This document shows positions 1 through 38,931 of a DNA stretch of 38,931 nt, in pieces. The notes under the pieces were generated by a model. The model was not told the origin of the DNA. It did no database searches and was given only the letters and a program-made list of their open reading frames with translations. Source of the stretch: a bacterium. GTDB lineage: Bacteria > UBA9089 > JASEGY01. The stretch spans positions 1-38,931 of the forward strand of contig JBFMHI010000011.1 in assembly GCA_040753085.1 (NCBI GenBank), in the 5' to 3' direction. Position numbers and translations under genes: made by a program. The number at the start of each line of letters is the position of its first letter. Within the stretch, counting starts at the first letter, position 1.

Positions 1-221
1 TGAGCCAAAAACCTTTTTGAAAGCAAAGTCTGTTTTGACATCTAAAAATTGCATAAAAAGACTCCTTTTGTCTTAATATTTCGTCTTCAAACAATTAGAA
101 GAGCTTTCTTTGTATTTAAGTATAACTTAAGGTGGACGGGTTTGTCAAGAAATAATATATGGCTCACTCTACCTGCCGTTCAACGTAAGTAGGCCACCAA
201 GAAAGAAAGGAGAAGAAATAA

Positions 222-1562
222 ATGTCTAAGGTTGACCCATCTATGTTTAAGGCTTACGACGTCAGGGGAATTTACCCTGACCAGTTAAATGAGGAGGTGG
301 CTTATCGAATTGGCCGGGCTTATTCCGAATTTATTAAACCAAAGACGGTCATGGTTGGCCGGGATATCCGTCTTTCTTCAAAGTCTCTCTCTGAAGCCTT
401 GAACCGGGGGCTTACCGAACAGGGCGTAAATGTAGTTGATGCTGGACAGATCGGCACAGACATGGTTTACTTTGGAGTAGCTCATTACCGTTACGATGGC
501 GGAATAATGATTACTGCCTCACATAATCCAAAGGAATACAATGGGATGAAGTTTGTTCGAGAGCAGTCGATCCCCATCTCTGGTGACACAGGTATTATGG
601 AGATTAGAGACATAGTCATTAGTGGAGAATTCACTCCGTCAGATAAAGTCGGCCAGGTTGAAGAACAGGATATCTATCAAGATTATACTGGCCATGTGCT
701 CTCTTTTATCGACCCAAAAGTGATTAAACCTTACAAGGTAGTCCTGAATGGGGGCAATGGAGTGGCCGGAGATATAATCTCTCAAATTATTGAGCATCTA
801 CCGATCCAGTCAATCCCGATATATTTTGAGCCTGACGGGACATTTCCAAGAGGAGAACCCAATCCCTTGCTTCCGAAAAACCGAACCGAGACGATCGAAA
901 AGGTAAAAGAGGAAAAAGCCGACCTGGGCGTGGCCTGGGATGGTGATGCGGATCGCTGTTTCTTTATTGATGAAAAAGGTAATTTTATCGAAGGGTATTT
1001 TATTACGGCCCTGCTGGCCGAGACCCTTCTAAAAAAGCATCCGGGGGAAAAGATTATTTTCGATCCCCGATTAACCTGGGCCAATATTGAGGTAGTTAAG
1101 GAAAACAGGGGCATACCCATTATTAACAAATCCGGCCATGCCTTCTTTAAAGAGAGAATGCGCCAGGAAAATGCCCTCTTTGCCGGTGAGATGAGCGCCC
1201 ACTTTTATTTCCGTGAAAACTACTTTGCTGATAACGGGATAATCCCTTTCCTGCTGATCCTGGAATTAATGTCCACTTCGGGTAAGTCTCTCTCAGACTT
1301 ATTGAAACCGCTCATGTCGAAATATTTTATTTCCGGCGAAATCAACCGAAGAGTTGAAGATGGCGCGGCCAAGCTAAAAGAGATTGAAGGACGTTACCAG
1401 GATGGGAAGGTAGAGCATATTGACGGCCTCTCGGTTGAATTCCCTGACTGGCGGTTTAATCTGCGGGTTTCTAATACCGAGCCCCTGATCCGCTTAAATG
1501 TGGAAGCCAGGAGTCGGAAAATTATGGAAGAGAAAAGAGATGAGTTGTTAGAGATGCTTTGA
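222..1562 (+). CDS. manB: Phosphomannomutase/phosphoglucomutase (alpha-D-phosphohexomutase family)
   Basis: A cytoplasmic enzyme of 446 aa that interconverts mannose-6-P and mannose-1-P (and probably the glucose phosphates) for sugar-nucleotide and envelope synthesis. All four family signatures are visible: the phosphoserine loop TASHNP with Ser about 100, the Mg site DGDADR at about 240-245, the sugar loop GEMSAH at about 322-327, and the phosphate loop RVSNTEP at about 415-421. Length is normal for bacterial PMM/PGM. The ATG has a good SD (AAAGGAG, 206-212). The substrate preference between mannose and glucose cannot be fixed from sequence. First gene of the block, followed by deoB after 78 nt. 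Confidence 0.95.
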   Translation: MSKVDPSMFKAYDVRGIYPDQLNEEVAYRIGRAYSEFIKPKTVMVGRDIRLSSKSLSEALNRGLTEQGVNVVDAGQIGTDMVYFGVAHYRYDGGIMITASHNPKEYNGMKFVREQSIPISGDTGIMEIRDIVISGEFTPSDKVGQVEEQDIYQDYTGHVLSFIDPKVIKPYKVVLNGGNGVAGDIISQIIEHLPIQSIPIYFEPDGTFPRGEPNPLLPKNRTETIEKVKEEKADLGVAWDGDADRCFFIDEKGNFIEGYFITALLAETLLKKHPGEKIIFDPRLTWANIEVVKENRGIPIINKSGHAFFKERMRQENALFAGEMSAHFYFRENYFADNGIIPFLLILELMSTSGKSLSDLLKPLMSKYFISGEINRRVEDGAAKLKEIEGRYQDGKVEHIDGLSVEFPDWRFNLRVSNTEPLIRLNVEARSRKIMEEKRDELLEML

Positions 1563-1571
1563 TGGCCGGAC

Positions 1572-1622
1572 AGTTTCGAGTTAGGCCTTACCATTGTTCG
1601 TAGTAACCTGGGGGTCTCGAAA
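1572..1622. repeat. Small inverted repeat between manB and deoB, related to another copy near 36932
   Basis: AGTTTCGAG (1572-1580) is matched by CTCGAAACT downstream (about 1616-1624), so this gap can fold into a hairpin. The 16-mer AGTTTCGAGTTAGGCC (1572-1587) recurs at 36932-36947. Variants of GAGTTTCGAGTT and AACTCGAAAC occur near 19262-19305 and 36423-36434. This is a dispersed intergenic repeat of unknown role, not an obvious terminator because no T-run follows. Confidence 0.5.
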
Positions 1623-1640
1623 CTTGAAGCTCGAAATCCG

Positions 1641-2855
1641 ATGATCAACCGGGTTATTTTAATAGTTCTGGATAGTGTTGGGGTGGGTGAGTTACCTGAT
1701 GCCGGACTTTATGGAGATGAGGGTAGCAATACCTTAGTTAATCTGGCCAAAGCGGTAGGCGGGCTTTCTCTTCCTAATTTAACCAGGTTGGGGCTGGGGG
1801 ATATTGCGCCTATTAAGGGCGTAGAGCCGGTGCTTGAACCAGAGGCGGCCTGGGGCAAGATGGCCGAAAGGTCGGTGGGAAAAGATACGACCACCGGTCA
1901 TTGGGAGATAGCTGGACTTATCCGTAAGGAGCCCTTCCCTCTCTATCCTGAGGGGTTCCCGGAGGAGGTAATCAAACCCTTCAGCCAGGCTATTGGTCGA
2001 GGTATTCTGGGTAATAAGCCTGCTTCCGGGACCGAGATCATAAAGGAATTGGGGCCGGAGCACCTGAAGACAGGACTCCCCATAATCTACACCTCGGCTG
2101 ATAGTGTCTTTCAGATAGCCGCTCACGTAAACCTTATCCCGATAGGGCAATTATATGAATTCTGTGAGATAGCCCGTCAAATCCTGGTAGGCCGGCACGG
2201 GGTGGGTCGAGTAATCGCCCGCCCTTTTGAAGGCCAGGCAGAAGAATTCAGGAGGATCAACGGCCTTAGAAAGGACTACTCCCTCCGGCCTCCTCATCCG
2301 ACTATTTTAAATACCCTCAGTGAAAATGGCCTGGCGGTGATTGGGATTGGAAAGATAAGCGATATCTTCGCCGGTTCAGGAATCAGCAGATCTTTTCATA
2401 CTAATAATAATCAAGAGGGGATAGATAAAATCATTGAGGTGGTCAAGAAATTCCGGCCAAGGGGGCTAATATTCACTAACCTCATCGACTTTGATATGGT
2501 CTACGGCCATCGAAATGACCCTGACGGCTATGCCAGGGCCTTAGAGGAATTTGATAGACACCTGACGGAAATCATAGAGGCCTTAGCTGAAGATGATGTC
2601 CTGATCCTAACGGCTGATCATGGCTGCGATCCAACCACAGAAAGCACCGATCATTCCAGGGAATATGTGCCTCTTTTAGTTTATGGTAAAAGGGTCAAAC
2701 GGGGTTATAAGCTCGGCACCAGAAAGAGCTTGGCCGATATAGCCGCCACTATTTCTAACATCTTTAATTTGGGATTTGTCACTGAGGGGAAAGGTTTTGA
2801 GGAGGCCTTTGATAGAAAGGAGCGAAAGAATTGGTCGACCAAAAAACAGAACTGA
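1641..2855 (+). CDS. deoB: Phosphopentomutase
   Basis: DeoB interconverts ribose-1-P or deoxyribose-1-P with the 5-phosphates in nucleoside salvage. This 404 aa protein starts with the typical alkaline-phosphatase-superfamily metal site ([17 protein letters not shown]), has the catalytic Thr segment KDTTTGHWE at about 82-90, and the distal metal residues in [11 protein letters not shown] and [10 protein letters not shown]. Length is normal. The ATG at 1641 gives the canonical N-terminus but its SD is weak. The 3' end overlaps yvcK by 25 bp, so the two are probably translationally coupled. Confidence 0.96.
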
Positions 2856-3838
2856 GGATTGTGGCCATAGGCGGGGGAACAGGACTACCCGTTGTCCTGG
2901 AAGGTCTGAAGGATTATACTAATAATCTCACGGCCATTGTCACGGTAACAGACAGTGGAAGAAGCAGCGGCCTCATTAGAAAAGATCTGGGTATCCCTCC
3001 GCCCGGGGATATAAGAAATTGCCTGGTGGCCCTTTCAGAATCAGAGGAATTGATGCTAAGGCTCTTTAATTACCGGTTTGAAAGGAGTGATAATCTGAGA
3101 GGGCATAGCTTTGGCAATCTTTTTATTGCCGCGATGACTATGATCACGGGTTCCTTTGAAAAGGCCATAGAAGAGATCAGTAAGATATTGAAGATCAAAG
3201 GCAGGGTAATTCCGTCCAGCCTTGAGAATGTCCATATCTGTGCAGAACTTGTGGATGGAACGGTAATTAGAGAAGAGGATAATATTATCCAACGAGAAGG
3301 GAATGTCCTGGGAAGGCCTCCCATAAAAAAAGTCTATCTGGAACCAATCCAGACCCATGCCACTCCCAGGGCCATCGAAGAGATAAGGCAGGCAGACATT
3401 ATCATCCTGGGGCCGGGTAGCCTTTATACCAGCGTTATATCCAATCTGCTGGTGAAAGGGATTCCGGAGGCGATAAGAGAAAGTAGCGCCAAAAAGGTTT
3501 ACCTGTGCAATGTAATGACTCAGGTCTGTCAAACCCATAATTATAAGGCCAGCGATCATATAAAGGTAATTAACCAATACCTGGGCGAAGGCATCCTAGA
3601 TTACATCATTGTGAATGGAAAGAGACCACCAGAGGCGGTTATCAGAAATTATGAAGATGAGTTTGCCTTTTTAGTAGAGATAGATAACGATAGGTTGAAC
3701 CAATATGGAATAAAGATAATAAAAGCGGATTTAATAGAAGAAATGCCGGAGGCGAGGAGATTATGGAAAAAGCGAGATAGCCTTAGACATGACTCCCAAA
3801 AGGTGGGTAAGGTCTTGTTAGAGATCTTGGAGAGATGA
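2831..3838 (+). CDS. yvcK: YvcK/CofD-like gluconeogenesis factor
   Basis: A 335 aa member of the YvcK family (CofD-like fold, UDP-sugar binding), linked in other bacteria to cell shape, peptidoglycan precursor supply and growth on gluconeogenic carbon. The N-terminal glycine-rich motif [15 protein letters not shown] and [11 protein letters not shown]-(x)[11 protein letters not shown] are diagnostic, as is [16 protein letters not shown] in the second half. The start is TTG at 2831, inside the end of deoB. The SD AAAGGAG at 2816-2822 with 8-nt spacing supports it, and no ATG is available at that position. Full length. Confidence 0.93.
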
Positions 3839-3976
3839 CAGAGCCCAGAACCCAGATGAATCTGTATAGGGAAGACTATCTCTTTCCATATCCAGAGAAT
3901 AATCTGTGCCATCTGTGTTCCAAAGGAGAGCTGAGTAATTACAAATAAGATAAGTAATTTCTGTGAGGTAATTTAA

Positions 3977-4618
3977 ATGACTGTTAAAATTGAAGAAAGG
4001 GTTGAGGGGATTGACAAGAGAATAGAAGCCCTTTTAAAGAGCCAGGAAGAATTTAGGAAGGGAGAGGAAAAATTCCATGAAGAATTTAGGGAGGCTCAAA
4101 GAAAGACCGATGAGCAAATCGATAGACTTACTGAAGATCAAAAAAAGACAGAGGACCAACTTAAAAAGACCAGTAAAGAAGTAGGTAAGGTATCAGATAG
4201 TATAGGAAGGTTTGCAGAAGGGTTAGTAGCTCCCTCTATCTCTAAGCTCTTCCTTCCACTGGGAATAAAGATAACCCAGGCCTTTCCAAGGGCTTGTGCC
4301 ATAGAAAATGGAGAAACTAAAGCTGAGATTGATCTATTATGTTCAGGCTCAAGGAATGGAAAAAGAATTGCTTTTGTAGGTGAGATTAAAACAAGACTTT
4401 CTTCTGAATATGTGAGAGAATTCATAGATGTCCTCACACACTTCAGGGAATTCTTTCCAGAGTATAAAGAGGCAGAAATCATAGGATTTGTTGCAGGAAT
4501 GACCGTCGAGGATAATGCAAAAAGATATGCAGAGAGGAAAGGGCTTTATGTCCTTGCTCCAGAAGAGGATATGATCCAAATACTAAACAAACAGGGTTTT
4601 AAGCCAAAGAATTGGTAA
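3977..4618 (+). CDS. Coiled-coil protein with PD-(D/E)XK nuclease-like domain (DUF3782-like)
   Basis: A 213 aa protein of unknown function. The first 70 residues are a highly charged coiled coil (heptads rich in E, K and Q). The rest resembles DUF3782/COG5493 proteins, which carry a PD-(D/E)XK fold: AEID with Glu117 and Asp119, then VGEIKT with Glu136 and Lys138, give the expected E/D...E-x-K spacing, so the nuclease centre looks intact. No signal peptide or membrane segment. It stands alone between yvcK and tatA, preceded by a 138-nt gap with no recognisable promoter. Nuclease activity is inferred from the motif only. Confidence 0.7.
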   Translation: MTVKIEERVEGIDKRIEALLKSQEEFRKGEEKFHEEFREAQRKTDEQIDRLTEDQKKTEDQLKKTSKEVGKVSDSIGRFAEGLVAPSISKLFLPLGIKITQAFPRACAIENGETKAEIDLLCSGSRNGKRIAFVGEIKTRLSSEYVREFIDVLTHFREFFPEYKEAEIIGFVAGMTVEDNAKRYAERKGLYVLAPEEDMIQILNKQGFKPKNW

Positions 4619-4630
4619 ATATATAAGGGG

Positions 4631-4828
4631 GTGGTTGTTATTTTTGGTATTGGTTTTTCAGAGTTGCTTATTATCCTCATCATCGTTCTGATCATCTTTG
4701 GGGCAGGGAAATTACCCCAGATCGGACGGGCTCTGGGAGAAGGGATAAAGGGCTTTCAATCAGCGGTCAAAGGCGACGATGATAAGGAAAAAAAGGACGC
4801 CGGTTCCGAGAAAGAGGACAATGAATGA
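4631..4828 (+). CDS. tatA: Sec-independent translocase TatA/TatE-like protein 1
   Basis: A small TatA-family pore subunit (about 62-65 aa): short N-terminus, one hydrophobic helix ([15 protein letters not shown]), the hinge [15 protein letters not shown], an amphipathic helix and a charged acidic tail. It is involved in export of folded twin-arginine proteins. GTG at 4631 is the only conventional start, but it lies inside a very good SD (AAGGGGGTG, 4625-4633). Alignment with the second TatA here (which begins ATG-FGIG) puts the initiator at the ATT of 4640, with the SD at normal distance. The stop overlaps mobA (ATGA). TatC is not in this window. Confidence 0.88.
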
Positions 4829-5451
4829 CCGCCCTGATTTTAGCTGGGGGAAAGAGCCGCCGCGTCTCTTCTACTTACAAGGCCTTTATCCAATTGGGTA
4901 ACAAGTCTGTCATCGAACGTCTGGTTAGCGGGCTGTGGGGTCAATTTGAAGAGATCATCATTGTGGCTGATGAGGTCGAACGATACGCTGACCTGGGGCT
5001 GGAAATCCTTATCGACCTAATGCCGGCCAAAGGGCCTTTGGTAGGGCTTTACACCGGTCTGGCAGCTATCCGGTCTCCTTACAGCTTTGTGGTGGCCTGC
5101 GATATGCCCTTTCTTAGCGCCGGCTTGATTGAACTTATGAAGAAAGTCATCAGACCGGAGGACGATGTTCTTATCCCACGGGTCCAAGAAAGATTACATC
5201 CTCTTCACGCTATATATTCCCGTAATTGTCTACCGGTCATTAAAGCTAAGATAGGGAGTGGTAACTTTTCTATGCATTCCATCTTACCAGAGTTGAAGGT
5301 AAGATACCTTGAAGAGGAAGAAATTCGGACTATATGCCGTCCAGAAATAGCCCTCTTTAATCTGAATACAGATCAGGATGTAGAAGAGGCCAGGAGATTA
5401 GTTTTGGAGGGAGATGTGCCCCTTACCATCCGTAATAGGAAAGGAGGCTGA
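4825..5451 (+). CDS. mobA: Molybdenum cofactor guanylyltransferase MobA-like
   Basis: A nucleotidyltransferase of 208 aa that attaches GMP to molybdopterin to make MGD, the cofactor of many Tat-exported oxidoreductases. It has the N-terminal NTP loop LAGGKSRR, a lysine in the YKAF position corresponding to [16 protein letters not shown], and the metal-binding VACDMPFL at about 87-95. The usual RMG-x-DK is altered to RVSSTYK, so the substrate nucleotide could differ. Starts within the end of the first tatA (4-nt overlap) and is followed by a second tatA 6 nt downstream, which fits joint cofactor supply and export. Confidence 0.87.
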
Positions 5452-5457
5452 TCTGAT

Positions 5458-5661
5458 ATGTTTGGGATTGGCATGCCGGAATTGATCTTGATTGCGATAG
5501 TGGCCCTTATCATTTTTGGGCCTAAGAAGCTGCCTGAAGTAGGCCGGGCTCTGGGTAAAGGGCTTCGGGAGCTTAAAAACGCTGCGGCTGGGATAAAGGA
5601 AGAGATAACTAAGGTCGCCGAGGAGGAGACGAAAGAAAAGCCTAAGAAGGGGGAAAAATGA
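5458..5661 (+). CDS. tatA: Sec-independent translocase TatA/TatE-like protein 2
   Basis: A 67 aa TatA-family protein: [21 protein letters not shown] forms the N-terminal membrane helix, followed by the hinge and conserved [18 protein letters not shown] amphipathic helix and a lysine/glutamate tail. Paralogous to the copy at 4631 (shared FGIG..EL, LIIFG and LP.(I/V)GRALG). Paralogues of this sort often act as TatA and TatB/TatE, and the sequence does not decide. ATG start preceded by a GGAGG motif. The ATGA overlap with gmhA indicates translational coupling. Confidence 0.9.
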
Positions 5662-6233
5662 AGGAGCTGATTAAGCAGGCATTGGCTGAAAGCGCGGAGA
5701 TTAAATCTGAATTGGCTAAAGAAGTGAATCTTATCATTAAGATTGCTGAGGCATTTATGGCCACTTACCAACAAGGTGGCAAGGTAATTCTCTTTGGTAA
5801 TGGCGGCAGTGCGGCTGATGCCCAACATATTGCGGCTGAATTGGTGGGAAGATTTAAAAGGGAGCGCTCTGCCCTGCCGGCTATTGCCCTGACTACCAAC
5901 ACCTCTATCCTTACTGCCCTGGCTAATGATTATTCCTTTGACGATATCTTTGCCCGTCAGGTTGAGGCGCTGGTCAAAAAGGGTGATCTCTGTCTGGGAA
6001 TAAGCACCAGTGGAAACTCGCCTAACGTCTTAGCCGGCATAAGAGAAGCCAAAAAGTTGGGTGCAAAAACCATTGGATTTACCGGTCAGAGTGGCGGAAA
6101 GCTGGCCGGCCTCACTGACCTCTGTTTAAAAGTGCCTTCTAACGATACACCACGTATTCAAGAAGCCCACATTACTATTGGTCATATCATCTGTGACCTG
6201 GTCGAGAGGGAGTTGTTTGACCGTAAACAGTAG
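5658..6233 (+). CDS. gmhA: Sedoheptulose-7-phosphate isomerase (phosphoheptose isomerase)
   Basis: A SIS-domain enzyme of 191 aa converting sedoheptulose-7-P to D-glycero-D-manno-heptose-7-P, the first step of ADP-heptose synthesis for LPS core. Signature [21 protein letters not shown] at 46-66, the phosphate loop STSGNSPN at about 116-123, and metal ligands H57, E61, Q168 and H176, spaced exactly as H61/E65/Q172/H180 of the E. coli enzyme. Full length. Overlaps the upstream tatA by 4 nt and is followed by gmhB, the next-but-one pathway enzyme. No hldE-type kinase is in this window. Confidence 0.96.
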
Positions 6234-6252
6234 ACAGTAGGGATTGGTAGCT

Positions 6253-6831
6253 ATGAAACCTGAGGCTGTATTTCTGGATCGAGATGGGGTAATTAATGAG
6301 GAGGTAGATTACTTAGGTAACCCGGAGGAACTTTTTTTGCTGCCTGGGGCGGCTTCGGCCATTCGGGAACTGAATCAAAAAGGCATAAAGGTAATTGTGG
6401 TTACTAACCAATCCGGTGTGGCTCGAGGTTACTTCAGCGAAGAAACAGTGGCGGATATTCACCAACGTCTTAAATACCTGCTGGCCAGAGAGGGGGCATA
6501 TCTTGATGCTATTTACTACTGTCCTCACCATCCTGAAGCCCCGCTTGACCAATACAGAAAGGCTTGTGCCTGCCGCAAGCCAGGATCGGCTATGCTTGAA
6601 ACCGCGGCGCATGATTTCGGTCTAGATCTAAGCCACTGTTATCTGGTGGGAGACAAAATGCTGGATATAGAGGCAGGTGCGGCAGTCAATTGCAGGACAA
6701 TTCTTGTCTTAACCGGTTATGGAGAGGCTGAATTGAAGAAGGAGAAGACCCTTTATCCCGATGCGGTGGCCAAGGACCTTTCTCAGGCCGTAGAGATGAT
6801 TTTATCGCTTCTTTCCTCCGCCGCGTTTTGA
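6253..6831 (+). CDS. gmhB: D-glycero-beta-D-manno-heptose-1,7-bisphosphate 7-phosphatase
   Basis: A HAD-superfamily phosphatase of about 192 aa removing the 7-phosphate of heptose bisphosphate. Visible motifs: catalytic FLDRDGVIN (motif I, two Asp), VVTNQSGVARGYF (motif II), the zinc loop CPHHP...CACRKP, and VGDKMLDIEAG (motif III/IV). An in-frame TTG at 6244 would add three residues, but ATG 6253 begins the usual family N-terminus (MKPEAVFLDRDG). The last 30 nt overlap the convergent S1-domain gene. Confidence 0.93.
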   Translation: MKPEAVFLDRDGVINEEVDYLGNPEELFLLPGAASAIRELNQKGIKVIVVTNQSGVARGYFSEETVADIHQRLKYLLAREGAYLDAIYYCPHHPEAPLDQYRKACACRKPGSAMLETAAHDFGLDLSHCYLVGDKMLDIEAGAAVNCRTILVLTGYGEAELKKEKTLYPDAVAKDLSQAVEMILSLLSSAAF

Positions 6832-7251
6832 TTCTAAATTTTTTTTCATATCCTGAATTTTTTCCTGGCTTTCTTTCATAAACCGGGCCAGTTTATCTTC
6901 AAAAGAGAAAGGCGCGGCTGAACGATGCTCTCTTCTATCTTCTTCCTCTTTGAATCCGGCTTTAGGGCTTAAGGGTTTGCTAATTTTTACTTCTTCATTT
7001 TTGGGCCGGGCGGCAGGTGTTTCCCGCTCTTTCAGAGAGAGATCAAGATTTCCCTTCTTAGCAATCCCGATGACCTTAGCGGTGACGGAATCATTTACTT
7101 TAAGATGGTCTTCCACCCGCTTGACGTAAGTATCAGCAATCTGAGATATATGAATAAGACCTCGCCTTTTGCCCTCCACTTCAACAAAGGCCCCAAATTC
7201 AGTGGTCTTAACTACCTTTCCCGTAACAATACTTCCTACTTCAATGGACAA
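6802..7251 (-). CDS. S1-domain RNA-binding protein (YugI/CvfD-type)
   Basis: A 149 aa protein with one N-terminal S1 domain (about 1-75: VGSIVTGKVVKTTEFGAFVEVE, GLIHISQI, V..GDSV-type strand, DLSLKE) and a basic disordered tail ending in KRGGGKKR. Similar small S1 proteins (general stress protein 13 type) associate with the 30S ribosome or RNA, and that role is inferred here. The start is TTG at 7251, supported by a strong SD (AAGGAGG complement, 7260-7266). A consensus promoter lies at 7366-7394, and between promoter and SD sits a complete mobile palindromic repeat (7267-7354). The 3' end overlaps gmhB by 30 bp. Confidence 0.85.
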   Translation of the reverse strand: MSIEVGSIVTGKVVKTTEFGAFVEVEGKRRGLIHISQIADTYVKRVEDHLKVNDSVTAKVIGIAKKGNLDLSLKERETPAARPKNEEVKISKPLSPKAGFKEEEDRREHRSAAPFSFEDKLARFMKESQEKIQDMKKNLESKRGGGKKR

Positions 7252-7266
7252 GATCGGATTCCTCCT

Positions 7267-7354
7267 TAGAGCCTATCCTCAAACCTCGGCGGCACGTCGC
7301 GTACTTAGACACCAGGAGTCTGCCAGACGTCTGGTGTTTGGGGATAGACTCTTA
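7267..7354. repeat. Palindromic TAAGAGCCTATCC element, complete copy
   Basis: About 88 bp with terminal inverted repeats: TTAGAGCCTATCC at the left (7267-7279) and, reversed, TAAGAGTCTATCC at the right (7342-7354). The centre holds ACACCAGGAGTCTGCCAGACGTCTGGTGT, an imperfect stem. Related pieces occur at 13217, 18953 and 32690. No ORF. It lies in the leader of the S1-domain gene, directly against its SD. The TIRs suggest a MITE-like or IS-derived element. Confidence 0.7.
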
Positions 7355-7365
7355 ATTACGGAGGC

Positions 7366-7394
7366 ATTATAGCTTATTAGGTATAATTTGTCAA
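7366..7394 (-). promoter_or_regulatory. Consensus sigma70-type promoter for the S1-domain gene
   Basis: Read on the minus strand, TTGACA (7389-7394) is followed by exactly 17 nt and TATAAT (7366-7371), a perfect match to both hexamers. Transcription would start near 7359 and run through the palindromic repeat into the TTG start at 7251. Confidence 0.85.
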
Positions 7395-7433
7395 TATAAA
7401 TTTATCCGGCTGATTATTTTTCTTATTTTTTGC

Positions 7434-7462
7434 TTGACTTTTCAACCCCTTCATGCCATAAT
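7434..7462 (+). promoter_or_regulatory. Sigma70-type promoter for tRNA-Val
   Basis: TTGACT (7434-7439), 17-nt spacer, CATAAT (7457-7462). Each box has one mismatch to consensus. The predicted start is near 7469, about 16 nt upstream of the mature tRNA. Divergent from the S1-gene promoter at 7366-7394. Confidence 0.8.
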
Positions 7463-7484
7463 GAGTTCAAGTCCTGGGGAAGAG

Positions 7485-7561
7485 GGGCGGGTAGCTCAGT
7501 TGGCCAGAGCACTTGCTTTACACGCAAGGGGTCATAGGTTCAAGTCCTGTCCCGCCCACCA
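7485..7561 (+). tRNA. tRNA-Val(TAC)
   Basis: Complete cloverleaf: acceptor GGGCGGG (7485-7491) pairs with CCCGCCC (7551-7557), the D arm contains TAGCTCAGTTGG, the anticodon stem CTTGC/GCAAG encloses loop TTTACAC with anticodon TAC, and the T arm contains GGTTCAAGTCC. Discriminator A and CCA are encoded (7558-7561). The accessory region begins just downstream. The tRNA 3' end shows no obvious duplication that would mark an attachment site. Confidence 0.96.
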
Positions 7562-7714
7562 ATTCCAATTATCAATTATTTGGTAAGGGTGAATTTTTGT
7601 AATTTTGTCTTAATTAAGCAGGTTTTGATACTAATTTTTAGATTTTTTTAAAAAACCCGAATTTTTTGTTGATTTAAGATAAAAGGGAGGCGGACGCATC
7701 CGCGAAATCATGCG

Positions 7715-7904
7715 GATGCAGAGACGGTTCGGGGCAGGTGACGCCTGCCGTTCCTCCAGCACCGCTGTAGAGGGCGATGTTTCAATCAGATGCAGAGACG
7801 GTTCGGGGCAGGTGACGCCTGCCGTTCCTCCAGCACCGCTGTAGAGGGCGATGTTTCAATCAGATGCAGAGACGGTTCGGGGCAGGTGATGCCTGCCGTT
7901 AGGT
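7715..7904. repeat. 74-bp tandem repeat (2.5 copies) ending in a GTTAGGT core
   Basis: Two identical 74-bp units (7715-7788, 7789-7862) and a truncated third (7863-7900, one mismatch). Each unit contains a hairpin GGCAGG/CCTGCC. In the third copy the sequence after GCCTGCC switches to GTTAGGT (7898-7904), which matches the attC R' consensus GTTRRRY and opens the cassette region. Because whole units are identical this is not a CRISPR. The stretch from 7562 to 7714 has only AT-rich DNA and an 8-bp GCATCCGC/GCGGATGC hairpin (about 7696-7719). Confidence 0.8.
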
Positions 7905-7932
7905 GCTGTATACATAGCGTTGGAGGATATGC

Positions 7933-8559
7933 ATGAACCGTTGGTGCCATCTGTTCTGCTTAGTGATGGCGAGCCTCCTCGAGGGTTGCATTCCTTTTTC
8001 GTCGTTCCAGTCGGCTCGGATCGTGCCACCACATAAGACGCAGACAGTGGTAGCCGTGTCGCATCTTGGCTATTATGGGTCGGACGGAGAGGACGAAGAG
8101 GATGTAACTGAATGGACGTGTCTTGACGCTCGTATGCGGAGGGGGATAAAGTCGCGGCTTGACGGAGCCATCGGGTTTACTCTGATGTGGGAATCGGGCG
8201 GTTCTGGGGGAATAGCTGTCCTGGGGGGAGATCTGCGGTACGGTATTTGGCCTGACCGCATTACTGTGTCTCTGCCGGCTTCAGTTATAGTGGGTGTGCT
8301 TTTGACGCTGGAGGTCCAGCCGGGAGTGATAATGACAATGCCGATCCACGAAGGTTGGGATCTTAGTGCTGGAGCCAGGGGCCACGTGTTAGTCCTGGCA
8401 GGGGATGAGGTGTCCGTCTGGTCGTGTGGCGTCGGGGTAGGAATCCCGTTGAGGTCGAGTGGCTGGATTGTTCGTCCGGAGGTCGGCTTTTTGTTCCTCG
8501 AATCCGGGGACGAGTCGTACACCCAGGTGGGCATAGGTCTAGAGAGTCCTATGAGGTGA
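7933..8559 (+). CDS. Putative lipoprotein, beta-rich (cassette gene 1)
   Basis: Unrecognised 208 aa protein. The N-terminus has a basic start, a short hydrophobic stretch and LEGC, a plausible lipobox with lipidation at Cys19. The rest alternates short beta-like strands with glycine turns (GVGVGIPLRSSGWIVRPEVGFLFLESG, YTQVGIGLES at the end), as in small outer-membrane beta-barrels. The gene is richer in GC than the neighbouring core genes. It is followed 35 nt downstream by an attC site, and the order promoterless gene-attC fits an integron cassette. Surface or envelope location is inferred. Confidence 0.6.
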   Translation: MNRWCHLFCLVMASLLEGCIPFSSFQSARIVPPHKTQTVVAVSHLGYYGSDGEDEEDVTEWTCLDARMRRGIKSRLDGAIGFTLMWESGGSGGIAVLGGDLRYGIWPDRITVSLPASVIVGVLLTLEVQPGVIMTMPIHEGWDLSAGARGHVLVLAGDEVSVWSCGVGVGIPLRSSGWIVRPEVGFLFLESGDESYTQVGIGLESPMR

Positions 8560-8594
8560 ACGGTGGTGCTGAAACGTAGATATGCAGGAACGGC

Positions 8595-8705
8595 ACCCAA
8601 CCAGTGGCTGGAGCGGACTTGGCTACGGCAGCACGACTCTTGCGGGTGTCGCTGGCAACAGCTCCGTCGCCTCCGTCGCGCCGCTCAGCCACCGCGCTGT
8701 TAGAC
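8595..8705 (+). other. Integron attC recombination site 1
   Basis: R'' ACCCAAC (8595-8601) and R' GTTAGAC (8699-8705) fit RYYYAAC/GTTRRRY. Between them GTGGCTGgAGCGG (8604-8616) pairs with CCGCTCAGCCAC (8681-8692), leaving one unpaired G, the extrahelical base typical of attC. Orientation is canonical, downstream of a plus-strand gene. Confidence 0.82.
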
Positions 8706-8754
8706 CGGAATGTGATGTGACGGTTAGAGAACCATGCTCGAAGGAGTTGGCCTA

Positions 8755-9323
8755 ATGATCACCATATCATGGAAGTATTTGCTTGCGGGAGCCTTTATAC
8801 CTTAGCGGTCACAGTGGCGAGTGCAACCTTCGCAGTCTCAAGACTGGCTACCGAGAGCTACGTGAACGCTTTGCAGCTGCAGGTCGCTCAGCTCGACAGG
8901 AGAGTGCAAGAGCTCCAATTCAGCTTTGATTCCCGCCGGCAGCCGTCCGGCGAAACAAGCAGGAATTCTGAGCCTGTGCCGCGGGCGGGCGGCAGCCGCG
9001 AACAGAGGCCATCGATAACCTTCAGGGAGCCGAGAAACGGGGCCCAAGTTCCCCAGTTCATTGACGTCGAGTATACAATAGGGACAGTACCAACTGGTTA
9101 TCGTGCCATTCTCCTAGTGAGGGACCCGTTGGGCCAGTATTGGTCATGGGGTACATCGGCGTCAGGTCGTCACATCCGAGTTCAAATCGGTGTTGCGGAA
9201 GACAGTGGGCGGCAATTTGAGATTGGAGTGTTGATTACGGACCGGGAGGTTCCTTTCGGTCAACCCCGGCAGACTGTGCCTGACGGAATTGCGTACGAGT
9301 CCATAAGTGTTATGCGAAGGTAG
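8755..9323 (+). pseudogene. Membrane-anchored coiled-coil protein, apparent frameshift (cassette gene 2)
   Basis: The open frame from ATG 8769 encodes 184 aa: a hydrophobic stretch, a coiled coil around LQLQVAQLDRRVQELQ, a linker, and a beta-rich domain (ITFREPRNGAQVPQFIDVEYTI...) of a type seen in Ig-like folds. The well-spaced SD (AAGGAG, 8741-8746) however serves ATG 8755, whose frame reads MITISWKYLLAGAFIP and then stops at about 8803. Joining the two frames by one missing base gives a normal membrane anchor, so I think this gene carries a one-base deletion near 8785-8803 or an assembly error. No known family recognised. Flanked on both sides by attC sites. Confidence 0.5.
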
Positions 9324-9341
9324 ACACAGTGCTGATCCACA

Positions 9342-9399
9342 GTCTAACCAATAAATCCAGCGGATGGCTTACAGCCCCTACTGATTTAAGTCGTTAGAG
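9342..9399 (+). other. Integron attC recombination site 2
   Basis: R'' GTCTAAC (9342-9348), R' GTTAGAG (9393-9399, last base off consensus). TAAATCcAG after R'' pairs with CTGATTTA before R', again with a single extrahelical base. 58 bp, close to the classic 59-base element. Confidence 0.75.
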
Positions 9400-9437
9400 G
9401 AAAAATGACTAAAAAGTAAAATGAGAGGTTAAATGGT

Positions 9438-9827
9438 ATGGGTTATGTACGAACAAGAATTGAAATAGGTAATCCAAGAAATCCAAAACTGAAAAGAATA
9501 GAGAAAGAAGCTCTTGTAGATACAGGAGCATTGATGCTTTGTATTCCTGAACATATCTGTATTCAGATGGGCTTTGAAGAACTTGAGAAAAGAGAAGTTA
9601 TAGCAGCTGATGGTAAAAAGCAATTGGTACCTTATGTTGGACCCGTTTTAGTGCATTTTGAAAATAGAAGCTGTTTTGTAGGGGCTTTAGTATTGGGTGA
9701 TGATGTTTTGCTTGGCGCAGTTCCTATGGAAGATATGGACTTAATAGTATCGCCAGCTCATAAAAAAGTCGTTGTAAATCCCGACAGTCCTAATTTTCCT
9801 CAAGCTTTAGTTAAACAAAATATCTAA
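9438..9827 (+). CDS. Retropepsin-like aspartic protease (clan AA), copy 1
   Basis: 129 aa single-domain protein with the active-site motif ALVDTGA (Asp28) and a hydrophobic-Gly flap region (LLGAVPMEDMDL), as in gag-polyprotein-putative-aspartyl-protease families of prokaryotes (PF13650/PF13975-like). Such domains act as dimers. Substrates are unknown. No signal peptide. ATG 9438 has SD GAGAGG (9423-9428), and an out-of-frame ATG sits at 9433. Low GC compared with cassette genes 1 and 2, consistent with a different origin. Downstream lies an attC half site. Confidence 0.75.
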   Translation: MGYVRTRIEIGNPRNPKLKRIEKEALVDTGALMLCIPEHICIQMGFEELEKREVIAADGKKQLVPYVGPVLVHFENRSCFVGALVLGDDVLLGAVPMEDMDLIVSPAHKKVVVNPDSPNFPQALVKQNI

Positions 9828-9839
9828 CAAGCGATTGCG
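9822..9839 (+). other. Truncated attC (R'' half only)
   Basis: ATCTAAC (9822-9828) followed by AAGCG looks like the left half of an attC overlapping the protease stop codon. The right half is absent, and group II intron-like sequence follows instead. Confidence 0.4.
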
Positions 9840-10072
9840 AAAGGAGTAAGCAAAACCTATGTAGGTCGCCGTTGATACAAATATTGTACCGTTTCCTGAC
9901 GCATGATGATGAAGAACAATATCAAGAGACGTATGCCGTGTTTCAGTGCTCCCGAGTGTATATCTCGAATACGGTGTTTTTGGAAACAGTGAGATGCTTG
10001 AGCTGTAGGGGGAAACTTCCATGTACAGTTCTTAGGGAGGAATGGGGCTGAAAGGCCCTTGACCTACCCGAT
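9840..10072 (+). mobile_element. Group II intron 3' remnant (domains V and VI)
   Basis: Domain V can be folded at 10000-10031: GAGCTGTA pairs with TACAGTTC (containing the AGC triad), with an upper stem GGGG/TTCC closed by GAAAC. A domain VI-like hairpin (GGGGCTGAAAGGCCC) and the 3' end CCTACCCGAT at about 10072 follow. No reverse transcriptase frame and no recognisable 5' domains remain, so the left border is arbitrary. The next gene starts 37 nt after the intron end. Confidence 0.6.
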
Positions 10073-10108
10073 GATAGGAAGAAATGATAGGACAGAGGAG
10101 AAAATGAC

Positions 10109-10492
10109 ATGGGCATGTTTAGGAAAAAGGTAATAGTTTCTAACAGCAAGGATCCTAATCAGTTCTTTGAAGAAGAATTTTGGGTAGATACGGGAGCTCT
10201 TTATTCCTTTGTCCCTGAGGATTATCTGGAAAGGATAGGCGTAGAACCGTCAGCAAAACGGAATCTGATTCTTGCTGACGGACGGCAGGATATGAGACTA
10301 CTTGGTTTTTGTGACTTTCAGATTGAAGATTTCGAAGGCAATATTCCTTGCCCCGTGATTTTCGCACCAAAGGGCTCTCTGTTCTTGCTTGGAGCGACAG
10401 CTTTGGAGAACTTTGGCGTCGAAGTGGATCCGATTCAGAAAAAGTTGAAGCCGATTCTGGCTATTATTGGGGGATTCTTGGCTTCACAATGA
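10109..10492 (+). CDS. Retropepsin-like aspartic protease (clan AA), copy 2
   Basis: 127 aa, with active site WVDTGA (Asp27) and the second-half signature LLGATALENFGVEVDP characteristic of prokaryotic clan AA proteases. Only distantly similar to the copy at 9438 (shared DTGA, EE.R-NLILADGR versus REVIAADGK, LGA), so not a recent duplication. Start ATG 10109 with SD GAGGAG (10095-10100). Its attC overlaps the 3' end region. Cytoplasmic by prediction, substrate unknown. Confidence 0.77.
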   Translation: MGMFRKKVIVSNSKDPNQFFEEEFWVDTGALYSFVPEDYLERIGVEPSAKRNLILADGRQDMRLLGFCDFQIEDFEGNIPCPVIFAPKGSLFLLGATALENFGVEVDPIQKKLKPILAIIGGFLASQ

Positions 10493-10496
10493 CAAT

Positions 10497-10555
10497 CGCT
10501 AACAACTGCGTGGAGCGGACGCGGTAAACCGCGCCGCTCACGTAGGCCGTTAGGT
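10497..10555 (+). other. Integron attC recombination site 3 (59 bp)
   Basis: CGCTAAC (10497-10503) and GTTAGGT (10549-10555). CGTGgAGCGG pairs with CCGCTCACG with one extrahelical G, and the tip is GCGG-TAAA-CCGC. The most textbook-like attC in the window. Confidence 0.88.
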
Positions 10556-10564
10556 CATAGAACG

Positions 10565-10921
10565 ATGAAAAGAAATCGTATTATCATTGTGTTTTGTACG
10601 CTCTTCGTTATCGCTTTCGCTGGATTCGCTATTGTGCGTTGGTATCATGTCAAAACCTACTTACAGACGCAAGAAAAAATAATCAAAAATGAACTTAACA
10701 CAGTGCAGATTAAGCACTCACGCTCGAATGCAAGTGATGGTGTGAAACGATTTCTCGATACTGGAAAACTTATTGCTGTTCCATCTTATTTTGTCCAACC
10801 AAGCAAGATGTACGAGGCCAACATGTATTACATAAGGGTTTTCCCTAGAGTAACGACCCACAATGAAGATGGATGGGTTGGAAGAAATAAATCAGGAAAC
10901 TGGTACGTAAAAATATTTTGA
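10565..10921 (+). CDS. Small single-pass membrane protein (cassette gene)
   Basis: 118 aa, unrecognised. The N-terminus MKRNRIIIVFCTLFVIAFAGF is a clear membrane anchor or uncleaved signal; the remaining ~90 residues are extracytoplasmic, basic, with KRFLDTGKLIAVPSYF and a Trp/Tyr-rich end (GWVGRNKSGNWYVKIF). Starts only 10 nt after the attC, as is usual for cassettes; no strong SD. No function proposed. Confidence 0.55.
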   Translation: MKRNRIIIVFCTLFVIAFAGFAIVRWYHVKTYLQTQEKIIKNELNTVQIKHSRSNASDGVKRFLDTGKLIAVPSYFVQPSKMYEANMYYIRVFPRVTTHNEDGWVGRNKSGNWYVKIF

Positions 10922-10937
10922 CCTAATACATGTTAGA

Positions 10938-10966
10938 TTGAAAAATAGACAATATTATGTTATAAT
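10938..10966 (+). promoter_or_regulatory. Sigma70-type promoter of the DUF5678-protease pair
   Basis: TTGAAA (10938-10943), 17-nt spacer, TATAAT (10961-10966). The start site would fall near 10973, giving a very short leader to ATG 10984. An internal promoter means these cassette genes need no upstream integron promoter. Confidence 0.7.
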
Positions 10967-10983
10967 TTTAAATGGAGGGAATG

Positions 10984-11181
10984 ATGGAAAAAGTATTAGT
11001 TAACTCTAATAAATACAACGGTCAATATGTTGCAATCATAAGCGTTGATGATAACACTATAGTTGGCTCTGGCAATACTCCAGATGAGGCTTTATCTAAA
11101 GCACAGAAAAAAGGCATTCAAAAACCTTTTATCCTTTATGTTCCAGATAAAGATTTAGTTCATATCTATCATGTTGATTGA
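10984..11181 (+). CDS. DUF5678-like small protein
   Basis: About 65 aa: MEKVLVNSNKYNGQYVAIIS, then a short beta-alpha pattern (DNTIVGSGNTPDEALSKAQKKG) ending ILYVPDKDLVHIYHVD. The pattern matches the DUF5678 family, which I recall as commonly encoded just upstream of retropepsin-like proteases, as here. ATG 10984 is preferred because GGAGG (10974-10978) lies 5 nt upstream; ATG 10972 and 10981 are alternatives. Overlaps the next gene by 11 nt. Function unknown; perhaps a substrate or inhibitor of the protease. Confidence 0.7.
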   Translation: MEKVLVNSNKYNGQYVAIISVDDNTIVGSGNTPDEALSKAQKKGIQKPFILYVPDKDLVHIYHVD

Positions 11182-11566
11182 AAATTATCCTTTTACAATT
11201 ACGAGAGTAGGAGATATCGCTAGACCATATCTTCCTATTACAATTATTAATCCTGAGAATCAAAAAGAAATCAATGTGTTTGCCTTAGTTGATACTGGAG
11301 CAGATGAATGCGCTCTGCCTGCCACATTTGCCCTACCTTTGGGACATAATTTACAATCAGGCTACCAGAAAAGAATAAGTACTGGTAATGGGATAACTAC
11401 CGCTTATAGCCACACTGTCTGTATAAAAGCATTTAACTTCTTAACCGAAAATGTCTTGATTGATTTTATGCCAAATTTACATATTCCACTACTCGGTGTA
11501 AAAAGTTTCCTAAGTAATTTTATTTTGAAGATTGATTACCATGAAAAAATATTCTCAATAATATAA
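11171..11566 (+). CDS. Retropepsin-like aspartic protease (clan AA), copy 3
   Basis: 131 aa with FALVDTGADECALP (Asp41), the classic DTGAD version of the clan AA active site, and IPLLGVKSFLSNFILKID as the second conserved strand. Different from the two upstream proteases. Translationally coupled to the DUF5678-like gene by an ATG within its last codons. Ends 7 nt before an attC. Predicted cytoplasmic; partner and substrate unknown. Confidence 0.8.
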   Translation: MLIENYPFTITRVGDIARPYLPITIINPENQKEINVFALVDTGADECALPATFALPLGHNLQSGYQKRISTGNGITTAYSHTVCIKAFNFLTENVLIDFMPNLHIPLLGVKSFLSNFILKIDYHEKIFSII

Positions 11567-11572
11567 AAATCA

Positions 11573-11632
11573 ATCTAACAATTCACTTCACCTGACCGCC
11601 ATTCTGGCGGCAGGTGAGTTCTATCGTTAGAC
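11573..11632 (+). other. Integron attC recombination site 4 (60 bp)
   Basis: ATCTAAC (11573-11579) and GTTAGAC (11626-11632) both match consensus. ACTtCACCTG pairs with CAGGTGAGT with one extrahelical T, and the apical stem is CCGCCA/TGGCGG. Last attC of the first cluster. Confidence 0.88.
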
Positions 11633-11636
11633 AATA

Positions 11637-11825
11637 ATACCGAAAATAGAGGAAGAACATTTTACCAAGATAATTGTTGACAGTGTAAAAAATTACCAGA
11701 AGAATTTTTCTTATAGTAATGGTTTATCAGCAGAAAAGACAATAACACTCCTTGCCTTTTTAGATACAATGGGCTATTCAAGAAGATGTTCAAAGAGTAT
11801 GGTTAAATACGGGGTGGTGGTGTAG
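11637..11825 (+). pseudogene. Open frame running into tRNA-Asp, probable cassette-gene remnant
   Basis: A stop-free stretch of 63 codons (IPKIEEEHFTKIIVDSVKNY...LLAFLDTMGYSRRCSKSMVKY) has protein-like composition but no usual start codon, and its stop lies inside the tRNA gene. It directly follows attC 4, so it may be the broken first gene of a lost cassette. No family recognised. Confidence 0.3.
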
Positions 11826-11889
11826 CTAGGTTTAACATATCGGCCTGTCACGCCGAAGATCGCGGGTTCAAATCCCGTCCACCCCGCCA
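11811..11889 (+). tRNA. tRNA-Asp(GTC)
   Basis: Acceptor GGGGTGG (11811-11817) pairs with CCACCCC (11879-11885); anticodon arm TCGGC-CTGTCAC-GCCGA gives anticodon GTC; T arm GCGGGTTCAAATCCCGT; G discriminator and encoded CCA (11886-11889). Marks the right edge of the first cassette region. Confidence 0.95.
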
Positions 11890-11998
11890 GTGGTTAGTTG
11901 GAAAGCCACCAACTCGTCAGGCATTCTTCCCACCTGTTATTTGCCTTACCTAATATCATCTAAGTCCAAGATCGGTTAATAACTGCTATATACTCAGA

Positions 11999-12049
11999 CA
12001 GATAGGCTGACGGCTGAAGTTCAATAGCCTTCAGTTTTCAGTCTATCTG
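11999..12049. repeat. Imperfect inverted repeat downstream of the Rpn-like gene
   Basis: CAGATAGGCTGA at the left is matched by TCAGTCTATCTG at the right, with CTGAAG/CTTCAG inside. Similar GGCTGAAGGCTGAAG text is found in the repeats at 22041 and 24291. It could serve as a transcript end for the minus-strand gene at 12069 but lacks a clear T-run. Confidence 0.45.
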
Positions 12050-12068
12050 CCGGGCCGGATGATATGGC

Positions 12069-13082
12069 TTACTTCATAATCAACTCAGCGAAATCCTCAA
12101 ATTCTTCCAATGACTTTACTTCTATCCCCTTCCTGTGAAGAACCTTTAAGATGGAAGCATCTCTTATTTTATTTAATCTCTCCACAATTGATTGGGGAAC
12201 AGCCTCAAAACGCCGATCAAGAATATCAAGGATTCCCTGCTGCAATCCCTGCTGCAATCCCTGCTGCAATCCCTGCTGCAATCCTTGCTGCAATCCCTGC
12301 TGCATTCCTTCTTCTCTTAACACCTCAGCTATGGTAGGCATGATCTCACCTCCTTTATCCAGTAAGGCTTCATCTACCGCCGCCTTGACGTCTTCATAGG
12401 TAACATTAGAGGCAGCATTGAGTATGTATTTCAAAATGGTTTCCAAGTATTCCAGAGCCGTTCGCTTTTCCAAAAGATTTCTTAAAAGACTAAGTATTCC
12501 AGGAAGATGGTCTGTTAAATCCTCTCTAAATATGTATTTTAAAATAAGCAGCGTCATCCGTAAGATGACCTCCCCCTTGATATCCTCATCATTGTACCCG
12601 GACGCATCCCAAAGCAGATACTGAAAATCAGGGATAAACTGAACCAGATCATCAGAATAGGCAAAAAGGTCTCTGAAATTTAAGCCGGCCTGCCAATCTC
12701 CCTCGCCGTGATATAGTACCAAGGGAATGATTACCGGAAACCCCCTTTCATCTTCCTTCTTCTTAAGCCACATTTCCCATATCTTTACCATATACCTGAG
12801 AATATGAAAGGCGGTTAAAATTTCAGCATAGCTCTTGTGCTCAAAAAGGATATACACATACCCCCCTGAACCGTCCTTGAGATCTACCTCGAAAAGCAGA
12901 TCAGAGAAATATTCCTTCAGGTGTTTGTCTATAAATGAATCCTTGGTGTATTCCAGGGAATCCAAATCAAGCAGACTAACCACCTTATTAGGCAGATAAT
13001 TCAGGAGAAATTCCCTGGCTGTATTCTTTCGCGTAAAAACCTCTTTGAAGAATTTGTCGTGAGGATTAATGATCTGTTCCAT
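12069..13082 (-). CDS. Rpn/YhgA-like PD-(D/E)XK nuclease family protein (transposase_31)
   Basis: About 337 aa. The N-terminus MEQIINPHDKFFKEVFTRKN, then YTKDSFIDKHLKEYFSDLLFEVDL (catalytic Asp-x(n)-E), YVYILFEHKS (E-x-K-like) and PVIIPLVLYHGEGDW are hallmarks of recombination-promoting nuclease/putative transposase PF04754. The C-terminal quarter has the repeat QQGL x5-6, encoded by a 12-bp tandem repeat (12232-12303), then a helical tail. An in-frame TTG at 13208 would add 42 residues, but ATG 13082 begins the usual family sequence. Members act in RecA-independent recombination in E. coli; here that is inference. Confidence 0.85.
   Translation of the reverse strand: MEQIINPHDKFFKEVFTRKNTAREFLLNYLPNKVVSLLDLDSLEYTKDSFIDKHLKEYFSDLLFEVDLKDGSGGYVYILFEHKSYAEILTAFHILRYMVKIWEMWLKKKEDERGFPVIIPLVLYHGEGDWQAGLNFRDLFAYSDDLVQFIPDFQYLLWDASGYNDEDIKGEVILRMTLLILKYIFREDLTDHLPGILSLLRNLLEKRTALEYLETILKYILNAASNVTYEDVKAAVDEALLDKGGEIMPTIAEVLREEGMQQGLQQGLQQGLQQGLQQGLQQGILDILDRRFEAVPQSIVERLNKIRDASILKVLHRKGIEVKSLEEFEDFAELIMK
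12232..12303. repeat. 12-bp in-frame tandem repeat within the Rpn-like gene
   Basis: Six units of AATCCCTGCTGC with minor variation, encoding Gln-Gln-Gly-Leu repeats. Copy number likely varies by slippage without breaking the frame. Confidence 0.85.
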
Positions 13083-13216
13083 AAATAACCTGACTTCCTT
13101 ACTGAAAACTGGAGCGTAAGAGAGGAAGAATTTACTGTGGCCTTCCCGTTCTAACCGAAGCAGATATCTTACCCATTGAAATATAGCATAGATGTTACTC
13201 TTTGTCAAATAGAATC

Positions 13217-13253
13217 TTAGAGCCTATCCCAAGACCCTGGACACCAGGAGTTT
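13217..13253 (+). repeat. Partial TAAGAGCCTATCCC element
   Basis: TTAGAGCCTATCCC (13217-13230) followed by GACACCAGGAG (about 13239-13249), the left end and part of the internal stem of the element at 7267. The right end is missing. Lies just upstream of the TTG of the Rpn-like frame. Confidence 0.6.
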
Positions 13254-13261
13254 AGTATCTT

Positions 13262-13386
13262 GACAGTTAAAGGTTCTCACGGGTTTTCAAGCCTAACCCA
13301 TTTAGAATGGGGCATTTACCTCTAAAGGCGGCTCGGCTTACAAACACCAACAATACCAATGGGCTTACGGAGAACTTTTAACTGTC
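13262..13386. mobile_element. 125-bp element with 17-bp terminal inverted repeats
   Basis: GACAGTTAAAGGTTCTC (13262-13278) and GAGAACTTTTAACTGTC (13370-13386) are inverted repeats with one mismatch. An internal hairpin CCCATTTAGAATGGG lies at about 13298-13312. No ORF. Could be a MITE or the end of a lost insertion sequence. Directly adjacent to the partial repeat at 13217. Confidence 0.5.
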
Positions 13387-13622
13387 GAGAAAAATAAACA
13401 GTGTTGATAAAAGTAGACATGTATATAAACTATCAGTGAGACAAACAGTTACCACTATTTTCCCCTCAAAAAATCAGATAAATGTTGTTTTTTTTTGAAC
13501 ACTATTGGGGAAGGGAAAAATGGGGAAGACAAGGGATAATTTAAAAATTTATCATCCGTAAATCTTTGTAAATCAAGATATTGCAGTAGAGAGATTAAAT
13601 TTTTGCCGGATTTTTAATGAGT

Positions 13623-13638
13623 TGGCATAAAATTTGCT
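13623..13638 (+). promoter_or_regulatory. Candidate sigma54 promoter
   Basis: TGGCAT-AAAAT-TTGCT: GG at 13624-13625 and GC at 13636-13637 with the required 10-nt spacing, very close to TGGCAC-N5-TTGCA/T. It points at the gene starting at 14001, about 350 nt away across an intron remnant, so it may be fortuitous. The stretch 13387-13720 otherwise shows only AT-rich DNA. Confidence 0.4.
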
Positions 13639-13937
13639 TATTTATTAACAACTATAAATAGGATACCTCACCACGGAGAAAAATCGAAAATCATTCTTTG
13701 TGTCTCTGGGGTGAACGATTACAATGTGGATTAGTATCTTTATAACCCAAGAAGGTATCTCACTATTACCGGCACCTAAACTAATACCAACTCCATCTAC
13801 CATCCTACCAGCGATCCCTAAAACTAAAACACCAGCCATCTCGGAAACAGATGTATCCAAGCCACTTCTAATCTCAAGTGATGCCGTGTCAATGTATTCT
13901 TCTATGCCTTACTGAACCAGATACGGAATTGTTTAAT

Positions 13938-13973
13938 GTGAGGGAAAACTTCACGCACGGTTCTGTGAGGGGC
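13938..13973 (+). mobile_element. Group II intron domain V-like remnant
   Basis: GTGAGGGAAAACTTCAC followed by GCACGGTTCTGTGAGGGG closely resembles the distal stem and 3' strand of a domain V, but the 5' GAGCCGT strand is degenerate and no domain VI is clear. It ends about 28 nt before the ATG of the next gene. Confidence 0.45.
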
Positions 13974-14000
13974 ATTAACAACCAAAAGGAGGTTGAAAAG

Positions 14001-14456
14001 ATGTTTACTCGACAGATTAAGAAGCTAATTAGTGGAATGATCTTGATGTCGATTGTCATTTCACCCGTTTGGGCAGAGGAGAATAAGCTATGTAGATTAA
14101 AGGTAGACACCTCCTTAAGGCCAATCACTATTGCTGGAATACAGGAATCAGAACTTATCTTCAGACCAGACCCCAATACTGTCCTTTATTCTGCCTCCTT
14201 CAGCTCTGAACAATCCTTTGGTCTTGAGGAATCGAAAAAGGAGAAGACAAAGAAGAAGGGAAGGATAATCGGGACTATTGTGGGAGCAGGGATCGGAGGG
14301 GGAATAGGAGGGTGCCTTTTTATTGTAGTCTGTATTGGCGTTGGTGGGGAAGAATGTAACCCATCTCCTCTAATTATAATAGTCCCGACGGTTATTGGAG
14401 GATTTATCGGTTATAAGATAGGGGAGTATTTTGATAAAAAAGAAGGCTCTCGGTAA
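14001..14456 (+). CDS. Exported glycine-zipper protein
   Basis: 151 aa. An N-terminal signal peptide (KKLISGMILMSIVISPVWA, cleavage after WAEE) is followed by an approximately 60-residue domain, a lysine-rich segment (ESKKEKTKKKGR) and a glycine-zipper membrane region GTIVGAGIGGGIGGCLFIV...VIGGFIGYKIGEYFDK. It resembles small Gly-zipper envelope proteins that insert in or associate with membranes; no specific family recognised. ATG 14001 is fixed by an excellent SD (AAAGGAGGT, 13985-13993). An upstream in-frame extension to 13878 crosses intron sequence and is not credible. A terminator-like hairpin follows at 14647. Confidence 0.7.
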   Translation: MFTRQIKKLISGMILMSIVISPVWAEENKLCRLKVDTSLRPITIAGIQESELIFRPDPNTVLYSASFSSEQSFGLEESKKEKTKKKGRIIGTIVGAGIGGGIGGCLFIVVCIGVGGEECNPSPLIIIVPTVIGGFIGYKIGEYFDKKEGSR

Positions 14457-14592
14457 GTGCTCAGCCTATCCCTTTTGTTCCCAAGTTCCAGACAGAGAAT
14501 TGTAGGCTAATATATCAGTAAGAACACAAGGGCAATTTAGTGATCCTATATCTGTCATTTGTCGCATAGATAAACCTTATTAGAATCAAAAA

Positions 14593-14636
14593 GGCTGTCA
14601 GGTAGGAAAGATTGGTCGTCTTGATACCTGACAGCC
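14593..14636. repeat. Perfect 12-bp inverted repeat
   Basis: GGCTGTCAGGTA (14593-14604) and TACCTGACAGCC (14625-14636) with a 20-nt loop and no following T-run. It may be a protein-binding palindrome or a small element. Confidence 0.5.
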
Positions 14637-14646
14637 CGGGTGACAT

Positions 14647-14687
14647 TACAAGAGGGGTGTGCCCTCTTTGTATGCCGTTTTTATTTT
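14647..14687 (+). terminator. Rho-independent terminator
   Basis: Stem TACAAGAGGG / CCCTCTTTGTA with loop GTGTG, then TGCCGTTTTTATTTT. Suitable as terminator of the glycine-zipper gene 190 nt upstream. Confidence 0.65.
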
Positions 14688-14768
14688 AACCCCATTAGCA
14701 GAAAAAGTCAAGGGAAACTTTTTGAATACTTGCTATTTCTTGCCTTACAAAACCCGGGATGTAGGTAA

Positions 14769-14831
14769 TGACAGGGGTTAAAACCCAAGCGCCATCCTGT
14801 CACCGCCTTGCGGTGCGGTAGGGTGGTTAAG
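14769..14831 (+). ncRNA. Candidate structured leader upstream of the secreted-protein gene
   Basis: TGACAGG (14769-14775) can pair with CCTGTCA (14796-14802) around an inner GGGTTAAAACCC hairpin, and ACCGCCTTGCGGT forms an adjacent hairpin, followed by GGTAGGGTGGTTAAGG. The arrangement faintly recalls a cyclic-di-GMP (GEMM) riboswitch, but core bases do not match, so I leave it unnamed. Confidence 0.25.
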
Positions 14832-14915
14832 GAGGTGAAGATAAAAACGAACCAGTCATCAGACCAGGTGTTACCCTGATCTGAACCATGTCAAAAAATA
14901 AGAAGGAGGCACAAG

Positions 14916-16063
14916 ATGAAGATTACGAAAATATGGCTTCTGGTATGGCTTTTGCCCGGTATGTTTTTCTGGGTTCCCAATGGGTATTGTCGTTTGGCTT
15001 TTGAGAAAGAATTGGCTCAAAAGTTCTGTCCTTCCCTGCAACTTCATTCAGGGGACCGAGGGGTTTGTCCAAAGTCGGTCGAGATTATGAGTAATGGCCG
15101 AGCCGATGGTATATAACCACTTATCTGGACGAGAATGACCTTTGGTGTCGACTCTATGACGTAGTACCAAAGATGCGTGGAGAGTATGATATCAATGACA
15201 AGGGTTGGGATCCACACGGATGGGAAAAATGGCCAATATCAATATACTATGGCGGTCCATATAACGAGCAACCAGTTAAAATAGCAGGAAAGACACCGGC
15301 TGGACGGGATACCGTTTGGTGGGTCTTTTTCCATTACGACTTTGGAGGCCCTGATAGGAACTCTCCTTCTACCTGGTATAAAGATTACCATGACTCCTCA
15401 GGCCTTTACAATGACACTATCTATGCCCATGTATTCCCCTCAGGGGATAAAGCAGTGATCCAATACTGGCTCTTTTACCCATTTAATGACTGGGTGAATA
15501 ACCATGAGGGAGACTGGGAGCACATAAATGTCGGTGTTACATCACAGGATCCAGCCACAGCTAAGATCGAGTATGTTGACTATTACTTCCATCACTCTGT
15601 GAAGAGATGCACCCAGCCTGGTGTGGATTTCTTCGTTGATGATGAGACCCATCCGGTGATTTTTGTTGGAGGATATGGAATGTGGACTGACTGGGGGGCG
15701 ACAGGAAAGGGTCACGGATCTCATGGGTGCTATCCTGTGAAGGGAGGTTGGGAGCGTGTCGAGCGTAGAGAGAAGATTGAAGATTTTCACGAATATATCG
15801 ATGGATCAGGGGAATTTTTAAGCTATCAGACATTTGACCTAAAGGTAATCCCTAACAAAGATGAGATAATCTATGGAGAAGACCCCGATCTATATTGGAT
15901 GAGGTCAAACGTACCATGGGGCCATAGGAATGTTAATTCTCCTGGTGAGGAGGCGGAGCCATATATTAAAGAGGAGGTTGGTAACAGTCCTCCAAGAACG
16001 CCAACCTTCCATCCTGGCTGGAATGATGAAGGCACATCTGGTGAACATAAAGAGTATTCGTAA
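14916..16063 (+). pseudogene. 5' part of a broken secreted-protein gene: signal peptide and Vps62/DUF946-like domain
   Basis: ATG 14916 (SD AAGGAGG, about 14902-14908) opens a signal peptide (MKITKIWLLVWLLPGMFFWVP) and the start of a Vps62/DUF946-like domain (ELAQKFCPSLQLHSGD...PKSVEIM). That frame stops at 15114. The domain continues in the -1 frame from about 15095 (WYITTYLDENDLWCRLYD...), including the family hallmark NHEGDWEHINV and GHGSHGCYP, until TAA 16061-16063. One missing base near 15095-15110 explains the break. The final codons are followed directly by the MITE at 16060, whose first bases supply the stop. The original frame resumes at 16244. Confidence 0.75.
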
Positions 16064-16243
16064 CTACTCAGCCTCTATATAGTAGCCTTACCTAGCGAAA
16101 CCACAACATATTGTGTTTAGGTGTTTAAAAGTTAGCTAAAATTCCTAAAAAACGGCTTTCTATGCAACCTATAAAAGGAGACGAACCACAATATATTGTG
16201 TTCTGTAAGCTTCAAAATCAATATGTGGTGGCTGAGTAGTTAC
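16060..16243. mobile_element. 184-bp MITE-like insertion with perfect TIRs and 8-bp target duplication
   Basis: Perfect 14-bp terminal inverted repeats, GTAACTACTCAGCC (16060-16073) and GGCTGAGTAGTTAC (16230-16243), flanked by the direct repeat GAGTATTC (16052-16059 and 16244-16251). Inside are two near-identical palindromes, CACAACATATTGTG (16102-16115) and CACAATATATTGTG (16187-16200), 85 bp apart. No transposase. Removing the element and one target copy (192 bp) restores the reading frame, with HKEYS joining to KNAPYYP. It must have been mobilised in trans. Confidence 0.85.
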
Positions 16244-18547
16244 GAGTATTCTAAGAATGCACCTTATTATCCAGTGACCAACTCCGGCTATACCATCCCG
16301 AAGGTCGGGCTGATCAAAGGGAGGGTAACTGACAGGGAGGGAATACCTATACCTTGGGCAACAATAAGGGTATTAGGAAAAGAGAATCGCTCAGCCACAA
16401 CAGATGGTAATGGGGATTACAAGATTGCCCTTCCTGTTGGAAGCTATAAAATTCAGGCAGAAAAAAGCGAGTATATTGGAAGTAATGTACTTTCCATAAC
16501 ATTGAATTCAGGAGATACCCTTCAGGCTGACTTTGTTCTGAGAACAAAAGATCTCACTCCACCGACCAGGCCGGTGGTAACCGATGACGGGGATGTGACC
16601 TCGGATAAGACCAAACTGCACGCTAAGTGGTCTGCCTCTGACCCTGAGTCAGGTATTGTCGAATATCAGTATGCCATCGGGACGACCTCTGGAGGGACAA
16701 ATGTGGTAGGCTGGACTTCGGTCGGCCTCGCCACCGAGGTAACTAAGAATGGATTGAATCTCACCTGGGGACAGACCTACTATTTTGCGGTCAAGGCCAA
16801 GAACGGGGTGGGGTTGTGGAGCAAAGTCGGGATAAGTAATGGGATTAGGGTGGACGACTCCACTCCACCGACCAAGCCGGTAGTAACCGATGACGGATAT
16901 ACGACCTCGGATAAGACCAAACTGCACGCTAAGTGGTCTGCCTCTGACCCGGAATCGGGCATTACCGAATATCAATATCAACTTGTCATCGAGATAACTC
17001 CCGTAAGTAGATATTATCTGGTGGGCTGGACTTCGGTCGGCCTCGCCACCGAGGTAACTAAGAGCGGATTGAATCTCACCTGGGGCGAGACCTGCTATTT
17101 TGCGGTCAAGGCTAAGAACGGCGCTGGGTTGTGGAGTAAAGTCGGCGAAAGTAATGGAATAACGGTAAAGGACGCTGCCCCGCCGGTGGTCAACATCACC
17201 TCGCCGGCCAATGGTGCTACGGTGAAAGGGACAGTTACTGTTACGGCTAATGCCTCGGATAACGTGGGAGTGACCCAGGTAGAATTCTATATTGACAATT
17301 CCCTAAAGGCCAATACCTCGAATCCTTATGCCTACGACTGGGATACCACCTCTTCAGCTAATGGGGATCACATCATTAAGGTCATCGCCTACGACCAGGC
17401 CAGAAACAAGGCCGAGAAGACCTGTCAGCTAAAGGTGGACAACGTGGCCAGGGCCGGATGCTCCATTGTAGACAAGAGAGGCGTAGTCACCTTTGAAAAT
17501 GAGAAGGTGAAATACACCTGGAGCAGAGGTAATATAGGTGGTTATTTCAGCCATATTACCTCGGCGGTGGTCAAGTCAACGGGTCGGGAGCAGCTCTATA
17601 CCACATACAAATGGGGGGCGATGCTTTATGCTTTCAGTGGGTATAAAATGAACAAGTATCAGTGGGATTACATTATTACAGAGAATACAGCCGAGAGGGT
17701 TACTCTGTATACCGCGTGCAATTTTGGGCCTTTCACGGCCAGCCGGGAGTATATTCTGGAAAAAGGGAAGCAATACGTGACCATCAAGAATACTATTAAG
17801 GCCAATCAGAAGATAAAAGCAATGTATGCCCAGGTAGCTAACTGGTGGGCGCCGGGAGGGGCCGAGAATCCTATTGCTCCTAAAACGGCCTGGTATCTGG
17901 GCGGCTACGGGGCCTCACCCAATTTCAATAAGTGGTATCTGCTAAATACCAAAGAGAGTCAGGAGGCCTGGACAGCCAATTATGATACCGACAAGAAAGA
18001 AGGCGGCGGGCACATCTGGGAGCCTGACAAAGTAAGACAGATTTATGAAAATGAGGAAGGCCGTTTCCCTTACCTGGAAATCTTAATCCCGGCTCTAACG
18101 GCCGGCAAAAGCCACACCTGGCAGGAACATTTGGTTCTGATAGATAATGGAGATTGGCAGCAGGTGAAACAGATCCGGGATGAACTTTATCCTCCAGTAA
18201 AAGTAGCCGCAGCGGCCAGCAAACCTGAGACAGCCGATGAAGAGAAATCGCCGGAAAAGACCGGTCTGGCTCAGAACTACCCTAACCCGATGAATCCGGA
18301 GACCTGGATTCCCTTCAGCTTAGCTGAGAAGGATTATGTCACCATCCGAATCTATAATCTGAGTGGTCAACTGATCCGCACCCTTGATCTGGGCGAGCGT
18401 GAACCAGGCCGTTATTTCTCAAGGAATGAAGCCGCTTACTGGGACGGCAAAGATGAAGCCGGCCATGAAGTCGCCAGTGGCACTTATCTTTACCAGCTTC
18501 AAGCTAAGGCAGCTACTTCAACCAGGAAGATGATAATTCTGAAATAG
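16196..18547 (+). pseudogene. 3' part of the broken secreted-protein gene: carboxypeptidase-regulatory-like, FnIII-like, Ig-like and FlgD/T9SS-like domains
   Basis: The apparent TTG start at 16196 lies within the MITE; native sequence begins at 16244. Domains in order: a carboxypeptidase-regulatory-like fold (GLIKGRVTDREGIPIPWATIRVLG...), two 102-residue FnIII/Ig-like repeats that are nearly identical at DNA level (16556-16861 and 16862-17170), a bacterial Ig-like domain (PPVVNITSPANGATVKGTVTV...), a beta-rich region of ~230 aa, and a C-terminal FlgD/T9SS-type beta domain (LAQNYPNPMNPETWIPF, then GTYLYQLQA..RKMIILK). Joined to the 5' part with one base restored, the gene is exactly 1147 codons. 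Likely a secreted, possibly surface-attached, adhesive or enzyme-like protein. This part could still be translated if internal initiation occurs. Confidence 0.75.
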
Positions 18548-18572
18548 TTGCATCTACTCCGGCTTTTTCAAT

Positions 18573-18686
18573 TATAGTGAACGACATAAATAAGTTGAGA
18601 TGTTTACCGTAGGGCAACCCTTTAGGGTCGCTTGTAGTAAAGCTAAGGTCTTGCCTTACCTCTACTTAATTTTAGCGTTCACTATA
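18573..18686. mobile_element. 114-bp element with TATAGTGAACG inverted ends
   Basis: TATAGTGAACG (18573-18583) and CGTTCACTATA (18676-18686) are perfect 11-bp inverted repeats around a noncoding body. Probably a MITE. It lies 25 bp after the secreted-protein stop codon. Confidence 0.55.
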
Positions 18687-18691
18687 TTACA

Positions 18692-18720
18692 GTTCAGCGG
18701 GCGCTTCGCGCCCGCTGAAC
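18692..18720. repeat. Perfect GC-rich palindrome
   Basis: GTTCAGCGGGCGC (18692-18704), 3-nt loop, GCGCCCGCTGAAC (18708-18720). No T-run follows. First of several strong hairpins in an abruptly GC-rich stretch ending at about 18845. Confidence 0.75.
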
Positions 18721-18760
18721 GGGGCGGCACTTATCAGCGCGGTTCGGGGTGCTTCGTGCC

Positions 18761-18843
18761 GCCGAACCGCGCTTGCACCCGACACTTCGGCGGTTGCGCT
18801 TCGCGCTCCCGCCTCGTGCGGGCGAAGCGCTGCCCCGTTCGGT
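18761..18843 (+). other. Possible degenerate attC-like site
   Basis: GCCGAAC (18761-18767) and GTTCGGT (18837-18843) pair like R''/R' but deviate from consensus (C in place of A after GTT). GCGCTT..CCCG (18769-18781) pairs with CGGG..AAGCGC (18819-18830) and further hairpins lie between. General layout and composition resemble attC sites, but this is weaker than the other seven. Confidence 0.3.
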
Positions 18844-18845
18844 GT

Positions 18846-18924
18846 AAGTTTCCCCTGGGTTTGAGGAACCGGCGAAGCCAGGTTTTTCTAAAAAAACCTG
18901 GCTTCTGAAACCAGGGGGGAACTT
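18846..18924. repeat. Large nested hairpin
   Basis: Outer arms AAGTTTCCCCTGGGTTT (18846-18862) and AAACCAGGGGGGAACTT (18908-18924); inner arms AAGCCAGGTTTTT and AAAAACCTGGCTT around CTA (about 18875-18904). Could terminate transcription in either direction. Confidence 0.65.
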
Positions 18925-18952
18925 CTGCCGAGCTGGACTATTCCTGGTTAGT

Positions 18953-19010
18953 GGCTATCCCAAAACCTCAGACACCAGGAGTCTCCCCGACTCCTGGTGT
19001 CTAAGCCTCT
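18953..19010 (+). repeat. TAAGAGCC-family repeat with perfect internal stem
   Basis: GCTATCCCAAAACCTC, then AGACACCAGGAGTC (18970-18983), loop TCCCC, GACTCCTGGTGTCT (18989-19002). The perfect 14-bp stem probably represents the ancestral core of the element at 7267, 13217 and 32690. Confidence 0.7.
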
Positions 19011-19127
19011 AAAGCGCCGCAAGAACAGTAGGGGCTAATAATTACAACAACCCGATAAATAGCTAAAGTTACCATAATGTCGTGGGCTATTCCATTATTT
19101 TCTTCGTGACTTAGTGGCTTTGTGGCT

Positions 19128-19154
19128 AAATAGTTACTTTTTCGGTAACTATTT
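19128..19154. repeat. AAATAGTTAC/GTAACTATTT inverted repeat
   Basis: AAATAGTTAC (19128-19137) and GTAACTATTT (19145-19154). Preceded by GTGGCT, it repeats the right end of the element at 27130-27488 (GTGGCTGAATAGTTAC), so it looks like two abutting element ends. Confidence 0.5.
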
Positions 19155-19309
19155 AGGTCTTTTGACAGGATTTACAAGATGGACAGGATGTTAAATAAGT
19201 AGGTTATCCGGTTAATCAAAAAAATTATCTTAACGCAGCCTCTGGCCGCAACCAAACGAGAATAAGTTTTGAGTTTCGAGTTTTGGGTTCCTCCCAACTC
19301 GAAACTGAA

Positions 19310-19411
19310 GTAACTATAAGGATGTTGGTTTGATTATTAATTTTGGAGAAAAGAAGGTCAAAGTAAAGCGAAAGGTGAGGGAACTGCCGGAATATTCATC
19401 GTCCTTATAAT
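19310..19411 (+). pseudogene. C-terminal remnant of a GxxExxY-type protein
   Basis: The plus frame encodes YKDVGLIINFGEKKVKVKRKVRELPEY to a TAA at 19411. VGLLINFG-x-KK-x-x-x-KR is the C-terminal signature of GxxExxY (PDDEXK_3-like) proteins as I recall them. The rest of the gene is absent; just upstream is a GAGTTTCGAGTT/AACTCGAAAC hairpin. Confidence 0.4.
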
Positions 19412-19415
19412 CAGG

Positions 19416-19457
19416 ATGAACAGGATAAATTTAATCCTGTCAATCCTGTTCATCCGG
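19416..19457. repeat. Inverted repeat GGATGAACAGGAT/ATCCTGTTCATCC
   Basis: Two 13-bp arms around AAATTTAATCCTGTCA. The text is a very common dispersed intergenic sequence type. It borders the metallo-hydrolase remnant. Confidence 0.6.
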
Positions 19458-19599
19458 TCAAAAATAGAACTGAATAGATACCCTCTTTTTTTCTTCCCCC
19501 CTCGGTCATAGCTTCAATAAGGACGTTCACATCTGCGGAGTGATCAATGTATCGGTGAGATAAAATAATGGCCTCCAGGCTGGCCGGGTTGGGCCTTAC
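19450..19599 (-). pseudogene. Internal fragment of an MBL-fold hydrolase
   Basis: Immediately downstream of the MMPL stop, the minus strand reads NPASLEAIILSHRYIDHSADVNVLIEAMTEGG.., i.e. the metal-binding HxxxDH region (here HRYIDH) of a metallo-beta-lactamase-fold protein, with the usual S(A/S)DVNVLIEAMT continuation. N-terminal and C-terminal parts are gone and there is no start codon. Confidence 0.55.
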
Positions 19600-22014
19600 T
19601 CATTTTCCTGCTTCCTCCCTCCATTGAAGAAGCGAAGGTAATACCAGAAGGGCTGAGACCAAAGTGGAGCCCATGCCCAGGAGGGCCAGGGAGCCCATAG
19701 AGTTAAGGCCGCGGTATTTAGCCAATAAAAGGGCGGCAAAGCCCACCATAGTTGTCAGGACGGCCGCCATAATCGCCCGCCCGGTTCGCATGATGGTTAA
19801 GACAATAGAACCCCGGCCTTCCTCTTGATACCGGTGATAGATGTGAACACCGGAATCCACCCCAATCCCCAGGATCAGAGGCAAGACAATAAGGTTCATA
19901 AAGTTTAGCTGGAGGCCCAAAAGGCTCATCAGGCCAAGCATAAAGACCACCCCCGTTAAGAGGGGGCTTAAGGTAAGCAAGGCCGCCGCCAGGTTTTTAA
20001 AGTCAAGCCAAAGGATAAGGAACACCACCAGCATGGTCAAGGTAAAGGCAATAGCCCCGTCCCGTTTAATAATATCCATCATATCAGAGAAAATGACGGC
20101 CTTCCCGGTTGAGGTGGCTTCCCGGTTACCTTCAAGCCGGATTGACCTGACGGCCGCCGCAAAGTGCTGGGCATTTAACTTATTCCAAAGATTGGTCTTG
20201 GGATAAATATAAGATATATAACCTTTGCTTTCAGGGTCCAGTCCTAAATACTCACGGCTAATGACCACCGGCAGCTCCCTTGGCCCTATCTGAGTCACCT
20301 TGACCTTTTCTCTAAGGTCATTGACAAATTCCAAATCCTCATCATCCATTAAATCCAGGCGATCGTCTTTCAGAGTCTGCTCGATATCCTTAATTAGCTC
20401 AAGGCGTTCTTCCTGGTTAGGTGGAAGGAAGGCGGCTAAAGAGCTGAAGTGATCGATCAGGTTGACCTTATTCTCTTTCAATTTAGCCATCTTTTTGTCA
20501 AGGAGTCTGATTTCCTCTAAGGTCTCCGAGTAGGCCGCCGATGGATGAAGGGAGATATTAAACCGATCCATGATCTTATCGGCCAGCAGGATAGAGGGGG
20601 CGCCTTCCACTTCCAGGTTCCTGGAGTTATAATCAAAACTGATCCGAGTAGCCAGATAGCCAAGCCCAATGAGGGTAAGTATCCCCAGGATCAGGACCCA
20701 AGGATAGAGTTTAAATCGGGGAGAAAAAGACCGGGGGGTAAATATCCGTCTGGCTAAATGGACGCTTTTATCTTTAAGTCCGAGCTTGCTTTTTACCTTT
20801 TCAGTTACGATAATCAAGGCAGGCAGGAAAAAATACATGGAGATAAAGGCAAAGATGATGCCCATGCCCGCTATGACCCCAAATTGAGAAAACCCCTTAA
20901 AATCGGTTATAGTCAGGGCAAAAAAGGCACAAGAGGTGGTAATGGCCGAAGTCAAAGAGGCTTCCCCTGTTTCAGCCAGGCCAATCCGGATGGACTCGGG
21001 CAGATCGTGGCCAAAGGCCCTTTCCTCCAGAAAGCGTGAGACAAAATGAATCCCGAAATCAATCCCCAGCCCCATCAGGATGGCCATCAAAAAGGCGGTA
21101 ATTAGATTTAATTCGCCTACGGCCAGATAGGCCGCGCCGAAGGTGAAACTCAAGCTGACGAGTAAAGACAGGCCCAACAAGAGAGTAAGCATTAAATTAC
21201 GAAGGAGAAAGAGGAGGCAGAGGATGATTCCGGTAAGGGCCACCACCGAGGTAAGATTGAGATCGTCAATGATGACTAACTTCCCCTCCAGAGATATCAT
21301 ATAATCACCAGAAAGTCCTACCTTGACGCCGGTACCGAATCGAGCCGGATTGACTTCGCTGATAACCTTTCTTACCTGTTCCGCTAATTTTTTGGTCGAA
21401 GCGTGATCAGTTACCGGAACAATGGGCTTGGTAAGCAAGGCAATCATCCGGTGGTCTTTACTCTCAAAATAGCCATCTGAAGCGCTTTGAAGGTCCAGCT
21501 TGGTTTCATATTTTTCTATTAGATCATCAAAGTTTATTTCATCGCTTTCCCCGCTTAAAGGTATATAAAAAGGGTTAGCCTCCCTGGCCTTGAGCTCTAT
21601 CTTCCTGGTCAGTCTCCGGTTTATCTCCCGAAGGTCTTCTTCCTCCACATAGAGAAGGGCATGGCGCTCAAAAAATTCTGTTACTTCCGGGCCGTATCGA
21701 TAGGTAACGTAGCCTATGCCGGGCAGGGTTTCCAGTCTTGAGGCAATTTCGTCGGCCAGACCTCTGACCTTAGTGGTGTCATCTGCTTCAATCACCACGA
21801 TAAGATAACCCATCCCCCCGGCCATTTTAGTTATGCGTTTAGCGTCCTGCACACTTCTGAGGTTAGCCGGAAGGAGATCAATGTAGTCTGTTTTAAGATG
21901 CAGGTGTTTAATGAGGTAGATATTGATCCCGGTTAATATAATGATCAGGAAGAGGATATAGAGGTAGTATCGACAAATAACCCCGGCCAAAATGGAAAGA
22001 ACTTTACTTCTCAT
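19600..22014 (-). CDS. RND-superfamily (MMPL/HpnN-like) lipid transporter
   Basis: 804 aa inner-membrane protein with two halves, each a TM helix, a ~200-residue periplasmic domain (starting near 30 and near 445) and five TM helices of MMPL/SSD type (VVALTGIILCLLFLLRNLMLTLLLG... and AIAFTLTMLVVFLILWLDFKN...). Charged motifs GLGIDFGIHFVSRFLEE and GIGVDSGVHIYHRYQEE are the conserved TM4-like proton-relay region. Closest type is the hopanoid transporter HpnN or related MMPL exporters. The upstream gene encodes an MlaC/HpnM-like periplasmic protein 31 nt away, which supports lipid trafficking. ATG with SD AAAAGGA. Confidence 0.85.
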   Translation of the reverse strand: MRSKVLSILAGVICRYYLYILFLIIILTGINIYLIKHLHLKTDYIDLLPANLRSVQDAKRITKMAGGMGYLIVVIEADDTTKVRGLADEIASRLETLPGIGYVTYRYGPEVTEFFERHALLYVEEEDLREINRRLTRKIELKAREANPFYIPLSGESDEINFDDLIEKYETKLDLQSASDGYFESKDHRMIALLTKPIVPVTDHASTKKLAEQVRKVISEVNPARFGTGVKVGLSGDYMISLEGKLVIIDDLNLTSVVALTGIILCLLFLLRNLMLTLLLGLSLLVSLSFTFGAAYLAVGELNLITAFLMAILMGLGIDFGIHFVSRFLEERAFGHDLPESIRIGLAETGEASLTSAITTSCAFFALTITDFKGFSQFGVIAGMGIIFAFISMYFFLPALIIVTEKVKSKLGLKDKSVHLARRIFTPRSFSPRFKLYPWVLILGILTLIGLGYLATRISFDYNSRNLEVEGAPSILLADKIMDRFNISLHPSAAYSETLEEIRLLDKKMAKLKENKVNLIDHFSSLAAFLPPNQEERLELIKDIEQTLKDDRLDLMDDEDLEFVNDLREKVKVTQIGPRELPVVISREYLGLDPESKGYISYIYPKTNLWNKLNAQHFAAAVRSIRLEGNREATSTGKAVIFSDMMDIIKRDGAIAFTLTMLVVFLILWLDFKNLAAALLTLSPLLTGVVFMLGLMSLLGLQLNFMNLIVLPLILGIGVDSGVHIYHRYQEEGRGSIVLTIMRTGRAIMAAVLTTMVGFAALLLAKYRGLNSMGSLALLGMGSTLVSALLVLPSLLQWREEAGK

Positions 22015-22040
22015 CCGAATCCTTTTTTCTTTATCCTGTC

Positions 22041-22084
22041 AGCCTTCAGTCTTCAGCCTTCAGCCTGTTTGCCTGAGTAGTTAC
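22041..22084 (-). repeat. GTAACTACTCAGGCA... dispersed repeat at the 3' end of the mlaC-like gene
   Basis: Read on the minus strand: GTAACTACTCAGGCA followed by AGGCTGAAGGCTGAAGAC and TGAAGGCT; matches 24291-24334 with only a few differences. It encodes the last residues (VTTQANRLKAED) and the stop of the gene, so it was inserted in or at the end of the coding sequence. Confidence 0.75.
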
Positions 22085-23104
22085 GTGTATCTTATGCAGG
22101 TCCTTTATTACTCGGATGAGATCGTCAAAGGTTTTATTCTTTAAAAATTCTTCATACTGCTTTCGATAGTCATCGATTAGACTTTCATTGTCGATAAGGA
22201 CATCATAAGCCTTCCAACCGTTGCTATACAGGGTGAGTCGATAGTCAATATGGATCTCCCGCTGGTTCTTGTAAATGATGGTGGTGGGAACAGTGGCTCC
22301 CTCATCTGTCACCACGGCCTTGCCGTAGTTGATTTCAATATCCTTGAAATACCTTTGGGCTCCGCTGATAGAGAAGGCAGTCAGAACCGGCGTGTAATAG
22401 TTTAAATATTCTTTCCTTTGCTTGGCTGAGGCTTTTTCCCAATATTTTCCCAGGGAGAGACGGCATTGTTTCTCAGGGTCCATAAAGGTCCGAAAACGAT
22501 CGTGATCTTTAAGGCGAATAGTCGCGATCAGCTTCTTGATGGTTGTTCCGGGATCATCTACCAATGGCGCACCCACTTCCTGGGTACCCGGGATGGCAGA
22601 TGGCGGAGAGGTATCCGGTGCCACTGAAACAAAGGTAGTGTCTGCGCCTGTGGTATCAGCTATTGGAGAAGACGGAATGGTATCAGATGTAATGGCTTGA
22701 GAAGAGGTGTCAGGTGTGAGGGCATTTACCGCTCTGGTATCGGTGGCCGTGGTGTCAGCTACGACGGTGACTGAAGTGGTACAGTACCAGATGGCGGATG
22801 GCGCACCCACTTCCTGGGTACCCGGGAGGATGGCGGATTGAGTATCGGCTATCTTGACACAGGTTACTCCGGCGGGAAGATTTATTACCTCTTCTGAAGA
22901 TAGTGATTTCACTTCCCAGGAATCCGAGGGCACACCCACTTCGTGGGTAGCCGGGATAGCGGGATTGAAAATCCGAAATCCCGGGTACCCACGAAGTGGG
23001 TGCGAAATCTGAAATGGAGAAGCACTCCATCCCCTTTCAACAGCTAAAAGCGAACCAAGTATAAGACCAACGGCGCCTAAGGTCTTCCATTTTTTGCTCA
23101 TCAT
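22046..23104 (-). CDS. MlaC/HpnM-like (Ttg2D) periplasmic lipid-binding protein with repeat-derived insertions
   Basis: 352 aa. Signal peptide (LGAVGLILGSLLAVERGWSA), then a ~150-residue low-complexity region containing four copies of a palindromic element, each in frame (three read IPGTQEVGAP-like, one reads HPLRGYPG), plus Thr/Asp/Ala-rich spacers. The MlaC/Ttg2D domain (PF05494-like) fills about 185-335: IRLKDHDRFRTFMDPEKQ, TYLNYYTPVL-type helix, SNGWKAYDVLIDNESLIDDYRKQYEEFL. Such proteins ferry lipids across the periplasm; the downstream MMPL transporter is the likely partner. ATG with SD AGGAGG, and a second ATG one codon later. The C-terminal 12 residues come from a dispersed repeat. 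Confidence 0.82.
   Translation of the reverse strand: MMSKKWKTLGAVGLILGSLLAVERGWSASPFQISHPLRGYPGFRIFNPAIPATHEVGVPSDSWEVKSLSSEEVINLPAGVTCVKIADTQSAILPGTQEVGAPSAIWYCTTSVTVVADTTATDTRAVNALTPDTSSQAITSDTIPSSPIADTTGADTTFVSVAPDTSPPSAIPGTQEVGAPLVDDPGTTIKKLIATIRLKDHDRFRTFMDPEKQCRLSLGKYWEKASAKQRKEYLNYYTPVLTAFSISGAQRYFKDIEINYGKAVVTDEGATVPTTIIYKNQREIHIDYRLTLYSNGWKAYDVLIDNESLIDDYRKQYEEFLKNKTFDDLIRVIKDLHKIHVTTQANRLKAED
22566..22597 (-). repeat. In-frame palindromic element, copy 1 (mlaC-like gene)
   Basis: Plus-strand core GCGCACCCACTTCCTGGGTA then CCCGGGAT. Encodes AIPGTQEVGAP at about residues 169-179 on the minus strand. Confidence 0.8.
22800..22835 (-). repeat. In-frame palindromic element, copy 2 (mlaC-like gene)
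   Basis: Same core as copy 1 with an extra GGA before ATGGCGG. Encodes ILPGTQEVGAP at about residues 90-101. Confidence 0.8.
22930..22962 (-). repeat. In-frame palindromic element, copy 3 (mlaC-like gene)
   Basis: CACACCCACTTCGTGGGTAG then CCGGGAT. Encodes AIPATHEVGVP at about residues 48-58. Faces copy 4, only 15 bp away, as an inverted pair. Confidence 0.8.
22978..23004 (+). repeat. In-frame palindromic element, copy 4, inverted (mlaC-like gene)
   Basis: ATCCCGGGTACCCACGAAGT then GGGTGCG, the reverse complement of the other copies. Encodes HPLRGYPG at about residues 34-42 through the opposite strand of the element. Confidence 0.8.
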
Positions 23105-23190
23105 TAATCCTCCTGTCTCTAAATTTCTTTCAGAAACTCTCTGATTTCCTTCTTCATAAATTACCTCTCCCTCTTTTTCACCGTATTGTC

Positions 23191-23459
23191 AAAAATTTTC
23201 GACCTGTATGGTTAGAAATTACAAGCAATTCTCCTCAAACCTGAAAGGTTTGAATTTTACATAACCACAGGTGAAACCTGCGGAAACGAAACATCTACCA
23301 CATCTCAACCCTGAAAGGGTTGAATTCTATGCAATGGATAATATTCGACCCTTGCAGGGTCGAGCGTTGCGGATGTATTTATCTTCCGTAGGCTATTTAA
23401 AATTTGACGCTTTCAGCGTCAATAGTCTACAACCTTAACCATACAGGTCGAAAAATTTT
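23191..23459. mobile_element. 269-bp element with ~24-bp TIRs and an array of five hairpins
   Basis: Left end TTTTCGACCTGTATGGTTA (to 23214) and right end TAACCATACAGGTCGAAAA (from 23436) are inverted repeats. Inside are five 19-bp palindromes: 23235-23253 (TCAAACCTGAAAGGTTTGA), 23265-23283, 23305-23323, 23345-23363 and 23404-23422. Their stems differ by paired changes while the centre stays CTGAAAG-like. No ORF. Sits between the mlaC-like gene and the CDP-alcohol phosphatidyltransferase gene; the short CGACCTGTACGG hairpin at about 27050-27076 is related. Confidence 0.7.
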
Positions 23460-23667
23460 CGTAAGTGTTCAGCTATTGTCTTCATTTTTTGTCCTCCTGT
23501 TCCTGATTTTAACATTTCCCCTCTTTGTTTACCCGTAATGAGTAGATAATGTTCTCAGCATATACGACGTTGCGACCGAAAGGAGCAATGTCCCACAGGG
23601 CAAGGGCGTTAGCCCGTTTTGACATTACCCTCTTTACCGCTTTACCGCCTAGACGGCTGGGCTATTT

Positions 23668-24273
23668 TTACTGGTGTTGGGATTGGCGTTTATTTTCCAT
23701 CAACTGCCACGAATGGTGCATACGTTGAAAGACAGTCAACCAGGTAAGAATAAATAGGACCGAGAGGATTATAGGGAAGTAACGTGGTCCGGCTATCCCC
23801 CCCAGGATAAGAAGAATAATCCTCTCAGACCGTTCCATCAATCCGACTTTGCACTCATGGTCAAGCCCTTCGGATCTGGCCTTGGTATAGCTGACCATAA
23901 GGGAACCGGCCAGGGTAAGGAACAGAAGCAGGATATGAACGGCTTCTCCTGCCCAGAGATAATAAAGGCATATTCCCAAAAAGACCATTATTTCCGAAAG
24001 TCTATCCAGACATGAGTCTAAGAAGGCCCCAAAGACTGAGCCTCGTCCACTGGATCGAGCCACCGCCCCATCAAAAAGATCGCACAAACCGGAAAGAGTG
24101 ACAAAGAGGGCGGCTACCTTGAAGTAACCCAAGGCAAAGGCAGCCGCCGACAGGAAGCTCATCCCTAACCCAATAAAGGTAATAATATTGGGTGAAACCC
24201 CTTTTTGAGACAGGAAATCAGTCAGGGGACTGATCCACTCGGTCACTTTCGGTTTTAATGCGGTTTCGATCAT
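23668..24273 (-). CDS. CDP-alcohol phosphatidyltransferase family protein
   Basis: 201 aa integral membrane enzyme, about six helices. The full catalytic signature D-x2-D-G-x2-A-R-x8-G-x3-D-x3-D is present at Asp65 to Asp90 (CDLFDGAVARSSGRGSVFGAFLDSCLDR). GLMERSERIILL after helix 4 resembles the phosphatidylinositol-phosphate synthase subgroup, so it may condense CDP-diacylglycerol with an inositol-type phosphate or glycerol-3-P; the substrate is not certain. ATG 24273 has an SD (GGAGAGG) that abuts the dispersed repeat at 24291. Confidence 0.88.
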   Translation of the reverse strand: MIETALKPKVTEWISPLTDFLSQKGVSPNIITFIGLGMSFLSAAAFALGYFKVAALFVTLSGLCDLFDGAVARSSGRGSVFGAFLDSCLDRLSEIMVFLGICLYYLWAGEAVHILLLFLTLAGSLMVSYTKARSEGLDHECKVGLMERSERIILLILGGIAGPRYFPIILSVLFILTWLTVFQRMHHSWQLMENKRQSQHQ

Positions 24274-24290
24274 TAGATTTAACCTCTCCT

Positions 24291-24334
24291 GTAACTACTC
24301 AGGCAGAGAGGCTGAAGGCTGAAGACTGAAGGCT
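24291..24334 (+). repeat. GTAACTACTCAGGCA... dispersed repeat
   Basis: Begins GTAACTACTCAGGCAGAG, continues with alternating GGCTGAAG/GACTGAAG units. Second copy at 22041-22084 on the other strand. Occupies the gap between secA and the phosphatidyltransferase gene. Confidence 0.75.
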
Positions 24335-24365
24335 ATTGAAAAATGGCACTCTTTTTTTATAACTA

Positions 24366-26951
24366 TTATCCACAACAGTGCTTATATTTCTTCCCGCTGC
24401 CGCAGGGGCATGGGTCATTCCGACCGATCTTGGCCAGCTTTCTTTCGCTCTTCTTTTCTGTTTGGGCCTCTGCTTTAGCTCCCTCGTGGACCGCCACTAA
24501 TTCTCTCGGCCTGGCTCTTCCCCTCAGGGTAGGGGCCTCTTCCGCCATTTGAACCCTGAAGATATATTCAACCACTTGCTCCTTCATCCGGAGGCTCAGG
24601 TGTTCAAACATCTGGTAGCTTTCGTGCTTATATTCAATCAAGGGGTCTCTCTGCCCATAGGCCCTGAGGCCTATTCCCTCCTTAAGGCTGTCCATGGCAT
24701 AGAGGTGATCCTTCCATAGATTGTCTATGACCGAAAGCATAAGGTATCGCTGCACCCGATTAAATTGTTCCGGCCCAAGCTCTCTTCTTCGCCCCTCATA
24801 GACCTCATTGACTCTCTCTAAGAGGTGACCAAAGAGTTGCCTGTGTTCAAGAGATTTAATCTCATCGGGCCTCATAGTCACACCAAAGGTTTGAGTTAGC
24901 CTGGTGCCAAGCCCTTCCACATCCCAATCATCAGGATGGTCGTCCGGCTTACAATAAGAGAGAATAATCTCTTCTAAGACATCTTCCACCATTTCCCGGA
25001 TATGGTCAGAGATATCAGATTCTTCAAGAACAAGGTCTCGTTCGTGGTAGATGACCTGCCGCTGTTGATTCATCACATCATCATATTCCAGGAGTCGCTT
25101 ACGGATGTCAAAGTTCTGGCCTTCGACCTGGCGCTGGGCCCTCTCTATGGCCTTGGTCACCCAGGGATGCTCGATTACTTCGCCTTCTTCAATACCGAGT
25201 TTATCCATCAAACTGGCGACCTTATCTGAGCCAAAGATTCGCATCAGGTCATCTTCCAGGGAGAGGTAAAATCGAGAAGATCCAGGATCACCCTGTCTGC
25301 CGGACCTCCCTCTAAGCTGGTTGTCAATCCTTCTGGCTTCATGTCTTTCGGTTCCAATGATGTGAAGGCCGCCCATGTCCGTGACCCCCTCTCCCAGGAC
25401 AATGTCTGTTCCCCGGCCGGCCATATTGGTGGCGATGGTTATGGCTCCAGGCTGACCGGCCTGGGCCACTATTTCGGCCTCCTTTTCGTGATACTTGGCA
25501 TTTAAGACCTGATGTCTGATACCCCGCTTTTTAAGGAGGTCAGAGAGTTTTTCTGATTTTTCCACCGAGATGGTGCCTACCAGAACCGGCCGCCTCAAGT
25601 GGGCCAATTCCACGATCTCATCGGTAATCGCCTTGAATTTTTCACGTTCTGTTTTGTAGACCACATCAGAATAATCTGTTCTGATCATGGGCATATTAGG
25701 AGGGATGACCACTACTTCTAACTTATAGATCTTATGAAATTCTTCGGCCTCGGTATCGGCTGTTCCGGTCATACCGGCCAGTTTTTCATACATTCTGAAA
25801 TAGTTCTGGAAGGTAATAGTGGCCAGGGTCTGATTTTCCTGGGCGATCCTGACCCCTTCCTTGGCCTCCAGGGCCTGATGCAGCCCTTCTGAATATCGCC
25901 GGCCCGGCATCAATCGGCCGGTGAATTCATCCACGATAACTACCTGTCCCTCTTTAACCAGGTAATCTCGATCCCGTTTAAATAAGGTATGGGCCTTGAG
26001 GGCCTGGTTGACGTGATGAGCGATTTCCATATTTCTGGGATCAAAGAGGTTGTCCAGCTTAAGCATCCTCTCCACCCTGGCTACCCCCTCTTCAGTCAAG
26101 GCCGCGGTGCGCATCTTCTCATCCACCTGGAAATCACTCTCAGCCTTCAACCCGGGGATAATCCGGTTGATTTTATAGTATTTATCCGTTGATTCCTCGG
26201 CTGGCCCCGAAATAATGAGAGGCGTCCGGGCTTCATCTATCAGGATGGAATCGACCTCATCCACAATGGCAAAGAAATGTTTCCGTTGGACCCGAAGACT
26301 TCGGTCAGGGACCATATTGTCCCGAAGATAGTCAAAGCCAAACTCGTTATTAGTGCCATAAGTGATATCAGCGGCGTAGGCTTCGCCTCTGTGTCCTACC
26401 GGACGAAGATGCCGGTAACGGGCATCACCCTTTTCGTGCTCCGGGTCGTATAGGAAGGCGGATTCGTGTTGGATGGTCCCCACTGAGAGACCCAACAGGT
26501 GGTAGATAGGCCCCATCCACTGGGTATCACGTTTGGCCAGATAATCATTGACCGTAACTACATGGACCCCCTCGCCCATAAGGGTATTTAGATAAACAGG
26601 CATAGTGGCCACTAAGGTCTTCCCCTCGCCAGTCTTCATTTCCGCTATTTTACCCTCGTGAAGGACAATCCCCCCCATAAGCTGGACATCGAATGGCCGC
26701 ATATTAACGGTGCGTTTAGCCGCCTCCCGAACAACCGCAAAGGCCTCCGGAAGGATTTCATCCAGGGTTTCTCCATCAGCCAGTTTTTGTTTAAAATAGG
26801 GCGTTTTAGCGGCAAGCTGTTGATTAGAAAGGCGGTTTATCTCCTCTTCCCATTCGTTTATTTCATCCACCATAGGCTGAAGTCGTTTTATATCTCTCTC
26901 TTGCTTGGTGCCAAAAATCTTGGCTAAAATAGCGTCAAACCACATTCCCAT
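24366..26951 (-). CDS. secA: Preprotein translocase ATPase SecA
   Basis: About 861 aa motor of the Sec pathway. Walker A MKTGEGKT near residue 107, [19 protein letters not shown] Walker B region, [24 protein letters not shown], and the C-terminal zinc-binding SEC-C tail [18 protein letters not shown] that contacts SecB and lipids. Length is typical. GTG 26957 is possible but falls inside the SD (AAGGGGTG); ATG 26951 or 26945 ([12 protein letters not shown]) are better placed. No operon partner: repeats isolate it on both sides. Confidence 0.97.
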
Positions 26952-26964
26952 TTTCACCCCTTAG

Positions 26965-27003
26965 GCTAAGAGTTGAGAAATGAGAGGTCTCTCAACTTTT
27001 AGC
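26965..27003. repeat. Inverted repeat upstream of secA
   Basis: GCTAAGAGTTGAGA (26965-26978) and TCTCAACTTTTAGC (26990-27003), one mismatch, 11-nt loop. Sits in the secA leader, next to the SD. Confidence 0.6.
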
Positions 27004-27083
27004 TCTCACTACTATACACTATTTGTTCCTTATAGTCAAATGAAAAGTTTTCGACCTGTACGGACACAGGTCAAACTTTTTAC

Positions 27084-27112
27084 TTGACTCATCCATTCTT
27101 ATAAACTATAAT
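27084..27112 (+). promoter_or_regulatory. Strong sigma70-type promoter
   Basis: TTGACT (27084-27089), 17-nt spacer, TATAAT (27107-27112). Reads toward the glycosyltransferase gene, but a 359-bp TIR element starts about 10 nt after the predicted start site. Confidence 0.75.
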
Positions 27113-27129
27113 GCGAAATTGAGGTGATA

Positions 27130-27488
27130 AAATCGTAACCGTTCAGCCACCAAGGCACGAAGACACAAAGGGGAAAAAGTATGTGTCTTAGAGAGCAGTA
27201 GAGCAATAGAGCAGCAGTTCTGGAACTTTCAGAAAAGTCTTTAACTACTGCGCTACTGCTCTGTTTTGAGCTATTAAGAAATAATCCTGTAACCGTTCAG
27301 CACATGATGCTGGATGCTCGATGCTCGATCCTCGATGCTCGATCTTCGATGCTGGTAAAGGATTCAGTATCCAGGATCGAGCATCCAGGATCGAGGATCG
27401 AGGTTGTGTCTTTGTGCCTTTGTGGCTGAGGACTTACAAAAAATCAGTGTTTCATCTGTGTCCATCCGTGGCTGAATAGTTACGATTT
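27130..27488. mobile_element. 359-bp composite palindromic element
   Basis: Outer inverted ends AAATCGTAACCGTTCAGCC (27130-27148) and GGCTGAATAGTTACGATTT (27470-27488). Nested inside are CCAAGGCACGAAGACACAAAG versus its inverted match CTTTGTGCCTTTGTGG, an AGAGCAGTAG/CTACTGCTCT pair, a second GTAACCGTTCAG start at about 27291, and a long GATGCTCGATCCTCGATGC / GATCGAGCATCCAGGATCG hairpin. No coding capacity. Looks like elements inserted within elements. Confidence 0.65.
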
Positions 27489-27528
27489 GCTGGTGTGGGC
27501 TCAATTTCGCGGTATGGCCATCCTGACA

Positions 27529-28662
27529 ATGGAGGAATTCCTGAAGGTAAATCTTCTTTATTTAATCACCGAGTTAAATGTAGGTGGGGCTGAAAAGGTC
27601 CTGGCCCGACTTGTGGCCGGGTTGAATAAAGAGCGCTATCGGGTTTTGGTCTGTTCTTTACAAAAAAAAGGGCCGGTGGCTGATGAGATAGAACGCAGCG
27701 GAATTAAGGTTGTTAGTTTGGATATGGAGGGAAAGCTGAATCTCAAGGCCCCGTTGAAACTTTTCTCCCTGCTGAAAAAAGAGAAAGTCGACATCCTCCA
27801 CTCTTATCTCTTTCATGCTAATCTCCTAGCGCGAATAGTCGGCTGCTTAGCCAAGACGCCCATTATCATCTCCTCAGAGAGAATTATGGAGATGGAGGGA
27901 CGACACCGGACAATTATAAATAGATTGACTGCCCCCTTAGCCGACTGTATCACAGCCAATTCTAATTCAGTCAGAGAATTTATCAGGTGCCGGATAGGCA
28001 TTGATCCCCAAAAATTAGTGACCATATATAATGGTCTGGATGTCTCGAATTTTCGGGAAAAGGAAGACAGGGCAGAGGTAAAGAAGAAATGGGGCATTGC
28101 TCCGGATAAAGTGGTGATCGGTTGTGTGGCCCGATTGGATCCCCAGAAAGGGCATGAATATCTTTTTAAAGCAGCCGTCAAGGTAGTGGATAGGCATCCC
28201 GAGGTGGTCTTCTTACTGGTAGGCTATGGCCCGCTCAGGAAAAAATTAGAAGATATGGCGGAAGAATTAGGATTGGCCTCAAAGGTTATCTTCACCGGGG
28301 CCTGTAATGATGTCCCCCAGATGCTTTCGATAATGGACATCTTTGTTCTTCCCTCACTCTACGAAGGCTTTCCTAATGCGGTGCTTGAAGCCATGGCGGC
28401 TTCAAGGCCGGTAATTGCTACCTCAGTGGCCGGCACTCCCGAAATAGTAATGCACCACCAGACAGGCATCCTGGTGCCGAGAGCAAATCCGGAAGCACTG
28501 GCTGAGGCCGTCAACACGCTCCTTCAAAATCCGGAAAGGGCCAGGGAAATGGGACAGGCTGGTCGGTTACGGGTGGAAGATTATTTTAGTCTAGAGAAAA
28601 TGGTCAAAAAAACAGAGGAATTGTATGAAAAGCTAATCGAAAAAAAGCGGGGAGCATTATGA
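27529..28662 (+). CDS. Family 4 glycosyltransferase
   Basis: About 377 aa GT-B enzyme. N-terminal VNLLYLITELNVGGAEKVLARLVAGL is the acceptor-side signature, PIIISSERIM and IYNGLD(V)SNF mark the linker, VARLDPQKGHEYLFKA and PSLYEGFPNAVLEAMAASRPVIA (E-x7-E) the donor site. Likely transfers a hexose to an envelope polysaccharide or lipid carrier. ATG 27529 is preferred over an ATG/TTG in the preceding repeat, although its SD is poor. Ends in ATGA overlap with the flippase-like gene. Confidence 0.85.
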   Translation: MEEFLKVNLLYLITELNVGGAEKVLARLVAGLNKERYRVLVCSLQKKGPVADEIERSGIKVVSLDMEGKLNLKAPLKLFSLLKKEKVDILHSYLFHANLLARIVGCLAKTPIIISSERIMEMEGRHRTIINRLTAPLADCITANSNSVREFIRCRIGIDPQKLVTIYNGLDVSNFREKEDRAEVKKKWGIAPDKVVIGCVARLDPQKGHEYLFKAAVKVVDRHPEVVFLLVGYGPLRKKLEDMAEELGLASKVIFTGACNDVPQMLSIMDIFVLPSLYEGFPNAVLEAMAASRPVIATSVAGTPEIVMHHQTGILVPRANPEALAEAVNTLLQNPERAREMGQAGRLRVEDYFSLEKMVKKTEELYEKLIEKKRGAL

Positions 28663-29654
28663 AAAACTACAAATTCTGGGTCAGCATTCTACTTAGCATT
28701 TTTTTCCTCTGGCTGGCCGTGCGAGGGGTCGACCTTGATGAGATGATAGAAGCGATTGCTAAGGTTAGTTGGGTTTATATTATTCCTATCGGAGTGGTCA
28801 GCTTAAGCACTTTTATTCTCCGGGCCTTCCGGTGGAGGTACCTGCTCAGTTATGAAAAACACATCAGGCTTCACTCACTTTTTTCCTATACCATTATTGG
28901 GTTTATGGCCAACAATGTCTTTCCTTTACGGATTGGCGAGCTGGTTCGGGCTTACATTATTGGCAAAAAGGAAGAAATCTCTAAGATCCGCTCTTTAGCC
29001 ACTATTATCATGGAGCGAATATTCGATGGCCTATCTTTACTTTTTTTTCTAACCCTGGTTCTGCTTTACCACCCTGGTTTTCCTGATTGGGTAAAAGAAA
29101 TGGGTCTGATGCTGGCCCCTGTCTTCTTTCTTGCTTTTGGCGGGCTTATTGTATTGGAGTGGCATCAAGACTGGTTCCTGAAGTTTACCCATTGGCTGAC
29201 GGGACATATTTCACCTAAACTGTCAAGTAGAGTAGTGGGCAGTTTACAGTCCTTTATCCACGGACTGGCTATCTTACGTCGAATAGATCATCTTCTGATA
29301 ACTTTTTTTCTCTCTTTAGCCCTTTGGGTAGTTTATGCCGGTATGTTCTACCTGGCCCTTCAGGCTTTTCATATCCATCATTTACCCTTGTATGCTTCTT
29401 TGTTCGTTCTGACAGTGACTGCCTTTGGGGTGATGCTCCCTTCTTCACCTGGTTTTATCGGCCCCTTTCAGTATTTTTGCGCCAAGGCCCTTCTTCTGAT
29501 GGGGCTTAAAGATAAAAGCCTGGCTTTAAGCTATGCCTTCTTCCTTCACGCTATTCAGTATGTCCTTATTACTTTAGTTGGTTTGGGCTATCTTTGGAAG
29601 GAAAATCTCTCCTTTAGTGATCTGAAGAAGGCCAAGGAAACGAATGAAGTTTAA
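28659..29654 (+). CDS. Lysylphosphatidylglycerol-synthase-TM / UPF0104-type membrane protein
   Basis: 331 aa with about 8 TM helices, matching the flippase-like LPG_synthase_TM (AglD) family: RAFRWRYLLSYEKHIRLHSLFSYTIIGFMANNVFPLRIGELVRAYIIGKKEEISKIRSLATIIMERIFDGL near the N-terminus and PSSPGFIGPFQYF near the end are the conserved segments. Family members transport or modify lipids or lipid-linked sugars. Coupled to the upstream glycosyltransferase by a 4-nt overlap, which suggests one glycolipid or polysaccharide pathway. The group II intron begins just after its stop. Confidence 0.85.
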   Translation: MKNYKFWVSILLSIFFLWLAVRGVDLDEMIEAIAKVSWVYIIPIGVVSLSTFILRAFRWRYLLSYEKHIRLHSLFSYTIIGFMANNVFPLRIGELVRAYIIGKKEEISKIRSLATIIMERIFDGLSLLFFLTLVLLYHPGFPDWVKEMGLMLAPVFFLAFGGLIVLEWHQDWFLKFTHWLTGHISPKLSSRVVGSLQSFIHGLAILRRIDHLLITFFLSLALWVVYAGMFYLALQAFHIHHLPLYASLFVLTVTAFGVMLPSSPGFIGPFQYFCAKALLLMGLKDKSLALSYAFFLHAIQYVLITLVGLGYLWKENLSFSDLKKAKETNEV

Positions 29655-29659
29655 GGCAG

Positions 29660-30372
29660 GAGGAGGTTAAGGCCGGTTACAGAAGTTACCGACGGAAAAC
29701 CTGGGCGTCGGGGAAGGGATTCCAGCAACCCCGGCGAGCCTGGAAAGCAGGGACACAAATCTCTGGAATCAGCCTGCCGAACGACAACGTTGAAGCGTAC
29801 ACAGGGCACCACACAGACCGTAGGGAAGACCGCACTTCCCAAAGTTTGATACAGCCTCGTTAAAGAGTGAGGGGGCGCAAGTCTCAAGAGCAGATGGCGA
29901 TGGTTCCTTCGCAAGCTCAGGACATGGTTAACGGGCCAGAAGCTACCACAGAGAGAGCGCTTTGGTGAGTTCTCCGAGGGTCTGCCGGGGTTCACTTTAG
30001 AGCGTGGTATGTGTGGAGAGAAGCATCAGGGACTTGGGATGCCCCAGCGGTTCCTGGGCTGGTACATGGGTTTAGGAGAGTCAGAAACCACTGGGGAGTC
30101 AGATCAGCCCATAGTACTCAGAGAACGGTAGGGCCGTTCACAGGGGGAAGGGGCTGACAGTCATTCGTAGCCTGCATAGGCAACATTGGCCGGACAAGGA
30201 GGGCCGGGAGTCAATGTCCACTTTCTTGCAGGGAATAGCGAAGAAGGCTCGGGCTGGGCGGGTCTACTAGGGCCGAAGGCGGAAGCAAGGATAACTGAAG
30301 AGCCCGATGCGGGAAAACTGCATGCCGGGATCTGTGCGGGGGCGGTCAGGTAACTAGCCGTCCTACCGCGAT
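29660..30372 (+). mobile_element. Degenerate group II intron lacking its reverse transcriptase
   Basis: Domain V folds at 30300-30332 (GAGCCCG...CGGGATC lower stem, TGCGG/CTGCA upper stem with GAAA), domain VI and the end CCTACCGCGAT at 30372 follow. Upstream are structured domain I-III-like sequences (from about 29665) and only the first codons of the maturase: ESDQPIVLRER then stop (30096-30131), and SMSTFLQGIAKKARAG in another frame to a stop at 30270. Everything from the RT catalytic domain onward is deleted, joining the ORF start almost directly to domain V. The 5' boundary is uncertain; no clear GTGYG start. Confidence 0.7.
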
Positions 30373-30387
30373 GGCTGTCAAAAAATA
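30326..30387 (+). repeat. 62-bp direct repeat, copy 1 (intron 3' end plus exon)
   Basis: Covers the 3' strand of domain V, domain VI and 15 nt beyond the intron (GGCTGTCAAAAAATA). Identical to 31027-31088, exactly 701 bp away. Confidence 0.9.
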
Positions 30388-30406
30388 AACTGTGGGGGTG
30401 ATTGTT

Positions 30407-30655
30407 ATGCCACGATTGACAATGGAAGGGGTGTATCATAAGGGGATTATTATTCCCCAAGAAGAGGTGCCATATAATTCGGATATGCGAGTCTTGATTA
30501 CATTTACTAAAAAAATTCCAAGGAGGGAACTTTATGCTTACACTCCCCAAATTCAGAAGGCATTAGCAAAAGCAGAGGCAAACTATAAGGCAGGTAAATT
30601 CAAGGAATATAAAGATGCGGATACCTTATTCAAGGATTTGAATAATGCTGCTTGA
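30407..30655 (+). CDS. Antitoxin of a RelBE/ParDE-type module
   Basis: 82 aa. N-terminal beta strands MPRLTMEGVYHKGIIIPQEEV...MRVLITF resemble the AF2212/DUF104-like antitoxin start; the C-terminal half (ALAKAEANYKAGKFKEYKDADTLFKDLN) is a RelB-like toxin-binding helix. ATG 30407 has SD-like GGGGGTG (30394-30400); a GTG at 30392 is less likely. Overlaps the toxin gene by 11 nt. Begins 35 nt after the group II intron end. Confidence 0.75.
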   Translation: MPRLTMEGVYHKGIIIPQEEVPYNSDMRVLITFTKKIPRRELYAYTPQIQKALAKAEANYKAGKFKEYKDADTLFKDLNNAA

Positions 30656-30914
30656 AAGAAAAATTGCCAAAGATGATAATTTTGATAAGTATTATGACGC
30701 TTTGCCAGAATACATCAAAAGAAAGTTTGAGAAGCAAGTAAGGTTTTTGTTGAAGAACCCAAAACATCCATCGCTGAAGATTCATCGATTTGAAAGTATT
30801 AAAGGATTGTGGGAATTTTATGTAGATGATTACTATCGATGTTTGTTTTCAATCGAAAGTAACACTTACCTTCTTAAATGGGTTGGAACCCATCTGCAGA
30901 TGGAGAGGAAGTAG
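30645..30914 (+). CDS. RelE/ParE-family toxin
   Basis: 89 aa, typical size. Helix-helix N-terminus (FDKYYDALPEYIKRKFEKQVRFLLKNPKHPSLKIHRF) and beta-sheet end GLWEFYVDDYYRCLFSIESNTYLLKWVGTHLQMERK are characteristic of YafQ/RelE-like ribosome-dependent mRNA interferases. The catalytic His/Arg residues appear present (R in YYRCLF, H in GTHLQ). Coupled to the antitoxin. Followed by a truncated attC, so probably acquired as an integron cassette. Confidence 0.85.
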   Translation: MLLERKIAKDDNFDKYYDALPEYIKRKFEKQVRFLLKNPKHPSLKIHRFESIKGLWEFYVDDYYRCLFSIESNTYLLKWVGTHLQMERK

Positions 30915-31001
30915 TGTTTTTTAAAAAAGGGATAAAAAGCGTTAATTTAGCTAGATAAGTAAGTATCTTAAGACACGAGAAAATTGCAAAGCGGACTTTT
31001 T

Positions 31002-31026
31002 GCCTAACCAATCGCTGAAGATACGT
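31002..31026 (+). other. Truncated attC (left half) abutting the intron-derived repeat
   Basis: GCCTAAC (31002-31008) is a perfect R''; AATCGCTGAAG follows as L''-like sequence, after which the site is replaced by copy 2 of the 62-bp intron-end repeat at 31027. Preceding GGACTTTTTG matches the context before the attC at 32513 (GGACTTTTGT). Confidence 0.6.
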
Positions 31027-31088
31027 CGGGATCTGTGCGGGGGCGGTCAGGTAACTAGCCGTCCTACCGCGATGGCTGTCAAAAAATA
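31027..31088 (+). repeat. 62-bp direct repeat, copy 2 (intron 3' end plus exon)
   Basis: Identical to 30326-30387. The rest of the intron is missing here. Confidence 0.9.
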
Positions 31089-31110
31089 GCGACTGGAGAT
31101 TGGAAAGGAT

Positions 31111-31440
31111 ATGAAAGCAAAGGCAATTCCTGACGATGTGAGAAAAAGTGTTGAAGAAATCGTCGAGCGATTCAACCGCGAGAACTTGAGGAGAGACGAC
31201 TGCTACTACTCAGTGCGGTTCAGAGGGAGATGCGCTTATCTTGACCGATACGCCTATGGCAAGGTGGGGCCAATATGCTGCCTCAGGTATACAGGAAAGA
31301 TGGATGGCTGGGAATTCGCCATATTCAAGTGGAGCAGTGAAACATACGATCCAAAAGAGTGGATGTTCCCAGGCATTAGCCTTGTAGATGGAACCATTGA
31401 AGGGGCAATGAAGGCTGGATTGAAAGCATATCCGGTATAA
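31111..31440 (+). CDS. Hypothetical cassette protein
   Basis: 109 aa soluble protein of unknown function: helical start (DDVRKSVEEIVERFNRENL), then a beta-rich core with CYYSVRFRGRCAYLDRYAYGKVGPICCLRYTG and WEFAIFKWSSETYDPKEWMFPG, and a final helix (DGTIEGAMKAGLKAYP). The pattern is one I associate with hypothetical proteins in integron arrays. SD AAAGGA before ATG. Its stop codon overlaps the attC R'' sequence. No signal peptide. Confidence 0.65.
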   Translation: MKAKAIPDDVRKSVEEIVERFNRENLRRDDCYYSVRFRGRCAYLDRYAYGKVGPICCLRYTGKMDGWEFAIFKWSSETYDPKEWMFPGISLVDGTIEGAMKAGLKAYPV

Positions 31441-31562
31441 CAACATGATGGAGCCGACCGCGCATCAGGCATACGATGTTTGGGCAGGCATTGTGGGATT
31501 GGCTCTCCGCCTTTGGCAGTTTTTCCATAGTTCTACGCGGCGGCTCATCGCGGGCGTTAGAT
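31435..31562 (+). other. Integron attC recombination site 5 (128 bp)
   Basis: GTATAAC (31435-31441) and GTTAGAT (31556-31562). GATGgAGCC pairs with GGCTCATC, leaving one extrahelical G, followed by CGCG-rich pairing. Canonical orientation downstream of the hypothetical gene. Confidence 0.78.
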
Positions 31563-31743
31563 GGTTCGAGAATTGAGACATGTTGACATGCTCCGCTCGC
31601 CCAAAACAACACCGCTTGGTGCTTGAGGCGAGTAGGAGTATTTGAGGAGGTGGGAGAAATGGGGCACTGAAAAGTACAAAACCAGAAGAGAAAGGGAACG
31701 GTGATAGACTATGCCAAAATTATACAACAAAGGAGTGATTTAA

Positions 31744-32007
31744 ATGAGAAAATCAGTTATCCATGATAAAATAATGGAAGAAATTAAATTTATTCCAGAA
31801 GATAAACTGTCAGAGATATACGATGTTATTCATTATTTTTGGATAGGTTTGCAAAAATCTAAAGTGAATATTAACCAGATAATGCAATTTGCCGGTTGCT
31901 GGAATGATATTCCTGAAGATGCATTTAATGATTTTTTAGAAGAAACCAGACAACGTAGAAGTCAGGCTTTTTCAAGGAGACGAAGCGGTGGAACCAGTAT
32001 TAGTTGA
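31744..32007 (+). CDS. vapB: VapB-type antitoxin (DUF2281-like)
   Basis: 87 aa. Helical protein: KSVIHDKIMEEIKFIPEDKLSEIYDVIHYFWIGLQ is typical of DUF2281 antitoxins, and the C-terminal part (GCWNDIPEDAFNDFLEETRQRRSQAFSRRR) matches the toxin-binding 'aGsW.d..e..fe.f..ei..rR' motif. SD AAAGGAG before ATG 31744. Overlaps the PIN toxin gene by 20 nt. Confidence 0.82.
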   Translation: MRKSVIHDKIMEEIKFIPEDKLSEIYDVIHYFWIGLQKSKVNINQIMQFAGCWNDIPEDAFNDFLEETRQRRSQAFSRRRSGGTSIS

Positions 32008-32395
32008 TACAGACATCCTATCCCTGTTCTTTAGAAACCAGGATAATGTTGTCTCTAATTTCAAAAAATATCTTAACCGGTACGAAAAAATAAATCTGAG
32101 TATCATTACCTACTATGAAATTCTTAGTGGTTTAAAACACAGAGACGCATTGAAACAACTAGACTCATTTCTGGAGTTTACAAAGCATAACACTATTCTA
32201 TCGTTAACTAAAGAATCAGTTATGATTTCATCGGATTTATACAGTAATTTGCGAAAAGCAGGAAGACCGATCGATGATATTGATATCATTATTGCAGGTA
32301 TTGCTTTGTCAAACAATCTTGTTCTTGTGACCAATAATGAAGAACATTTCAGAAATATCAAAGGCTTAGAAATTTTGAATTGGAGTAAAAAATAA
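31988..32395 (+). CDS. vapC: PIN-domain toxin VapC
   Basis: 135 aa endoribonuclease of the PIN family. Acidic active-site residues are in place: Asp7 in VLVDTDILS, Glu44 in TYYEILSGL, Asp96-97 and Asp99 in RPIDDIDIIIAGIA, and LVTNNEEHFRNIKGLEILNW closes the domain. GTG start at 31988 with SD AAGGAG (31974-31979) inside the antitoxin gene. The module is followed by an attC, as in chromosomal integrons that stabilise arrays with toxin-antitoxin cassettes. Confidence 0.93.
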   Translation: MEPVLVDTDILSLFFRNQDNVVSNFKKYLNRYEKINLSIITYYEILSGLKHRDALKQLDSFLEFTKHNTILSLTKESVMISSDLYSNLRKAGRPIDDIDIIIAGIALSNNLVLVTNNEEHFRNIKGLEILNWSKK

Positions 32396-32512
32396 GGCGA
32401 CTTTGTCTAACACAGGTTAAAAGATTGACATCGGAACGTGAGTTAGGGCAGGTCTTGATTATGGAACACAGAAATAAGAAGAAAAGAAAAAAGACGGCGA
32501 AGTGGGACTTTT

Positions 32513-32646
32513 GTCTAACCAGTCGCTGCACCTGACAGTGGGGGCTGGGGTGTGTTTGAGATAGTTTTGTGATTTATCTAGGTTTTACCTTGCTAATAAA
32601 GTTTAGTGGTAATTCTCCCCGCAGCAGGTGAGCGTGCTCGTTAGTG
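32513..32646 (+). other. Integron attC recombination site 6 (134 bp)
   Basis: GTCTAAC (32513-32519) and GTTAGTG (32640-32646, off consensus at the last bases). CGCTgCACCTG pairs with CAGGTGAGCG with one extrahelical G. Large central region, within the known attC size range. Confidence 0.7.
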
Positions 32647-32689
32647 GTAGATGAGACTGAATTTGTTCATGCGGAGAGAAATATAGAAA

Positions 32690-32711
32690 GAGGTTTTGGG
32701 ATAGGCTCTTA
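32690..32711 (-). repeat. Partial TAAGAGCCTATCCC element at the 3' end of the PBP2 gene
   Basis: On the minus strand TAAGAGCCTATCCCAAAACC (from 32711), the same end as at 7267 and 13217. Its first three bases are the stop codon of the PBP2 gene. Confidence 0.7.
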
Positions 32712-34532
32712 GGGGCTGGATGGCTGAGTAGTAGCTACCTTCAAGTTTGAGGTGGAGTTTTCAGTAAAGTATGTTTCCATTATCTTTCTGGCGATCGGGG
32801 CAGCGGCGGCACCGCCGTGACCACCGTGTTCGACCAGCACAGAGACAGCTAATTCAGGTTTATCTACCGGCGCAAAGCACATGAACCAGGCATGATCTTC
32901 TCCATGCGGGTTCTGGGCCGTGCCCGTCTTGCCACCGATCCTTAAGTCCTTGATTTTGGCCTGCCAGCCTGTACCTCGCGAGACCACCCCCTCCAGGGCA
33001 TTGTGAAGCAAAGATAAGGTAGTTCGCTTTAGAGAAAATTTCCGCAACAACTGAGGTTCAAAAGAATTTATTACCTTTCCGTCAGGACTATGGATGGCCT
33101 TCACTACCAACGGCTTATATATCCTCCCCCCGTTGACTACCGCCGCCATGAGGTTAGCCAATTGAATAGGGGTAGTCAAGAGATAGCCCTGGCCAATACT
33201 AAAATTAACCGTTTCTCCCAGGTGCCATCGTTCACCTAAAGTCTTTTTTTTCCAGGCTGGATCAGGGACAAGACCCGGCTTCTCATGAGGAAAGGAAATT
33301 TGAGAAAACTGACCAAGCCCAAAATTTCTGGCCATTTCAGCCATTCTTTCCGCGCCTACCTTGAGTCCTAACTGATAGAAGTAGACATTACAGGAATGGA
33401 TAATAGCTTCTTCCAGGTTCTTCCAGCCATGTCCCTGTTCCTTCCAGCAGGCATATCTCCTGCCTAAATAGTAGCTTCCTCCGCAGTAAAAGGTTTCTGA
33501 AGGCTTAACCAGATTATTTTCCAGGGCAGCCGAAGCCACCACTATCTTGAACTGAGATCCGGGAGAATATTGAGCAGAAATGGCCCGGTTTAGCAAGGGA
33601 TAACGGGGATCAGAAAAGAAATCTTTAATCTTGATCTTCTTCTGGGGGCTGACAAACACATTTGGGTCAAAAGCCGGTTTACTGGCCATAGCCAGAATTC
33701 CCCCAGTATTAACATCCAGAACAACCACTGCCCCGCGGCTGTCGCCTAAGGCCTCCTCAGCCGTACGCTGCAGGGCATAATCGATAGTCAAGGTTAAATT
33801 GTCTCCCAGAGTGGGGTCTTTTCTGGAGATGGTCCCAAGTCTACGCCCCTTTACGTCTACCTCTACTTGTTCTACTCCATTTTCCCCCCTCAGGTAATCG
33901 TCAAACTCTCTTTCTACCCCCGCCTTTCCAATCAAATCCCCGGAACGATACCCTTTCTGCCTTAGTTCCTCCAATTCCGCCCCGCTTACCTCCCCCAGAT
34001 AACCGATGATGTGCGCGGCCAGATCACCGTAGACATAGTCCCTTCGGGGGCTTACCTGAATAATTACCCCCGGCAGGTCTATCTTTCTTTCAGCCACCTG
34101 GGTCATAGTCTTTCGGTCAACGTCCTGGATAATTAAGGCCGGATTAAAAGGGCAATGGGCTTCTTTAGACAGGCGCTCTCTTATCTCGGTGGGAGAAAGA
34201 TTCAATATCCGACTTAAGCCAGTGATGGTGCGTTCTAATATCTGGGGAGAAAGCCCAAGCTGGATAACAGAAATATCAAAGGAAGGGCGATTTCTAACCA
34301 GCACCGTGCCTTTTCGGTCAAGGATCCTACCCCGGGGAGCCGTGACAGGAATGAATTGAATCCGGTTCTCCTCTGATTCTTTTTTGAACCCTCCTCCTTG
34401 AAGGATTTGGACCTGATAAAGACGAAGCACAACCACGGAAAAGAAGAAGGCAAATATGGTGCCTACTATTATTATTTTCCTCCGGGCAAGCTTTATATCT
34501 TCCCTGGTAGTATTTGAATAAATCATGGGCAC
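32709..34532 (-). CDS. mrdA: Penicillin-binding protein 2
   Basis: 607 aa class B transpeptidase of the elongasome, anchored by one N-terminal TM helix (IIIVGTIFAFFFSVVVLRLYQ). PBP dimerisation domain starts at APRGRILDRKG; the transpeptidase domain has SxxK S326-Q-F-K329, SCN at 380-382 and KTG at 535-537. All catalytic residues present and length typical. Start ATG 34532, with ATG 34526 two codons in. The C-terminal VATTQPSSP and stop are supplied by dispersed repeat sequence. RodA is not adjacent. Confidence 0.95.
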   Translation of the reverse strand: MPMIYSNTTREDIKLARRKIIIVGTIFAFFFSVVVLRLYQVQILQGGGFKKESEENRIQFIPVTAPRGRILDRKGTVLVRNRPSFDISVIQLGLSPQILERTITGLSRILNLSPTEIRERLSKEAHCPFNPALIIQDVDRKTMTQVAERKIDLPGVIIQVSPRRDYVYGDLAAHIIGYLGEVSGAELEELRQKGYRSGDLIGKAGVEREFDDYLRGENGVEQVEVDVKGRRLGTISRKDPTLGDNLTLTIDYALQRTAEEALGDSRGAVVVLDVNTGGILAMASKPAFDPNVFVSPQKKIKIKDFFSDPRYPLLNRAISAQYSPGSQFKIVVASAALENNLVKPSETFYCGGSYYLGRRYACWKEQGHGWKNLEEAIIHSCNVYFYQLGLKVGAERMAEMARNFGLGQFSQISFPHEKPGLVPDPAWKKKTLGERWHLGETVNFSIGQGYLLTTPIQLANLMAAVVNGGRIYKPLVVKAIHSPDGKVINSFEPQLLRKFSLKRTTLSLLHNALEGVVSRGTGWQAKIKDLRIGGKTGTAQNPHGEDHAWFMCFAPVDKPELAVSVLVEHGGHGGAAAAPIARKIMETYFTENSTSNLKVATTQPSSP

Positions 34533-34572
34533 TTTTTTGTCGCCTCACTCGAGGCTCGATCATCCAGCCTTA

Positions 34573-36450
34573 TCACGATAGGCAAGCGGCTATCCGAGCT
34601 AAGGATTGACTTAGCCTGAAGGCCGCTCTTTGCAAATGTTGGTAACACCAGAGCGACCTTCTGGCCGTTCTGAGGGCTCCCTCTTCTTGAATGGCCGCAT
34701 CGTCAATGTAAGCCATATAGCTCAGCCCACTTAGCGGGTCCCTCAGTCGAATGGCCTCATCGATCTTATCCAGTCGGCTAATAATAGGATTGATTTCTGA
34801 CTGGCGGTCCTGGCCCGCCTTTAAGATCTGATAGAGATTTCTGGAGAGGCTAACTCCTTCCTCAGCCAACTGGGCAATCTGGGTAAATCCAATTCCTATC
34901 TGGGCTAATGTCTTGCTCAAATTAAAGTCAGTAGTTACGGCAGAGCGACTGGTAATTCGATCAAGAGTCGGATTTAATTCGATAGCCAACCTTTTGGCCA
35001 CCATAGTCAGGATTTCTTTCTCAGAGATAATATCTGTGCCGTCTTTCATCCCTTGCCAGATATTGAGGAAACAATAACGCAGGATCTCCCTGATTACCTC
35101 TGATGGATTAGTTTCTCCCTTATTCAAGGGAAAGTAGGCGAAAGATCTGGTCGGTTCTTCATCCCCGGAATAGAATAGATCGATCTGCTGGAAAGATAAG
35201 GCGGTGATAGCTTCCTTGGCTTTGTCCCCATCCCTTTCCAGTAAGATTCGGGCGGCTGAAATAACTGCCTCCGGCGTGATTAACTCCATGCAGGTGTGTT
35301 CTGGACAGGTAACCTTAGCACATCCCCGGCAGGGAACCTTAGCCTGAAGGACGAGATGGCCCGGGCCGTAAGGCCCTACCCAGTTTGGTCCGGCTATTAC
35401 TACAACCGGTGTGCCAACTGCTCCGGCAATGTGGGCTGGGCCAGTGTCTCCGGAAATGAACAATCGGCAGTTAGCTAACCAGCCGGTTAGTTCTCTGAGG
35501 CTGGTTTGACCGGCCAGATTCAGGGGGGATGGCGCACCCACTTCGTGGGTACCCGGGATGGCGGAATTCCGCACCTGAGCCGAAATCTGGGCGGCCCGGT
35601 CCTGATCATCTTTGCCCCCGAAGATAACTACCTGCGCCCCATAGGCTTCAGCTAAAAGGTCTACCAACCGGGCAAAATATTCCACCTTCCAGCGTCGAGA
35701 AGGATAATTAGCCCCAGGATGTATCCCAATCAATTTCGGATTTTCCATGCCGCCTTCTGCATTCCGCCTGCCGCCTTCCGATATAGTTGTTCTCCGCTTA
35801 GAAGGATTGACATCAGCCATCAGCAGGTGAATCTCGACCGAACTCAGGGGATTAAGGTGGCATCGTTCCGGATTGGTCGTAATCCAATATTTGTAATGTA
35901 TCCAGGGATGTCCTAAAACTACAGGCTGGCTGTTATCGGTCACAGTTAAGCCCCAAACATCTTTATTAGTAATCAATTTAGTCAGGAAGGCGCTTCGGGG
36001 GGAGGTATGCAGGTTAATGACCAGATCAAATTGCTCGGCATAAACAGGCTCAACCCAGGCCATTAGTTCTCTTATGGTTTCATCTACCTTACCGGCGATC
36101 AGTTTCTTGGCCCATTTGGCTTTTTCAAAGACAATAACTTTGTCCAGGTTAGGATCATCCCTGACCAATTCAGCCGGCGCTTCCTCGGTCAGGAAACATA
36201 TCTTTGCCTCTTTGAACTTTTCTCGAAGCCCCCAAAAAACCGGGGTGGTGTAAACCACATCCCCAATAGAGGAAAGTTGAATAAGCAGGATACTCTCCGG
36301 CTCTCTTGTCTGAGAGGTTAAAAGATACTTAAGGCCTACCCCTTTAGCCCAATTTCTTTGCAGGATAGATTGGGCCAGTAATTGGTATAGTTTCAAGTTC
36401 TCGGCACCCGCTGGCCGGTCGTCGAGTTTCGAGTTAAGATCACCTGTCAC
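34573..36450 (-). CDS. Family 9 glycosyltransferase (heptosyltransferase-like) with extra C-terminal domain
   Basis: 625 aa. The GT9 part (about 45-420) resembles ADP-heptose:LPS heptosyltransferases: ILLIQLSSIGDVVYTTPVFWGLR, LIGIHPGANYPSRRWKVEYFARLVDLL, SGDTGPAHIAGAVGTPVVVIAGP, plus a Cys cluster CRGCAKVTCPEHTC. About 200 further helical residues follow, without a recognised family. Residues about 297-306 (AIPGTHEVGAP) are an in-frame palindromic element that also occurs in the mlaC-like gene; EGGRRNAEGGM at about 230 looks like another repeat-derived insertion. GTG start with no good alternative; its first codons lie in a CGAAACTCGA repeat. Fits the gmhA/gmhB pathway. Confidence 0.82.
   Translation of the reverse strand: MTGDLNSKLDDRPAGAENLKLYQLLAQSILQRNWAKGVGLKYLLTSQTREPESILLIQLSSIGDVVYTTPVFWGLREKFKEAKICFLTEEAPAELVRDDPNLDKVIVFEKAKWAKKLIAGKVDETIRELMAWVEPVYAEQFDLVINLHTSPRSAFLTKLITNKDVWGLTVTDNSQPVVLGHPWIHYKYWITTNPERCHLNPLSSVEIHLLMADVNPSKRRTTISEGGRRNAEGGMENPKLIGIHPGANYPSRRWKVEYFARLVDLLAEAYGAQVVIFGGKDDQDRAAQISAQVRNSAIPGTHEVGAPSPLNLAGQTSLRELTGWLANCRLFISGDTGPAHIAGAVGTPVVVIAGPNWVGPYGPGHLVLQAKVPCRGCAKVTCPEHTCMELITPEAVISAARILLERDGDKAKEAITALSFQQIDLFYSGDEEPTRSFAYFPLNKGETNPSEVIREILRYCFLNIWQGMKDGTDIISEKEILTMVAKRLAIELNPTLDRITSRSAVTTDFNLSKTLAQIGIGFTQIAQLAEEGVSLSRNLYQILKAGQDRQSEINPIISRLDKIDEAIRLRDPLSGLSYMAYIDDAAIQEEGALRTARRSLWCYQHLQRAAFRLSQSLARIAACLS
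35531..35562 (-). repeat. In-frame palindromic element, copy 5 (GT9 gene)
   Basis: GCGCACCCACTTCGTGGGTA then CCCGGGATGGCGG on the plus strand. Encodes AIPGTHEVGAP in a loop just before NLAGQTSLREL. Confidence 0.85.
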
Positions 36451-36486
36451 TTGAATTTGCTTTAAGATTTCCAGCTTCCGAATTAT

Positions 36487-36793
36487 TTAAGCACGATTTA
36501 TTTCTTCATCAGTAAATTTTAACGGTCTAAATACCCTCTTCCAATAATGGGGGTCCAAGGTCTTCTTTCCCCTAATGACAGGCGCTGAAAATCTTTTCCC
36601 TTTGACATGTCCTTCTACGAGGTATCACGGTCAGTTCCTTTTCGGTTCCGCCCAGTTTGGCAAGCTTTTTACTACTTTCCATAGCAATTAAGGCTTTCAA
36701 ACCGCGATTAACCAGGGATACTTTTTCCTTAATACCCGTCAATTTTGATGCCTTCTCAAGCAATTCATCTTCTATGTTTAATGTCGTCCCCAT
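36487..36793 (-). pseudogene. VapB-type antitoxin with apparent C-terminal frameshift
   Basis: The first 60 residues are a typical VapB (COG5450-like) ribbon-helix-helix antitoxin: MGTTLNIEDELLEKASKLTGIKEKVSLVNRGLKALIAMESSKKLAKLGGTEKEL...PRRR. The original frame stops at 36572 after an unusual tail. In the neighbouring frame, VEGHVKGKRFSAPVIRGKKT...FTDEEINRA continues to TAA at 36487-36489 with no start of its own, so one base may have been lost near PRRR. ATG 36793 has SD GAGGGGG. No VapC toxin frame is adjacent, so this is an orphan. Confidence 0.55.
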
Positions 36794-37014
36794 GGTTTTT
36801 CCCCCTCGTATACTATTGGGTTTTTAACATGCTGGCCTCTCCTTGCTATTATATTAGCCCATCTTCTCCCCCTCTGTCAAGATAAAAATCAAGCCTGGGC
36901 AGGGATCAAAATGGATCTACTGAGCGATCAGAGTTTCGAGTTAGGCCGATCTTGCCTTTCTTTGTCCCCTCATCACATTTCAAGAGGTAGATGTATCTCC
37001 CCTGAATTTCCTCT

Positions 37015-38121
37015 CTACTTTACATCTGATTCAAAAACAAACAACCCGTTACTGACCGGCCTCTCCGCGCCGTCAGAGGGAGAATTTACCACCCAGTTAT
37101 TGTAAAAGAGCGTGGTTGATCCGCCTCCGTCCAGATTCATAGCATTCTGTGCCCCCAGTTCCACCAAAAAAGAAGCTAATTCATACAAGGTCATCCCCAC
37201 ACTCTTTTTCTGTCGGCCGTCTACTCCCACCAGGAGAAGTTTGTGGTCGAAAGTCACGCCGATAGCCGACCGGGGGGCACGAAAGCATCTTATGTCTGAG
37301 CGGATCATTTCCCGGCCGGAGGTGATATAAACCTGGCCGTTTTTGACCAACCGAGGCCCTCCACTTAAGGCGTGAACGGCTTCAGGCCAACCGTCTTCAA
37401 GTCCCACGTCCAATTCCACCTCATCCCAGATTCTTAATTTTTTCCCAGGGAAATCCTGGCCGGCACCAATCGAGACCACATACCCTTCTTCAGGTATATA
37501 AGCATTACCCTGGCTAAGATGAAAGATATGACCTTGCAGGATGGTTATTTCACTCGTCTTATAAGGAGTGATTTTAGTTCTGGTTCGTTCTCCGTAGTGG
37601 GGGGTGTAAAGGATGGTCTCTTTTTGGGAGGCTCGCCGGCGATTGATCCCATCAATAGGTAAAGATAATTCAAGGGATTTTAAGATCAAGCGGGCGTTAA
37701 ACTTGATATTTCCCCAAAGGACATCCTTCTCGTCGGTGATGCCAAAAACCGTTCTATTGAGAATCGGTTCACTAATCATCCAGCCGTCGATCATCAGCAT
37801 CCCCAGGGGGTTACCCGAGAGGTCAAAATAGGTTCCATTGATTCCGGCTACTGCCCCAAATCGAGCCGCCATATCACTGATCCGCTCCAGGCCGGGAATC
37901 TTTCCCCTAGCCAGAACCGGTTTAAAATAAATACCCGAATCATTCAGGTCAATCTGTAATACATTTGCCCTTACCGGCCCATGGGGGGTGTGGCGGATAT
38001 AGGTAAAATGTTCTATCCCCTCTCCGGCTGCCTGTCCCAAGGGGATTAATATCAAGAATGATAGGAGGAGCAGGTGGAATACGGATAGCGAATGGCCGAT
38101 GGCGGATTTGAGCCGCTTCAT
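37015..38121 (-). CDS. Phosphodiester glycosidase (NAGPA-domain) family exported protein
   Basis: About 368 aa. Signal peptide (SLSVFHLLLLSFLILIPLGQAAG) then a NAGPA/PF09992 domain: AGINGTYFDLSGNPLGMLMIDGW, LSGGPRLVKNGQ, FRAPRSAIGVTFDHKLLLVGVDGR and LGAQNAMNLDGGGSTTLFYN with the conserved NLDGGGS motif. Bacterial homologues remove sugar-1-phosphate caps or modify exopolysaccharide. ATG 38121 is preferred; the longer frame to 38190 adds a repeat-like KSEIRSWRSEVR and overlaps the upstream gene. Confidence 0.88.
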   Translation of the reverse strand: MKRLKSAIGHSLSVFHLLLLSFLILIPLGQAAGEGIEHFTYIRHTPHGPVRANVLQIDLNDSGIYFKPVLARGKIPGLERISDMAARFGAVAGINGTYFDLSGNPLGMLMIDGWMISEPILNRTVFGITDEKDVLWGNIKFNARLILKSLELSLPIDGINRRRASQKETILYTPHYGERTRTKITPYKTSEITILQGHIFHLSQGNAYIPEEGYVVSIGAGQDFPGKKLRIWDEVELDVGLEDGWPEAVHALSGGPRLVKNGQVYITSGREMIRSDIRCFRAPRSAIGVTFDHKLLLVGVDGRQKKSVGMTLYELASFLVELGAQNAMNLDGGGSTTLFYNNWVVNSPSDGAERPVSNGLFVFESDVK

Positions 38122-38146
38122 AAGTCTAACCTCTGATCTCCAACTT

Positions 38147-38767
38147 CTAATTTCTGACTTCTGGACTCTGGCCGGGCCTGCCTCCTTCAATGAAATTCCG
38201 AAGAATACTCTTTCCCACTTTAGTCAGGATAGATTCCGGATGAAACTGGACCCCCTCTACATCCAGTTCCTTATGCCTGACCCCCATAATCTCACCTTCT
38301 TCGGTCCAGGCAGTAATATTCAGGCAGTCTGGCAGGCTGTCTTTCTCAATGATAAGCGAATGGTATCTGGTGGCCTCAAAAGGATTCTCTATCCCCCGGT
38401 AGAGGCCTACTCCGTAATGGTGAATCATAGAGGTCTTACCGTGCATCAGCCTGTCAGCCCCAATTACTTTTCCTCCGTAGACATGCCCGATACACTGATG
38501 GCCCAGACACACCCCTAAAATGGGAATCTCCCCCCCAAATCTTCGGAGGACATCATTAGATACCCCCGCATCCAGGGGTGTCCCTGGTCCGGGTGAAATA
38601 ACGATCCAGTTAGGGGAGAGCTTTTCTATCTCAGCGATAGTGATTTTATCGTTTCGATAGGTCTCCAATCGGTAAAGGTCTTTATCGACCTTGTCCTGAC
38701 ATAGCTCTCCCAGGTATTGCACCAGGTTATAAGTGAAGGAATCGTAATTGTCAATCATTAGAATCAT
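38147..38767 (-). CDS. trpG: Glutamine amidotransferase of anthranilate/aminodeoxychorismate synthase
   Basis: 206 aa class I amidotransferase that supplies ammonia to TrpE or PabB. N-terminal MILMIDNYDSFTYNLVQYLGEL, oxyanion loop ISPGPGTP, nucleophile Cys87 in GVCLGHQ, and the His176/Glu178 pair in VQFHPESIL are all present. TrpG and PabA cannot be separated by sequence, and many organisms use one protein for both; no trp or pab partner is in the window. ATG 38767 with an SD (AGGAGAT complement) just upstream. Confidence 0.94.
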   Translation of the reverse strand: MILMIDNYDSFTYNLVQYLGELCQDKVDKDLYRLETYRNDKITIAEIEKLSPNWIVISPGPGTPLDAGVSNDVLRRFGGEIPILGVCLGHQCIGHVYGGKVIGADRLMHGKTSMIHHYGVGLYRGIENPFEATRYHSLIIEKDSLPDCLNITAWTEEGEIMGVRHKELDVEGVQFHPESILTKVGKSILRNFIEGGRPGQSPEVRN

Positions 38768-38898
38768 TGTTCATCTCCTTTGCCATCTTATTTTGTATCT
38801 ACTTAAAATCAAGTTAAAAAAGTAAGCTCATTACAGATTATAGTGCTATGGGTTAAGTTTCATCTCCTTTTGTCCTGACAGCGTCGGCATAAGAGCTT

Positions 38899-38919
38899 CC
38901 CCTCCCTTGATGGGAGGGG
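38899..38919. repeat. CCCCTCCC/GGGAGGGG hairpin at the window end
   Basis: CCCCTCCC-TTGAT-GGGAGGGG followed by TTAGGGGGG. A widespread type of dispersed intergenic repeat. The stretch 38768-38898 shows no gene. Confidence 0.6.
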
Positions 38920-38931
38920 TTAGGGGGGTGG

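Follow-up and report, generated by a model that had tools for sequence, protein, structure and literature searches.

The array of small genes that extends from position 7898 to position 11632 of the window (the whole stretch of DNA analyzed, contig C11, 38,931 bp) is very probably a “CALIN”, a chromosomal cluster of integron cassettes which was assembled by an IntI integrase in the past and which now has no integrase of its own. What was directly observed in favour of this reading is the identity of the attC sites, the absence of intI from the window, the presence of integrase remnants elsewhere in the genome, the spread of attC sites over many contigs and the gene families of the cargo; past IntI activity at the locus is what we infer. 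The array is decayed in part as well as lacking an integrase. Elements of this kind are already known, and the noteworthy part of the present results is the pattern of group II introns at the attC sites.

The source genome, that of an uncultured bacterium, is a 3.05-Mb draft in 250 contigs (97% complete), and the comparison set consists of 18 relatives from the same phylum, one of which (G001) belongs to the same genus. The attC covariance model described below has matches in 16 of the 19 phylum genomes, so that the presence of integron cassettes is documented across this small phylum of bacteria.

Identity and boundaries of the attC array

The detection of attC sites was based on a covariance model trained on 18 sites, of which nine come from class 1 integrons in E. 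coli records and nine from genomes of the same phylum, G001, G013 and G017, in which integrase genes or integrase fragments are present as well. The sites were used without their variable loop, no training site came from the window, and searches were run with the filters off. The initial annotation had placed four attC sites downstream of small genes, each with core ends, inner arms and an extrahelical base. All four features lie where it had put them, and at three of the four the covariance scores are far above the best background match in the window (12.4 bits): 55.1 bits at 11573-11632 (E=1.4e-12), 28.5 bits at 10497-10555 (E=2.2e-5) and 24.2 bits at 9342-9399 (E=3.1e-4). An in-house gapless scorer, which tolerates long loops, assigned the same sites scores of 66.5, 39.1 and 32.8, respectively. 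The RYYYAAC and GTTRRRY ends, the inner arms and the extrahelical bases on the folded bottom strand are all present, with small departures at the last base of GTTAGAG at 9393, at the first base of the 10497 site and in the spacer of the 8595-8705 site. The extrahelical bases are real, since the bottom strands of the 10497 and 11573 sites fold like the attC of aadA1.

The fourth site, at 8595-8705 (111 nt), was reported by neither the covariance model nor the gapless scorer, and the model probably missed it because it is too long. Between AAC and GTTAGAC it forms an inner stem of 12 pairs with a single bulge, and the two sides of its unpaired spacer are unequal, at 2 nt and about 6 nt. When the local 301 bp were shuffled 2000 times, a bulged stem as good as this one never arose; 7 of 200 shuffles of the whole window gave one, and the folding energy is ordinary compared to shuffled sequence (z -0.8). 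The site is a probable, atypical attC. Together with it, the three model-supported sites, about 1.1 kb apart, form the cluster on which the CALIN assignment is based.

The notion that these small genes are followed by transcription terminators or random inverted repeats, and not by attC sites, can be set aside as highly improbable, because the failure of the model to report 8595-8705, and a fold there no better than that of shuffled sequence, are outweighed at the other three sites, where it is already contradicted by conserved cores, arms and extrahelical bases, by scores of 24-55 bits against 12.4 for the best other match, by gapless scores of 32.8-66.5 for five window sites (including those of a second cluster) against a maximum of 10.8 in 30 dinucleotide-shuffled windows, and by 18 unrelated control genomes which yielded one match in all at E<=0.05, 17 of them having none. 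The source genome has 20 matches at E<=0.01.

The array sits in a housekeeping neighbourhood, between a tRNA-Val (TAC) at 7485-7561 and a tRNA-Asp (GTC) at 11811-11889, both on the plus strand and both identified by ARAGORN and Rfam. Its features are likewise all on the plus strand. Each cassette would span the interval from the G|TT of one core to the G|TT of the next, beginning with the GTTAGGT core that the initial annotation had reported to open the array and that is indeed present at 7898-7904. Cassette 1 (7899-8699) contains an ORF of 208 aa at 7933-8559 and the probable attC at 8595-8705, and cassette 2 (8700-9393) contains an ORF of 184 aa at 8769-9323 and the attC at 9342-9399; neither ORF has a Pfam match. 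Cassette 3 starts at 9394, carries a gene for a clan AA retropepsin-like aspartic protease at 9438-9827, and ends in a truncated attC, of which the left part (9822-9840, beginning ATCTAAC) overlaps the protease stop codon. This is followed by the remnant of a PIN-like gene at 9860-9990, recognized by eye from its translation (VAVDTNIVVRF after an early stop), and by the 3' end of a group II intron, domains V-VI, at 9998-10072 (Rfam RF00029, 45.5 bits). Both the truncated attC and the intron end were missed in the initial annotation. The gene of cassette 4, a second retropepsin-like protease, occupies 10109-10492; its attC lies at 10497-10555 and the cassette ends at 10549. Cassette 5 (10550-11626) holds an ORF at 10565-10921, a DUF5678 gene at 10984-11181 and a third protease gene at 11171-11566, and has its attC at 11573-11632. 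Base composition varies among the cassettes, as had been claimed, with gene GC contents that range from 0.33 to 0.57, compared to 0.45-0.47 in the flanks.

The left end of the array is sharp. A 74-bp tandem repeat of 2.5 copies occupies 7715-7900, and its third copy matches the others up to the GTT and diverges immediately after it, placing the junction at G|TT. The cassettes may have entered at a non-classical G|TT site; cassette insertion at attG-like sites has been described by Loot et al. 2024, as cited in PMC12444791. Since the interrupted repeat does not resume at the right end, insertion of the array in one step is not proven. The empty site of the array was not found in the same-genus genome, where only a transposase-like gene and an unrelated tRNA matched. 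As a guide to the orthologous locus, the S1-domain gene (6802-7251) was also tried and rejected; its matches have 42-52% identity and lie mostly within larger proteins. To the right of the array, the minus-strand gene at 12069-13208 looks like a transposase-type nuclease; it contains a 12-bp tandem repeat of about six copies (12234-12308) and has several diverged relatives in the same-genus genome, at 78-91% DNA identity.

Retropepsin-like cargo

The cargo genes had been described as small, unrelated and encoded on the plus strand. They are small plus-strand genes, but they are not unrelated, since the three at 9438, 10109 and 11171 encode predicted retropepsin-like aspartic proteases of one broad family. 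Their TIGR03698 scores are 68.3, 41.3 and 36.8 bits, respectively; only the first exceeds the curated cut-off of 57.35 bits, and the other two, which exceed the PF13975 cut-off, are for this reason called only retropepsin-like. Across 35 aligned sequences, the DTG motif keeps D28 and G30 without exception. The 9438 protein has an AlphaFold model (mean pLDDT 92.4) that matches HIV-1 protease and the retropepsin-like protease of Rickettsia. The cargo proteases are predicted to have peptidase activity, and their recurrence points to a function worth assaying.

Relatives with 55-86% identity occur in MAGs of many phyla. Among 80 named loci with relatives, only one array gene matches at the DNA level and its flanks do not; no sign of a gene order kept in distant relatives was seen at these loci, consistent with the initial reading of a cassette array. 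Only a few of the 80 loci with homologues have an attC near the protease, and of the 19 protease copies in the source genome, 5 adjoin one, which rules out the protease as an obligatory cassette gene. At one locus in a Candidatus Stahlbacteria MAG (L081, 1703-2249), two attC sites flank a homologue of the 9438 protease, an arrangement resembling a one-gene cassette in a different organism. At two attC-associated places, window 10984-11566 and L175 8466-9103, the start of a retropepsin-like protease gene is overlapped by a DUF5678 gene; none of the other protease loci examined showed a homologous pair, and with two places only it was rejected as a general pair.

Integrase remnants and dispersed attC sites

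No intI adjoins the array or occurs anywhere in the window, which extends about 7.9 kb to the left of the array and 27 kb to its right, so the earlier statement that no integrase gene is visible holds. A search of the whole 250-contig draft yielded only three IntI-like remnants and no intact copy. The best match, on contig C13, is a 3' fragment of 118 codons that contains a stop and is 62.6% identical to a same-phylum IntI; two smaller fragments lie on C125 and C197. Matches on C4 and C27 were rejected as IntI, because these recombinases of about 300 aa score below the family cut-off. On C13 (L010, 1-1500), the intI fragment lies beside a glmS-like gene; next on the same strand come a DsbD_2-family gene and an attC at the contig edge.

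An intact integrase located elsewhere or lost in the assembly would make the array part of a complete integron that remains active in cis, or in trans inside the cell. Draft assemblies are reported to inflate CALIN counts (PMC9024848), an intact intI could sit in the missing part of this fragmented draft or at a contig edge, and an IntI match above the family cut-off was found in 7 of 61 genomes in a search of relatives, several of them from the same phylum. A complete integron is nevertheless unlikely here, since the array is internal to a single contig, is flanked left and right by housekeeping genes and has no intI over the distances given above, and since the IntI-like pieces in the genome are fragments only, the C4 and C27 recombinases falling below the cut-off.

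For a CALIN, IntI would recognize the folded bottom strand of each attC, and since IntI appears to have decayed in this lineage, the array could be moved only by an integrase supplied in trans. Because the attC folds are intact, and because CALIN cassettes can be used by exogenous integrases (PMC9668308), the array could perhaps be re-mobilized in this way, judging from its sequence.

The initial interpretation of an integrase-less, CALIN-like array stands, but its description as “cluster 1” gives too small a picture: two scorers place roughly 24-30 attC sites on about 20 contigs of the source genome, singly or a few together. Several of these adjoin housekeeping genes, as named from their translations. 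In the interval between rpsG and fusA (contig C2; L174 10183-10603), an attC and an ORF of 89 aa lie in a gap of 600 bp, compared to 113 bp in the same-genus genome and about 90-200 bp in most other members of the phylum for which both genes were matched on one contig. The gap measures about 380 bp in G013 and about 2.5 kb in G018, and a search of the latter gap for attC found none. In G001 the eno-gapA interval holds other genes, and it was therefore dropped as a clean test for an empty site. A second cassette cluster lies in the window itself, at 29650-32660, with plus-strand attC sites at 31435-31562 (gapless score 42.2) and 32513-32646 (45.4). It also contains the truncated left part of an attC near 31002 and the 3' end of a group II intron at 30298-30372, with an identical 62-bp copy of the end of that intron at 31027-31088.

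These dispersed sites may have arisen from the break-up and rearrangement of one large ancestral integron, with recombination of introns and of IS elements, instead of from many insertions at G|TT. This is a real possibility, if a somewhat doubtful one. Group II intron pieces and truncated attC sites at many attC places, and three intI fragments on different contigs, are what break-up could leave behind, but the left end of the window array breaks exactly at GTT, as integrase recombination would leave it, and the rpsG-fusA interval, only 113 bp long in the same-genus genome, here holds one attC together with a small gene. The evidence leans slightly towards separate insertions of the scattered cassettes, given how sharp the GTT junction is and what is seen at rpsG-fusA.

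Introns at attC sites and comparison with known systems

Group II intron segments (D1-D4, Rfam) lie just 3' of six attC sites on other contigs, on the same strand as the attC. All six 5' ends (L179 5165 (-), L181 13063 (+), L183 11641 (-), L183 10541 (-), L188 3076 (+) and L184 9561 (+)) start at the identical base, after the sixth base of the attC R' box, and all six introns are in cassette orientation. The 5' sequence is (T/G)TGCGA(C/T)ACG, and the exon ends at the six junctions are GTTAGG, GTTAGA, GTTAGC, GTTATA, GTTAGG and TTTAGC, the last from an attC whose GTT has lost its G. The intron's first base covaries with the last base of the local short inverted repeat, T with A and G with C. 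The loci were chosen for holding attC sites, and the pattern may reflect that choice. The copies contain fragmented reading frames only. The remnant at 9998-10072 of the window belongs to the same family, to which it is linked through a copy on C1.

A tentative account of these patterns, which we consider plausible at somewhat less than even probability, is that cassettes were inserted singly at many chromosomal G|TT sites and that one intron family is specialized on the top-strand attC hairpin, inserting after the sixth base of the right core, leaving the attC nearly intact, becoming the leader of the next cassette, and potentially travelling with the cassette. The intron pattern merits a study of its own. 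A role for group II introns in the formation of cassettes has been proposed (Leon and Roy 2009, as cited in PMC7923331), and if the pattern holds in relatives, that proposal would become more directly testable. The genome also allows scattered cassettes, decayed integrases and attC-associated introns to be studied jointly.

The window array resembles known CALINs, which are thought to be degraded integrons: two or more attC sites lie within a few kb, the small genes share the cassette orientation, and no intI is nearby. It differs from them in its retropepsin-like protease genes in three cassettes and its internal group II intron remnant, and its source genome differs in the many further places that hold one or a few attC sites. 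The CALINs located away from the integrase locus in Xanthomonas (PMC12444791) are similar in that attC clusters occur at several chromosomal loci per genome, but their positions are described as relatively conserved across species, while in the one place compared here, rpsG-fusA, the interval is occupied in the source genome and not in the same-genus genome. The integrons of archaeal MAGs (PMC9668308) are likewise known from MAGs, are mostly CALINs, and have attC sites spread over many contigs of one MAG; the present genome is instead bacterial and has intI remnants. Group IIC-attC introns and UHB.I2 (PMC7923331) also adjoin attC sites, and UHB.I2 shares with the present introns the cassette orientation, the location directly after the attC and the 5'-UUGCG end. 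The group IIC-attC introns, by contrast, insert in the bottom strand of the attC, opposite to the cassettes and mostly at TTGT/T, whereas the six copies described here belong to one family, lie in the top strand, and always begin after the sixth base of the R' box.

What the first reader, a model, noticed from the sequence alone, without database searches (positions are those of the whole stretch)
16052..16251. MITE-like element with exact 8-bp target duplication splits a secreted-protein gene
The 184-bp element has perfect 14-bp TIRs (GTAACTACTCAGCC) and is flanked by GAGTATTC on both sides. Cutting out 192 bp rejoins HKEYS and KNAPYYP in one frame, which shows a recent precise insertion. The TIR matches ends seen at 22084, 24291 and 32720-32730, defining a family that is active or recently active.
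Basis: seen in the sequence. Interest (0 to 1): 0.75.

Follow-up and report, generated by a model that had tools for sequence, protein, structure and literature searches.

The report
Recently active IS66-type miniature transposon
A 184-base parasitic DNA element with no genes of its own has recently copied itself to about 22 places in this bacterium's genome, one of them inside a gene for a secreted protein, and its end sequences suggest that it borrows the enzyme of a known jumping-gene family called IS66.

Summary
A 184-bp element (16060-16243) has perfect 14-bp inverted ends and exact 8-bp duplications (GAGTATTC). The same genome holds 13 complete copies, all 100% identical and all with perfect 8-bp duplications. 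A further 13 copies are cut at contig ends; four pairs of these rejoin through matching duplications, giving about 22 sites. A sister species has its own set, up to 91% identical. Homologues of the host gene in two other genera read straight through the insertion point.

The ends (GTAACTACTCAGCC) and 8-bp duplications match IS66-family transposons of the single-gene ISBst12 group: IS66 elements in the same phylum, other bacteria and archaea, and ISDge4, whose transposition has been observed. No intact transposase is assembled in this genome. A longer multicopy element with the same ends lies in assembly gaps; its sister-species relative starts an IS66-like transposase.

Corrections: the host gene carries a second, independent frameshift, so this insertion may not be what broke it.

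Verdict: a real, recently active new MITE family of a known kind; IS66 parentage strongly supported, not proven.

The parts
16060..16243 (.). 184-bp MITE, non-coding, IS66/ISBst12-type ends
16060..16073 (+). left terminal inverted repeat GTAACTACTCAGCC
16230..16243 (-). right terminal inverted repeat GTAACTACTCAGCC
16052..16059 (.). target-site duplication GAGTATTC, left copy
16244..16251 (.). target-site duplication GAGTATTC, right copy
16099..16117 (.). internal palindromic repeat AACCACAACATATTGTGTT (copy 1), role unknown, retained in similar form in the sister species
16184..16202 (.). internal palindromic repeat AACCACAATATATTGTGTT (copy 2), role unknown
14916..18547 (+). interrupted secreted-protein gene (Big_7, CarboxypepD_reg, FlgD_ig and Por_Secre_tail domains in its C-terminal part); also frameshifted near 15107-15115

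Best explanation
This is a MITE: a short non-autonomous transposon moved in trans by a transposase of the IS66 family, ISBst12 group (a single DDE transposase gene, tnpC, without tnpA or tnpB). The transposase would recognise the GTAACTACTCAGCC ends, cut the element out or copy it, and join it to staggered cuts 8 bp apart in A+T-rich target DNA; gap filling makes the 8-bp duplication. Shown here: the anatomy, 13 of 13 identical complete copies with perfect duplications, the separate set in a sister species, the uninterrupted homologous genes, and the match of ends and duplication length to IS66-type elements. Inferred: that an IS66 transposase acts on this element, that the enzyme in this genome is encoded by the multicopy element lying in assembly gaps, and the chemistry of transposition.
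For: Thirteen complete copies are identical over 184 bp with 13/13 perfect 8-bp TSDs. Four pairs of contig-end halves rejoin by identical 8-mers. The sister species has a family 85-91% identical, with 6/6 first-inspected copies carrying perfect TSDs. TSDs are A+T-rich: 74% against 55% in held DNA, and 0 of 10,000 random draws reached it. IS66 transposase elements in the same phylum carry related ends: L114/L145 GTAACTACTCAGG, L116 GTAACCGTTCAGG, L117 GTAACTATTCAGCA, L115 GTAACCGTTCACA. P0001 of L114 passes the NCBIfam IS66 equivalog cut-off. Other IS66 elements have GTAACTACTCAGG, GTAACTACTCACC, GTAACTACTCAGCC or GTAACTGCCCAGG ends; L152, L165, L170 and L179 have perfect 8-bp TSDs. ISDge4 (ISBst12 group, transposition observed) has TIRs GTGACTACTCAGCA/GTAACTGCTCAGCA and an 8-bp repeat (PMC12898284); IS66 ends start GTAA with 8-bp repeats (PMC11946415). 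A multicopy element in this genome has the same TIR: left ends C156, C159 and right ends C93, C109 pair by TSDs CCAGAGGT and GAGGTTAT. The homologous left end in the sister species (G001:C864, L104) leads into an ATG whose product matches the N-termini of IS66 transposases with GTAACTACTCACC ends.
Against: No IS66 transposase (PF03050) is present in the assembled part of this genome or of the sister species. Similarity between this MITE and IS66 elements is limited to the ends; the interior resembles no element found. The N-terminal IS66 match in the sister species is short (36-41 aligned residues, E about 1e-4 against a small, chosen set). The complete IS66 element with nearly identical ends in the same phylum (L114/L145) has no clear 8-bp duplication.
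Confidence: 0.88

Rival explanations
1. The element is a MITE, but its transposase belongs to another DDE family that also makes 8-bp duplications (for example IS256, ISL3 or IS1595 types).
For: No IS66 transposase is assembled in this genome, and 8-bp duplications are not unique to IS66 (general knowledge of IS families).
Against: The 14-bp end matches IS66/ISBst12-type ends in the same phylum, in other bacteria and archaea, and ISDge4. Only IS66 was searched for as a family, so other families were not excluded one by one.
Confidence: 0.08
2. The repeat is a fixed regulatory or RNA-processing element (a folding intergenic repeat kept for function) rather than a transposon in recent motion.
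For: The strand folds much better than shuffled sequence (z -5.5), and internal palindromes are kept in similar form in the sister species.
Against: Perfect target duplications at every complete copy, identity of all copies, insertion inside coding frames, no Rfam match and no promoter or terminator pattern. Inverted ends fold in any MITE.
Confidence: 0.03
3. Assembly artefact: a repeat wrongly placed inside the gene.
For: Many copies fall at contig ends.
Against: Each site has its own duplicated 8-mer, which a misassembly would not create; homologues give the expected empty site.
Confidence: 0.01

Closest known systems
ISDge4 (IS66 family, ISBst12 group, Deinococcus geothermalis; PMC12898284)
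   Same: Terminal repeats GTGACTACTCAGCA / GTAACTGCTCAGCA against GTAACTACTCAGCC here; 8-bp direct repeat; observed to transpose
   Different: ISDge4 is autonomous with a 449-aa transposase; this element is 184 bp with no gene
IS66 element L114/L145 (JAHIZN010000281.1, same phylum, 1737 bp)
   Same: First 12 bases of both ends identical (GTAACTACTCAG); single DDE_Tnp_IS66 gene (P0001)
   Different: 13th base and interior differ; no clear target duplication at that copy
Bacterial MITEs such as MITEPsy1 (probably from ISPsy2; PMC3189936) and MITECca01 (IS982 family; PMC9769881)
   Same: Short, non-coding, TIRs shared with an insertion sequence, several copies
   Different: Parent family differs; no IS66-derived MITE came up in the paper searches made here, though the library is incomplete

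Membership tests
MITE (bacterial miniature inverted-repeat transposable element) | short (typically under 300 bp), no coding capacity | tested here: met
   184 bp, stops in all six frames
MITE (bacterial miniature inverted-repeat transposable element) | terminal inverted repeats and target-site duplications | tested here: met
   14-bp perfect TIRs; 13/13 complete copies with perfect 8-bp TSDs
MITE (bacterial miniature inverted-repeat transposable element) | multiple dispersed near-identical copies | tested here: met
   13 complete plus 13 contig-end copies, about 22 sites
MITE (bacterial miniature inverted-repeat transposable element) | ends shared with an autonomous element in the same genome | tested here: inconclusive
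   A longer multicopy element with the same TIR and 8-bp TSDs exists, but its interior lies in assembly gaps
IS66 family, ISBst12 group (as source of the transposase) | terminal repeats beginning GTAA | tested here: met
   GTAACTACTCAGCC; PMC11946415; IS66 elements
IS66 family, ISBst12 group (as source of the transposase) | 8-bp target-site duplication | tested here: met
   IS66 elements L152, L165, L170 and L179 also 8 bp
IS66 family, ISBst12 group (as source of the transposase) | longer (20-30 bp) terminal repeats described for canonical IS66 | tested here: not met
   Only 14 bp perfect here; many of the IS66 elements compared and ISDge4 also show about 12-14 bp
IS66 family, ISBst12 group (as source of the transposase) | encodes TnpC (DDE_Tnp_IS66) | tested here: not met
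   The element has no gene, so it is not itself an IS66 insertion sequence; it is filed only as an IS66-type MITE
IS66 family, ISBst12 group (as source of the transposase) | mobilised by an IS66 transposase | not testable with these tools
   needs a transposition assay

The most novel reading that the evidence does not exclude
In this genus ISBst12-type transposases appear to need little more than the 14-bp end, so that many unrelated short sequences (elements of 45 to 515 bp, many with exact 8-bp duplications) have become mobile. The genome would be seeded with about 300 such ends, a large group of IS66-driven miniature elements that share only their tips.
Probability: 0.4. Interest if true: 0.45.

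Novelty: new member of a known kind. Interest (0 to 1): 0.36.

Why it matters
It gives a clear case of a recent miniature-element burst in an uncultured bacterial lineage and ties it to the ISBst12 group of IS66, a group whose transposition was reported as first observed only in 2026 (PMC12898284). Copies break the assembly, and their 8-bp duplications can be used to rejoin contigs. The same ends bound many short, unrelated interiors in this genus, so the system could show how little sequence an IS66-type transposase needs at its ends.

Tried and rejected
Direct search for an IS66 transposase (PF03050) in the own and sister genomes found none; PF03050 members elsewhere in the phylum were used instead. 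Following the short coiled-coil ORF beside a TIR in G001:C392 (L106) gave no confident family, one weak match in the phylum beyond itself and none in plasmids. The element is absent from the phage records searched, and no TIR pair of similar spacing was found in viral contigs. No Rfam family, and no promoter or terminator pattern. The sister species gave no match to the host gene, so an orthologous empty site could not be shown there. The flanks of six sister-species copies matched no flank of the copies held from this genome, so no shared insertion was seen.

Full report
Check of the observation. The element lies at 16060-16243 (184 bp), with perfect 14-bp terminal inverted repeats GTAACTACTCAGCC and the direct repeat GAGTATTC on both sides, at 16052-16059 and 16244-16251. 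With up to two mismatches the end sequence occurs ten times in the window against 0.13 expected. All six reading frames of the element contain stops, so an insertion in any orientation truncates a gene. Element plus duplication is 192 bp, a multiple of three, which is why the flanks share a frame.

The family in this genome. The window is contig 11 of a 3.05-Mb, 250-contig, 97% complete assembly. It holds 13 complete copies and 13 copies cut at contig ends. All 13 complete copies are identical over 184 bp and every one is flanked by a perfect 8-bp duplication, each of a different sequence. Among the cut copies, four left halves and four right halves on different contigs pair by identical 8-mers, which leaves five unpaired ends and about 22 sites in all. 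Duplicated targets are A+T-rich (74% against 55% in held DNA; 0 of 10,000 random draws as high). Several copies lie between genes or near gene ends, while some interrupt open frames: the one here, and a 250-codon frame on contig 10 that reads by eye as two response-regulator receiver domains. The exact 14-mer occurs 95 times in the genome and 309 times at one mismatch or less, against 0 and 1 for the reversed control pattern.

Relatives. The other genome of the genus (G001) carries the same element at 85-91% identity. The six copies first inspected have perfect 8-bp duplications, and four of the six are identical to each other; of three more on one contig, one has a perfect duplication, one differs by one base and one has none. 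Two separate sets, each more uniform within than between, imply amplification within each lineage. The element was not found in the 59 other genomes searched, and the exact 14-mer is rare outside the genus.

The interrupted gene. The N-terminal half (15173-16057) finds homologues in G012 (65% identity) and G007 (60%) that lie in single open frames of 1180 and 1197 codons; G001 has no match. The two sides of the insertion align to consecutive parts of the G012 protein, up to residue 380 and from 382. The start of the gene is at 14916, and a frameshift near 15107-15115 separates its first 66 codons from the rest; the homologues read through there too. The gene therefore has two lesions, and their order cannot be told. 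Unless the frameshift is a sequencing error, the insertion may have landed in an already dead gene.

Which transposase. No IS66 gene is assembled in either genome of the genus. In the same phylum, elements that do carry PF03050 transposases have the ends GTAACTACTCAGG (L114), GTAACCGTTCAGG (L116), GTAACTATTCAGCA (L117) and GTAACCGTTCACA (L115). The L114 protein P0001 passes the NCBIfam IS66 equivalog cut-off. A scan of GTDB genomes with P0001 gave further IS66 elements in bacteria and in methanogenic or ANME archaea with ends such as GTAACTACTCAGG, GTAACTACTCACC, GTAACTGCCCAGGT and, at one end each in L153 and L162, GTAACTACTCAGCC. Four of them (L152, L165, L170, L179) have perfect 8-bp duplications. 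In the literature, ISDge4 of the ISBst12 group was caught transposing with ends GTGACTACTCAGCA / GTAACTGCTCAGCA and an 8-bp repeat (PMC12898284), and IS66 ends are described as starting GTAA with 8-bp repeats (PMC11946415).

The likely autonomous partner. In this genome two other kinds of end (CCATAAAAAAAAACTC... on C156, C159 and C207; CCATATGAGTTC... on C93, C109 and C175) run into contig ends and are multicopy. Their duplications pair: C156 with C93 (CCAGAGGT) and C159 with C109 (GAGGTTAT). They are therefore most likely the two ends of one longer element that inserts with 8-bp duplications and is lost in assembly gaps. The left end in the sister species (G001:C864), 93% identical over 61 bp, runs into a coding sequence whose N-terminus aligns with the N-termini of IS66 transposases bearing GTAACTACTCACC ends. 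That match is short and should be read as suggestive.

More miniature elements. Other short elements in the two genomes share only the tips and have different interiors. Examples with exact 8-bp duplications are 91, 133, 134, 146, 172, 185, 193, 215, 305 and 515 bp long; a 45-bp one sits in A-rich DNA. In the window, 27135-27437 is one of this kind, with one mismatch in its duplication. The sites at 22084 and 24291 are solo ends without a partner, and 32722 is probably chance.

Verdict. The finding is real and its interpretation stands, with the IS66 (ISBst12-group) parentage added and the host-gene claim tempered. It is a new family of a known kind. The paper searches turned up no IS66-derived MITE, but the library is incomplete and ISfinder could not be consulted, so no claim of priority is made.

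Noticed in passing
window 15107-15115: Frameshift in the same host gene, independent of the element; homologues in two genera read through.
   Followed up: partly
window 27135-27437: 303-bp older miniature element with related ends and an 8-bp duplication with one mismatch.
   Followed up: partly
window 22071-22084 and 24291-24304: Two solo GTAACTACTCAGGC ends whose interiors point away from each other share the subterminal sequence GGCTGAAGGCTGAAGACTGAA and flank a 2.2-kb segment with an MlaC-like gene; no partner ends or duplications found.
   Followed up: partly
L225:1026-2039 (G001:C165:15925-16938): 1014-bp segment with long inverted repeats ending in GTAACTACTCAGCC carries two small ORFs resembling a toxin-antitoxin pair by eye; no 8-bp duplication, and no confident family match.
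   Followed up: partly
L070:1535-1579 (G000:C81): A 45-bp element, little more than two ends, flanked by AAAGAAAA on both sides; the surrounding DNA is A-rich, so the duplication is weaker evidence here.
   Followed up: no
window 12069-13208 (-): Gene with a strong Pfam match to Transposase_31 (YhgA-like, PF04754); no relation to this element was looked for.
   Followed up: no
G001:C428 986-1170 and 1192-1376: Two copies of the sister-species MITE in the same orientation 21 bp apart.
   Followed up: no

Follow-up and report, generated by a model that had tools for sequence, protein, structure and literature searches.

Genes of this uncultured bacterium carry short tandem arrays of a heptamer, CGNNATC, and, set between two such heptamers, a 22-nt hairpin (CCGGGTACCCACGAAGTGGGTG). 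The heptamer arrays that house the hairpin are in-frame insertions in their own right. We think it probable that the two form a two-layer repeat system in coding DNA, the hairpin having been copied, most likely, from array to array by way of short homology, with selection keeping the frame.

We scanned the window, the whole 38,931-nt stretch of DNA that was analysed, with GCACCCACTTCGTGGGTACC at up to 3 mismatches. Five matches were located (22569+, 22803+, 22932+, 22984- and 35534+), where 0 are expected by chance (100 dinucleotide shuffles); these are the four copies in an mlaC-like gene and the one in a glycosyltransferase family 9 (GT9) gene that an earlier note, made from the sequence, had claimed. 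Its statement that each copy keeps the frame and adds a peptide was also borne out, with 5/5 copies open and in frame within the two host genes:

22046..23104, minus strand: host gene, MlaC-family protein (Pfam PF05494, E 1.3e-24, residues 203-334)
22557..22602, minus strand: copy 1, 46-nt block in the mlaC gene; 22-nt hairpin 22570-22591; peptide SAIPGTQEVGAP
22791..22836, minus strand: copy 2, block in the mlaC gene; hairpin 22804-22825; peptide ILPGTQEVGAPSAI
22920..22965, minus strand: copy 3, block in the mlaC gene; hairpin 22933-22954; peptide AIPATHEVGVPS
22970..23015, plus strand: copy 4, inverted relative to the mlaC gene; hairpin 22981-23002; peptide QISHPLRGYPGFRI
34573..36450, minus strand: host gene, glycosyltransferase family 9 (Pfam PF01075, E 1.5e-27, residues 137-385)
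35522..35567, minus strand: copy 5, block in the GT9 gene; hairpin 35535-35556; peptide NSAIPGTHEVGAPSP

All four copies in the MlaC host come after the signal peptide region and ahead of the MlaC domain. Copy 2 has a left hairpin arm (coding sense) longer by 3 nt, and copies 3 and 4 form a doublet with cores 54 nt apart, like doublets on contigs C64 and C222. The inverted copy 4 stays open since none of the six frames of the consensus contains a stop. Copy 5 lies inside the PF01075-matched stretch at a loop-like alignment gap; exactly 12 residues (36 nt) are missing at this point from most GT9 homologues found elsewhere in the phylum, and the solved structure 3tov is 12 residues short as well. 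RNA-family matches in the window were limited to tRNAs and one group II intron match, with none at the copies.

The core of about 30 bp described in the earlier note is a real repeat with different limits: the core, as defined by conservation, is 22 nt with CGNNATC heptamers on both sides, and hairpin and flanks together make a sharply conserved block of 46 nt with sharp edges. Of about 86 copies in the genome, 26 are identical over the 22 nt. The predicted hairpin has one 7-bp stem (-8.4 kcal/mol); against shuffled sequence the fold of the 22-mer alone is modest (z -1.2), and with flanks it reaches z -2.7. Stem pairs are kept in 83-100% of copies, stem changes are one-sided only, and no compensatory changes or covariation occur in the stem among the copies. 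One side or both carry a heptamer in the matching polarity (4 or more of the 5 fixed bases) in 78/86 copies, and both sides do so in 64/86; heptamers of reversed polarity flank 0/86. The NN positions of left and right flanking heptamers agree at 81% of positions, compared with 45% +/- 4 when shuffled. Close tandem copies are spaced 22, 29 or 36 nt apart (22+7n), and inverted doublets occur at three places with a constant spacing of 53-54 nt.

The whole genome gave 88 matches to a 16-nt core at up to 2 mismatches, compared with 3 for the reversed control pattern. Setting aside C13:26771 (no element context) and C176 (cut by the contig end) left about 86 copies, which we read in 52 genome stretches that took in all core matches. 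Placed with a simple custom gene caller, 76/86 copies lie inside called genes, 51 genes in all, with hosts such as NadK, MurJ, ArgJ, Mfd, TatD and QueC. About 45/51 host genes share one reading orientation (p 2e-8), mostly as IPGTHEVGA, and the frame is likewise non-random (p 6e-5, one copy taken per gene). Neither outcome that the earlier note named as refuting its reading was seen: GT9 homologues elsewhere in the phylum do not carry the peptide, and the copies are neither mostly intergenic nor random in frame. Of the 65 copies in the main orientation, 22 are read in one or other of the alternative frames; a further 11 copies lie inverted. Insertions are enriched in the first 30 codons (18 genes, 5.4 expected). 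An assembly or gene-calling artefact, conceivable for metagenome assemblies read with a custom gene caller, is extremely improbable: 20/20 host proteins tested match Pfam families, and the same element occurs in other genes of an independently assembled MAG of a second species. Moreover, TatD and NadK have no start codon from the insert to the first conserved residues, and translation must therefore run through the insert.

The exact 25-mer is restricted to this genus, a search of GTDB r220 returning the sister-species MAG, Yes70-08, as the sole other genome; the exact 24-mer is absent from 2.9 million viral contigs, and a viral origin was rejected. A related hairpin in other families of the phylum (GACCCACTTCGTGGGT) has the same stem but GGGGC flanks and no heptamers, and we did not count it as the same element.

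The heptamers, absent from the earlier note, make up the larger part of the phenomenon. Period-7 arrays number 172 in 434 kb, compared with 4 in shuffled DNA, and periods 6 and 8 give 7 and 27. In CGNNATC the NN is mostly CA, AA or CC. Other dispersed tandem 7-nt units are known, such as the GGGNATC heptameric repeats (STRR) of Xanthomonas and Nostoc, which are over-represented in intergenic and under-represented in coding sequence (PMC4692102); CGNNATC arrays, in contrast, are mostly intragenic (85/115, with 30 outside), whereas other heptamer types of the same genome (AGCATCG, AAGGCTG) are mainly intergenic. Hairpin-free heptamers already have an orientation bias (71/85). CGNNATC-like arrays also turned up in long open frames of unrelated genomes. 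It is possible, and we suggest it tentatively, that CGNNATC arrays are a widespread, undescribed repeat class adding in-frame peptides in several unrelated phyla, and that in this genus a 22-nt hairpin evolved to live there, the arrays serving as pre-tested harmless intragenic sites.

Comparison with the sister species revealed heptamers at 17/17 comparable sites (14 genes). These include all four mlaC sites, where the orthologue has heptamers alone at copy 1 (SPQSAIRNLKSIDDP), QSAIRNPQSAIW at copy 2, a heptamer run at copy 3 (CGCCATCAGCAATCTGCAATC) and inverted heptamers at copy 4 (GATTTCGGATTTCGGATTTCGGATTTC). The copy 5 site is 36 nt long, compared with 42 nt (six heptamers) in the sister species. 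The hairpin is shared at the same site in only 2/17 cases, ArgJ and BadF/BcrAD. The earlier reading of the peptide as an insertion stands in that GT9 homologues elsewhere in the phylum lack it, but not as an insertion into naive coding sequence: in the sister species these sites hold heptamer arrays with no hairpin. For that reason we rejected a constant target-site duplication; the left heptamer and its match on the right are more plausibly members of one array. Orthologues differ in length by exactly 36 nt (22+2x7) in NadK and an M16 peptidase and by 15 nt (22-7) in an Opp-type ABC gene; in BadF/BcrAD the hairpin lies one heptamer further along in one species with total length kept, and is read in different frames in the two. 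The host genes are under selection (dN/dS 0.09-0.26 in 13 host genes, dS 0.56-0.92), and many copies are identical across the two species despite this divergence, which indicates recent copying or homogenisation.

We infer that the hairpin was gained rather than lost, moved by homology and brings no cellular benefit. Short CGNNATC arrays lie within genes, with a preference for linkers, loops and the neighbourhood of the start codon. As 7 is not divisible by 3, survival would be limited to arrays of frame-restoring total length, and these would merely add a peptide (for example, NPQSAIR), since stops are rare in all six frames of the unit. The hairpin, lying exactly between two heptamers in fixed polarity relative to them, would then act as a very small dispersed repeat with arrays as landing sites. 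Its likely route would be array-to-array copying by short-homology recombination or template switching, with the heptamers on either side supplying the homology, and purifying selection would clear events that do not restore the frame. In this comparison of two species, loss of the hairpin from the sister species through deletion between heptamers would give an identical pattern, and the heptamers could in part be scars.

The preference for one frame and one orientation, together with the N-terminal enrichment, might instead point to a useful peptide (IPGTHEVGA) or mRNA hairpin, serving for instance as a shared tag or to control translation close to the start codon. Such a selected function is very unlikely: the hosts are unrelated, the peptide is mostly absent from the orthologue, BadF/BcrAD differs in frame between species, and many copies depart from the main frame or orientation. 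The orientation bias, moreover, pre-exists in hairpin-free heptamers and may reflect that a soluble peptide is tolerated. The same enrichment in the first 30 codons, and the frame shift that a 7-nt unit causes, would suit arrays in which gain or loss of 7-nt units near start codons toggles genes, with the hairpin as a by-product, and N-terminal simple repeats are tied to phase variation in other bacteria (PMC4692102). However, phase variation is if anything less probable again, given housekeeping hosts (NadK, MurJ, Mfd, ArgJ), imperfect arrays with mixed NN, a consensus open in six frames, and orthologue pairs that are in frame in both species except for one in-frame stop upstream of the likely M16 start.

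The exact placement of the hairpin and its constant polarity with respect to the heptamers would also be expected if a genome-encoded transposase recognised the hairpin in trans and inserted it at heptamer boundaries, as is thought for RAYT and REP/REPIN. Like those elements, the copies here are numerous short palindromes, found as singlets and as inverted doublets whose constant spacing recalls REPINs, and Y1_Tnp genes occur in the sister species (one PF01797 match) and in two genomes of other families. Yet this 97%-complete genome has no Y1_Tnp (PF01797) match, and REP elements are extragenic (14/1,067 16-mers overlap genes; PMC3116915), unlike most copies here. The net orthologue differences (15 and 36 nt) follow 22+7n with no fixed insertion length, and overall we consider transposition in trans unlikely.

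Homology-driven copying between arrays remains our preferred reading. In anatomy, the element resembles the small dispersed repeats (SDR) reported within heptamers in Nostoc and its relatives, not the 105-146-nt Rickettsia elements. Elhai and colleagues are said to have described, in 2008, SDR of 21-27 nt with a hairpin, often in tandem heptamers, with copies nested or in tandem and reportedly without a gene of their own. Set beside SDR by description only, our element is alike in size, in its tandem-heptamer embedding, in having nested or tandem copies and in having no gene of its own; it differs in that its host is apparently not cyanobacterial, judging by annotation of hosts and relatives, whereas SDR are reportedly confined to a cyanobacterial subgroup, and in that its copies are mostly in protein genes, in frame. 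Movement through an RNA intermediate, as suggested for these cyanobacterial repeats, would suit the shared size class, predicted hairpin and heptamer context, the copies in transcribed regions and the group II intron RNA match within the window. It is nevertheless improbable: a search for reverse transcriptase (PF00078) gave matches in the sister species but none in this 97%-complete genome, and the element has no RNA-like end.

The earlier note's likening to Rickettsia palindromic elements (RPE) applies in part. As with RPE and their Wolbachia equivalents, a palindromic repeat lies in frame in many conserved, unrelated proteins and is apparently tolerated. A likeness in kind is not supported: as summarised in PMC2229807, RPE (Ogata et al. 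2000) measure 105-146 nt, form a long stem-loop and carry terminal inverted repeats, whereas, comparing by description, the present element is 22 nt long (46 nt when its flanks are counted), has a single short stem, is tied to heptamer arrays and comes from an unrelated lineage. Inverted repeats also occur in functional protein genes of Nematomorpha mitochondria, where both arms of coding palindromes encode conserved protein sequence (PMC6649704); here the repeat is an added peptide. Coding insertions of this sort are well described in Rickettsia; in the literature we found no report of one as small, or from this group.

The element, which lengthens many housekeeping proteins, may rank with the smallest dispersed repeats on record. 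Peptides resembling NPQSAIR or AIPGTHEVGA in metagenomic proteins should accordingly be treated with caution, as repeat insertions rather than conserved motifs. Ever since the Rickettsia elements were discovered, it has been asked how selfish DNA can spread within coding sequence and leave its host alive. The question is testable here, where the insert would go to places that already tolerate an in-frame repeat, and where the sites can be compared with and without the hairpin in two related genomes.

We surveyed the whole genome (3.05 Mb in 250 contigs, 97% complete) for the 16-nt core of a palindrome that an earlier note had placed in two genes of the window:

22046–23104, reverse strand: mlaC gene, four copies
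34573–36450, reverse strand: GT9 gene, one copy

All five positions were exact, with 0 matches expected by chance, and at up to two mismatches the core matched 88 times genome-wide, against 3 for the reversed pattern. Every match lies within 52 stretches (434 kb including the window); two were excluded, leaving 86 copies for analysis.

In the majority gene sense the consensus is AATCCGNNATC-CCGGGTACCCACGAAGTGGGTG-CGNNATCCGNNAT, a 46-nt block with conservation dropping sharply at either edge. Its 22-nt middle part is predicted to fold into a hairpin whose 7-bp stem carries a GAA loop (−8.4 kcal/mol, z −1.2; flanks included, −16.1 kcal/mol, z −2.7). The flanks are tandem CGNNATC heptamers, NN being mostly AA, CC or CA, and left and right NN around the hairpin are identical at 81% of positions, where shuffling gives 45% ± 4. 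Hairpin polarity relative to the heptamers is constant (reversed in 0 copies), and close tandem copies are spaced by 22, 29 or 36 nt (22 + 7n). Three inverted doublets have a spacing within 53–54 nt:

Window, 22933/22987
C64 (another contig of this genome), 4140/4193
C222 (likewise), 2200/2254

All six frames of the consensus are free of stop codons (47 of 86 copies are open in all six), so the inverted mlaC copy is open, just as the earlier note had stated. A variant hairpin, ACCCCCGAAGTGGGGG, which lies with CGAAACT heptamers inside an 87-nt tandem repeat of a very large open frame (L061; contig C69, 7001–7436), is a distinct subfamily.

Period-7 arrays number 172 in the 434 kb of this genome that were read, against 4 in shuffled DNA, and those of period 6 or 8 are few. 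AGCATCG and AAGGCTG heptamers are mainly intergenic, and CGNNATC mainly intragenic. In the window, a GATGCTC array of the mainly intergenic type (27306–27402), a large inverted repeat, stands directly upstream of the gene at 27487. The motif GTAACTACTCAG recurs beside gene ends (22041–22084, 24291–24334 and 16051–16252), partly fused to GCCTTCA heptamers, and motifs resembling it (CTGAACGGTTACA) stand 5′ of the TatD and QueC start codons. The window also holds identical 62-nt direct repeats (30326–30387 and 31027–31088, 701 nt apart) and a 74-nt tandem repeat (7708–7900, about 2.6 copies, 91–96% similarity).

With genes called by our own simple caller (coding fraction 0.83), 76 of the 86 copies fall inside 51 genes; of the 10 outside, most lie no more than 40 nt from a gene end. 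With each gene counted once, about 45 of the 51 read the element in the same orientation (p = 2e-8); within it, the IPGTHEVGA frame is used in about 29 genes versus 11 and 6 for the other frames (p = 6e-5). A copy falls within the first 30 codons in 18 genes, where 5.4 would be expected. NadK and TatD have zero start codons from the insert to the first conserved residues, and the insert must therefore be translated. Pfam families were matched by all 20 host proteins tested (MlaC, GT9, TatD, QueC, response regulator/histidine kinase, Opp-type ABC ATPase, GT2, ArgJ, NAD kinase, MurJ, HhH-GPD glycosylase, Mfd, VipB tail-sheath protein, NfeD, M16 peptidase, GH3, BadF/BcrAD, Omp85/PD40 protein, HdrA-like protein and metallophosphatase). 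In the same-genus sister species, each of the 20 distinct copies read is spanned by an open frame, which in 19 cases is at least 230 aa long.

That the peptide is an insertion was borne out for GT9: homologues in the phylum's other families are without it, most being short by exactly 12 residues, and the solved structure 3tov likewise has 12 residues fewer. Elsewhere in the GT9 gene, at about 35748–35784, there is probably a second repeat insert (peptide EGGRRNAEGGMEN) from other degenerate heptamers; the homologues diverge strongly around it. Thirteen host genes compared with their sister-species orthologues gave dN/dS of 0.09–0.26 (dS 0.56–0.92), ratios indicating that the hosts are working genes.

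At 17 of 17 comparable sites (14 genes) the orthologue also carries heptamers, which is beyond chance, since only 6% of positions are near a two-unit array even in regions picked for such sites. The hairpin itself is at the same site in ArgJ and BadF/BcrAD only, and in GH3 at a neighbouring array. All four mlaC copies coincide with orthologue arrays without a hairpin, the inverted copy matching an inverted array. Net length differs by 36 nt (22 + 2 × 7) in NadK and the M16 peptidase and by 15 nt (22 − 7) in the ABC gene, and the GT9 insert is 36 versus 42 nt in the two species; frame is preserved every time. In BadF/BcrAD the hairpin is displaced by one heptamer with total length unchanged, so that the two species read the same element in different frames.

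The hairpin's bias towards one orientation follows from its constant polarity with respect to the heptamers, most of which (71 of 85) themselves point one way; we infer that this preference reflects a soluble peptide being tolerated. Many hairpin copies are identical across the two species at synonymous dS of 0.6–0.9, which points to recent copying or homogenisation. As searches of this 97%-complete genome found neither a Y1_Tnp nor an RVT_1 gene, we favour a model in which the hairpin would be copied from array to array through short homology; the species difference fits hairpin gain or loss alike. The window contains a group II intron RNA match (9998–10072; RF00029, 45.5 bits), although the genome search found no reverse transcriptase.

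An exact 25-mer of the element occurs in a single other GTDB r220 genome, that of the sister species (MAG Yes70-08, JASEGY01), and an exact 24-mer was not found in 2.9 million viral contigs. Runs of four heptamer units are patchily distributed (17 of 290 genomes), with 38 and 7 matches in two unrelated genomes, G233 and G194 respectively. Several arrays lie within open frames of about 390–1,200 aa in G194 (stretches L165–L169) and in G013 and G018, two genomes from another family of the phylum (L173–L176); some facing arrays in G194 make palindromes. Those of G233 (L160–L164) appear mainly intergenic. The heptamers studied in PMC4692102 are mainly intergenic; according to that paper, detailed literature on heptameric repeats was absent as of 2015. 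A related hairpin, GGGGC-ACCCACGAAGTGGGTC, perhaps an older relative of the 22-nt element, occurs without heptamers in three of the phylum's other families (L127–L141); in L138 it stands in tandem with a shortened form.

Small dispersed repeats of cyanobacteria often lie within tandem heptamers. The likeness to Rickettsia palindromic elements first suggested holds for tolerance within proteins, which is common to both, but the anatomy of the 22-nt hairpin comes closest to that of the cyanobacterial repeats. To our knowledge, the wider class of CGNNATC arrays inside open frames is undescribed. The in-frame hairpin/heptamer repeat is a real and unusual feature.

What the first reader, a model, noticed from the sequence alone, without database searches (positions are those of the whole stretch)
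31002..32646. Second attC cluster carrying toxin-antitoxin cassettes
A truncated attC (31002) and two full sites (31435-31562 and 32513-32646) follow a RelBE-like pair, an orphan gene and a VapBC pair. Toxin-antitoxin cassettes are known stabilisers of sedentary chromosomal integrons. Two separate attC clusters about 19 kb apart in one window suggest a dispersed or broken integron, or repeated off-target insertion.
Basis: partly seen in the sequence, partly recalled or inferred. Interest (0 to 1): 0.7.

Follow-up and report, generated by a model that had tools for sequence, protein, structure and literature searches.

The report
Scattered integron cassettes with intron remnants
This stretch is a small, decayed group of integron gene cassettes (two of them toxin-antitoxin pairs) carrying pieces of a self-splicing mobile intron, and it is one of about thirty cassette sites scattered singly through this bacterium's chromosome, which shows gene cassettes settling far from any integron.

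Summary
Two full attC sites (31436-31562, 32514-32646) follow an orphan gene and a VapBC pair; a third attC survives only as its left arm (31002-31026) behind a weakly RelE/ParE-like pair.

The window is contig C11 of a 3.05-Mb draft genome with no intact integron integrase, only three decayed intI fragments. An attC covariance model finds 30 sites (E<=0.01) on 22 contigs, mostly single cassettes beside housekeeping genes (map/rpsM, plsX, groEL; an intron-vapBC unit lies between trpB and trpA). 30 of 37 sites start within 36 nt of an ORF stop (random 15%). A congeneric genome carries the relBE cassette elsewhere, 89% identical, with attC-like arms and no intron.

Best reading: integrase-driven insertion of cassettes at secondary chromosomal sites (attG-like), then integrase decay. 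Two group II intron families lie in attC R' sites in cassette orientation. CALINs, attG insertion and integron introns are each known; the scatter and repeated intron-cassette-attC order are a new variant.

The parts
29655..30372 (+). group II intron (family A), 5'-truncated and with its RT gene deleted; 3' end (domains V-VI) at 30298-30372
   Evidence: Rfam RF00029 39.7 bits, E 1.3e-5, gathering score 40, and weak group-II-D1D4-6 at 29853-29991; matches a congeneric intron whose D1-D4 passes the Rfam threshold
30214..30270 (+). 19-codon remnant of the intron reverse-transcriptase gene start, then a deletion
   Evidence: translation, compared by eye with the RT start fragment of the intron in the congeneric genome
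30373..30390 (+). 5' border of the relBE cassette; GGC completes an R' core GTTA^GGC
   Evidence: same border without intron in the congeneric genome
30407..30655 (+). partner gene of the RelE/ParE-like toxin (putative antitoxin)
   Evidence: position only; no antitoxin family match
30645..30914 (+). RelE/ParE-like protein
   Evidence: weak ParE_like match, below cut-off; 89% identical protein in the congeneric genome
31002..31026 (+). left arm of an attC, right arm missing
31027..31073 (+). last 47 nt of the family A intron
   Evidence: identical to 30326-30372; R1 E 6e-8
31074..31088 (+). 15 nt copied from the relBE leader
   Evidence: identical to 30373-30387
31111..31440 (+). orphan cassette gene, 109 aa
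   Evidence: no Pfam or NCBIfam assignment; one distant plasmid match
31436..31562 (+). attC site with long central loop
   Evidence: for; missed by R2, fold no better than shuffles
31744..32007 (+). VapB-like antitoxin gene
   Evidence: weak VAPB_antitox match; overlaps vapC
31988..32395 (+). VapC (PIN) toxin gene
32514..32646 (+). attC site with long central loop
8595..8705 (+). cluster 1 attC
9341..9400 (+). cluster 1 attC
   Evidence: in the R2 training set
9998..10072 (+). 3' end of another group II intron in cluster 1
   Evidence: Rfam RF00029 45.5 bits, above gathering
10496..10556 (+). cluster 1 attC
   Evidence: in the R2 training set
11572..11633 (+). cluster 1 attC
   Evidence: in the R2 training set

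Best explanation
The segment is a CALIN-type remnant: gene cassettes put into a chromosomal site away from any integron, decaying after the integrase was lost. Circular cassettes were inserted one at a time by an integron integrase acting in trans at secondary (attG-like) sites all over the chromosome. Group II introns had inserted inside the R' core of some cassette attC sites, in cassette orientation (GTTA^GGC). An R' split this way still reads G|TTA, so I infer that the integrase could still cut it and carried the intron along at the cassette's 5' end; that would give the order intron, cassette, attC with no attC upstream. In the window this left an RT-deleted, 5'-truncated intron before relBE; a second intron end then replaced the right arm of the relBE attC. 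Shown: attC sites, intron ends, the intron-free relBE cassette in a relative, the scatter, the integrase fragments. Inferred: integrase insertion, the order of events, intron hitchhiking, and that the TA pairs work.
For: 30 attC hits at E<=0.01 on 22 contigs; 24 of the 30 were not in the model's training set. Control: 35 of 42 genomes of other phyla have none, 14 of 17 of the same phylum have 3-29. 30 of 37 sites start within 36 nt of an ORF stop against 15% of random positions; with ORFs of 70 aa or more, 21 of 37 lie between -12 and +20 nt against 4%. Flanks are housekeeping genes in normal order: rpsL-rpsG-attC-fusA, adk-map-cassette-attC-rpsM-rpsK-rpsD, eno-attC-gap, plsX, groEL (names read by me from ORF starts). 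Cassette-type content: toxin-family protein at 11 of 37 sites. Integrase: only C13, C125 and C197 fragments. R' cores keep GTT or GAT in 36 of 37 sites; of 6 departures from GTT, 5 are GAT, as expected for integrase hybrids with GWT sites (consensus recalled, not read). relBE cassette at another locus in G001, 89% identical, with no intron at GGC. Intron identity.
Against: No empty site is shown. The 5' border motif GTTRRRY is not enriched upstream of solitary cassettes. The neighbourhood of cluster 2 is not syntenic in G001, so rearrangement is not excluded. One GAT site (C78) is in the R2 training set, which favours finding others. All family A 5' ends in the own genome but one (C78) are truncated, so hitchhiking is not directly visible. 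The congeneric intron (G001 C118) sits in an attC left arm, not in R' (by eye). 'relBE' is weakly supported. Draft assembly: three sites lie within 300 nt of a contig end.
Confidence: 0.66

Rival explanations
1. One formerly contiguous chromosomal integron was broken up by genome rearrangement and the pieces drifted apart.
For: Contig order around cluster 2 differs in the congeneric genome; three intI fragments lie on three contigs; cluster 1 still holds four attC in about 3 kb.
Against: Most sites are single (16 of 22 contigs carry one hit) and several sit between genes whose usual order is intact on both sides (rpsG/fusA, map/rpsM), which rearrangement would have split.
Confidence: 0.18
2. 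The unit intron-cassette-attC moves as one retroelement: the RT-deleted group II intron, helped in trans, carries the cassette as 3' passenger.
For: 5 of 7 family A 3' ends are followed by a cassette gene and an attC or attC part (the window half site); three copies (window, C2, C10) lost the RT gene at nearly the same place; the exact 62-nt duplication copies intron end plus 15 nt of leader.
Against: Most scattered cassettes have no intron; no RT over cut-off in the assembly; reverse splicing normally drops the 3' exon (general knowledge).
Confidence: 0.1
3. The attC-like hairpins are dispersed terminators or REP/MITE-like palindromes, unrelated to integrons.
For: Two cluster 2 sites are missed by the model and one folds no better than shuffles; the attC between rpsG and fusA has no cassette gene.
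Against: R and L box layout with bulge, stop-codon spacing, cassette-type genes, intI remnant next to a cassette and an attC on C13.
Confidence: 0.06

Closest known systems
CALIN (cluster of attC sites lacking an integron integrase)
   Same: two or more attC sites with cassettes and no integrase nearby; read as degraded integrons (PMC9024848, passages)
   Different: about thirty sites in one genome, mostly single; group II intron pieces at cassette borders
Cassette insertion at secondary / attG sites (Loot et al. 2024; seen only as a citation and in passages of PMC12444791 and PMC12901181)
   Same: cassettes with one attC spread over many chromosomal loci
   Different: natural, old and decayed, in an uncultured phylum with the integrase lost; the broad spread cited was experimental in E. 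coli (PMC12444791, passage)
Group IIC-attC introns (Leon and Roy 2009, not held, recalled and as summarised in PMC7923331, passages)
   Same: group II intron inserted at an attC site in cassette arrays or CALINs
   Different: known ones lie in the bottom strand, opposite to the cassettes, at TTGT/T of R''; family A lies in cassette orientation at GTTA^GGC of R'
UHB.I2, a group IIB intron directly after an attC, in cassette orientation (PMC7923331, passages)
   Same: orientation and position of the second intron family (B) of this genome, next to TA cassettes
   Different: B is present at least five times, at different cassettes

Membership tests
CALIN | at least two attC sites close together | tested here: met
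   31436-31562 and 32514-32646, 0 of 400 shuffles as good; own scan and model, not IntegronFinder's
CALIN | no integron integrase nearby | tested here: met
   TIGR02249 over the own genome: no match on C11, none over cut-off anywhere
complete integron | intact intI with attI | tested here: not met
   only fragments on C13, C125, C197
group IIC-attC intron | bottom-strand insertion, opposite to the cassettes | tested here: not met
   family A and B copies in the own genome run with the cassettes
group IIC-attC intron | RT of the IIC-attC lineage | tested here: inconclusive
   no RT over cut-off; the RT fragment in G001 had no PDB match; no tree made
group II intron (any class) | domain V/VI fold and D1-D4 | tested here: met
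   RF00029 39.7 vs gathering 40, E 1.3e-5 in the window; congeneric copy D1-D4-6 54 vs 49; family B D1-D4-7 in three copies over gathering
attG-type insertion | hybrid border at G|WT | tested here: inconclusive
   5 of 6 R' cores that depart from GTT are GAT; consensus recalled; no empty site
VapBC toxin-antitoxin | PIN toxin with upstream antitoxin | tested here: met
   PF01850, solved VapC match; antitoxin weak
RelBE/ParE toxin-antitoxin | RelE/ParE fold toxin | tested here: inconclusive
   E 0.044 below cut-off; model pLDDT 62

The most novel reading that the evidence does not exclude
A composite mobile unit exists in this lineage: a group II intron, without its own RT, that lives in the R' core of attC and rides at the 5' end of gene cassettes, which the integrase then scatters singly through the chromosome. 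The intron gains spread without its own retromobility, and each cassette gains a portable leader that could splice out of the transcript or bring a promoter.
Probability: 0.15. Interest if true: 0.78.

Novelty: new variant of a known kind. Interest (0 to 1): 0.58.

Why it matters
If right, cassettes in this phylum behave as single-gene insertions across the chromosome, even inside ribosomal-protein operons, so an integron need not be an array. It gives natural, evolved insertions against which the experimental attG work can be checked, and it ties group II introns to cassette borders in cassette orientation, which bears on the open question of how introns and cassettes co-travel and how cassettes arise.

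Tried and rejected
Leon-Roy style cassette formation (intron joining a gene to an attC): rejected for this case, since the intron lies at the 5' border of the cassette, not between gene and attC. Circle opened inside one intron (3' part upstream, 5' part downstream of a cassette, as on C10): rejected, because the upstream piece is family A and the downstream piece family B, whose 5' ends differ. Empty-site test at trpB-trpA in G001: the DNA search did not match those genes there. Empty site for cluster 2: neighbours on separate contigs. Intron-attC link in other relatives: R1 hits 12 of 61 genomes, but of the 22 newly fetched relative loci only one has an attC hit, weak (E 0.028), so the link is not general. 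Upstream GTTRRRY borders: about background. RelE fold by single-sequence AlphaFold2: poor, no fold search made. attC arms after the C29 and C2 intron cassettes: not found by the loose scan. Promoter scan of the cluster: 11 promoter-like sites against a shuffle mean of 5, no terminator-like site; not used. Identifying the phylum: not possible; G001 matches MAG Yes70-08 (same contig coordinates), whose name gives no phylum, and the paper tried did not name it (passages).

Full report
WHAT IS THERE. The finding is real. Reading 29000-34500 gives, on the + strand: the end of an LPG-synthase-like gene (stop 29654), a group II intron remnant, a two-gene cassette with a weakly RelE/ParE-like toxin, a half attC, a second intron end, an orphan gene with a full attC, a VapBC pair with a full attC, and then PBP2 on the other strand. 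The two full sites are the only candidates of their kind in 29600-32700 and 0 of 400 shuffles match their score (motif partly post hoc). My covariance model R2 does not find them, nor 8595-8705, because of long central loops; folding supports 32513-32646 (7 of 200 shuffles as good) but not 31434-31563 (66 of 200). The half site shares 17 nt with the left arm of a full attC on contig C70.

THE INTRON. A 62-nt exact repeat (30326-30387 and 31027-31088) is the end of a group II intron plus 15 nt of the following leader. Rfam gives RF00029 at 30298-30372 with 39.7 bits, just under the gathering score of 40, E 1.3e-5, and a weak D1-D4-6 match (E 0.0026) upstream; the related intron in a congeneric genome passes the D1-D4-6 threshold. 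The window copy has lost its 5' end and its RT gene, of which 19 codons remain. A model of this 3' end (R1) has seven hits in the own genome: two in the window and one each on C2, C10, C78, C29 and C101; five of these seven were its training set. Five of the seven are followed by a cassette-like gene and an attC or part of one; C29 shows an R'-like end by eye only, and C2 none. Where the 5' end survives (C78), it follows an attC directly...CCGTTA, then GTGCG; the 3' exon starts with GGC in six of seven copies as read (the C2 copy has GCC), so the target reads GTTA^GGC, an R' core, in cassette orientation. The congeneric genome G001 carries the relBE cassette at 89% identity over window 30381-30927, with GGC at the same border, no intron, and attC-like arms after the toxin gene (by eye; R2 does not score this one). 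A second intron family, B, starts directly after the R' of attC on C68, C203, C52, C10 and C101 (found among loci already chosen for attC, so the count is not unbiased); three of these pass the Rfam threshold for D1-D4-7.

GENOME-WIDE SCATTER. The window is contig C11 of a 3.05-Mb, 250-contig genome, 97% complete. R2, built from six short sites, finds 30 sites at E<=0.01 on 22 contigs; 16 contigs carry one. Six of the 30 are training sites. In 61 genomes 35 of 42 from other phyla have no hit; 14 of 17 from the same phylum have 3 to 29, and the congeneric genome 11. I examined 37 sites: 34 R2 hits (four of them weaker than E 0.01) and three by eye; one further R2 hit was the minus-strand reading of 11572-11633 and was dropped. 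30 of 37 begin within 36 nt of the stop of an ORF of 50 aa or more against 15% of random positions in the same loci. Twenty-eight of the 52 ORFs listed, plus two further ORFs (a PIN gene on C52 and the HicB-like partner there), were scanned with Pfam: MazF/PemK, BrnT (two, one below cut-off), HepT, ParE, HicA, a Gp49/HigB-like toxin and three PIN proteins among them; with the window's VapC, 11 of 37 sites have a toxin-family protein. Others are aspartyl proteases (5 of 37 sites, two of them below cut-off), PhzF, GyrI-like, MutH-like and DUF2442 proteins. Neighbouring genes, named by me from their first residues, are housekeeping genes in usual order, including rpsG-attC-fusA and map-cassette-attC-rpsM; the vapBC unit on C29 lies between trpB and trpA.

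HOW IT LIKELY AROSE. Three intI fragments on C13, C125 and C197 (read) show that an integrase was once present; G001 has a frameshifted one. R' cores keep G[T/A]T in 36 of 37 sites and five of the six departures from GTT are GAT, chance about 1e-4 if the nine single-base changes were equally likely; this fits hybrids with GWT-type secondary sites, a consensus I recall from Loot et al. 2024 and did not read. One of the five was in the training set. Insertion at secondary sites that leaves a cassette with a single site is in print (PMC2426708, passage), as are CALINs (PMC9024848, passages; PMC12444791, passages) and TA abundance in such arrays (PMC7923331, passages). That an intron-split R' stays cleavable, and so lets the intron ride along, is my inference.

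AGAINST. No empty site; no enrichment of GTTRRRY at 5' borders; cluster 2's neighbourhood is rearranged relative to G001; the intron-attC link is not seen in the other relatives; the family A relative in G001 sits in an attC left arm, not in R' (by eye).

NOVELTY. Each ingredient is known. I found no report of solitary cassettes at this density with introns at their borders in cassette orientation in the searches (PMC open-licence text only; the key subscription papers are not held). I file it as a new variant of a known kind.

Noticed in passing
window 9438-9827, 10109-10492, 11171-11566; also C10, C30, C101: Retropepsin-like aspartyl protease genes recur as integron cassettes (5 of 37 attC sites end one); one overlaps a DUF5678 gene (10972-11181) in a TA-like two-gene layout. 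Function unknown.
   Followed up: partly
window 30326-30387 and 31027-31088: Exact 62-nt duplication of intron end plus 15 nt of relBE leader; how it was copied (template switch, retrotransposition with 3' passenger, gene conversion) is unexplained.
   Followed up: partly
window 35528-35568, 22563-23009: Palindromic repeat (CACCCACTTCGTGGGTACCCGGGAT-type) lies in frame inside two genes, coding IPGTxEVGAPS-like peptides; many further matches to the 35.5-kb copy lie on contigs of the congeneric genome.
   Followed up: no
window 7708-7900: Three tandem 45-74-nt copies of an attC-right-arm-like sequence, the last ending in GTTAGGT, before the first cassette of cluster 1.
   Followed up: no
L009, L010, L011 (contigs C13, C125, C197): Three intI remnants, each keeping the region around the integron-specific patch; the C13 one is followed by an attI-like stretch, one cassette and an attC at the contig end.
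   Followed up: partly
window 9823-10072: Half attC followed by a broken vapC start fused to a different group II intron 3' end: the same kind of scar as at 31002.
   Followed up: partly
window 12069-13208: YhgA-like (PF04754) gene with six 12-nt tandem repeats coding a Q/G-rich stretch, next to cluster 1.
   Followed up: no
L051 about 1780-1945 and L128 about 1020-1180: Shared element of about 150 nt with GTGACTAAC...GTTAATCAC ends in the congeneric genome, near an intron and near the relBE cassette; MITE-like.
   Followed up: no
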